A stretch of DNA of 64,000 bases, from assembly GCA_963924555.1 (NCBI GenBank), contig OZ004585.1:7456556-7520555 (forward strand), read 5' to 3'. Positions 1-64,000 of the stretch are shown here, piece by piece (positions within the stretch are counted from its first letter, which is position 1; each line of letters opens with the position of its first letter). The notes under the pieces were generated by a model. That model was not told the origin of the DNA and searched no databases. It worked only from the letters and a program-made list of their open reading frames with translations. The translations under genes were made by a program, and so were the position numbers. This stretch comes from Crambe crambe (Eukaryota > Porifera > Demospongiae > Poecilosclerida > Crambeidae).

Positions 1-1337
1 CTTCTAATGAAGTGTCAGCTGTAGCTCTTGAATGAATCATAGCACCACTGATGTTATGTGACTATTAAGAAGTATAATTAAAAGATTATAGCTAATACTG
101 CAAAATTGTAAAGATTCTCACATCAATTCTGGCACCATGATTAAAAAGTATGTGGAATATTTCTGAGTGTGCCTCACTGTTGTTCTCATCAGCAAGGAAT
201 TCGGCTAGGAATATAGCAGGGGGACCATCTTCAACTCCCTAGTATTATACATAATACTACTGAATCTGTTGCATGTAGCAGGTAGAAATTACATTTTTAA
301 TTAGGTTAATTAAGTGTGTGCTCTGATGAATACTTCTGTCATGTGTTCTAAGATGGTTGGACTATCTTCACACCAAATTTCAGCCCTAAAGGTCTATAGC
401 TAGCCAGTATATATGGGGAGTTAAAGTATGAAGAATTAAGTACGTATCACATTATTCTCATACCGGGAGTGGCATATTAATGTCAATAGTTTCACTCTCA
501 AGAAGTGCTTCCACTGCTTCCACATTTCCTAATTTGGTAGCTATCATCAGAGCAGTCAGTCCAGCCTGGATGGTACAAAGTAACCATAATACAGTGCATG
601 TAAAATAATTATTGAAGTTACTGGTTTATGATGTTAGTGGGCCAGATTAAAGGTCTGGTAATAGGACCTGTTCCAGATTTACATCATTCTCACAGGCAGA
701 CCAATAATGTTTTTTCACTCCCCATATTTCACAGTCATGAAGTTACTAAAGACAGCATTAGATATCTAAGTTTTTACAGTCTAGACCTGGCTTCAATTAT
801 ACAAGTTACAGTAGCTAGCCATCGATCTGTTAGAAAGTATCGATGTATATTTATGTTGTAAGGTTGTGGATAGTTAACAATAACTTACATCCGAAACAGG
901 TACTGAGACAAGGAACTTAATATTGGAGACAAGAAACTTAACTGATTAGAGAGTGTCTCCATATCAGGGGCAGAAACACCACAACAAAAGTAAAAGTGGG
1001 GGGGGGGGGGGGGGGGGGGGGGGGCTGATCACAAGTACATGTGCACAAAAAACTTGTTCTGAATAAGCATGTGTATTGTCATTAGTGAAGAGGCTTTAGT
1101 GTATCTATCACTTACGTATTACACTTGTCTAGTCATGCCATGGCTTATAAAAATAAATCACTTCTAGACACTTATAGAGCTTTTTCACTACATGATCCTT
1201 TGCTGAAAAATATGGCCTTGTAATGATTCCACAGCGTGTAGCTGCCAATGCTCCATATGTGACCCGGTGTCATAGTGTATTTAGTCCCCCCTATGAAATG
1301 TCCCCCGGACAAAAATCACCGATGAATAATGTCCCCC
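1..1337. repeat. Segmental duplication, copy 1 (copy 2 at 5164-6520)
   Basis: Base 1 aligns with base 5164 and similarity holds for about 1.34 kb at very high identity by eye, then stops at 'gtccccccggac', where the two flanks differ. Copy 1 carries a 27-G run at 998-1024 where copy 2 has 7 G, and copy 2 has an 11-bp deletion inside an ankyrin exon. The left boundary of copy 1 is outside the window. Confidence 0.9.
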
Positions 1338-2053
1338 CGGACTTCAGCCCAAACCTCCTAACTCCCCCAAAGAATGAAAATTCATCTCTCCCAAAACTGA
1401 AATTCTAGAGCAGGTGAAAAGTATAAGTTTTACAATCATTGTCAACAGTTTATGTACATTACAAGCATATAATACTCCAATGAGGGAATCTGTGCCATCC
1501 CTACTTAGAGAGTACTATCATACTCTCTGATAGTAGCATAGGGTATACCACCACATGATAAAGAAACAAGTAGGGTATACCATAAATTGGGAGAAAATAA
1601 TTCAATTTTCATGTTAATTAATTTTCCTTGTTACAGCTTACTTATAAATTGGCTAGTTTTATTTTGTATAAGGTAATGTAATTATTTTTCATTAATCAAC
1701 ATGGTTAGATGAATCTCACTTGTGATAATCCTTTTTTTTATTATGTGTATAGTGCCCTTGATAGTAAATATACTGCTCTAACCTTGAAGAATCATCATAA
1801 TATAATCACATGCTGCATTGCTTAAAGTTGATCTTATATCTTTAGGCAACTCCTCAACTGATAATGAATAAATGAATTGATGCATCCAAATGTATTGTGA
1901 ATGAAACTGATCGAAAGGAGGTATTGACTTTTGCTCATCCAAAGTCTGGATCAATCTCATGGCACTCAAATACATTTCTTTTAAGTTATCACATTCAATG
2001 TCAATCTCACATCCAGAGAGTGAGGGATCCTTTACCAACTCCTCAGACATCAC
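1..2053 (-). CDS. Partial ankyrin-repeat gene, 3' end outside window
   Basis: Minus-strand multi-exon gene running off the left edge. Exon 1 is 1783-2053: it starts with Met, encodes 90 residues without a domain I recognise, and ends in a phase-1 donor (AAG|GTTAGA). Downstream exons I can support are 464-565 (34 codons, with the ankyrin signature GLTALMIATKLGNVEAVEAL), 122-238 (39 codons, second degenerate ankyrin unit ending NHGARID) and 1-61 (continues leftwards). These three are phase 0 with good AG/GT borders. Exons between 565 and 1783 were not resolved, so the join of exon 1 to the ankyrin exons is inferred. The start lies 228 bp from the divergent gene at 2282. Ankyrin repeats are protein-interaction modules; no enzymatic role is suggested. 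Confidence 0.5.
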
Positions 2054-2281
2054 TCTATTAAAAAATAACTGGCAAGATAACTAAATTTATATCGAGAGGT
2101 TAAGCTAGATCATGTCATGAGTTGATCTATCACCTGATCCGACCTTTGGGGGCCGGGCGGGGTTCAAGGCTGGGTATGCGCACGTGATCAGCACAGTTCT
2201 GCGCGCGCATGTGCAATAAGGGCCTTTTATAACCGGCGAAATTTTAATAGCACCGAACCAGCCCCAGCCCAAGATTCAATC
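2054..2281. promoter_or_regulatory. Divergent promoter region
   Basis: This 228-bp gap separates the start of the minus-strand ankyrin gene from the start of the plus-strand BLES03-like gene. It is unusually GC-rich for the window and holds 'gggccgggcggggtt', a CACGTG E-box inside 'atgcgcacgtgatc', and an NRF1-like alternating purine-pyrimidine stretch 'gcgcgcgcatgtgc'. Position and composition suggest a shared bidirectional promoter. No transcript data support this. Confidence 0.45.
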
Positions 2282-3964
2282 ATGAATAATAGTGATGAAC
2301 TGGAAGGAAAGCTGAAGGATATGACCATTGGAGGTATTTATAACGCGTATACACTTAGCATAAATTTGAGTTCAGAAGTTCCATGGATATATCATGTTTG
2401 GCCACACTAGCTAACTTGGCACTTAAAGAGCATGTGTCAGATTCTACAGCTAATAGTTGTGCTGCCCATGATATGATGTAACTAGACATCTCTTATTTAA
2501 ACCCTCCTCGTTCAGTTAACTATACTTTCCAGGGATCCATGATGTATATATGTCAAAATCACACACGCATATATGCTTTAGCAGGCAACAGAAAGTGAAG
2601 CCTATCTTAGCAGACCCTCCCAGAAGCGGACAACCTCCATAAAGTAGACAACCATCAAAGCACCGATTGAACTTAGCTACCATAGAAATAGTGTATTTAA
2701 GACTTCTGAGAAACAAACTAGCTACCTTCAAACTCCGGAAAACGGACATCACTCGATGTCCAAAGTAATATATATTGCCTCAGGCCACACCCATAAATTA
2801 CTTGCTAAACGAGCATGCAAGTGAAATTATTATTAGCTACAGTGACATAGCCAACTATATTATAAGTCTTGAGCTGTCCAGTAGCAGATCTTCAGAGGTA
2901 GATAAGGACAACCTCCAAGATAAAGGTCTTCCCCCCCAAGTGTCCTTTATTAATTTTGGAGGTTTGTTTACCAGCTCTTATCAACTCTGAAGATGTTATT
3001 CCTTTCCATGTTATCACAACGTTATGAATCTGATTAAAATTCCTTTCACATGACTGTATGATATATTTAATACTCATGTGTGGCCTGAAGGTTAATTGTC
3101 TATTGAATGGGAATTCTTATGAATACAGATAAAATAAGGTTGCCAACTCAAGTGGTCGATATTCCTGGCATAACATTACGTAATGACGAGGAATATGATG
3201 ATTATGGAAAGTGGATTGTTTATAAAGATTTGGAGGACCTCGACGATGCATGGAAGAGGATTGGAGAAGCCATTCTGGCTAATAAGCTACATGGTTGCCG
3301 GGATGCCAAGTGCTCTACTCTGTATTATGATCCAACCCGTGTTGGACCAGGACCGTGTACTACTGGTGCTATTCTTGTGTACACTAAAAAAGATAATATC
3401 GATGCTGTTGGCTTTGAATTAATCAAGTTAGTCCAACAGGATATCAAGTATAAATCTAATAAGAAGTCTGAAGAATATCAATACGCTTTTACTGGACAAG
3501 GGCAAGTTACAGACAAAACCCTTTATTGGAATAGTGGAACACCATCTTTTAAAAGTGCTGGTGTCAGATGTTATGGCCATACACGTGATAAAGAAGATAA
3601 ATGGCAATTGAATATTGTTAACGCTCGGGAACCATTGCGTTCAGAAGAAGCAGATGGTAAGTGGATACTTACTCTGGAATATAAAGAATTGACACCACTT
3701 TGGCATTCATTGAAAGCTAAAATCGAATCTGGAGAATTTAAAGCTATTAAAATGGAATGCCCTCCAAAGCTTGACTACAGATCTCGTGAAGAAAAGCCAA
3801 GGTTCTTCATATTTACTAGCATGAAAGAAAAGAGTTCAGTTGGAAGATACCTAATTGAAATAGTGAAACGAGCTATTCACTACGAGTTTAATAGCAAGCC
3901 TCACTCTCGTGAGACTCTCTACTGGAATGAGGGTAAGCCAGATTACAAAGAGATAAGACGCTAA
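2282..3964 (+). CDS. Duplicated BLES03/DUF1917-like protein
   Basis: Two exons: 2282-2333 (starts MNNSDELEGKLKDMTIG, phase 1) and 3129-3964, joined over a 795-bp intron with donor G|GTATTT and acceptor aatacag. The join gives Asp and keeps the frame. The product, about 296 residues, holds two similar halves. Each half begins GKWI, followed by a Trp-containing helix (DAWKRIGEAI; PLWHSLKAKI), a strand ending in VYT or FTS, and a closing TLYWN-x-G-x-P. This pattern resembles the BLES03/C11orf68 (DUF1917) family, thought to have an eIF4E-like fold; that family name is inference. An in-frame ATG at 3107 exists but lies in the predicted intron. A second copy of exon 2 lies at 16834-17669. Confidence 0.6.
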
Positions 3965-4899
3965 AGAATTTATCCAGCTACGTAACCAACTCAGTCTTTG
4001 ATGAACAGTTGTAGACATTCTAGTTATAACTAGTTATACAGTAGTAGTATTATTAATCTATATTGATTTTTTTGTTTATAATTATGTTCTTCCCTGACTT
4101 GTGCTTATTGAGCGCAATACGGACAATTCCTAATTACAGTTTGACATGATCATCATAGACCATGCAGGTCAGCCTTACAAAACACAACTGCATAATACTC
4201 TTAAACCTTGCTGTAGTAAGAATGTGGGAAATGTTTAGGCATCCAGTCACAGCTAACCATTTTGAGAACATAGCTACAGGTAGCTATACTGTTCCTTCAT
4301 GGAGTTTTATGTGTGGTATTATACTGTAGAATCAGCTTTTCTGATGCATTGGACTTCCAAGTTCGCTGCATTTTTGGCAGTGTGGGAGCTTTGGGGCATG
4401 ACATAAAATAATGCACAGTTATATAGTTCCTGTGCATGCTGAAGTCTGCACTAAACACTCCAGAGTCCCTGTGACCCTGTTTTCTAGTGTCATGGTAGGG
4501 CAACAGGGGAGGGGGAAAGGGTGGAGTGGGAACCCTGGACAGCATTGAAGAGAAATCAGAAGTAATCGTCTGATAAGCTCTATCAAATATTTGAGTGATA
4601 GAGATCATAGTGGCATGGACAGCTATCAAATGTCCTTGCTACCTGCACAAAGAAAAATTACAATCCATATGCGCATGGCGCCAAAATTAATTCAACTCCA
4701 ATCCTATGTCTTGCTAGCTAGCTACTGCTCAAACATCAAAGATGGTATTGATCTCTAAAGTAGCTATGCATAACCCAAGAGTTGGGACTAGCCAGGAATC
4801 TCTGATGATTACACCCAATCGCACCTTTGTAAAAATCTGTTACAGAAGGAGAATTATTTTATAGCTATCATGGAAGTGGCTAATAACAGTGCCTTTTGT
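3965..4899. other. Intergenic, no gene seen
   Basis: AT-rich spacer between the BLES03-like gene and the broken ankyrin copy. An open frame on the minus strand at 4297-4629 has low-complexity, non-conserved-looking content and no convincing splice context, so I do not call a gene. Confidence 0.4.
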
Positions 4900-5717
4900 C
4901 TATCGGTGTGAAGCATAAAATGTTCTATTGAATTTTTCATATTCACTAAACTTTTCCAATAGTATCTGGATATCCTGCACAATTAAGAGTAAATGTATAG
5001 ATATATAGCTATTTATATGTATAGATAATAACCAACCCTCTTAGTCCTTTTAAGAGCTTTCTTCTTAAGTGGTGGCATCTCATCGACAGACTGGCATACG
5101 TATTTGGTTAATTGCATAACAGAATAATCTCATAGTTACATAGCAACCTACAAACCTGGTGTTCTTCTAATGAAGTGTCAGCTGTAGCTCTTGAATGAAT
5201 CATAGCACCACTGATGTTATGTGACTATTAAGAAGTATAATTAAAAGATTATAGCTAATACTGCAAAATTGTAAAGATTCTCACATCAATTCTGGCACCA
5301 TGATTAAAAAGTATGTGGAATATTTCTGAGTGTGCCTCACTGTTGTTCTCATCAGCAAGGAATTCGGCTAGGAATATAGCAGGGGGACCATCTTCAACTC
5401 CCTAGTATTATACATAATACTACTGAATCTGTTGCATGTAGCAGGTAGAAATTACATTTTTAATTAGGTTAATTAAGTGTGTGCTCTGATGAATACTTCT
5501 GTCATGTGTTCTAAGATGGTTGGACTATCTTCACACCAAATTTCAGCCCTAAAGGTCTATAGCTAGCCAGTATATATGGGGAGTTAAAGTATGAAGAATT
5601 AAGTACGTATCACATTATTCTCATACCGGGAGTGGCATATTAATGTCAATAGTTTCACTCTCAAGAAGTGCTTCCACTGCTTCCACATTTCCCTATCATC
5701 AGAGCAGTCAGTCCAGC
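4900..5717 (-). pseudogene. 3' end of duplicated ankyrin gene, frameshifted
   Basis: Minus-strand exons matching the left-edge gene: 5627-5717, 5285-5401, 5156-5224, 5037-5090 and terminal 4900-4974 with stop TAG at 4900-4902. The last four join in phase 0 and encode ankyrin-like sequence followed by a basic tail (PPLKKKALKRTK) and a short helical end. The first ankyrin exon has lost 11 bp relative to copy 1 (in the 'ctaatttggtag' stretch), which breaks the frame, so this copy is probably a pseudogene or needs another start. No counterpart of exon 1 was found upstream; the sequence there is a transposon remnant. Confidence 0.55.
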
Positions 5718-6520
5718 CTGGATGGTACAAAGCAACCATAATACAGTGCATGTAAAATAATTATTATTAGCTATTGAAGTTACTGGTTTATGATGTTAGT
5801 GGGCCAGATAAAAGGTCTGGTAATAGGACCTGTTCCAGATTGACATCATTCTCACAGGCAGACCATTAATGTTTTTTCACTCCCCATATTTCACAATTAT
5901 GAGGTGGAGTACCAATAGTGTTAAGGGGCAAGGTAAGTCCTAAAGACAGCATTAGATATCTAAGTTTTTACAGTCTAGACCTGGCTTCAATTATACAAGT
6001 TACAGTAGCTAGCCATCGATCTGTTAGAAAGTATCGATGTATATTTATGTTGTAAGGTTGTGGATAGTTAACAATAACTTACATCCGAAACAGGTACTGA
6101 GACAAGAAACTTAATATTGGAGACAAGAAACTTAACTGATTAGAGAGTGTCTCCATATCAGGGGCAGAAACACCACAACAAAAGTAAAAGTGGGGGGGCT
6201 GATCACAAGTACATGTGCGCAAAAAATTTGTTCTGAATAAGCATGTGTATTGTCATTAGCGAAGAGGCTTTAGTGTATCTATCATTTACGTATTACACTT
6301 GTCTAGTCATGCCATGGCTTATAAAAATAAATCACTTCTAGACACTTATAGAGCTTTTTCACTACATGATCCTTTGCTGAAAAATATGGCCTTGTAATGA
6401 TTCCACAGCGTGTAGCTGCCAATGCTCCATATGTGACCCGGTGTCATAATAGTGTATTTAGTCCCCCCTATGAAATGTCCCCCGGACAAAAATCACCGAT
6501 GAATAATGTCCCCCCGGACA
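5164..6520. repeat. Segmental duplication, copy 2
   Basis: Matches bases 1-1337 with small indels: an 11-bp deletion near 5691, about 30 bp of changed or inserted sequence near 5900-5930 ('gaggtggagtaccaatagtg'), and a short G run at 6192-6198. The right edge ends in 'gtccccccggac', followed by further 'ccggtgaataatgtccccc' repeats that look like a separate repetitive element. Confidence 0.85.
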
Positions 6521-6757
6521 ATTTTCACCGGTGAATAATGTCCCCCCTCAGTGAATAATGTCCCCCAGGACATTTTCCAACTCAGTATATTTTGTCTCCC
6601 TTCAAAAATTCCTGGATCCCATAGTTCAGCTATTTTTTCTAAGGCAGTATGGTTGAGTCCCTTCATGCTATAATGCATTGCCAGAAGTGATAGAAGATAC
6701 ATTATATAGGTATCCATGACAGCTGTGATTGTTACTTGCATTTTGGGGCAGAGCACT

Positions 6758-7201
6758 TCACACTATTGATGTTTTGTGACACTGACATTCATTGTGAAAC
6801 CATTCATCACACTTACCATACCTCCTAGCTCCTTTTGGCTGTCTGCAGAGACAGTAAAGTGAAATCTTCTGCTGGTAATTTGACTTTTGGTTTTTTAAAT
6901 ATGCAGGGAATGGAGTGAGATATTTCAATAGGTGATTATGGAAAAGAGTTTGATAGTACTGTAGGTCAGCTGGATCGAATCCAGTGCAAAGAGATGCCGC
7001 AAATGCAATGGAAAATAAATCACAATCACTACCTCCTTTCTGAAATTGAGTGAGCTTCTGAGCATCAGAGAACATTAGAGCACAAATTTGTTCCTTAGCT
7101 CTTGATGATATAATATGCCGATGAGGGATACTATCAAACACATTGATGTGATTAAGTGAGCAACCAATGTTTGAAATAGTGATCAAATGATTTTCGAACA
7201 T
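6758..7201 (-). mobile_element. ULP1-like protease/PHD ORF of a transposon remnant
   Basis: Open frame of 147 codons. It contains QKGGSDCDLFSIAFAASLC, which fits the Gln-x-x-x-x-Asp-Cys catalytic segment of C48 (ULP1/SENP-type) cysteine proteases. This is followed by a short helical part and YCLCRQPKGARRYGKCDEWFH, a truncated PHD-type zinc finger. This protease-PHD pairing is common in repetitive DNA-transposon-associated proteins of sponges and cnidarians (from memory). The upstream His/Asp part is missing, so this is a fragment, not a working gene. It lies where the 5' part of the ankyrin copy would be expected. Confidence 0.55.
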
Positions 7202-8786
7202 TCTAAATCTGATGAATTCCCCACTTTCAATATTAACATTTAGTATTTCACCAAGAGATGTCTCCTGAAATCCACCAATATGAGGGTACTGAGAATTTGG
7301 GCACAGTTAATGACAGCATCTGTCCAGCCAACTCAAACAATCAGATGCATATTAACTAAACTCTTTTGTCCAGTGTCGTTGTGTTCTCTGCACTCCTTGG
7401 CATTTCTGATCTTCTTGGTCAATGTAATGAGCTATCATGAATGTATTGTATAAAGATGTATTTTATACCCCATGCAAGATGATTATTACCCCGTAGCTTT
7501 TGCGTGCCAATCTTGTCCCCACCTCCTATAGCATCTCTTTGAGCTGCTAGATAGGGACTGGCACATTCTGCCAGCATAGTTTTGGGAATAATAGGTCTAT
7601 CAAAGCAGGAAGTATAATGCTGGCATAATAGGCTATGAGTATCGAAAGTGAACTTCATGGTTGATCTTGAATGTAGCTATGTGTGCCTACACTAGCTTGA
7701 CCAATCTTAGCTAGTAGTATTTCAAATACATATGACATCAGGTAGCTACGAGCATAATCAAAGAATAATAGGTCAGTAAAAAAAGAATAATGACTTTATA
7801 TACAGCTGGAATTAAAGAATAGAATAATAGGGAAGCAAAAAAGCATAATGTGCCAGTCCCTACTGCTAGAGCTATAGTTACTGGTTTTGGCTTCATTGTG
7901 AGTCAATGAATAGCTAGAGAGTCAGGCTATACATACCCTACAATTCCTACAATTCCTACAGTTCCTACAATGCAATTGGAATGTAATTAAAAAGCCCGAT
8001 TTGAAGTACAGTATTACTGTGACATCAAATAGGTACCTACGTAGGAGGCAGAAGATACACACGTCCCAAAGGAGAATACTTTTGGGGATAACTGTTTGGT
8101 CTCATTATTATTTCAATGATAACTTTCATTGATATAGCCATTGCTCCTCATTCATCCACTGTTATTGTATCCTTATAACTATACAGGAAAGGGAGTGGCC
8201 AAGTGGCAATCTATATTAAGGGTCCCCCATGGTTTATAATTAGATGCTCGGTAGTAGGAGCTGAATTCCATTTTTGGATGAGAGCTATTTTTAGAGATCA
8301 AGGATTGGGGCGTAAAGAAAGAGATGGCGACAGAATTGGAAGAGGTTGGTTACTAAAGATTAATGGTTTTCTAGTTCACATGCGCAGATTACTAAAGATT
8401 AATGGTTTTCTAGTTCACATGCGCAGATTATAGCTAGTAGGCGCGCGACTAAAGGCAGCTGTATTTCATTCTATAATGGCCATTGAATCGAACAAGCTTT
8501 AATATGTTGTTGTGTTACTTTAGTCCCAGGTCTCTCTCTATAGCTAGGCTACTAGCTTAGTCCATTGCTATTCTAACATGGCTGTTGTGACTCGGCAGTA
8601 CTATATTATCTATGATGTAATACATCCGTGCTGCGGTTGGTAAAGGGTCTGGCCACGCAGACTACTCATAACGTCATATAATCATTAGGCCATTGGCATA
8701 GACTATAATAGTATGATGTGTACAAGAAAAACTGGTTCATGCTATTAGCTTTTCAAACAAACGGGCAAACAAAATCTGGATCAGTA
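7202..8786. other. Intergenic, no gene seen
   Basis: No supportable gene. It contains short direct repeats ('acaattcctac' near 7940-7965) and a 39-bp tandem duplication at 8349-8427. Open frames here are short and lack splice or start context. Confidence 0.4.
8349..8427. repeat. 39-bp tandem duplication
   Basis: The unit 'ttactaaagattaatggtttt' plus 18 further bases ending 'catgcgcaga' occurs twice in direct succession. Confidence 0.85.
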
Positions 8787-9553
8787 CAGTGGTCCCTGCA
8801 ATGTAAGACCACTGCCTTCAAAGACCACCTGCCTTGTTACTGTAAGACCATTTTTTCATGCACCAACAACATGTACATTATTTTTAACCTGCTTTGAAAG
8901 ACCACCTGTAATTCTCAACCAAAGACCACACTTCAAGGTTCAAATTAGTTTATTAATACCTGTGTTAAAAGACCACTTCCAAATAATTATGGAATGCACA
9001 GCATTTACAACAGCTTTCATAATTTTTCTTATTATGATATCGCATCATATCAACATACTTCAATTATTAATCTCGACGTTTCAGCTGGACACTCCAGCCG
9101 TCATCAGGAGAAAAAAACAAAAATTTGAAATGAAAATGATACAAATAATCTTGCAAGATAGAGGAAGACTGGGAACAGGTAATTATAAACCAAGCTAGAG
9201 GAGTTTAAGATGCTGAAGTTGAAGAGAGCAGTGATGAGGAAGATGAGGAAGAAGAGTTTCTAGACGGAGTAATTGGAGATGAAGAAGCCCTATTATGTTA
9301 AAAGAGCTTAAAAAATATGCCTCTAAGAAAAATGACAGCAGTCTTTGTGAGATTTTTGTAAAAAAAAAAATGAAGGAATGATTGAACACAGTATTCTTAG
9401 GAACACTAAACTATAGCAAAAAAAAACAACATTATCATCATATTTCTAGCCTATCTACTGATTTTTGCCTGCACCCTTAGTTAAAAGACCACCTCCAATT
9501 TAAGACCACTTTTTGCTGTCCTGAGGGGTGGTCTCACATTGCAGGGATCGCTG
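8787..9553. mobile_element. Tigger/pogo-like non-autonomous DNA transposon
   Basis: Terminal inverted repeats CAGTGGTCCCTGCAATGTAA (left) and CAGCGATCCCTGCAATGTGA (right, reverse complement) continue into shared GACCAC motifs. TA dinucleotides flank both ends (8785-8786, 9554-9555), the target duplication of the Tc1/mariner-pogo group. Near 9210-9300 a plus-strand acidic stretch (ESSDEEDEEEE) resembles the acidic tail of pogo/Tigger transposases. A nested fragment 'cgacgtttcagctggacact' near 9074 looks like a piece of a retroelement 3' region. Confidence 0.7.
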
Positions 9554-9697
9554 TATGCTGAAGGAGACACCTAATGTGTGTCCAGTTGAAGCATTGAATA
9601 CATTCCACCCACATGTCTCCTTCTTCCTCTCCAAAACCACAAATGATGCACACTTCTTTATCAGTTGAAGTAGCTAGGTCCAGTTGCTGCAGCTATT

Positions 9698-9893
9698 GTG
9701 GATCCACCAGTTGAAGTAGGTTCACCAACAGCCATAGCAGATGTGGATCCACCAGTTGCCATGGCTGTTGTGGATCCACCGGTTGCTATAGTTAATGTGG
9801 ATCCACTGGTTGCTGTAGTTAATATGGATCCACCGGTTGCTGTAGCTAATGTGGACCCACCAGTTGTGGCAGTTGTGGATGCCTTGTCAAATA
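9698..9893. repeat. Minisatellite of ~27-30 bp units
   Basis: Seven or so diverged copies of 'gtggatccaccagttgctgt' type units. Both strands are open across the array and give repeated VDPPVA or SGGSTL peptides. The open frames follow from unit lengths that are multiples of three, and no start, splice or domain context supports a gene. Confidence 0.75.
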
Positions 9894-11155
9894 AGGTTGT
9901 CCGCACATCCATGGGATCTTGTTTGCTTCTTGTTTGCTTCGTCAGAATAATTATTAACGTCATGTGACTTACCCCCTTCCCCCCTAAACGTCAAAATGAC
10001 ATTTTATTGTCCAAAATAGTTTGAAGATGCCCCCTAAATCTCATAGTTAGCAGTATCTTTAGTGACAGCATTTAGCTAGCTGCTACTGTCTTACGTACCT
10101 GCATACTCCTCTTCCTCCTTTTGTGTCTGTGCATATAGCTACTTGTCTCCAATGTAATCATCATCATCATCATCATCCTATCGACACATGTTGTGATGTG
10201 ATTAATTGCATGTCTGCAGGCCCATTGTAATATGTACAGCCAATCCCCTACTATACCAATACAGCCAGCCCTCTATTATACAGTTATGATAATTCAAAAT
10301 GAGTCTGTAGTACAGACACTGCTATGGTAGTTATCGCCACCGCAGTGGTCATCGTCAATTAGCACGCACTGGAATTAGAACAAAACGCATGGCAGTTGAC
10401 CAAGACCCTTTCTTTCTTCCACCCGATATAAAAAGAATGTAGTAAGGTATAAACTGCATGCCTATAATGTTTACAGGTAACATTCCTTTGATATAAAGTA
10501 CGTACACACTCTTCTTTTTACAGTGTGGCTATGTTGCTAGGGGCCCAGGAGGAGGCATGTGCTTGGCAAGCAGCCTTGGGTCTGCAGGAAGCTTACATCA
10601 GTAATTAATCTCACTGAATGGAATTTTCACTATTTCACTGTAACTCTTACAAGAAGCCTTCATTTCGTTTCTAGATAGCTAATTTGTCAGGATTCACGAT
10701 GCACCGAGGTCACTATTGCATCATTCTAACTTGTAGAAATTCAATAAGGAAGTAGTCTGTGGTGAGGTGTCTTACTGAATAGTCTGTAGGTAGGTTTCTT
10801 AGCCACACTACTAGAACAGGTGGCTTCACCTGATTAAAATTTATACAAAGCATACCATTTTCTAAACTTTGTAGTCACTCTATAGTTATCTAACCTATAC
10901 TAGCTGAATCTAAAATTCTTCACAGTTGGAACAAGTTTGGACTTGGATAGCAGATCAAAGAATATTGCAAGTGTGTCATCAAACCATGTATGTTTTGACA
11001 GCTAAACACACTTTTCTTAGCTATCAGAGGAGGTTTCTTTCAGTGTGGCCCGATTAATCTGACTTCTGGCAACTTACGTATATAGCTATAGTAAAAATGA
11101 AATAAACATTAAAAACATTAGTTTAGCTATAACATAGCTACTCTGTACATAGGGG

Positions 11156-11202
<47 letters not shown>

Positions 11203-11250
11203 TGTGCACGCGTGTGTGTGTGTGTGTGTGTCTGTGTGTGTGTGTGTGTG

Positions 11251-11309
<59 letters not shown>

Positions 11310-11994
11310 TGTGCATGTGCGTGTTCGTGTGTGTGTGTGTGTGTGTCCATGTGTGGATGGGTGGGTGGGGAGAGGGGAGGAGGAAGGAGCCACATACGTA
11401 AGCCATACCTACAGGCATGCTCCAGAAGTAAACCCTTGTATAAAAACTCCAAAGATGATAGCCCTGCGCATGCATGAATTGTAGATTTATTACACATGCG
11501 TTATTAGTGTCGTAATAAACTAGTGTGGGGCTCGCAGATATGGCAACCGACTCAATGTAATTCAGCATACACAACATTCATTTGTTATTGGAATACAACC
11601 CCAACCTCATAGGGCCAGCGGGTATGGTCACAAATAATACTCCTATGGGAACCTCCAAACTTAATAATGGACATACCTTTTGTCCATTGTAGCTAGAGAG
11701 GTTGTCCTCTTTTGGAGATTATTAGATTATCCATCCTCTTTCAGATGATATATCTCATTGCAGCCATAAAAAAATTTTTAGGTATAAAGGGACTGGCTGG
11801 CTCCTACACTTTTGGCATGCAGGCTTGTGAATGCATACTTGCCAACACCCCAAACATGTCTCCATATTTGTCTTCAAGATAGTGAAGCAATGTCCATCTA
11901 GTGAACTCAAATCATATTATACAGCTACCATGTTTTTTTAGATAATTGTAGCTATAAATTTAAGGTAGCTTAGCTATTCTTTTTTTTTTCTCAG
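9894..11994. other. Intergenic / possible 5' region of the 2A-DD gene
   Basis: Dominated by simple repeats, including the (GT)n block. The transcription start and first exons of the plus-strand gene beginning at 11995 must lie here or upstream, but I could not identify them. At 11640-11760 there are fragments with 'ttgtcctcttttggagatta' that resemble a Tc1/mariner-type repeat. Confidence 0.35.
11155..11355. repeat. (GT)n microsatellite, ~200 bp
   Basis: Nearly uninterrupted GT dinucleotides with a few GC/AT variants. Several long open frames overlap it on both strands and are artefacts of the repeat. Confidence 0.95.
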
Positions 11995-14986
11995 AATGAA
12001 CAGTTACATTGCTCCTGCATCTACAACCCTTTCCAAAGTAATTGGAAACTTGCTTCCATAATACATGACGCAATCCCACCATGTTGGAGATATTTACAAA
12101 GAGAAGTCTATGGTGTCCATTATAGTGATAGTCAAGTGGTCATCCCCTTATTACTGATACTGGGTGGTGACATTGAAGTCAATCCAGGACCTGGTGAGAA
12201 TATAGCTACATGTATATTGAGTTACAGTACTGCAGATTGTGTATGCTCACTTTAATAATTTTGCAAAATTCATGTTTTTTTCGTCCATAATTGATCAATA
12301 GTATTAACAATAGAAGACCATTTTGATGTCATTAAATTTCTGGAAAATTTGGATAAAAAGGACTTGATGAATTTGGGTGGGGCATTGGGACTCTCCTATC
12401 CCAAGATGAAGAAGATGGAACCATTGTGTGAGGATATGGTTGCTGCATGGCTCAATAAGGAAGACAATGTCTCCAAGAAGAGTGGTGAACCCAGCTGGGA
12501 GAGTTTAAAGGAAGCACTCAAAAAGATAGGTCAAACAGGACTTGCTGATACTATCACAGACACACAAGGTAGGCACTTCCCTGTAACAACTTCCCTGTAA
12601 CAAATACCCTGTAACAAATACATTAAAGTCCGGTCTGGTTGAATGTGCTTGAGTGATCAATGCCATTGTAGGATGCTATAAATCTTGTCCTCGCTAGCTT
12701 CCGGCAAAGAGCTCATGCATACAGTACTATCTAAGTTTCAAGAAGCAATCACTAAACACACATCCATTATGGCACCAAATTTGGCATCAATACTTTAAGT
12801 GCCACTCTATACCTAATGGCACCAATGATATAGATGTGCATGGTGTTTTACATAGTATGAAATGTACTTCTCTTAGTTGATATGTAATATTCTTTGTTGT
12901 TTGTTTTATTTGTTTATTTTTTTAACAGCTTCATCAATGGGGAAACCATCACCCTTGGATCTTGCAACTTCTGCAACAAGTGCTCTCTCTTTGGACGATA
13001 TAGAAACTCAAACATCTCCAAATGTTGACTCTAAATCACAATATTCTGGGAAAGAGCATGTTGACACATATATGTCTCTTCCTTCAAGTACAGCAGGTAT
13101 ATGTTGCTAAATCTAAAAGTTCAAGAGCACATGGCTCCGATGAATGTTGTGCATGTTCTATTAATATGCTTTAAACACCCACCTTAGTTGTAGCAGTATT
13201 AATCAATCCACTCATAAAGTGTACATGTATCTGAGCAGATAAAAAAGATAAGCACCATTAAAAGACTGTAGTTACCCCTCCCCTTCTACTGTTTGTAAAT
13301 TACAATCTCTCTCCTTTAATAGTTACCTCCAAGTCAAGTCATGACAGCAATGCAACAGTTAGTAGTGAGAATTCAGAACAAGAAAGATGTGATACTCCTC
13401 AAACTTCGAATGATGAAGGTGGGTTTTAAGATAAGAAGTAATCTTTGATGAGTTAACTATATTTTTGTGCATCAGGTGGCAGTGAAATGAAAGATATATT
13501 TCCTTATTTAAATGTTGAGGATTTGGAAGAAGAAGAAAAGAAAAGGCTCATGGGAAGATTGGAAATGGAGAGTGAAGATATCCAGTATGAATTTGTTAGC
13601 CTGGTAGTTCTAACCATTGAGTCTTTATCAATTAACTGTGAAGATATTTCATCTCTGAAAACATCACTAGATATTCTCAAAATACCAGGAATAAAAGAAT
13701 GTGATGATAAGGTTAATGAGTTACTTTCAAAAACATTAAAGCATTGTTCCTTCTTCAGTTATGGAATATTGAAAAGTGTCATTAATAACTTTGGCACAAG
13801 TCACGACAAGGAGAGATTGACTGAGTATGAATCAAAATTCAAAGTTTATTGTGAACGCCGACTTTGTGAAGTACCTATAGACACAAAAGGTCCTTCTATG
13901 CAAAATAAAACAAAGATCTATGTTCTGACTGATAACATTTTCGATGTTCCAGCAAAAGAAATTTATAAGCTAGAATCAAAGTTAAAAAAAATATTGAGAG
14001 TTCCTGTATACCTACAACAAGAAATGAACCCTGGATCTATCACTCTCATTTTCTTCACTTTTCATGAGTTAGATGAAATATTCCCTCTGAATGAGGAACA
14101 AAGAGATCAACTGAAAGAGATTGGAGTATTAAAAATATTCTACTCTAAGTCAAAAGGTAAGTAGATAAGTAACACTGATCAATTTAAAATTCCAATGTTG
14201 CTTATAATGATTTCAAAGTTATTGATTTTGTCATATCTGGTTCTGACTCACAATTTACATCCAAATTCACAGAATCTGATGTTTTTATGCTATCAATGGG
14301 AAAACCACTGGCACTATCACCATCATCACATGATTCTTTTCAATCACCACAATCTCCATTGTTGCCAGCATATGCCAGTACTATGGCCTCCTTATCTCTG
14401 AGGGTTAATCATCCTATAGTTTCAAATTCAATGGAGATTCTCTTGAAGAACTTATTGGGTTTAACCATTCTTAATTTTCATAAGGAAAAGAATGGTCAGT
14501 ATGAATTCAAATATCCTCGTGAATGTGGACCAAAAGTGTTTCCACTGAGTTATGAACAAGAAAGAAAACTACTTGAAATTGGAGTACAATCACTGGACTG
14601 TGAAACGTACGAGTTACATCTTGCTTTTGAAAGAGATCCTCTATCACCAGCACCACCACACTTTGCTGCAGTTATAGAAGATTGTCCTTCCTTATTTGCT
14701 AGAGTGGATTATCCGATTACTTCAATGGAAACCTTTGAGCATGACTTATCAAGTATATTGGATTTAAGATTGAATTATTATGCTGAAGAAGATGGTTGCT
14801 ATGAGTTCAAGTTTAAATATCCTCACGAACGTGAAGTTTTTCCATTAAGTCATGAGCAAGAAAGGAAACTACTGAACATTGGAGTGCAGATACTTCCGGC
14901 AAGTGAAAGAGCAAATCAAGATCCTCACAAGGATACTTCTTCACCTGAATTTGAACCTCCCATTTCAGACAGTGATGTCAATATGA
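11995..14986 (+). CDS. 2A-like peptide/Death-domain protein with repeated FPL-EQ-IGV modules
   Basis: Exons 11995-12193, 12302-12568, 12929-13096, 13323-13418, 13476-14156 and 14273-14986, each internal junction in phase 1 with canonical GT-AG borders. Exon 1 encodes a Cys-containing leader, a hydrophobic run (VVIPLLLILGG) and DIEVNPGP, a 2A-like motif. Exon 2 is a DD (conserved W in PSWESLKEALKKIG). Exons 3-4 are Ser/Thr-rich linkers. Exon 5 has an acidic helical region and a beta module ending EIFPLNEEQRDQLKEIGV. Exon 6 holds two more such modules (VFPLSYEQERKLLEIGV; VFPLSHEQERKLLNIGV). Translation could stop at 14998-15000 by reading through 14986, or splice at A|GTGAGT to the exon at 16834. 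The 5' start is unresolved. Likely cytosolic death-fold signalling; inference. Confidence 0.75.
12154..12193 (+). other. 2A-like ribosome-skipping motif (GDIEVNPGP)
   Basis: The 3' end of exon 11995-12193 encodes LLLILGGDIEVNPGP, matching the 2A consensus D-x-E-x-N-P-G-P with the usual upstream hydrophobic stretch. The exon donor falls one base after the final Pro codon, so the residue after the skip site comes from the DD exon. The known 2A mechanism breaks the chain between the Gly and the final Pro. Activity here is inferred from the motif only. Confidence 0.7.
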
Positions 14987-15880
14987 GTGAGTATCATTAA
15001 CCTATTATAGCTAGCTAAAACCAGATTAAGAGTGTATTATTATTTCCCTTGAAACTAAATCATTTTAGTTATAATCTCCCTTCTTTCTGAATGCAACCAG
15101 AAGTTTTTAAAGTATTGAATTTGGTTTATTAACATTTAAGTTGAACCCTGCTTCTTGTAATCATTGAGAAATTGATACAATCATACATTTTGTGTAGCAC
15201 CTTTGATGATCGAGAATAATTATCATCCATGAGACAATACGGCCCTTCTAGTCCCTGAAGAATTTGAAAATCGTTGATAAAAATGTTCAGGGGCTGAATT
15301 GAGAATGCATGTAGTCAACAGACACTATAGGAAAGCCAGAATTCGCATCTAGTTTAGCTTGGATCCCAGCAGGCATAGGGTGACATTCCCACTGTGGTGG
15401 TTATGGTAAAACAGCCAATTCTAGATAGCTTGAGTGTAGGTTATCCCTTTTTTGTCTAAGAAGCCAGAGAGTAAGCTACGTATGAACAGTGTAAGAACAG
15501 AATACAGGCCAAATCATGCCAAAAGTCCCATGTTTGGAATTGACCATGCACCCATACTATGTAGCTAACTTGCATTCTTTTAGATATTACGGCTCTACAA
15601 AATGCATGTCAGTTATGAAATCGTACTGTCCATGATAATTATAGCTTATTATCATTATACCTAGACTGCATGCTCTTATAGCACTCAACATTAGTTAGCT
15701 AACTATTCTGTGGGGAAAAGATATTGTACATAAAAGTCAGGAACCACCATTGAATAGCTAGCTAGTAGCTAGTTCTATTAATTGCCTGCTAAAGTAGGCC
15801 TAGTGATTATTGGGATAATGGAATTTTAAAACCCATCCTTTTGATCCCTGGAATGTCCCAAAATGTCCCAAAAATATTAA

Positions 15881-16523
15881 GGGTGCTTGCAATAGCAACG
15901 CCCGTGCTTCTATTTCTAGAGTTCGAAAAGGTTATCCTGCACTTATAATGCAGCTAGTTGGATAATTTTATAATAGTCTTATCTTCAGATAGGATCAATC
16001 TACACACTATGTAATAATTATAAAGAGTGGGTGGGGCATGGTGTGGCTAAAATACCTTAAACCACAAAATTTTGATTACTTCGTATATCTCAGGAACCAC
16101 TGGTTCCAATCAGCTCATTTTTTGCATGCAGCTTTCATAAGTTAAGGTGATAAACATAACAGTTAGTTTTTTTTTCTATATCTAGCTTAGACTTCTCAAA
16201 TCACAAGGTCAGGCATGAAAAAATAAGAATAAACAAAAAATTAATATTGAAAAATTCAGAAAAACTCAATGTTATGTCGTAGTATACAAATAGAAGGTGT
16301 CTGAGAGAAAAAATTAAAGTAAGTCCAACAGTTTCTGAGAATTACAGGCATTAGCAAAGTCGTTCATAACACCCACGAAAATTAGGCAATATTTAAAATT
16401 TTTGGTGTGTGTGGTAGTGACATGGTACTGTATAGCTAGGATATTTTGCTTATTGCTGCTCTAAACAGCTCTGGAGTTATACTCCCCTAGCAACCATGTG
16501 TGGGCGGAGGGTTGCAAGCACCC
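15881..16523. mobile_element. piggyBac-like MITE
   Basis: Twelve-bp terminal inverted repeats GGGTGCTTGCAA / TTGCAAGCACCC are flanked by TTAA at 15877-15880 and 16524-16527. TTAA duplication is the hallmark of piggyBac elements. The 643-bp interior has no coding capacity. It sits in the interval between the DD gene and the second BLES03-like exon. Confidence 0.7.
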
Positions 16524-16833
16524 TTAAGATCAAAACAACTATAACTACAATAAAATCAGCCAATATAGGTTTAAGGGAGGTAGCTACAATAATTAAAAGA
16601 GTATGATTTGTAGCTACCAATACTTAGGAAATTTCTATATAGCTAGGTATTTAATCCATTGTGGTTAATAGCATGCCTTACAGTGATTATATAGCTAGAA
16701 GCTCCTTTGAGATATGAAGAAGCAAAAATTTGGGGTGATAATCTTGGACATGCACCACAACAGATCACTTGCATGAGTAGTCATGTGTGGTGGAGGTTAA
16801 TTGTCTATTAAATGGGAATTCTTATGAATACAG

Positions 16834-17669
16834 ATAAAATAAGGTTGCCAACTCAAGTGGTCGATATTCCTGGCATAACATTACGTAATGACGAGGAATA
16901 TGATGATTATGGAAAGTGGATTGTTTATAAAGATTTGAAGGACCTCGACGATGCATGGAAGAGGATTGGAGAAGCCATTCTGGCCGATAAGCTGCCTGGT
17001 TGCCGGGATGCCAAGTGCTCTACTCTGTATTATGATCCAACCCGTGTTGGACCAGGACCTTGTACAACTGGTGCTATTCTTGTGTATACTAAAAAAGATG
17101 ATATTGATGCTGTTGGCTTTGAATTAATCAAGTTAGTCCAACAGGATATCAAGTATAAATCTAATGAGAAGTCTAAAGAATATCAATACGCTTTTACTGG
17201 ACAAGGGCAAGTTACAGACAAAATCCTTTATTGGAATAGCGGAACCTCGTCTTTTAAAAGTGCTGGTGTCAGATGTTATGGCCATACACGTGATAAAGAA
17301 GATAAATGGCAATTGAATATTGTTAACGCTCGGGAACCATTGCGTTCAGAAGAAGCAGATGGTAAGTGGATACTTACTCTGGAATATGAAGAATTGACAC
17401 CACTTTGGCATTCATTGAAAGCTAAAATCGAATTCGGAAAATTTAAAGCTATTAAAATGGAATGCCCTCCAAAGCTTGACTACAGATCTCGTGAAGAAAA
17501 GCCAAGGTTCTTCATATTTACTAGCATGAAAGAAAAGAGTTCAGTTGGAAGATACCTAATTAAAATAATGAAGCGAGATATTCACTACGAGTTTAATAGC
17601 AAGCCTCACTCTCATGAGACACTCTACTGGAATGAGGGTAAGCCAGATTACAAAGAGATCAGGCACTAA
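16834..17669 (+). CDS. Second copy of BLES03-like exon
   Basis: About 95% identical to exon 2 of the gene at 2282-3964 over its whole length, with the same acceptor (cttatgaatacag) and a stop at 17667-17669. Both tandem halves (GKWI to TLYWN) are intact, so it looks under constraint. No copy of the short 5' exon (MNNSDELEG...) was found upstream. Three readings fit: it is the last exon of the 2A-DD gene (donor A|GTGAGT at 14986 is phase 1, as this acceptor needs); it starts at the ATG at 16812 or 16824; or it is a partial duplicate without promoter. I favour the first on splice phase, without transcript proof. Confidence 0.6.
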
Positions 17670-17933
17670 AGAATTATCAGCTAACCAACATAATAGCTTA
17701 GATGAATAGTGTACTTGCTAGTTATAATAATTAATTATGGTTACGTAGCTACAGTATGTATTAATAGTGCTTCTTTTTAATAGTGACATTACTAATTAAA
17801 AGCTATTATAAAAGTGAATGAGCTGAGTAGACCTCCAGAGTGCTCCTCTGCTGGCATAGAATGCACGATCTTTAAGTGTAGGTGACTTAGCACGTATTTC
17901 ATGACTCTAAAAAATGCATGAAAAACAACATCC

Positions 17934-20900
17934 TTAACGTAAATATAATAATGCTGTGAATTTTAGTACCCTGAGAGTTTCTTCTTCAGCAGTGTAGTGC
18001 ACTTTTGTTGAGAGGTACTTGTATATCCTCTTACTGAATACTAGACCCTTGGAATAGCCAAGTATATCATGATTGCACTATCATAGAGGGTTCGATAACT
18101 ATGGTGAAATATCTCTTTATCACAATCACAACCAACCTCATCTTTTATACTTAGAGTGGCTCCTCTTTCTATCAGCATTTTTATAGTGTCCTGATCTTTG
18201 TTTTGCACAGCAAAGAAGATAGCAGTCCATTTACAGTACTGAAATGACAGTGAAATGAACCATTATACTGAACATTATTATAGATAATTATAATATGTAA
18301 TGTATCTCTAACTTCAAACCTTTTCAGCTACGATATTGACATTAGCATAAGCCTCTTCTATGAGGTATCTCATCATCTCAGTGTGTCTTTGCATTACAGC
18401 TAACATCAAAGGAGTCATCCCCCACTGCACACATGTATTATCATACGTATACTGCTATAAGTTCAATACCTCCGCATGGTTCTGCACTCACTTCATCTTG
18501 TGCATTAACATCAGTAGGTTCAGGTCTGGTTTTTTTAACCAAAGCTTCTATGGCTTTTCTTTCAAGACCTTTGTAGCTAGCAATGTGAGCAGCTGTTAAT
18601 CCTCCCTATTAAAGTAGTCCTTTTAGCTCTGGCATCCATGGCTATAATATCATACCCTCTTCCTTTTGTTGACATTGGCACCTGCTGCAACCAGCACTTG
18701 AATGATAGCTGTCCTCTCCTTTCTACAAGCAGTGGTCAGAGCAGTCCAGGAGCTCTGTAAGTAAGAATTATAGAGTAGGTATGATTTTTTGTAATTTTTT
18801 TTATTATTCAGTTCATGTTGCAATAAAAACTTCTAAGTCATGCATGATAGATGTGTGTGAGAATTATAATCAGCTTCTTTGTGCACTATAATATGTAGCT
18901 ACCTATAACTAATTGTTTAAACATACCTCGCTTTCATGGTCGATATCTATGGATTTAACTTCACTAAACATCTTCACTAACTCAGTATGGCCATCTTGAC
19001 TGGCCTGCATCAAAGGTGTCCATCCATTCTGTATCATAAGACAATCCACAAAACAAAATTGCACGTGAAGCAACTTACCCATACTTAGCTAACTATGTAT
19101 TTTGTATAAGTTTTTTGGAAAATAATTCAACAACACTATTAAGTGCCTAAGCCTATAGTGCCTATAATTATGATCAAAAAGCTGTAGAAAGCAATCAAGT
19201 CAAATCTCAATTTGCATGATTGGGGTGGGCTCACCAATGATGACTTTGTTACATTATACGCATTGTACCTTAGCTTTTATGTTAACATCCGCTCCTGCAT
19301 TCAGCAATAACTCAGCAACTTTTCGGCGGTTTGCCTCTGCCTCAGGTGATGTGAATTTTTTACTACCTTTTGACTGTGATGCCCACATCAAAGCAGACCA
19401 GCCTCGCTGTATAAAGCAATAGTATGCATAAGCTTAGGTTTAGTGCAATAATTATATGATATAAGTACTGTTTTGTTTTTCCTATCGACTTCAGTTTTGA
19501 TATGGTGTTTTGGATCCAATAGTACTCTGACCACTTCATAATTTCCTCGGCGGCTAGCCAACATCAGAGCTGTGAAGCCATTCTAAATTATACAACTTTA
19601 TAAAGTGATTTAGCTACGTATATATAGATGTGTAATTATACCGATGCATCTTTATTGGGATCAGCTCCATACTGTAAAAGGACCTCCACAGTCTCATGAT
19701 GTCCTCTGTGACTTGCCCACATCAGTGGTGTCCATTGTAGCTGTAGCATAAATATTACAGGTATGACAGCCGTGCATAATAATTATACAAATCTCAAATA
19801 GCTAATTGACTTACTGAGTCAAACTCAACAGTGTTTGGATGAGCTTTTTTCTTTAACAATTTCTCCACTTTATCACGTTTCCCAGCCTTAGCAGCTCTCA
19901 TCTATGTAGGTAAAGGAAATACTTTATTAGTTAGCAAATGTATCTGTGATAAGAACACGAGTGATGTGTGTCATACTTACAAGTTTGGCTTCATCAGCTA
20001 GTGGGATTTTCTTGTACCAACTAATCTTCATCTGAAATAGAGTTTTAGTTATACGTAGATTGTGATATCTATTGTGCCTCCTACCATGATTATTATCGCA
20101 AACAGAGAACTTAATAATGATAATATACATTTCAGTATAAGCAGTATGATTCATGGCTACCTGTTTTCCTTGATCTGTTTCACGATCTAAACTTTCATCT
20201 TCATCTTCTACACTTTCATCATCACTGCCAAGAAGTTCAACCATATCCATTTGTTGCTTTTCTCTTGCAATGTCTACAGGCCGAATCCCTTTCTACAAAT
20301 GATTTACGTATATGATGTTATATACTGCATTCTAAAATAATAATCCTTACTATATCAGTGATATCCCTTGATGCAGGAGAAGCATTGATCAAATACTTTA
20401 CAATTTCCATATTTTCACTTTCAACAGCAGCATGCAAAGCTGTACGCCCTCTTTTCTGCACATAATAATAACTTCAGCTCATAGCGATAGTTATGATTTG
20501 CTTTATTTGAGTTAGGCCTATGGCCTCATGCAGTAGTAGTATGCAAATAACAGACCTATAAAACTTACATCTTGTGCTTCAATATTTGCAGGTTCCCAAG
20601 GTTGAAGTGCTTCAACACTTGCTTTCTCTCCAAGGAGAGCCTTGATTATCCTAATGTTTTGATTCTCAACAGCAAGAATTAGTGCTGTCTTGCCATCATT
20701 ATTATTGATGTTTATATTAGCTCTTCCACTTCTCAAGATAAGGTCAATGACATGTAAAGCATTATCATTCACAGCAATCAGTAGAGGACACCAACCGCTC
20801 TGGATGAAGAAGAGTAAGACCATAATATGCATACATCATAAGTTGTATATGCCCACTACTAACTACAGCCAAACTTCAGCAGCAAAGATATTATTCATAC

Positions 20901-22243
20901 TCTACTCTGTGAAAGATAATTTGTCAACAGATCAACGGAAGTAACTGAACACAGACAGACATAAATTATTGTACATACGTACCCTATCCTGAATGTCAGG
21001 ATTTCCGCCCAAGTCAAGCAGTTGTTGAATGGTGTCATATTGGCCTGCTTTTGAGGCTACAATCAAAGCTGTAGATCCAGTCTGCATGCAGTAAATGCCA
21101 TAATTAAGATTGACTATTATTACTGACATTATACCTCCAGGTCTTGAGCATCTATAATATTTGCTTCAAACTCTGTGATGAGGTCCATAATATTTTGATG
21201 TCCATGCTCAGCAGCCATAAACAGTCCACATCTAAGAATCTATGGAGATCATATTATAATGCACAACACAATAATTAATAAAGCTATGAATGCATCTACC
21301 TCAGGACTACTCATAAGCTCCAACTGCAACATTCCCTTAGCAGCATCAAGATTTCCATCTCTACAAGCCTTTTCAAACTTGAAAAAAAATCATGAAAAAT
21401 GGCTAACACTCACATTCCACTCTATGTATATTATAGCTACCTTTTCTTGAAACTCCTTATTCATCAATGATTCTATATAAACTGTAATGAGGCAAGAATA
21501 AAACAATACTTAAGCCACAAGAATCCCCTACAATCTTCAAACAGAGCCAGTCAATACAAGAGACATACTTAGTAACACGATTTTTGGCTATAGCCTCGTT
21601 CTCTAGCTGGAGACTGTTCTGTTGTTTTTACTCTGTGCTAGATTCAACTCACCTCACTCTCAGAAGCATTCTGTGCAAGCTGTTTATGAAAGAAGTGATG
21701 TGTTTCTGTCGCTACCAACTGGTTAAACAAGAAGAGTCATTGCTATCAAAGTATCATGTGTAAGCTTGGCTTGAGAGTGATAATGGTGTTCTTGTTGTGT
21801 CTCAGTTTATTTTACTGATGTGGAACATGTCTGGAGCCAGATCAAGCTAGCTAGCAGCACTGATAGAATGCACGTGTGCTATATATGTTTTGATGATTAC
21901 ATCATTCGCCATGGCGTTATTATTACATGTTTAATTAAGCACATGTACATGCAGGCCCTCTCGTTTTTCCACTGCCCCATGAAAAAAGCGGGCCTGGGAG
22001 GCTAGCTAGCAGCATGCCCAGCCCAAAGATCAAAGAAGCCGCTCGAACTTTAAATCACATAAAGTTCGAGTGTGCTACAATCCACCCACGCACTGTGCTT
22101 TAAATTAGATACACCCCTCACACTTGGGATATACATACATACATAATCCATACATACATACATACATACTTACATACATATATGCATGCACATACATACA
22201 TACATACATACACACATACATACATACGTACACACACACACAC

Positions 22244-22311
<68 letters not shown>

Positions 22312-25300
22312 GGCACTTAATTGGCTAGCTGTATAGCCACATACCTTTTATTCTCTGTATTTCATCCCATTCAGGATTAGGATTGTTCATAAACCACCAC
22401 TCAACTGTTTTCTTCAGGGCACCTTTATTATCTTTGTTTCGAGACACACCAATATAGTTCCTGACTGAATCAGGCAAGCATAACAAAGATGCCACCATGA
22501 TCCATTTATCAGAGAAATCAAGCAACTCATTGGCAGCATTAGTGATTGTTAGTGGTTCTTGTGTCTTCTCACCACCTATTATCAGGAGTAGTTTATTGTT
22601 GCAAACAACAATAATAAATTGCAAATTGTTGAGCTATAGTGCTAATTAGCTTTTAAAATAATATTTGAGTGTAATTACATGAGAATCTGGCCAGGTAATT
22701 GGATGAGGTGAAACAGAGTGCAATTTTAGACAGTTTTGAATGTAAATTGCATGGAAAGACTGATTGATTCCAGCCTGGCTACATGTAGGAGGGTAAATGT
22801 ACTAAAGTATACTAACCATTATCTAAATCCAACACAAATTTAAGTACGAATGGGGGTATATATTATTACTTACCTAGCCATTTCATATGATCATAACTAG
22901 GAGCAAATTTCTCATCTTTTTCACAAACCATGCAACGACTTCCATAGCGGTACTCACATACATGCTCGCCATTTCTTCCACAATCACAGTAAAATGAAAT
23001 GCTAAATTTCCATGACTTAAGCCCACCCTTAATGACTTTTATCTTCTCCAAACTTTGTAACATGATCAAAGCAACTTGATGATAATAATTAGACAACCTG
23101 ATCTTGTCTTCAGATTTCACGTATACTTCAATATAAACTGCTTTGAAAGTGACAGTTATGACAGAATGAAGTTTCTCGGCCCTAAACTTTATGCAATTTT
23201 TATTCAAACACACAGGATTTCCAGACTGATCTTTTGGAATAATCCATGACTGATTTAGAAGACATGATATCAGCATTGGAACTAACTCGTTACCACTCGA
23301 AGGGCACTTGATGACCAGGGGTACGAGATCTGGATCAATAGAGTTACTACACACTTGTTGCCTTTCGGTTTCCTCTAAGGATTGAAGCAAGCAAGGCATA
23401 ATGTACTTGGTACTGCTATCAAATTGGAAAATTATCAACAATTTTTCGAAGAGTATTACGAAATCATTCTCAGACACGTATCCTAATCCATCAGTATAGG
23501 GTTCCACTATTTTCCGCAAATCAGCTTTGTCAAAGATAGATAACTTCTGACCACTCGCTTTTCTATTTGAGCTGATCTTATCATACAAAGAAGACAGTAT
23601 ATCCGAAAAAATTGCAATTTCCGAAAAAACTACATCTGATAAAATATCTTTGAAATAAAGAATCATATTGTGTTCTGTTAAGTGTACAAGTGCTGCTTCA
23701 ACTATTGGCCTGTCCATATTCAATTCTTTGCCTATTTTCATACAATGCTTTGAAACACTCAAAATGCGAATACTTGGATGGAAGGAGTTGATACTTTCTT
23801 TTAATTTGAAATTAAATATGTACCATGTAAATGGAAATATCTTTGAATCAGCACCTGATATTGCATGCTTGGTAATACTGGAATCAATACTGTCACTATT
23901 TCCTGGTGTTTTGCAGTTGAGGTGATATGTTTTATGTTCAGTCCCTTCCTTATAAGTTTCAATTATCACTAGTTTAGAAGTTGGTGTTTCAGCTAGTAGC
24001 AAAGCTTCTGGTTCATCTGGAGACAATTCTTTAGATGAGTCCATTACAAGAGCATACAAAGTCACATGTCTGATGAAGAGATTCAAAATTCCATTCAGTT
24101 TGAAAAAATTTGATCCACAGTCAATAATATGGAGAAGTTCCATTTTCCCTTTGTCCTTATATTGTGATATGAACTTAATGGTGTCCTCCACACTTACAGA
24201 TCCAAAGACCTGATCAACATCTTGAGTGCTTTTTGGTGCTTCCGCCTCAGATTTTCTTCCTTCAATGGGATGGTAAAGAGGACTGACGTTGGATTCTGGA
24301 TGTGATGGTTCTGATGGGGATTCTGGGTGTGATGGTTCTAATGGAGTCACTGAGTATGGATGTACTGGTGATCGTGAAGATGCTTCTACTACATGTACTT
24401 CAGATTTTTGTTCTTTTGGGCATTCTGGTTCCATCTCTGTCTCTTTATCTCGTGACATTGTAAATGCAACTATTTCATTATAATGCTTCATTTCCATCTT
24501 TTGAAATAATTCATTATCAGAATCAGCCGCTCGAAAATATATTTCATGTTCAACCGATGATGTAGTTTGGAGTGTTGTGGGTACACATTCCTGAAGGGCT
24601 ATGTGTTTAGCACTTGTAACATCTGAGCTAGAAATTCCAAGAAAGAGTACTGATGTAACACTGATATTGAGAGAGCCTTGATTCAGTGCCTCATTGAATA
24701 AAGCAGCAGCTTCTTTATCTACGGGAAAAAGACAGTTAAGATAAGCTATATCATCAGTATCTTAAGCAATGAATCATGAATTAAAATAATTATTAGTAAA
24801 CTACGTACATCCCTTTTTCTCCAAAGCAAGTTGAAGTCAATTAGTAGTATAATCATGCATACTTACCATTATCATTTGAAGTAATATTAATATTTTCATT
24901 TCTGAACCATAATAGTTCAGATTCCTTAAGCTGACTTGATTCTCCATTACTACATTTAACAGTTTTAGAATCTGAAACGAAGCTCTTCATTGAGTAAAAA
25001 TGTGGTTCAGAGCTAGGTGGGCAGCTGCTGTTGCTACAAGATAGTGTCAACTCAAATTCTTGCTTTTCAAGCCAACGTGGCACTATTCGCTGCAGATGTA
25101 CAATCAATGTTGATGTAATGTAGGCATAGATGTCAGTACTAGCATCTTCATTTGAAACACAGTCGATTCGAATATATTGGGAAAATTCAGATAATATTAA
25201 ATGAATGGAGTCTTCATTGATCATAAATTCAAATTGATTCCTGCAGACCTGGATACACTGGGAGCTAACAGGAGGAATCTTCCATTTTGTATGGCTATAA

Positions 25301-28300
25301 GTTACTCCAGCTAATACAGTCAACAGTCTAGTAAACATACCAGTGGCAATATATCCAGATTCTGGGACTATATAGAGAGGAGTTTTACCATTGAATAGCT
25401 TCAAATTATCTTCATATTTTTCTGTTGTGGGTAAAATTGAAGGAATGAAGTAACAAATCTCTTGTTGCAAAAAACTAATTTGAAAGCTCAGATGATGCTC
25501 TTCTAGAAATTCCATAAACCAATGATCATCTACTTCAGATGGTTTCTTACTGAGAAGGTGCCGATAAAAATTCATTGGCATAATACCTCTTTTAGCTAAT
25601 ATCTTCCATTCTTCTTTGAGCGTTTTCGGATCATAGCAGAATAATGTTGCAAGGACTTGCAGCAAAGCTTTGGGATCGATTACTACAAAGTTTCTCATAG
25701 TCCTTTTTTCAGATAAATGGTACCACATGAATACTCCAAGTTCATGGAAGTACATCAAAGCAGCTTTAGGATCCTCAACATTACACTTTTCCCTGCCAAT
25801 TGAAATAGCATCAGCTAAAGGAATAATGCCAATGTTCACATAATTAGTGTAACACATTCTCTGCAGTGCAACTTTGAAAGTTTGCCAAGAGCAAGGAATT
25901 TCAATAGATGATTTTTTAGCACGAAATGTTATACTGTTACGAAGTGACTCAATGCCAGGATCACCTATACTGAAATTTTGGCCGGATTTAGTGTTATCAA
26001 CTTCATGAATGTAAAAATCATTTTTGTCTGGTACAGAGCAGATTGACAAAGTGTTACGAAATTTCTCAGCAAACCTGCTGATATTATTATTGAGATCTGT
26101 TTCAAGTGACTTCGTACTCTCAGGTGCCTTATCTTTATGTGTCCCAACTATGACAGCTGCAACTGAGGGTGCTTGTCTATGAGGTCTTATTGGTAGAGGT
26201 AGGCTTTCCACTTCCATGCTGCATGAAAAAGCTTGAACGAAAGATAAGTCTCGATAAATTATATCTTTATGGGTGAAGGGAGACACAGCTTGTGGCAGGA
26301 AAGATTTCATTGGTCGAATTTCAGGTTTTTGGTCAAGATTTTCTAAATCACTCAAACGGAAAACTATTCCATACATACAATTAAATCTTGCAAAGCAAGG
26401 CAGTAAATCTTGGAATATTGGTTGTCCCCCAGTGTCCCACATAGTGAGAAAAACTTTGTCTTCACTTTGTACATGAAGTAATGGTTTAAAGGCACTACTT
26501 CCATCAACAGCTGCCATCAATTCACGATAGAGAAATTCAGATTCCATTACTATAGTTGGAGATTCGTCATCATCTATTGGTTCATCTTTTAAGTGCTTTC
26601 GGAGACTGGTTTTACCAGCTCCAGTAAAGCCAATCAGTACGAAGTGAATTTCAGATCCATTTTTTACAGTGTCAGTACCAGATATCGTTGCCAAACCAAG
26701 CCATGTCTTCTCTAGTTCTGTATAATTACAAAATTAATTGCATTAATTACGTATTATGATCATGTAATCGATATTGGAACTTACCTAGAAAGTCTTGAAG
26801 TTCACTTGCTAAAGCTGAATAAGTAGCTGGTCTCAGGTGAGATTTTTTAGACAACCACCTTTGTTCAAAAGAATTCTTTAGTAAGTGGTTGCTTAGAAAT
26901 TCAGCATGGGGAGCATTATCATTGGAAAAAATGGTAATCACATCCTTCATCCACAGCAAGTCACTGTAAGGAATACGTGGTGGATTGGGAAGTTCTTCAC
27001 TGAGAGAATCACCGTCATATACAGGAATGAATTTTGTTTCAAGTTCAGTTCCATTTTGTTGAATGAATATAGTTTCCAGAGTAACCTTGATATTTTGATT
27101 CAGTCTTTCGAATCTGCTCATACAGCTTGCAACACTTGACAGGAGTGATAATTGATTGACTTCTGATTCTGCATAATAGCTATTGGAGATGGCAATTTCT
27201 CGAAATGATTTCAATTTCTCAATGATTACAACAGGATACTTCATCATTCCTTCTTCTGCTGCTGGATAATACAATCCTATTATTGATGGAACTTCTTTAT
27301 GATCATGATTCAAAATCTCTAGATATTCAACATATCTACTATCAATTGTGGATTCAAAGTCGTTAGGATACAGTAGTGCTATACACTCTTTCCCTTGATA
27401 CTGAGCTGATATCATCCTGATTTTCTTCCTATTTGGGGATGATTCTTTTGAAAGGATATCTGCAGGCCGTAATGTGATATCTGTGAGGACTTTCCAATGT
27501 TTCAATAATACTTCACGTTTTCCAAACTTATACAACTTTACACTTCTATCTCTCAAAGATTTTATTTTATTTGGGAAGAGAGGTATTGTCTGTAAACTTA
27601 GCAATTCTGTACAAGGGATTTGAAGATATATAACCAGACTTCCTATGACAACTTTGTATATGAATGTTGTATAGGGCTCCATCCCCAAAAGTTCACACAG
27701 AAATGATATGAAATCATATGGCTCGCGTACTTCATGACCAAGTTGAGCCTCAGGAGTATCAATAATAAACACAGCAGTACAATAATTTGGAATATCTGGT
27801 AAAAGATTTTGGATAGGCTCATATATTCTACATCTTGCATATTTTTCAAAGCTTTCAATATAATTTTTAGCATTTTGTTTATCTATATCAGATCCAAACT
27901 TTTCTATAACTTTTTTTACAAAAAATTCGAAATTCATGAATGATTGGTGATAATAAATCTGCATCAAAAGACTTTTTGTATCTCTTCGTTCTCTGATTCC
28001 CTCCAAACGAGTTTTATCTAAATTCAATGGAGCTGATAAAAGATCCAGATCATCAAAGTCATTATCAGTACAGGTGTTCAAAAATGAATTTTTGAAACTA
28101 CCAAATAATGAGCTAAAATCGGATTGCATTTTCTTTGTTTCCTTTCTTAGCATTGCTAGAAATGTTTGGAAATGATGATCATCCCAAGAAGGAGGCCACA
28201 CATCTGGATATTTATAGTGTACAACTGCTGACTTGCTATCATTTCCTAGACTCTGTGATGATTCTTTGTTGCATAATCTAGTGGCACCGGTAGAATTACT

Positions 28301-29082
28301 TGGCAAAGAATTACTTTGGTTTGAGGGGGGAGGTTCAGCTGTGGAACAATAATTATGATGTAATAAATTGAATTTCTTAAAGCTATTCAAATGAATGAAA
28401 ACTGATGTCAGAATGACTGACAAGTCAGGTGTGAGTATTCATGTATTAGACATCTGAAGACTTCTTTGCCTATTTTAAACAATCAGCAGCCATTTCATCT
28501 GGGAAACCATAATGGTTTCCTACACAAGTAGCTAGATGAAATGGCTGCTTATCATCTGGTCACTACTGCTAATATTCCTCCCAGTAATTTAGTCACATGG
28601 AGCAACGAAATTAATATTTATACCTTCACCTCTTGCAGAATACTATATGAAAGGGTGGTTCAAAATATTGGGAAGCTGGCTTTTCTCTGACTCCTTGGAG
28701 CTTACAGCCAATTTCTAGCTAGTTCCTGCTATCTAGAAACCCTGCTACAGTAGTAGCAAGAGCAACTAAAGCTTGTATTATTGCAGGCTATGTGCAAAAT
28801 GTAGGGTATGAAATTTAAGATTCCTTTTGTTATCTTGTCATGAAATTCTGCAGTTAACATTATAATCAGAGAGTGCGGTAGCACTCTCTATGCGCACGCC
28901 GCCTATAGACTAATACTAAAGTGAAATTCTAGTTCCCCCACTTAGACCTAACAAAAGCTACTATGAATGATTATCCAGCCTACTAGAGCCTACTACAATG
29001 TGCAGACAAAGTTTCAGGACCAGGGAACTTACCGTTTCAGAAATACGGCAAGCAGGTAAATCACTGGATTCTTCTTCTTCTC

Positions 29083-29139
<57 letters not shown>

Positions 29140-32100
29140 TCTTAGATAACCATATCTCTCAAACCACTCAAGCTACAGCTATGATTTCTGGATAAATCCA
29201 CTCCAAATTCTACGAACTACGATCTTTTCTACTCGTTGATCCTCGAAAGAGTCGATGAAAAAGGAGACACTACGGAGCACAGCACTCGACTAATTCAATT
29301 AGGAAGCCATCTTTTCTATAATACGCATGCGCATGTATTTGATGTCCAATTATTCGAAATTATAATATTACTCAGCTGTCTCTAGCTAGCTAGCTAGCTC
29401 TAGCTTTGGATAATGATGATGATAGACTACTGTATCGATTCGGGGATTTAGATTCACCACGGTATTGGGTAGACTCTATTTCAGCATCTTCGACCTCTAA
29501 GTATGGCTCAACAAAACACAACACCTTGACTCGATAATGATTGGGCTAGTATGTATTATTGGAGAACTATTGGAGAACTTCTTTCATCTGTCTCTGCATA
29601 CACATAGAAGAATAAACTCTATACATAGCTAAAACAATAAAAGAGGGAAAAAGACCAGGAACAAGTAAGGGAAAAAGCATTTCGTGAAATGAAAAAAGAT
29701 GTAGGGATGACCACTGCTCAAAAAAGTAAGGAAACAAGAAGGATGGAAATGGGATCAATCTTTGTTCTGTATATCCAGCCAACAATCCCTACATATACGT
29801 ACATTACTACACTATAATCTGAAGCTACCCGACGTATATGTGGGGATTGTTGGCTGGATATACAGAACAAAGATTGATCCCATTTCCATCCCTTACTTTT
29901 TTGAGCAGTGGTCATCCCTACATCTTTTTTCATTTCACGAAATGCTTTTTCCCTTATATGATTCTTATATACAGTATAATATACGTACCTTTCTTAGGAG
30001 TTTCCACACAATATTTTCTCTGCAAACGATTTGCAATTGCTGGTTTGTTAACAATAGGGTCATTAAGAACATTAATGATTGATTCCCAGGACACTGGAAC
30101 GTCAGTATTATCACCTGTCCAGTAGTTTAGAGTTTCAATGAAACACCGTGCTGTCCTTCCATAATGATCCTCTTTAAATACATCCAGATTGTCTGTTTTT
30201 ATGCCCAATTGGATGCCTATTTCATACCACTTGCTTTGCACCTCACTTAGCTCATTTAATAAAGTCTTAAAATCTACAGTGACTTGCGAAAAGAAAAAAT
30301 ATATATATATTGATTATACACAATCTTTATCTGAAAATAATCCCTACTGTATTTTTTTTGAATGCTGTACAGAAATTCGAAAAATAAAATTCATATGCAC
30401 ATGTAACTGTGGCATAATTATCATGCTGATTGTAACAACTAATTATTATCATGTTATGTATCATCTAATCACATCATTATGTACATGTATCATAATTATA
30501 TCTAATCATATCATTATACACATGTATCAAGAGAGATCACCAGACTAGGGTAGCAGCTGTTCTGTTAGTCTAACTTTGTGATATAATTTGGAGACAGTTA
30601 CAGTGGTAGCAGAGAACAGTTTTTTTTTCCAGAGAGGAATGGCAGAAAAACATATTTCCATACCCAAGCCATTTTCACATGATGATGTTCGTGAATGGTT
30701 CCAACGTCATAGTTCCCAACTTTGAGAAACTAATTTCAGGGACACTAAATTCTACCACAAGTCACACCTACTTTTGAAGTCCCGCCCCTGTACCACGCCC
30801 ATATTCTGGCCACTGACTGAAGGACTAAGAAGAACGAGGAGAAGAACAGTTTTCATGAACTGGACATTGAATTACTTGACCTTGTGCACTGTTGATTGAT
30901 ACATGCAGCTATCTTAGCTCACTGCATTGTCTGAGTGCTGTGCAGTCAGTGTGGTGCATTCATTAGTGACTGGTTATGCTGTTAAGTAAACAAACTACCG
31001 TAGTCTGTAGCGCTAAAACGAAGCTTCCGGGACAAACAATAGGCAGTTTACACTTCCGTGGTGGGACGGGACAGAGTTGATAAATCCGGGACTGTCCCAG
31101 ACGTTTCGGGACAGTTGGAAACTATGCAACGTTTTGAGATATGCTGCAAGGCTAATGCATGGGATGATGCAAAGAAAGCACTGAAGCTCCCTACGTTACT
31201 GGAGGGAGAAGCTCTGGCTGTGTGGCTGGAATTGAGTGAGGCAGAACAAGCTGACTATAAGATAGCAAAGGACTCCAAGCTGACACCAGTGGCATTCGTT
31301 TCAATGGACGAGTTTCATAAAAGAAAATTGCGACCAGGTGAACCCTTGTCTATATTTGTCCAGGATGTAAAGAGACTGCTTTTGCAAGCTATGCCAGACT
31401 TGGACCAAGGAACACGGAATCAGTTGCTACATCATCAGGTGATTGCTGGATTGCCTGTTCATGTTAACAGACAGTTAAGAGCAATGTTAATGACCTGATA
31501 ACACCTGTAATTCTTGGGGTAGACTTCCTACAGCATCATGGCCTATTGTTGGACTTTACAACAACACCTGTTTCGATTGCATCAAAGTCAAAATCATCCA
31601 TTTCAAGTCCTTCTGGGCCTGACCACATGGGAGTATTACATGTCGATCGTTGTAGCTGCAGCACTGCAGTATGGATTTTTGGCTCTACTTCAAGCCAGCT
31701 TTGTCTCTCCCTAAATAGAAGGGGCACAAGGGCTGCTAATAAAGCCATATCTTGGAGGCCTGGCATCAGCCACGTTGGCCAGGGCCTAACAGAAGTAGGA
31801 ATTCTTCTAAGCAAATATACTTGAACAACTCTTCTCTGTAGCAAACTATACGTCTCAATGCTTCAGTGGAGAATCCTTGGCAGGCAAGTGTTAGCCGGCT
31901 AGCCCGGGCACTAGCTAGCTAGCTAGCTGGTGATTCAAAATTAAAGATTCGAATATTTCTTTGGACAAAAATTTCAACCAACGAAAATTTCCCGCTATAG
32001 GTAGTTATATACATTTACAATAGACAGTCCATGGATATATTATACAGCCCAGCTAGCCATCCCCACATAACCTTTGAAATTCTTTGCGCTTTCTTTTTTC

Positions 32101-32476
32101 TTTGTATTAGACTGATCAGAGTAAAATGAAAGCCTCAATTGCATGCATTCAGGCCCCATCCTTCATATGAACGTGTGCTAGCTTCAAAATGGCAGAGAAA
32201 GATTTTACTAGTGTTCCACAAGCTACATATCAATAGCACTGATTTGCAAAGTAGAACCTTAGTCGAAACTAATACCAAAAGATCAGTTTCTGTGTACCGT
32301 TCGAACTGATGGCCATAACAGACTATAGCCACTCTCTGTACATGTCCAAACTTCTTACTAGGTTGAAGGTCATTCTTACTTCTACGTCCAAAAGTTGAAT
32401 AGTCCAAACTCAATTTGCTTGCTGTTGAAACACTTACTGGAGCTTGCATGGCACCCAAATAGGTCATAGAGCGGGA

Positions 32477-32519
<43 letters not shown>

Positions 32520-35500
32520 GGGGAGTAGCCAGGTTTTTTATTTCACTGAGGCAAAATTGGGGGGACAGGGGGAGGGTGTAGGAGAGGGATGTGCCAGAGC
32601 GCAAAGCAATTTTTTAAATAAAATTTGGAGACCTTTATTTTTACTGATAAGCTCATGCAGTATAAATAGCTATCGATTCAGCCATTGATAGTGAAGCTAT
32701 AACTTATAGTGATGTTCGTAGCCAATTCTTAAGTGCTAAAGATGTCAGGAAGGGTCAGCAATGCTCTGGCACTGCAAACCTCTCTATTGATTATGTACTA
32801 ATTTCCTAAATTTTTCACTAAGGCGAGTGCCTCAGTTGCCTCAATGGTAGCTACTCCTCTGACAGACTGAGTACTGTAAGCTTCACTACACATGGACGCA
32901 CCAAGGCTTCATTTAAAGAAAACTCACCAGGTATTTGTTCAGGTCCAGTTTGGTGATCCTTCTCATTATGAGATCCTATTAATTATCAAATTGTCCTATT
33001 GAAAATATAGTTATAATATTAAATAACAGTTACCATGTTGTTGTGGTCCAGTTTGGTGGGCATCATCACACACATGTAATAATGGCATGCCTTCTTTGTA
33101 GGCACTGCTCTCGGTACAAAATCCTACATGTTGGGGAATTTTTTTCCTTCATATACACTATAATTGTACATTTTTACTCCTTAAAAGCTCACCATCTAAT
33201 TGTAATCCAGCTTGGTGGGCATCATGTAATAATGGAATACCTTCTTTATAGGTGCTGCTCTCAGTATGGGACCCTGAATAATGATAATAATAATGTTGAT
33301 TGTACATGTACATGATTCTCTAGGAATTAATATTTAATTGGAGCAAAATCAAGTTGCAACATCTGGGTCTCTAACGATTAAAGATAGCTATACAGTATCC
33401 TTCTTAAACCACTACTGAAAAAAACACAATGCATGATATGTAACTATAGCAACGTGTAGCAACTTTTACTATACTCTAAAACCTCTGATCACCTTCGAGC
33501 ACTGATAAGCTGACAACTTCTGGAGTACTTGGTGGGGAAGTTTCCACAGCTGTCACCTTCTGTACACCTATGTATGATAATTTATACGTAAATAAGTAAC
33601 AGCTCCACATATTAACCATGATTTTTTAGCCACCACCTTCCTGTACTGGCAAGCTGACAACTTCTGGAGTACTTGGTGGGGAAGTTTGAGTTTGAGTTTC
33701 CATAGCAACTGCCACCTTCTGTACATCTATGTTTGATAATTAAATAGTTATGTAAGTAATATGTATATGCATAATTTTTTAGCCATCAGCCCACATCAGT
33801 TTACTCTACCTACAAGATTTGGCCATTATAATTGAATTTCTATACCACATCACTGTGGTTTTTTTCAACTAATGGCATAATGGCCAATAATATGCTGCCA
33901 GCAAAACCATCTGATGAGAAACTAATGATCAACAAATAGTTGTCTAACTTAGCTATACTACATACCACATGCATGGATGTGGTGGAATGGTGGCACATGT
34001 ACATACCGTATTTCCGCGATCAGACGCGCCCTTGTTTTGTAGCCTCTCTCGAATAGTAGCCTCCCACAATTCTCTGCTAAAAATAATAGTGGCCACACTC
34101 GAATAAGAGCCTCCTGTATCACGTGTGCCAAACACGTGGTCTGCTATAATGGCTGAAGCTCATGTTGTTTGTGGCCATTCGTTATTTGAGTTAGATAGAT
34201 AGCGGTTTAGATGGTGTTGTTCGTGGTAGATCGTGGTAGATAGTGCTTTGTTCGTGGCCATCATGTGTATAAAGTCCATCAGAGTTGGTTTGGAACTGTG
34301 TTACATGCTTTTTGGAAAGCCAAAAGCCATCAAGTGACTCGTGAAGCTGCTAAGACATAAGATGACTAGTAACATTTCATCACCCCCGTTTAGTGGCCTC
34401 TCTCGAATTGTAGCCTCCCTCTCTGGCAGAATGAAATAATTAGTAGCCACAGCATCTGATCGCAGAAATACGGTATCAAGATTTAGGTCAATAAAGATAA
34501 TAGCTAGTGACTTGATTGATTGAGCCTATGTAGTTTTCAACCCCCACATGATGCAGACTAAAGGAATCCTTAATTGTGTCTATAGTTATGCTTTAGTAAC
34601 ACTTCGCCCTATGAGCTAGCTAACTAAAGCCTTTCAGGTAAAACATAATGTATTCTTCAGTCTATTATTGAGTCTACATGAAAAAAATTGACATCAACGA
34701 GTCAATGACATGCTCGTTGAGACGTAAGCCAATGAAGCCAAAAGCATGCAGTATAATTTTCATAATGGATGAAACCAAGGATGTTAGTTACTCTATAAAA
34801 CATTATCTGTGTCTACAGCACTCACCTCTACTGGATGGTACAACCAATTTGTCTATTGAAAAATATGACATTATGTACAGGTAAGGGCCTTTTTATTGTC
34901 AGCTTACAGGAGAGAGCACTGATAATTTCTAGTAATAATTTCATCGATGGATACAAGAATTGGTCTAGAGTAGATGATGACAATAAATGCAATGTATACA
35001 TGTCAGGTAAGGCTATAGCACTTACAGGAGAAAGCACAGATAATTATTAGTATTGGTAGGCACCAGAACCAGTCTGAATGATGATAATATTTAACATAAA
35101 TGCAATGGTACATACTATAGTGTTGTAATTATGGTCCCTCCCCAATGCAGTTTTGGATGATATCAGTAAAGTAATGGATGGTCTGATCAATGTCCTAGCA
35201 CGTTATGAAGGAATAGGTGGGAGGCTCAATATACCAAATGAGAAATTTGTGGACAGAATTTGAGTGCAGCAGTGGCTATGAGGAGAGTGATTGTGAATTA
35301 GCTAAATACGAATTATCCCCCACCAACTTGGAAGGTTCTGGTTGATGCTGTCAAACAGCTAGGGCTGCAAGCAAACATACGTAAAGCTATTTCTGATTTT
35401 TAAATGGAGAAGATCTGTCGAATGGTTCTGCTAATTACAAAAAAGGTCATGTAACACAAAAACCACTCATGCAAAACAGCTAATCTTATAGTACTTGACT

Positions 35501-36329
35501 ACATGCCTCAAATACCTACTAAATTGAAAAAAAAAAAAAACTCACCGGGACCAGGGTTAGTTTCAACATCACCAGCTAATATCAATAACAAGGAAGTCAC
35601 CACCTGATGATCAGAATAATGGACAGTGTGAAGAACTCTTCTCCTTCGATAACATTTCCAGTTATCTCTAAGAGGTAATATCACAGTGGAAACATTTCCA
35701 TTTGTGATAATGCAGCCATTTCGGTGATTAGTGCACATGAAACATGAACAGTGTGGACCATTACGAAAGCGAGTTTTGGTTGTCCCTTCAGATTCAATCA
35801 CTGCAAGCTTCCACCACAATATTGTCAGCAAGTAGTTCAAAAAAAGCATGTATCTTAGGACTTCACCTAAAAACATGGTATTAAAAAGAACACTGTTTTA
35901 AATGAATGTGAAGATTAGTATGGCTACAGCTATAGCTATGTAGTTGATAAGGCTACACAAACTAACTTCTAACCTAAATATGGGGGAGCTGTTTAGTTAA
36001 ATATGTAGTTTGTCTAAATATGTACATAGCTACCTCAATAAAAATGAAAATAAAAAAATTGGATAAAGGTGATAAGTATGCTTGGCCTTAAACTGAATCA
36101 TATGTAATCCACACCTGTACTCAATAAACGCTCCATCTTGAGAGCATACGAAAACATGACAGCTATCAACAACCACCATAAAGTCAATATGAGAGGAATG
36201 AACCAGACATGGCGGGAAATGGCCGGGGAGCTTCTCTGCTTTGGCTTGTGTCCATGGAAACAGTAATACTGCCTCAGGTGCTGGACCCGAGATTTCCACA
36301 GGTCTGCCAGTTGAGACCTGAGCATTCTC
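17934..36329 (-). CDS. Giant 2A-DD-ROCO-DD-ankyrin protein
   Basis: About 30 exons joined by phase: 36115-36329, 35546-35866, 33637-33726, 33493-33567, 33193-33273, 33034-33123, 32928-32975, 29989-30273, 26785-28338, 24867-26717, 22874-24718, 22345-22575 (all phase 1), then 21441-21481 and phase-0 ankyrin exons 21300-21377, 21135-21239, 20983-21081, 20569-20799, 20351-20455, 20161-20292, 19981-20031, 19815-19901, 19642-19740, 19469-19582, 19269-19406, 18927-19028, 18656-18754, 18492-18605, 18320-18424, 18137-18238 and an uncertain last exon near 17934-18050. Order: hydrophobic N-terminus, 2A-like motif, repeat linkers, DD, beta module and possible pseudokinase, Roc-COR, degenerate Roc-COR, DD, about 14 ankyrin units. 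Roughly 2,600 residues. Suggested role is GTPase-regulated death-fold signalling. It could be two or more transcripts. Confidence 0.7.
18137..21377 (-). other. Ankyrin-repeat block of the ROCO gene
   Basis: Sixteen phase-0 exons, most encoding one ankyrin unit of 33-38 residues, for example LQWTPLMWASHRGHHETVEV, NGFTALMLASRRGNYEVVRV and GGLTAAHIASYKGLERKAIE. Exon 20569-20799 holds two units, and exon 19269-19406 carries an insertion in its loop. Exons 20161-20292 and 19981-20031 form an acidic, Asp/Glu-rich break (DDESVEDEDESLDRE) that divides the block into about five units before and eight after. One exon per repeat favours growth by exon duplication. Confidence 0.85.
22132..22310. repeat. 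(CATA)n/(CA)n compound microsatellite
   Basis: CATA tetranucleotides pass into a long CA run. It lies in the intron between the second DD exon and exon 21441-21481. Overlapping open frames of MCVCVC type are artefacts. Confidence 0.95.
22345..22575 (-). other. Second Death domain exon of the ROCO gene
   Basis: A 77-residue phase-1 exon with the DD helix pattern: LLDFSDKWIMVASLLCLPD, a central ALKKTVEWWF helix and a closing PEWDEIQRIK. It joins the upstream COR exon (CTA G|GT) and the downstream exon 21441-21481 (AAA G|TT) in frame. It links the GTPase part to the ankyrin repeats. Confidence 0.75.
22874..24718 (-). other. Degenerate Roc-COR (pseudo-GTPase) exon
   Basis: One 1,845-bp exon. 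Near its start, VLFLGISSSDVTSAKH occupies the P-loop position, but the G-x-x-x-x-G-K-S/T residues are replaced, including the lysine. Later IIDCGSNFFKLNGILNLFIR aligns with the switch II region of the preceding exon (MWDTGGQPIFQDLLPCFARF), with DTGGQ changed to DCGSN. COR-like helices follow (VEAALVHLTEHNMILYFKD), then a Cys/His-rich end (CDCGRNGEHVCEYRYGSRC). Nucleotide binding is therefore unlikely. A Ser/Pro/Glu-rich insert (about residues 90-160) separates P-loop and switch II positions. Confidence 0.7.
24867..26717 (-). other. Roc GTPase-COR exon of the ROCO gene
   Basis: A 1,851-bp exon in phase 1 at both ends. It shows an intact P-loop (LIGFTGAGKTSLRKHL), switch II (WDTGGQPIFQ) and a base-specificity motif in the form VGTHKD, then a COR domain with ALMYFHELGVFMWYHLSE and FVVIDPKALLQVLATLF. 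This is the ROCO (LRRK/MFHAS1-type) arrangement. No leucine-rich repeats or conventional kinase domain were seen. It is expected to bind GTP and dimerise through COR. Confidence 0.85.
26785..28338 (-). other. Helical/beta module and possible pseudokinase exon
   Basis: A 518-residue exon between the first DD and Roc. The first half resembles exon 5 of the plus-strand 2A-DD gene: a helical segment (FFVKKVIEKFG...ARCRIYEPI against ILKSVINNFG...ERRLCEVPI) followed by a strand and IPLFPNKIKSLRDRSVKLYKF, comparable to EIFPLNEEQRDQLKEIGVLK. The second half (VPSIIGLYYP, KYPVVIIEKLKSFREIA, LLSSVASCMSRFERLN, QRWLSKKSHLRPATYSALA) has the spacing of a protein-kinase C-lobe but no HRD or DFG. I suggest a pseudokinase with low confidence. 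Confidence 0.5.
28485..28550. other. Short perfect-stem hairpin in intron
   Basis: 'agcagccatttcatct' (28485-28500) pairs with 'agatgaaatggctgct' about 35 bases later, and the loop holds a second palindrome 'ggaaaccataatggtttcc'. It lies in an intron of the ROCO gene. It could be a MITE core or a small hairpin RNA; nothing decides this. Confidence 0.5.
29083..29134. repeat. (TTA)n microsatellite
   Basis: About 17 TTA units. The overlapping open frame with a Leu run is a repeat artefact. Confidence 0.95.
29666..29956. repeat. Long near-perfect inverted repeat (hairpin)
   Basis: Left arm 29666-29800 and right arm 29832-29956 are reverse complements, with a single 10-base insertion in the left arm ('gaaacaagaa') and about one mismatch near the loop. 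The loop is about 31 bp. It sits 33 bp from the donor of the first DD exon, inside the intron. Transcribed RNA would fold into a stem of about 125 bp. Confidence 0.85.
29989..30273 (-). other. First Death domain exon of the ROCO gene
   Basis: A 95-residue phase-1 exon. It begins FKTLLNELSEVQSKWYEIG and contains CFIETLNYW and VSWESIINVLNDP, matching the six-helix DD pattern with the conserved W before the fifth helix. It could join directly to the 2A exon (CCC G|AT) or through the five repeat linker exons; all are phase 1. Confidence 0.8.
30639..31580 (+). mobile_element. Gypsy-type retroelement remnant (gag plus protease end)
   Basis: A start near 30639 opens a gag-like frame, interrupted at 30707 by a MITE and resumed at 31133-31498. 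It shows typical gag segments (GEALAVWLELSEAEQADYK; RKLRPGEPLSIFVQDVKRLL). Directly after its stop, the segment giving TPVILGVDFLQHHGLLLDF matches the C-terminal end of a retropepsin. Zinc knuckle, protease active site, RT and integrase are missing, so it is an internally deleted dead copy. It lies antisense in a ROCO-gene intron. The preceding 'tggtagcagagaac' may be a leader or primer-site remnant. Confidence 0.65.
30708..31126. mobile_element. 419-bp MITE inserted in the Gypsy gag
   Basis: Ends CATAGTTCCCAACT and, in reverse complement, CATAGTTTCCAACT form 14-bp terminal inverted repeats (13 of 14 match). CAACGT occurs on both sides (30702-30707 and 31127-31132) as a 6-bp target duplication. 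The insertion interrupts an otherwise open gag frame, so it is younger than the Gypsy copy. Confidence 0.75.
32479..32520. repeat. (GACA)n microsatellite
   Basis: About ten GACA units directly abut the next 'ggggagtagcc' repeat element. Confidence 0.9.
32521..32872. mobile_element. Possible MITE with 'gaggagtagc' ends
   Basis: The left end 'ggggagtagccagg' and right end, in reverse complement 'gaggagtagctacc', are imperfect inverted repeats, each followed by a 'gaggcaa' motif. No clear target duplication was found, so the boundaries are tentative. Confidence 0.35.
32928..33726 (-). other. Five small symmetrical repeat exons of the ROCO gene
   Basis: Exons 33637-33726, 33493-33567, 33193-33273, 33034-33123 and 32928-32975 all have good AG/GT borders and are phase 1-1. 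Two encode VQKV...TSPPSTPEVVSL; two encode TESS-YKEG-PLLH-DAHQ-G, and the last is a shorter form with HQTGPEQ. They lie between the 2A exon and the first DD exon. The pairs come from local exon duplication, and any can be skipped without changing frame. Confidence 0.65.
34006..34473. mobile_element. MITE with CCGTATTTCYGCGATCAGA ends
   Basis: Left CCGTATTTCCGCGATCAGA and right (reverse complement) CCGTATTTCTGCGATCAGA form long terminal inverted repeats flanked by TA on both sides. The interior has repeated 'gcctctctcgaat(a/t)gtagcctcc' motifs near each end. Non-autonomous, Tc1/mariner-like by its TA target. Confidence 0.7.
35151..35402 (+). pseudogene. Degenerate Death-domain fragment
   Basis: After an acceptor-like 'caatgcag', the plus strand encodes VLARYEGIGGRLNIPNEKF, then a frameshift and stop. 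In another frame it resumes as PPTWKVLVDAVKQLGLQANI, which matches the last DD helices. The phase-1 start matches the family. It lies on the strand opposite the ROCO gene, in the intron after the 2A exon, and looks like a decayed DD copy. Confidence 0.45.
35546..35866 (-). other. 2A-like exon of the ROCO gene (GDVETNPGP)
   Basis: A phase-1 exon encoding a hydrophobic stretch (MLFLNYLLTILWWKLAVI), a Cys-containing region (HCSCFMCTNHRNGC) and HTVHYSDHQVVTSLLLILAG followed by DVETNPGP. The donor falls one base past the last Pro codon, exactly as in the plus-strand gene at 12193. A shorter exon form could use the acceptor at 35801 (cttgcag). DVETNPGP is a full 2A consensus. Homology to exon 11995-12193 is clear from HCSC, VHYSD-QVV, LLLIL-GD and NPGPG. 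Confidence 0.8.
36115..36329 (-). other. Candidate first coding exon with signal anchor
   Basis: The phase-1 frame starts with Met at about 36324 and contains RHVWFIPLILTLWWLLIAVM, a strong membrane-spanning segment, before ending ACA G|GTGTGG. It joins exon 35546-35866 in frame. A second open frame through the same DNA is less consistent with splice phase. It would give the protein an N-terminal membrane anchor upstream of the 2A site. Assignment rests on phase only. Confidence 0.4.
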
Positions 36330-36817
36330 CTATAATTTAATATCAAAAGTCTGAATAACCATTTTCTCTATACTCAATCAGCTGCATTTAAAATATACTG
36401 AGCTTGGATCATTTATGTCAGATTAATTGCTTAACCCCTTATTGCTCATGCACACAACACAAGGTATGTAAAATAATAATCAATTCTTTAAACCCTACGT
36501 GGTTAATCACAAAGAAACAAATGATAGTGACAGTTAACTTCTAGTTGTCATGATACATACATGTTAAGGGTTTCATAGTGATAGTGACTCTTTGAGTCAA
36601 ATCCACAAAAATCACCCGCTAGCTATTTGTTCCATCAAATCCCAAACCATGTGAGCCTTCGACCCCCTTAGTAGCTAGAACTTTATGATCTTCCAGCTAA
36701 TGCTATAAGGAACTCAGCCCTGGTAGCCTTCCAAAGATGGTCGCTTTAAAAGATAGCCCATTATCAATTTGAAGATGAATTATACATAGTAGCTATATAG
36801 CTGGATATATTATAGTT

Positions 36818-36839
36818 CCCCCCCCCCCCCCCCCCCCCC
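36818..36839. repeat. Poly-C run (22 nt)
   Basis: Homopolymer in otherwise AT-rich non-coding DNA upstream of the ROCO gene's first candidate coding exon; on the minus strand it is a G22 tract. Confidence 0.9.
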
Positions 36840-37562
36840 AGTTCCTTTCCACTAATTAAGCATTGATTTTTATGTCACTAGCTATATCAGAACTCCATGC
36901 TAACACTTACATGAAGGGAGCAGATGCAGACTGTACATAATTATGTGCTTCTAGCTAGCCAAGTTCTAGTAACATGCTCCATATGCTGATGGTGCACTTA
37001 AAAATCAGAGGTGTTGGCAAAACTCGATTGATCAGGCCTGAAATTGATATAATCCCCCAGACCACTGAAACTCTACAATTTGCTAGAACTTTCTTTTATT
37101 ATCAATTGATAGCCACTGAATTAACCTATTTTATTGATTGATAGCCACTGATTATACCTGTTTTCCCAAAATATTGGTCTGACCGGCCTGACCTGTTCCA
37201 CCGCCTATGAAAATGGTATAGCTACTGCCACATTAAATTTTCCCAATACACACACTAAAAACAGTGTGTGTAGCTATTGGGACAAAATAGTATTTTTACA
37301 GTGTGATGCATGGTTTAACACAAATATTCACAAGAAAGACTCTACTGTCTAGGCTAGAAGAAAAAGTGTGCATTTCAAGTCAGGATGAAGAGCAACAAGA
37401 AGAATCTGAAATTTAATTTGGAAGGAGAAGTCAGTGGCAGATCTAGAAAATCTAAAGTAGGGTTCAAAGTTTTAGCTTGGCCATGCCCACTTTACCTAAC
37501 CACACCCTTTTGGTTAAACTGCGCCCACTTGATGCTTGACTAATAGCCAGAAGTGCTAAAGT

Positions 37563-38276
37563 TAGCCTCGTTCCCAGGCCCATTAAAATAGGGTCTGGTA
37601 TACACTGATTGCGCATGTGCAAGATTATATCATCATAATGACAGCACGTGATTATTATGACGTAGAAATCAATACTGTCACAGTAGGTGCTAGAGCATCC
37701 CTCCACTCATAGCTATGCTCCACAATAGAGCTTCAGGATCACAAAAGAAAGTACTGTCAGTGCAGAGGCTCGAGTCTGAAGCAAGAGATACCGTTTTGAG
37801 ATGAGATGACACCGATTTCATGCCTCTCAGTCTCTTCCTAAGAGTTTAAACCTGTCAACCATCAGAGCAATAAGTGGAAACACTACCAGCACAGCGCTGG
37901 TCTTCAAACTGCCAGCCAGGAAGCAAGCCAGCCAGCCAGCCAGCCAGCCAGGAAGGGAAGCACTTGGTAGCACAGACTCTTCCCAACATGCATCTGGTTT
38001 GCAAGACTATACCTGTGGGGAGACACACATGAAGACATCTTTACCCTCGTAAATGGTTGAGTGGACAGGCACTGTTCTTCTTTCAAAGCAAGAATGAACC
38101 AAACTTCTCCAAAAACTATACGTAGTACTAAAGGTATACGGATGATATTACGATGTAGTATGCGGAGGCCCTGGAATGCCGAGGCATTTTAGCGCATGAG
38201 CAATCAGTATATGCCAGGCCCTATTTTGTCCCCTCCCCCCCCCCCCCCGAAAAATATAGGCCTGGGAACGAGGCTA
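37563..38276. mobile_element. Mutator-like MITE, TAGCCTCGTTCCCAGGCC ends
   Basis: 714 bp with inverted ends TAGCCTCGTTCCCAGGCC that continue into a similar inner zone ('aatagggtctggtatacact' against 'aatagggcctggcatatact'). Nine-base near-identical flanks TGCTAAAGT (37554-37562) and TGCTGAAGT (38277-38285) are consistent with the 9-bp duplication of Mutator-like elements. It carries a (CCAG)n microsatellite and a C run and no transposase. Confidence 0.75.
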
Positions 38277-38686
38277 TGCTGAAGTCTGCAGCACTGTTGG
38301 CGCTTATAAAACACATAGCAGTGCATGGGAAATTACCTTTCTAGCTAAACAACTTGCACAGGAAATTTCCTTTCTATAGGGCCCGCGATCGATCAGTAGA
38401 AGATCGAAGATCGAATTCAAGCTAGAATTAGTACATAGGTTAGGAGACTCTAGTAAGTTGCTTAGAGTACATTTTAGACTCTGCCAAGACTTTGCCAGCC
38501 TTATTGTATGAAGGGGGTTCCATGTAACCCTAGGAACCACCCTAAATCCACCACTGGAAGTGGTATATAATGCCACTCTGCCATATCCCAACAGCATTTA
38601 TTCCTCTATGCATGCATGTCCATAAGTGTATGGTCACAGTAAGCAGGTTTCACATCTATAAAATGTGGCCATAATTCCTACCACAG

Positions 38687-38840
38687 CTAACTTTCATAGA
38701 TTTTACAGTGTATGTAGCCAACTAACTTTCATAGTTGTTACAGTGTAGCTGGCTAACTTTCATAGTTGTTACAGTGTAGCCAGCTAACTTTCATAGTTGT
38801 TATAGTGTAGCTGGCTAACTTTCATAGTTGTTATAGTGTA
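38687..38840. repeat. ~34-bp tandem repeat, five copies
   Basis: Units of the form 'agctaactttcatagttgtt' plus 'acagtgtagc' repeat with alternating 'ggct' and 'cagct' joins. Confidence 0.8.
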
Positions 38841-39082
38841 AACCACTAGTGTTTGCAGTCATGCAAAATTAATTCACGTTGTAATGATAAGATAAAAACA
38901 ATTCAAGTGGGAAATGATAACATCATTCATCTGTTGCATGACCACCAATTTGACCACCAATCCAGCTATGGCCATGTAGCTAGCATGCACCTTTTATGCT
39001 ATTACTTGACTACAATATGTAGTTCCATGACAAAGATAATGACTGTTAGTTTAAGACTAGATAGCTATCCAAGATAACCTTA

Positions 39083-39231
39083 CACTGTAAAAAAAATGGG
39101 GTATCATTGCTACACCAAAAATGTGCGAAAATGAAGCCCCACAAAAAGTGAACCCATAGCACCAAAGGTGCACCAACCTCAGGCAGTGTCATTTTCGCAC
39201 GTGCTGCAACAACATCCCATTTTTTACAGTG
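39083..39231. mobile_element. 149-bp MITE, CACTGTAAAAAA ends
   Basis: CACTGTAAAAAAAATGGG at the left and its near reverse complement at the right, flanked by TA on both sides. Short non-coding interior. Tc1/mariner-like by target choice. Confidence 0.7.
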
Positions 39232-39544
39232 TATTAGCTATAAGCAAATTAGCAACAACACTAACTATAACTATAGGACTTAACTGCTACATTCTACATA
39301 AGATCAAGATCCATTCATAGCTAGCTACGTATCTACAATCAAGAACAGAGCTAGAACTACATTCGTGATTGCATTAGCTATCTATTGCCTTTTCCCCCTG
39401 AAGAAGTGGGCTTGGGTTCAGGGTTATTTAAATGACTAGAATGATATGATTGACCCAGCATGCATGCACTAATTAAGTTGAAGCAGCTACTTATAACTAG
39501 CTACACACATGAAAATTCATACCTACCTTAACCTGCTCTTCCGC

Positions 39545-39685
39545 GGGTAGCTCAGCTCTGGCGATGTCGACAATACGGCGGCACGAATGATAAAAAAGAA
39601 ATAGGAACAACAGGAATTAAACTGCAGAGAATCTGGTACATCCGGGCCCCACCCGCCACACAACGCACGCATGCGCATACGTATA
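39545..39685 (-). promoter_or_regulatory. Candidate promoter and untranslated exon of the ROCO gene
   Basis: A GC-rich island with an NRF1-like 'cgcatgcgcatacg' (near 39668-39681) is followed on the minus strand by a possible exon ending GAAGAGCAG|GTTAAGG near 39537. It precedes the candidate coding exon at 36329 by about 3.2 kb. There is no clear coding frame. Confidence 0.3.
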
Positions 39686-39713
39686 AGCTAATTCGACTGA
39701 TTAGATGCTCTGG

Positions 39714-39716
<3 letters not shown>

Positions 39717-39744
<28 letters not shown>
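39717..39744. repeat. Poly-A run (28 nt)
   Basis: A uniform A tract on the plus strand just beyond the stop codon of the CARD-like gene. On that gene's strand it is poly-T, so it is not a retrocopy tail for it. Confidence 0.9.
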
Positions 39745-39746
<2 letters not shown>

Positions 39747-39753
39747 CTTATTG

Positions 39754-42355
39754 TTATTGCTTTTGCATGCTATCCTCCTGTTGGCCCGTGACTAACTGGA
39801 CCATTGCTAGTGATATGGTTATGTAGCTAGACTTGAAGTTGTCAATCTGAGAGTGTGCTATGAATTCTTGGACCAGACGACCTCCACTTCTGTCCAGAAC
39901 ACACCGAACTGGTTTCACAGCTTGGATCTGAGAGTCTGCCAATGGATCCAAAACATTCACAACTATCTCTGTATTTGGGTGTAGCTTGGTTTTTAGTTTT
40001 TTATTCAGACAATACACGTGAAAAGTCACATTTTTTCCAGCATCATCTAGCAGTCCATTTGGACTCAGCACTGCTTGCATTCTTCTTCCAAAGTTATCAT
40101 GGAATTCGTCACTCTTAATGATGCTACCCTGTTCAAACATCAAGGCTTTGAGCTTCTTCACTTTAAGATGCCACAAAAAGATACCACATCTGTTAAGATT
40201 TTTTTCCTTCCTTCTTTCATGAAGTCGAGTGGTTGTACTGTGAAGTGAGATTTGAGGAGTGAGAGACTGTGATGCTGCTGATGCAGAGGAAAACGATGAA
40301 GAAGAAGTGGCCATGGACTGAGTTTGAGGAGCAGGAGCTGAAAATGAATGCGCATGATTAAATATACTTCTGTCGTTTAACTTTCCAAGTATCGATGGAC
40401 TTTCTCTCTGGACATCTTCCAGCATGGTCACCAGTTTTCCAGCAGCAACTACTGCCTCCATTAAAGAACTAACTCGTCCACTCTGTGAAGATTCAGGGAC
40501 GAAATTATTCTTGAAGAAGATATGCTCTAACTGATTTTTCAGAGCACGAGCAGTTTTCATAACTTCTGGAGTTGAAGTTTGGATTTGGAGCGAATCAGTT
40601 TTAGTCAACTGGGTATGATCTTTATTGAGGTTATCAAGATTGGGTTCACTTTGACTTCTGGACATGCTACTGTCAGATTTGATGCTGCTGCATGCCCTTG
40701 ATGCTGGAATATTTAGAGAAGAGAGGCTGTAATACAAACTTGATTCACTGGACCTGAAGGTGCCTTCACTAATGTGACTCCTCCTATTTGATGGGGACGA
40801 AGATAATTGTAAATGTGACCATCGCAATCTTAATTGTTTCTGAGGCAAATCTTGTGTTGAATGTTGCACTGTATTAATATTATTGTCATGATAAAAGTGC
40901 CAATTTACCTAGCTAGCTATATATAAGGTTAATTCCAAACAGCATGACATTTTTGACATTTTTGAGATATATTATTTTTATGAACTCAAATTTGAAAGAC
41001 AGCTATTTATATAAATTATTCTGCTATCAATTTGAAGTCTAGCTATGTAGCTATTAAGCACTTTCAGAAAGAATTATCCTGATATTCGGAATTACCCAGT
41101 TTATATTACTTATAGTAATACGTAGCTAGCTGTAGCCGATCTTCCTCCTCAAAGTTCCTATAATCTATAATTATCTCCTATCTCATACCATTGATTTCAT
41201 CCCTCGACTTGGAGAATCCTGAAGGTTTTTTCCCCCTCATCTTTGGTCCCGTACTGGCGACACCAGACTTCTTAAGTGGGTCATGAAGACCTCTGAAGCA
41301 ATATTACAGCAAGCAATGATTGTGATTTTCTTTAAAAAATCTTCTTTCTTTCTTTTTTTTTTTTTTACCTTAATGTGTCTTCAAATGTGACTTGAGATAA
41401 TCTCTTTCCAGAGCTTTGTAAGGAAGACTCGCTTATTGAAGGTGGGATGATAGGGTATTGCCTCTTCCCATATCTGAGATCCAAGGGCACATTTTTTTTC
41501 TCTGAAGAAATTCTAACTACATTAGAAAAGTGAAGCACATAATGTTACACCTATAGCTAATTATGACTCCTCCCACCCTTGTAAATTTATTGGAAACCAG
41601 AAAGCTATGGCCAATCTCACCTATCTTATCAGGATTCAATTCACCATCTTTCCTCAAAAGAGAATAAAAGATCTTCTCATCATCATGACTAAGTTTTGCT
41701 ACACAATACAACAGAGATAACTACTAATAGAATGATGGACAATGATTATGATACTACACTCTGGCTAGATGTTCTAGCTAGAATGTCTTTTGGTTATTAT
41801 ATCTAGCTACAGAACTGGACCCTTTGAAATAGCGATACAGTAAAAATAACTTCCCAAATTCCAATAATACGTAGTGACGACACCTTTTTCAATACACTAG
41901 CCAAAGTCTCCTAGCAACTATAGCTAGAATCTCGCTACATGTATACATAAGTGAGAAAAGCATGAAGTATGTTAAAAAATTTTGGACAAAAATAGCTAGT
42001 TTCTCCCAATGACTGTGTCCAAGTTTCTCCTGTAAATTAGCTAAGAATTACAATATTTACCATGTGTATCATTCAAAGTCTTTACCAAGTCATCCAGCCA
42101 CATGTGTCGTTTGAGAACACTGATAAAAAGATCGTACTTCTCAGGGTTAAATCCCACATGATCGCAGACACATTTCACTAGCTTGCAAGCCTTTGTTCTG
42201 TCATCCACTTGTCTCGATGAAATCTCATTGATGATGCCAGGAGAAATCATATTGACAGCCACCAAATCGTTAGCTATGGTCAAAGGATCACCGGAGATCA
42301 AGGTATTAAGATTGGGTGTGCAAGTCACCAGAGTTCTATACTCCACACTCTCCAT
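39754..42355 (-). CDS. CARD-like N-terminal domain protein
   Basis: Five exons: 42061-42355, 41621-41698, 41369-41516, 41189-41292 and 39754-40868, all in frame with GT-AG borders, about 580 residues. The start chosen (MESVEYRTL) sits in a perfect Kozak context (ACCATGG); an upstream in-frame ATG adds 13 residues. Exon 1 is a helical death-fold domain best matching CARD (SGDPLTIANDLV..., VKCVCDHVGFNPEKYDLF..., WLDDLVKTLNDT). The middle is Ser/Gln-rich and probably disordered. The last exon ends in a globular region (GIFLWHLKVKKLKALMFEQG; VTFHVYCLNKKLKTKLHP) that I do not recognise. Exon 5 also has a helical segment near residues 310-370. Likely a cytosolic adaptor for CARD-CARD contacts. Confidence 0.7.
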
Positions 42356-42891
42356 GGTATTATTGTTAACACAACTAACTAATATAGCTACCAATTAGCT
42401 AGCTATATAAGAGAACTTGAGGAACTTGTTATTATTGAACTCAGTCCAATTAACCATCAGGCTATATCTATATGCAACTTAGAACATGACTGCTCAATCC
42501 AATAGCTGATGAGAAAGTATTAGAGCTATCACATAGAACTATGTACTGCTAGCTATAATACATATTGTGCATATAATAGGTAATATTATGTATAGGGCTC
42601 AAGTTACAAAGGAATGCTGCTTTATTTACAATAGCTATCACAATAATTATTACAAAACTCCAAGCTATACTTTAGATGCATGGCTAGCACATTGCTTGAA
42701 TTTATGGCTATTATGTTCCTGGGGCTTCTCGCTCTTGTTAAGGGGATGAAGGTATCACATGGGCTAACAGAAGCTTTAAAAGAATGAAACCACTCAATTA
42801 CCCTCCTCCACGTGCACATCCCTCTCCCACACATGTGCACACATGCAGCGCACACATGCACGGGCACACACACGCGCACGCACACGCACAC

Positions 42892-42958
<67 letters not shown>

Positions 42959-43656
42959 GAATAGTAGTACATATTGCTATAGTAATTAGCTTAAAAGTTT
43001 TAAAACAATACCACAAACCACAAGTACATGCACACTAGAGCATGCTCAGTTGGACCATGTGAAGTTAATGGCTACCAGATCAAGGTACATAATGTAAGAT
43101 AATCTAGGCAAATCAAGGGTGCTTAGGATTAAATAGACCCATAGAAGTGCCTATACTTACAACAACAAATTTCTTTTTGTTATCTAATGTTATGGGGGGA
43201 AGTAGGATAACGTAGTAATCAAAAATAATAATAATAATAAAAAAATCACAAACTAGTCACGTGTCACCTGCTACTATCAAATTATCACAACAAAGATAGA
43301 AACCATCATCGAAGTGTAATATCCGGGCTCCTATGGGGAGTGGTCCCGCCCCTTCCGTAGCTAACCATAGGTCGGGAAATTAATGGGACCGAAACCTGTG
43401 GTTGGTGATGATCAGATTGGGTTTTCCCCTGATGACCGGAAGAACTAATAACACCTGGAAGCTGTTAGCTATCATCTATATATCATTAGTTAACTCATCA
43501 GCTACTCATTATTCATCTTAGGATAAAATGAGATATATATATAATTTATATATATATAGCTAGTCCAATTAATATTGGCCTCTACCGAGGGAGGACGGAC
43601 AAAGGTCATGTCAACCTTAAAATTTTCTTATTTCTTTTTTATTTTCTCTTAAACAT

Positions 43657-43695
<39 letters not shown>

Positions 43696-44491
43696 TGAAT
43701 CATACTTAGTAAAGCTACAACCAGTTAATTTATACAAACTTATACATTATGCATAGACTTAAATTATGTACCTGATGGCTGAGGATTTCTTCTTTTCTCT
43801 GTCACCATGTGCTCTACTGCACATGCAGTAATGCACACACACACACCTTGTTGTAAGACATGCTGCCTTAAGGTTCATGTCACTCACATGTCCCTCCGTA
43901 GAGGAGGAAGGAGAGTGAGAATTGATTTACTTCCTCTCTTCACTCTTCGTACACCTCAGGATGATTGCAATTCCTCTGCAGGGGAGCAGACTTGATTGCC
44001 CAGTGTCATCAGCCAGCACCCTGTGCTCACACTCAAATTGTCATCTAGCTACTGCCAGTGCCTCCAACCTGTGAACTTTGATTTCAGTATTCATTTTCAG
44101 TATTTTAATTTCAGTATTTTCAGCCATTTTATAAGTATAATACTAGCTAATATAAAATGTGTGAATTTGCCTAAATTTCAGTATTTTTATCAAATTTCAG
44201 TAGCTAGAAAATGATAAATCAGTATGGTTGGAGCCTCTGTACTGCTATATAGAATGGAAAGGAAAAAGTGGACTGTAGCAGTCCCTATCATGCAGGGAAA
44301 TAACTAGCATGCCTTTTTGCTGACCACACCCTTTTTCCAGTCATACTAAACAGCTTTGTTTCCATGAAATTTTACTGGGGCAATTAAGTGCCCCAGTTCC
44401 CCGCCTATGTGTCATTTTAAAGTGCATGACCAACTCCATGATGATTATTATTGCACAGAAATAAAATAACTAACTCTGTAGCTAACATAAC
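42356..44491. other. Intergenic with microsatellites, no gene seen
   Basis: Contains (AC)n at 42893-42956 and 43661-43693 and short AT-rich stretches. Open frames over the AC repeats are artefacts, and the short plus-strand frames at 43807-44214 have no domain or splice support. Confidence 0.5.
42893..42956. repeat. (AC)n microsatellite
   Basis: About 31 AC units followed by 'tggaatag'; a second (AC)16 lies at 43661-43693. Confidence 0.95.
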
Positions 44492-45478
44492 TCAGCAACA
44501 AAAACGTTTTGTCAAATGAAGGAAGAGAACTAGGAAAAGTCCAATGCTGAAGCTAAACATGGTCCACCCAAATGCTGTCTGAAGTCTTAGGAGGAGCGTG
44601 TGATCAGTGCTGTACCGCAAGATAGTGACAGCATTGGATGGCTGGAGAGATGACACCAGGACGCAGATATCCTGAGCACCTGAGGAGCTATTAATAGTGA
44701 GAGAGCAGCTTGAGGTTGAAAATAAGCACGAGGTGGCAGTCAAATTAGTGATGTTGTATTGAACGAGGTCCTCAGCTGTCGTGTAGTCTAGTTGTACTGA
44801 CTCAAAGCTTTTCAAACCTACAAAGAAGTTCATGTCGTGATTGGATGTAGAAATGCCAATTTCCACTGCGGAGGCTGAAGGAAGACAGTAAGTATTTGCA
44901 TTAGTTGTACGTCCATTTTTGAGAAATTCCTTGTAATCGTTGTATGCAGAAAAAACAGAGATATTGGCAACATATTTTGATGAAATTTCCATTTCAGAGT
45001 TTGAAAAGTTGTATTGTATTTTGGATCCTCTTATCAAGTGCACCTCATCAATCCTGTATTGCATATCATTGCTTATATTCAGCTGTCTCATGCTATTTAA
45101 ATTCATGGTAAAGTTTTGGATCTCAGAACATGCATCTTGATAAAGATTGATCTCGTTAGCTGCTTCATTCACTCTAATGAAATTAACTTTACCAATGTTG
45201 CGACTGTTAAAACTTGAGACTAGCACCACATCAGAGCTTCCCACTGTTAAGACTTCACCACTTGGCAGTGCTGCAGGTACTGTGGCCAGCAGGCAAATAG
45301 CCGTAACTAGCACCAATATTCCTGATATCATTGTGATCATAACACAAGCAATTTCAAATTTCGTATTCTCATAGCAAAAATCATAACAAGATTCACAGCA
45401 TCTCTCAGACGAACTGTTTATTTTCCTGCAACATGCTGAAAGACGTTTCTTGTACAAATAAATGACACCATTAACCAT
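44492..45478 (-). CDS. Two-pass membrane protein with glycosylated ectodomain
   Basis: A single-exon frame of 328 codons. The N-terminal 40 residues are basic and Cys-rich (CCRKINSSSERCCESCYDFC), then a membrane segment (residues about 43-67, ACVMITMISGILVLVTAICL), then about 230 residues with many N-x-S/T sites (NFTM, NIS, NFS, NLT, NSSS), and a second membrane segment near 304-323 (TMFSFSIGLFLVLFLHL) ending in KRFCC. Predicted topology: both ends cytosolic, middle outside, with possible lipidation at the terminal Cys pair. I do not recognise the family. Its 5' UTR or upstream exons are undetermined; a run 'aaaagcagggcatgc' is duplicated just upstream (about 45555-45590). Confidence 0.65.
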   Translation of the reverse strand: MVNGVIYLYKKRLSACCRKINSSSERCCESCYDFCYENTKFEIACVMITMISGILVLVTAICLLATVPAALPSGEVLTVGSSDVVLVSSFNSRNIGKVNFIRVNEAANEINLYQDACSEIQNFTMNLNSMRQLNISNDMQYRIDEVHLIRGSKIQYNFSNSEMEISSKYVANISVFSAYNDYKEFLKNGRTTNANTYCLPSASAVEIGISTSNHDMNFFVGLKSFESVQLDYTTAEDLVQYNITNLTATSCLFSTSSCSLTINSSSGAQDICVLVSSLQPSNAVTILRYSTDHTLLLRLQTAFGWTMFSFSIGLFLVLFLHLTKRFCC

Positions 45479-46333
45479 GATGATAGCTCTGTAAACAATA
45501 GTTAATGATGAAGTTTGAATACATAATTAGATGATTATAATAGGCACCTTACCTACAAAAAGCAGGGCATGCAAAAGCAGGGCATGCAAAAGTAGAAGTT
45601 GATATAATTATATTGTGCCATTAATAATACACACTAGTGAGTGACAACTCTGGAAAAATTTCTGTAGACTACTGAGGTGGTACAAAGATTGGATTCTAGT
45701 CCCTTTGAGTCTACATTACATTTGTAGAAGAATCTAGGGATTCCTAAAAATAATGTAGGACAATAGCTAGTGATCTAGCTATAGGCTAACTATATAGCTG
45801 GCTAGCTATAGCTAAGACAAACTTACTTTACTTATCAGATGAAGATATCACGCCAACCTTGATGCATGGGAAGCAAAAGAGCTAATAATGAGTGCTCGAG
45901 GTTTTTTTTTATTTCAAGAGCGTGAGATAATGAGTGACTCTATTTCCTCCATGACTGCAGGGCTTCTTGTAAGCAAACATGAACTTTGACCCTATGTAAT
46001 CAAGGAGCCCACCCCCAGGAGTAGAGAAAGAGCTAGCTCTATCTCTGAGCTAGAGATCAATCAACATATGAACATATCCAGCAGTATGTTCGTAGCTTGA
46101 TAAATGCACTAACTACTCAAACACCACATGAACCAGTTGGCTATGCTCACAGTTAAGTTAGTTGTTAGCCCTGTTGATTCTGTTTATGGAGAACAGCAGA
46201 ACTTCATACTATACTACACAGAGCCAACCAGCCAAGTAAAAATGAACTAGTTATTATTATAGTTATGCAATTGTTTAAAAAAGGCAATAATAATGCCAAT
46301 TAGGGGGTAAGTGACACTACTACACTGTCTCTG

Positions 46334-59778
<13,445 letters not shown>

Positions 59779-59898
59779 CTTCAAAAAAGCTTTTCTGTTC
59801 TACGCATGCCCAGTTCATTAAGTATTAGTACAACTATATTATAATTATACTGTGAAGTATTATTTTTTTGGTCGATTAGCTATAGTGCAGGACTGAAA
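59779..59898. promoter_or_regulatory. Bidirectional promoter, SART3 / DD-membrane gene
   Basis: Only 120 bp separate the two divergent start codons. The gap holds 'acgcatgcccag', close to an NRF1-type site, and AT-rich sequence. Shared promoter inferred from spacing. Confidence 0.5.
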
Positions 59899-61231
59899 AT
59901 GGGTGAGTGTTATAAAACTTTTAGAAGGCGTCTGCGAATACCAGAGGCAAATCTAAAACTGGTGGTGAGGGAGGAGCACGTCGGTCCAATCACTACAAAC
60001 TTCGAGTGGAGAAGAGTAGCTCCTTTTCTACTAGACTCTCCGCAAGATATTCAAGACATAGAAAAGGATTACACTCTAGAACAGGAGAGGCGGATAAAAA
60101 CAATCAATAGGTAAGCTTACTAGAAATATTTCAATATCTAATGTAACAGTAAAGAATTTTAAAATTTTTAACAAAACTTAGAAGCTGCATACGGTGGTAA
60201 TATAGCTAGCTATGTAGATGTTGCTAGCTAGTTAAAGTAGTTCATGTTAGGTATAATTTATAATAAGGAACTATTGAATAATTGCATTGTGTGTGTATGT
60301 GAATTTAGGTGGATGGCTACAAAAGCAGACAGGGCAACTTATGATAAGCTAATAAGAGCACTTCACCACTGCAGCCGATCAGATCAAGCTCTGCATGTGG
60401 CCGAAATACTTAGAAGATCTTTGAGGCCTAGCGAAAGTGAGTGCATGGCTGTTGGCCTAGCCTCATTCCCAGGCCTGGGAACGAGGCTACTGTTGGCCAT
60501 GTGGTTGTAACTTGATACAGTAATTATGATTATTGTGGTTCAAAGAGTTATGATAATCAGAAGAGCACCATTTTTTTCTGTATGGGTACATGCGGGGATA
60601 ATCAGCAGCCCAGAGAACTATAGCTATGGTTATCCTTCATTATTCGAGCTTCATTCGTGGACTATTATTATAGCTATAATAATATAATCCTGTTAATTAA
60701 TATATATTGCTGTTGAAATTGCATGCATGCAGGTAGCAATGAATCCAACTATCACACTCCTCCCCAGTCTCCTCCCCAATCTCCTCCCAAACTCCCACCA
60801 AGAAAATCACGGTACATAACTAATACATCTCATAGTGTAGGCAATAATAGATATAAGGCCAATTGTATCACAGTTTACCTGAAACATTTAATGGTATAGC
60901 ACTGAATTTGCACTAATTTCAAACAGGAAAATGGCCATGGATAGCAATTTTTGTCCTGTTAAAATTGCCCCTGGAGCATGTATTATTATAGCTCTATACA
61001 TCACAATAGGAGGTATTATGCTCCATTGTGGCATTATTGTGCGATTTTTCTGCACTATGCATGCATGCATGGTCTTTATAGAGCTTCTGTGTTGATGTTT
61101 ATTACTGAATTTTGCTTTTATCATTACTGGAGAGTTGATGCATTTGTCTAATTTTCATGCCAAATGCAGACTTAATGGAACCACGCACACTGTTGTGTCA
61201 AGATTTGATAACGGTCAAGAAGAAGGTACGT

Positions 61232-61267
<36 letters not shown>

Positions 61268-64000
61268 CTCTCATGATCAAGTTTATACTCTATTATGCAG
61301 GGAGAGTATCAAACATCTACGTGCCCCTTCCTCCAAGAGTGACAAGAGATGCAAACTCACCCACTAATTCCAATGAACAAAAAGATTTTATCTCACCACC
61401 TCCACCACATACTCTTCCACAAGTTCCACAACAGCACAACCACCACACCATACAAGGTATTATATTTAACACTCACTGGATACCTCAGTTTATACTGGGA
61501 GCTAAGATTATTTGGGAGGAATCTTATGATGAAATGACTCCCTTATTGCAGTGTGTGAGGAAGTTCTATCCTTTCATAGAATAAGATGTGAGATGTGTTA
61601 CTTATGGTTCTCAATCACTATTGTTTATCCTTTTGCCCCATAAGCTTAATGAATAAATCCCTTGCATGGATTCCTGACTTGGATAAAAGGTTGCTGCAGA
61701 TCAAGTGTAGCTATAGAACAATTTAATCATAGTTGATCTGACTGATTGTAACATGATTATTTGATGGCATAGCACTGAATGCTACAATTGTAATATATAG
61801 TCAGTGTCAGACCAAGTGAAAAAAGAAATGGGCCACCAAAATGGCCATAGTAACTTTTGCCTAGACATTTTGTCCTGTATCCGTTGAAAAGATTTTTGTG
61901 TGCAAACTTCAGGCTCACTTGATGGTAAATACCAGCACTAGAAAAACCAGATGTAGATTATTTATGTATGTATATCAACAATGCATGTGGAAATTATATT
62001 AAATCACTGAAAATAACTATGATGTAATGCAGCGTAGAGACGCATGATGTTCCACACCACAGCTTATTGCCTTCCTGGATTTGAGTCTGAGGTCTGTGAC
62101 ACCCAGTCTCTGTATATTTATGAAGCCAGAAGTTGTGACATTGATGTTGAATATCATCATAGCTTGGATTAAATAGATCATTGCATGTGATCATAGTGAT
62201 ATCTTTCCTGGCTGAGACTCTATGGTCACACTCAGTGAAGCAGTAGTGAAGTAGTATAGGGCAAAAAATCACGGTCAACCTGATATTTGATTGCATAGCA
62301 CAGAATTTCCACAGATCTACTATACTGAAAAATAACTAACTAAGCTGCAGTTTTACTTGGAGATTAGTCCTGCATCAGACAGTTATAACAAGTTTATCTT
62401 TAAAAAGACTTGATCCCTCGGCATGTAGTAGACTTGGCTATATTAAATGCATTATTTTGATTTTCACTGATTTTTTGTGCTGTGTCTACTGAAGAAGATC
62501 TTATTTTACATGTTATTATTCTATAATTATCATATCAATGACCTTCTATGCTGTAGCAAACTAGTTAGTGGCTAGCTATAGCTTGTTTGCTTAGCTTTGT
62601 TGGCTCTTTCTGCTTTTCCTAAGAATTTTTAACCTACTTGTGACTTTGTAGCTTCTGTTCTTGATTGCTATTTAAGGCTTTCTTGTACGTAGGCTCTCTT
62701 GCTGCTTTTTTAGAATCTTGAGCTTTATACTCTCTACTCTTCCTGTTTCATGTTGGGTTTTCTTGCTCCCAGTACTGATCGTTTACTTGCCTGCCTCTGC
62801 TCTCGCTGCTTGGCTCTCTTTCTGCTTTCTCACGATTGTTAATTTGTCTTGCCTACTACTCTAGTGACTTTGTAGCTTCTCTTCTTGCTATTTAACTTTC
62901 TTGTAGGCTCTTTTGCTGCCTTTTCAGATGATCATAGCTTTGTATCTAGCTCTCGTTAACTGCTGAGCTGTGCATGTGACTGTAAGGTCAAGGTCACGTG
63001 CATTCATTTGCACGTGCTACTAATAGGACGTAATAGTCGCCTCCAGCACTGCGCCTCGGCACTTCGGTGCCAATTAATCTTTTATTATCGTGTGGGTTCC
63101 ATTGTAGTGCGACAAAACTTTTGAGGTGCTATTTCCAAGTCAGGAGACCTTTGAGCATAAGTGATTGCTAGGGCTTCAGGGACCAGGGTGGTGGAAGGTC
63201 CGTGGTCCTCCCATGACATAGTTGATATAAAGTGGTTTCGAGGGTTCCCAGCATATGGCTGCCGTACAGTTGTCAGAGGTTAATATTGCTGGGCTTGAAG
63301 GGGTCACCTAAAAGGTCCTCTCTTCCCTGTCACCTGATAGGACCAAATATAATAGTCTGACACAGCCAGGACAATCTCAAGGCTAGTCGGGCTGTTGGTC
63401 TAACACTATTACAAGAAAAAGAATACCCAGTAGCTAGTGCTATATGTCACCAATTGGCAGGTTATGCTGTTTAAGTTCTGAGTACGTAGTTTATTGGAAT
63501 CATAAGAACATGTGTGATTTAGTTCACCAGGTGCATCTGATCAGAATGGTACCAAAATTGATGAAAAATAATAATACTTAACCACGATGCTGCTAGGTGT
63601 TCTCCCCTATGTGCATATCCTCAGTAATTGTTGAACATCTACTCATTTTTGTGTGACAACCATTAGACTAGCTGACTCTTGGGTGTGTGTGATTTTTGCA
63701 TCTTTCTCTTCTCACTAAGTTATACTACATTTCATTTTCCATTGGGTGGGAAGAAGATCAACACTGGTTCTCTCCAAGTCACTGCATTTCATTTTCCATT
63801 TGGGTAATGTGGTTCTCTTTCTTTTATTTCAGGATTCACTCCAGCAACAGTAGAAACTGGAGTCTTCATCCCATACAGAGTTGTGGTCGAGAGGTCGAGG
63901 TCTTTATCATCACAGCGTCTTTGTTTGTGGTTTACACTTATTGCCTTGATGCTCTTCCTTGGTGCGGCTATAATCATCATTGCACTTGCTTTTGGAGTTC
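59899..64000 (+). CDS. Death-domain protein with C-terminal membrane anchor (3' partial)
   Basis: Exons 59899-60110, 60309-60436, 60733-60811, 61170-61225, 61301-61456 and 63833 to beyond the window, all joining in frame. Residues about 28-112 form a DD (TTNFEWRRVAPFLLDS, IKTINRWMATKADRATYDKL, SDQALHVAEILRRSL). A Pro/Ser-rich linker follows (PPQSPPQSPPKLPPRK; ISPPPPHTLPQVPQQ). The last visible exon ends in a membrane segment (LCLWFTLIALMLFLGAAIII). No N-terminal signal is seen, so the DD is cytosolic and the protein probably inserts through its C-terminal region. This suggests a membrane-tethered death-fold adaptor. The true C-terminus is outside the window. Confidence 0.75.
60458..60489. mobile_element. 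32-bp palindromic TIR-only insertion
   Basis: TAGCCTCATTCCCAGG directly followed by CCTGGGAACGAGGCTA: two terminal repeats of the Mutator-like family at 37563-38276 with nothing between. A perfect 9-bp duplication CTGTTGGCC flanks it (60449-60457, 60490-60498). It lies 21 bp downstream of the donor of exon 60309-60436. Confidence 0.8.
61457..63832. other. Large intron of the DD-membrane gene, no other gene seen
   Basis: A 2.4-kb intron. It includes a diverged tandem duplication of about 220-bp periodicity (62588-62735 and 62808-62955, sharing 'gactttgtagcttct' and 'ctttcttgta' motifs). Minus-strand open frames at 61994-62296 and 63789-63980 lack support. Confidence 0.45.

Follow-up and report, generated by a model that had tools for sequence, protein, structure and literature searches.

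A 2A leader on animal immune-type receptors has been described in the sea urchin, where SpNLR2A, a leader of 26 residues, is found on 14 NLRs (Roulston et al. 2016; PMC4981915). For viral 2A (StopGo) peptides, Li et al. 2026 (PMC12846837) sort the hexapeptides into classes, and one representative (motif 6) of the L-rich classes ending in (A/S/C)G was active in vitro. The same paper cites Rao et al. 2025 (Cell Rep 44:115822), who searched cellular proteomes for 2A motifs; that survey lies outside our comparison. In the literature compared, we recognised no report of 2A in sponge or ROCO genes. Term searches of PMC8623073 and PMC11512398 returned no mention of sponge, and a '2a-like' match in PMC5890393 proved to be false. 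In this study, we analysed a 64,000-nucleotide stretch of the sponge Crambe crambe (GCA_963924555.1, contig OZ004585.1, positions 7,456,556 to 7,520,555), hereafter the window, which probably contains a 2A-split gene encoding a membrane leader and then a death-domain (DD)/ROC-COR/ankyrin receptor on one mRNA.

The predicted leader is encoded by two exons on the (-) strand. Exon 1 (36115..36325) starts with ATG and has 70 codons plus one base, with a basic N-terminus and a hydrophobic segment; its donor reads AG|GTGTGG and is in phase 1. Intron 1 (35867..36114, (-), 248 bp) has GT-AG edges. Exon 2 (35546..35866, (-), 321 nt) is preceded by TTTTTAG and followed by GTGAGT, is in phase 1 at both ends and contains a second hydrophobic segment, a Cys-rich stretch and the 2A peptide. 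The original prediction of a complete 2A motif here was confirmed exactly, in the exon edges as well as the reading: the exon ends in ...VVTSLLLILAGDVETNPGP plus one base, which places the donor one base past the last Pro codon as had been claimed, and the Cys-containing part expected ahead of the motif was read as GPHCSCFMCTNHRNGC. However, this exon had been taken as the start of the gene and is actually internal, with the conserved ATG exon lying 248 bp upstream. The core GDVETNPGP (35547..35573, (-)) includes DVETNPGP at 35547-35570, which fits the consensus (D/G/C/N)(V/I)ExNPGP. The hexapeptide before it, LLILAG, is L-rich with AG before the D, as compared by eye with the classes given in PMC12846837. 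Together the two exons encode 176 residues ending in NPG|P, with two hydrophobic segments whose predicted topology comes from a hydropathy scan only.

In the proposed mechanism, one mRNA would carry this leader, with its basic N-terminus, two hydrophobic segments and Cys-rich and basic stretch, in frame with a large death-domain/ROC-COR/ankyrin protein. Ribosome skipping is predicted at NPG|P, where no peptide bond would form; the leader would then be kept in a membrane, and the receptor, starting P-DFKTLL, would be a free cytosolic protein. Failed skipping would leave the receptor tethered to the leader in the membrane, so that two pools would exist.

At least 41 other copies of exon 2 are present in the genome, with 84-90% amino-acid identity. 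The leader exons are under purifying selection, with a median dN/dS of about 0.21 for exon 2 (23 copies) and a median pN/pS of 0.23 for exon 1, which was open in 11/11 aligned copies. In 7 of these 11 copies no in-frame stop occurs in the short stretch read upstream of exon 1, which leaves their start codon unproved. The 2A octapeptide was unchanged in 18 aligned exon-2 copies, and replacement changes were rarest in the last 18 residues of the exon (pN 0.010 vs 0.052). This constancy, together with a context before the motif that fits an active class in PMC12846837, argues against weak skipping, in which the leader would be chiefly an uncleaved anchor and the DD-ROCO protein mainly membrane-bound. 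We consider such an arrangement unlikely, even with two hydrophobic segments in the leader and with an unskipped sea-urchin NLR form that went to the secretory pathway (PMC4981915). Searches with the leader gave nothing over cut-off in Pfam (best CBL, E 0.014, in 15/18 members) and no relative among solved structures. PHROGs gave exon 2 two matches (E 0.05-0.06) and exon 1 no match, and none of 44 pattern matches in viral contigs was confirmed as a relative.

Downstream of the leader, the predicted frame runs from exon 1 through exon 2, a DD exon and a long exon, and reaches a ROC-COR exon. It is open for 802 codons over four exons, with GT-AG edges and all junctions in phase 1, and in-frame coding sequence flanks the 2A on both sides. 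The DD exon (29989..30273, (-)) is in phase 1 at both ends and its splice frame fits; its Pfam Death match, 20.4 bits for the whole ORF and 18.5 for the trimmed piece, is below the cut-off of 22.6. The long exon (26785..28338, (-)) has a phase-1 acceptor and no assigned domain, and is about 41-43% conserved in relatives at C8. The ROC-COR exon (24853..26717, (-)), with its 3' limit set by the ORF and its 5' edge by the spliced frame, scored 35.3 bits for Roc (cut-off 27) and 33.6 bits for COR-A, just below the cut-off of 35.3. It is followed by an ORF (22866..24761, (-)) that is 44-50% conserved in the C8 relatives and gave nothing over cut-off in Pfam. Next comes a weak death-domain-like ORF (22328..22633, (-)), which matched our own DD profile at E 0.0033 and nothing in Pfam; over 22349-22576, two C8 relatives resemble it at 62-66%. 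In the ankyrin-repeat exons (18317..21165, (-)), 9/9 scanned ORFs were over an ankyrin cut-off, and their strand and order suggest that they belong to the leader-DD-ROC gene. The placement of the 2A exon ahead of a DD-ROCO-ankyrin protein is thus supported by a phase-matched DD exon downstream and by same-strand exons for ROC-COR and ankyrin repeats. The expected DD stood as regards this phase-matched exon (30273-29989), but the window's closest DD copy to exon 2 is a relic in inverted orientation.

This relic (about 35153..35355, (+)) is a frame-broken copy of DD1, the putative DD exon that usually comes first in the family. The DD exon in usable orientation lies 5.3 kb downstream of exon 2, and the intervening predicted intron contains a gag-like ORF. 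Because of these features the window copy may be a damaged member of a family that otherwise works as described, its leader having lost the splice to a full receptor. That reading seems quite unlikely, as the frame is open from exon 1 through exon 2 and a second DD exon into the long exon, and exon 2 is stop-free with a dN/dS of 0.15-0.28 against other close copies.

We next consider the DD exons that follow 2A sites. At 31 distinct 2A sites read, our own profile found a DD-like exon downstream in sense orientation at 19, in antisense at one and upstream at none; no DD was present in the stretch read at the other 12, which for most was 1.5 kb only. Nine DD-like exons went into the profile, each lying after a 2A site within the 31 counted, and 10 of the 19 positive sites contributed nothing to it. 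With Pfam Death alone, 4/10 DD pieces were over cut-off, and one piece (L043) scored 19.6 bits, below cut-off, inside its longer ORF. At four C5 2A sites, an over-cut-off Pfam Death match begins 132-136 bp past the start of the motif. The DD1 exon matched four DD-like exons of the same genome in hhalign at 97.9%, against 0.2% for the leader control; it matched Pfam Death weakly in 6/9 members, none shown over cut-off, and found no relative among solved structures. The window itself contains a second, divergent 2A exon (12013..12193, (+); 5' limit uncertain), which ends in ...VVIPLLLILGGDIEVNPGP plus one base and is followed by a DD-like exon (12302..12568, (+)) in phase 1 at both ends. This DD-like exon scored 15.2 bits for Death, below cut-off, and E 3e-18 with our own profile.

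Searched as a degenerate DNA pattern, D(V/I/M)ExNPGP gave 208 matches in the 143-Mb genome and the reversed pattern gave none; with the 41 other exon copies, this places the motif beyond chance. Positions were listed for 131 of these 208 matches. NACHT, ankyrin, LRR/ZU5 and Ig bodies all occur near 2A sites, including a 2A-DD-NACHT gene at C5 9.02 Mb, and a 2A leader is not peculiar to ROCO genes in this genome. The leader-DD-ROC order recurs in relatives: in 20/21 close ROC matches, a same-strand 2A exon precedes the ROC at a distance of 3.4-33 kb. The 21 include the window itself, two of them share one 2A site, and the lone match with no 2A is a C10 copy matching in three pieces. The neighbourhood counts for ROC and COR used 164 2A sites (100 + 31 from the motif pattern and 33 from exon similarity), and 150 of 339 COR-A candidates and 150 of 965 Death candidates were scored. 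Among the 166 COR loci listed, 47 have a 2A upstream within 40 kb and 119 have none, and 35 have one downstream within 40 kb. Because this side preference over all COR loci is weak, we base the ROCO claim on the 21 close ROC matches together with the DD test.

These neighbourhoods also bear on whether the leader exons make up a separate gene, or have several downstream splice partners, with their place before ROCO reflecting shared clusters. At C10 1.8-2.1 Mb the leaders are 55-58% similar but ROC 65%, and at C8 0.6-1.09 Mb the leaders are 86-90% but ROC 61-63%; leader and ROC similarity are out of step. The C5 2A sites are closer to the preceding COR ORF (6.6-9.1 kb after it) than to the next (18-38 kb before it), and at C21 a leader of the window type is followed by DD, LRR and ZU5 stretches. 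Even so, we hold either arrangement to be very improbable: the phase-1 donor fits the phase-1 DD1 acceptor in 9/9 DD1 copies examined, and the DD-like exons at the sites read lie downstream and never upstream.

Non-LTR retrotransposons are another known setting for 2A-like sequences (PMC4981915, and as cited in PMC12846837), but exon 2 is very unlikely to be a fragment of one. Its copies are 84-90% identical with a dN/dS of about 0.21; over 172 between-cluster pairs, similarity ends at a median distance of 9 bp on the upstream side of the exon and 8 bp on the downstream side; no Pfam match is over cut-off; and DD-like exons come next. The copies also stand together with exon 1 in arrays on one strand, a family 2A exon lying downstream on the same strand within 15.6 kb in 39/40 genomic exon-1 copies. 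Judged by these flanks and pairings, the retrotransposon objection raised with the original prediction was not borne out.

These results favour the 2A-split gene as the reading of this locus. Tandem paralogues repeat the design, and NACHT, ankyrin, LRR/ZU5 and Ig exons in this genome have other 2A leaders ahead of them. More broadly, and here we are evenly divided, 2A/StopGo may be a standard, shuffled 5' module in a large share of the immune-type receptor genes of this genome. It would occupy about 200 sites with several unrelated hydrophobic leaders, ahead of DD-ROCO, DD-NACHT, DD-ankyrin, DD-LRR/ZU5 and Ig proteins; the commonest leader would itself be a conserved membrane protein, with one copy made per receptor, and skipping efficiency would set the split between free and tethered forms. 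The placing of a virus-style skipping signal, behind a small membrane-type leader, at the head of many putative immune-type receptor genes suggests that animals can make it a normal component of genes of their own. With 208 motif matches, many in tandem arrays before DD exons, the view of such signals would change if skipping were confirmed. Two questions become testable: why a 2A stands just before a death domain in both sponge and sea-urchin immune-type receptors, and whether skipping decides between signalling at the membrane and in the cytosol.

Compared with viral 2A/StopGo (Li et al. 2026, PMC12846837), the sponge motif shares the core octapeptide and the L-rich hexapeptide ending in (A/S/C)G, but it lies in host gene families with introns and tandem arrays and its activity is predicted. 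Like the 2A-bearing non-LTR retrotransposons, which we compare through citations, it places a 2A near an N-terminus in an animal genome; unlike them, it shares no between-cluster sequence round the exon, and similarity stops at the splice sites. The gene resembles ROCO proteins with a death domain and ankyrin repeats in its Roc match over cut-off, its COR-A match just under and its same-strand DD and ankyrin exons, and differs in the 2A leader at the 5' end, which is absent within 40 kb upstream in 119/166 listed COR loci. The ROCO fusion, the long leader and the scale of use look new against the literature compared, whereas 2A on sea-urchin NLRs is already known. As in those NLRs, a hydrophobic N-terminal 2A leader stands ahead of a death domain in a putative immune-type receptor family, and two locations are predicted for one receptor. 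The sea-urchin leader has 26 residues, whereas the sponge leader has 176 over two exons and includes a Cys-rich stretch besides its two hydrophobic segments; the sea-urchin body is NACHT-LRR, whereas the window gene has Roc/COR and ankyrin, and at least 42 close leader copies exist in the sponge. The sponge genome also holds a sea-urchin-like gene, the 2A-DD-NACHT gene at C5.

The exon carrying the 2A motif (exon 2) spans 321 nt (35866-35546, minus strand), is preceded by TTTTTAG and ends in ...VVTSLLLILAGDVETNPGP plus one base, after which GTGAGT follows. The original prediction of an exon ending in a complete 2A motif, with the donor one base past the last Pro codon, was thus confirmed. Its interpretation, a 2A-like skip peptide ahead of a giant protein with death domain (DD), ROCO and ankyrin parts, is supported in structure and is extended here, with skipping and transcripts as predictions. 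Exon 2 is in phase 1 at both edges and could therefore be inserted or moved with the frame unchanged.

Joined by predicted splicing to an upstream ATG exon (exon 1; 36325-36115, minus strand), exon 2 completes a leader of 176 residues up to NPG, in which a hydropathy scan flagged residues 35-65 and 73-96. Copies of this two-exon leader form a family. We searched the genome assembly (143 Mb, 119 contigs; the window is C8:7456556-7520555) and scored 40 of 70 candidates for the exon-1 block of approximately 230 bp (36332-36103). The block was found in at least 40 places, including the window, and the other 39 were 86-94% identical in DNA. All blocks but one (39 of 40) had a family 2A exon downstream on the same strand, at distances from 66 bp to 15.6 kb, and none had an opposite-strand one within 20 kb. 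Five blocks additionally had an upstream family 2A exon, as expected from tandem arrays. In total, exon-1 blocks were paired with 39 of the 43 family exons. All 11 readable copies of exon 1 were open across approximately 70 codons and ended in a phase-1 AG|GT donor; one copy had an in-frame 9-nt deletion, and one had GTG at the aligned start with ATG one codon upstream. An in-frame stop preceded the ATG in four of these copies, window included; for the other seven, the 17-22 codons read upstream contained no such stop. In the 39 pairs (of 45) from 10 exon-1 copies whose pS exceeded 0.02, the median pN/pS was 0.23, and 95% of these pairs were below 1.

Exon 2 had 82 genomic matches, only one with an internal stop. 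The 42 copies at least 84% identical to it, window's included, contained no stops and stood in same-strand tandem arrays, e.g. on contig C8 at 0.60-1.09 Mb. The median dN/dS was 0.21 (23 copies; 249 pairs with dS >0.02), and every pair was below 1. Between tandem clusters, DNA similarity stopped at a median distance of 9 bp upstream and 8 bp downstream of exon 2 (172 pairs); within clusters it continued beyond the exon (medians 331 and 1059 bp; 18 pairs). The mean synonymous difference of exon 2 was 0.19, yet the flanking introns were unalignable between clusters. This low difference would fit exon shuffling, leader gene conversion or nucleotide constraint. Leader and body appear, from sequence, to have separate histories. 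On C10 (1.8-2.1 Mb), leaders were 55-58% like the window's (one split in two pieces) and ROC exons 65%; on C8 (0.6-1.09 Mb), leaders were 84-90% alike where complete and ROC exons 61-63%.

In the window, exon 1, exon 2, a DD exon (30273-29989) and a long exon (28338-26785) form a single open frame of 802 codons with GT-AG edges, and a predicted 67-nt intron joins the long exon to the ROC-COR exon. The latter matched Pfam Roc at 35.3 bits (cut-off 27) and COR-A at 33.6 bits, under its cut-off of 35.3; ankyrin exceeded the Pfam cut-off in nine of nine ORFs at 18.3-21.2 kb. With this open frame, Roc over cut-off and ankyrin ORFs downstream, the proposed order of a 2A exon ahead of DD-ROCO-ankyrin exons held. 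The DD exon scored 20.4 bits for Pfam Death as an ORF and 18.5 as a trimmed piece, both below the cut-off of 22.6. The family's usual first DD exon (DD1) adjoins the window 2A exon, but is inverted and broken. The intron between the 2A and DD exons holds an opposite-strand ORF (31043-31498, plus) that, by eye, we take to be gag-like. A second, divergent 2A exon (GDIEVNPGP; approximately 12013-12193) lies on the plus strand, opposite to the main exon, with a phase-1 DD-like exon approximately 110 bp downstream, ending at 12568 (plus). Two near-identical 285-residue ORFs occur at 3107-3964 and 16812-17669 (plus), approximately 13.7 kb apart; the former has a weak Bles03 match under cut-off.

A degenerate DNA pattern for D(V/I/M)ExNPGP gave 208 genomic hits, of which 131 places (100 + 31) were listed; the reversed pattern gave none. 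We read 31 distinct 2A sites, reaching 1.5 kb downstream at 15, approximately 3 kb at eight and at least 6 kb at eight. A sense DD-like exon lay downstream at 19 of them and an antisense one at a single site, the window relic. None lay upstream at any of the 31, 23 of which had at least 1 kb upstream. The DD profile was built from nine exons among those counted; 10 of the 19 positive sites contributed none. With Pfam alone, four of 10 DD pieces tested exceeded the Death cut-off. At four C5 sites (approximately 9.01-9.05 Mb), a Death match over cut-off begins 132-136 bp after the motif start; one of these sites is also represented among the four pieces that exceeded the cut-off. In nine copies of the leader, DD1 is next after exon 2, with a phase-1 acceptor matching the 2A donor. 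Its Pfam matches are weak (six of nine members); its alignment to four further DD-like exons has a probability of 97.9%, against 0.2% for the leader control.

The window ROC exon had 21 close matches of at least 57%, with itself counted and the pieces of a split copy taken as one, and 20 had an upstream same-strand 2A exon 3.4-33 kb away. Among the 166 COR/ROC loci listed, a same-strand 2A site lay within 40 kb upstream of 47 and downstream of 35; the majority of ROCO genes are therefore without a 2A leader. Across 164 2A sites, a same-strand COR locus was downstream for 47 and upstream for 36, and an opposite-strand one for four and one, respectively. These results indicate that agreement in orientation is strong and agreement in side is weak. 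Six C5 2A sites lie 6.6-9.1 kb past one COR ORF (by subtraction), with the next, where listed, 18-38 kb onward; weak DD-like exons follow two of the six after 17-24 kb. The listed COR-A matches include big tandem clusters at C1 8.1-9.4 Mb, C3 7.5-7.8 Mb and C11 7.1-7.3 Mb; none of the 131 listed 2A places fell in the C1 or C3 stretch.

From strand and nearness, we infer that domains near 2A sites belong to the same genes. These bodies comprise ROC-COR in the window and on C8, ankyrin on C9 and C6 and, behind the same leader as the window's, LRR over cut-off with ZU5 at 20.6, just under 21, on C21. At C5:9022500-9026000 (9.02 Mb), a 2A motif and DD exon precede an 821-residue ORF with NACHT (68 bits); this is an NLR-like gene bearing a 2A leader. 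At C1:3553600-3557000, Ig-domain ORFs, not DD, follow the motif on the same strand, and the C1 cluster at 3.55-3.99 Mb has nine motif hits. At C8:6614100-6617600 (6.61 Mb), the motif is followed by an ORF of 601 residues that includes a hydrophobic segment and matched no Pfam family above cut-off. By eye, the start of this ORF resembles a 344-residue window ORF (44492-45526, minus; LPSGEVL...SNDVVLV-type stretch). No body was seen within 3 kb of one C11 site. Leaders of other clusters are unlike the window's by eye, save for the L-rich run ahead of the motif.

In the window, LLILAG directly precedes the octapeptide, matching L-rich hexapeptide classes with (A/S/C)G as their last two residues ahead of D in the available part of PMC12846837, where motif 6, representing one such class, is active in vitro. 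Given this class fit and that activity, ribosome skipping at the window 2A is likely. Skipping would release a DD-ROCO protein starting with Pro from a membrane-type leader, and its failure would leave the receptor tethered. No report of 2A in sponge or ROCO genes was recognised in the literature searched; Rao et al. 2025, which according to its citation in PMC12846837 looked for 2A motifs in cellular proteomes, is outside that scope. The nearest known case is that of sea-urchin NLRs, 14 of which have 26-residue N-terminal 2A leaders, according to the available part of PMC4981915. Dual targeting is reported there for one such leader, and the predicted window products would follow the same logic. 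In both cases an immune-type receptor has a 2A before its death domain, whereas in this genome leader length and make-up differ, the bodies are ROCO or other types, and the scale is different.
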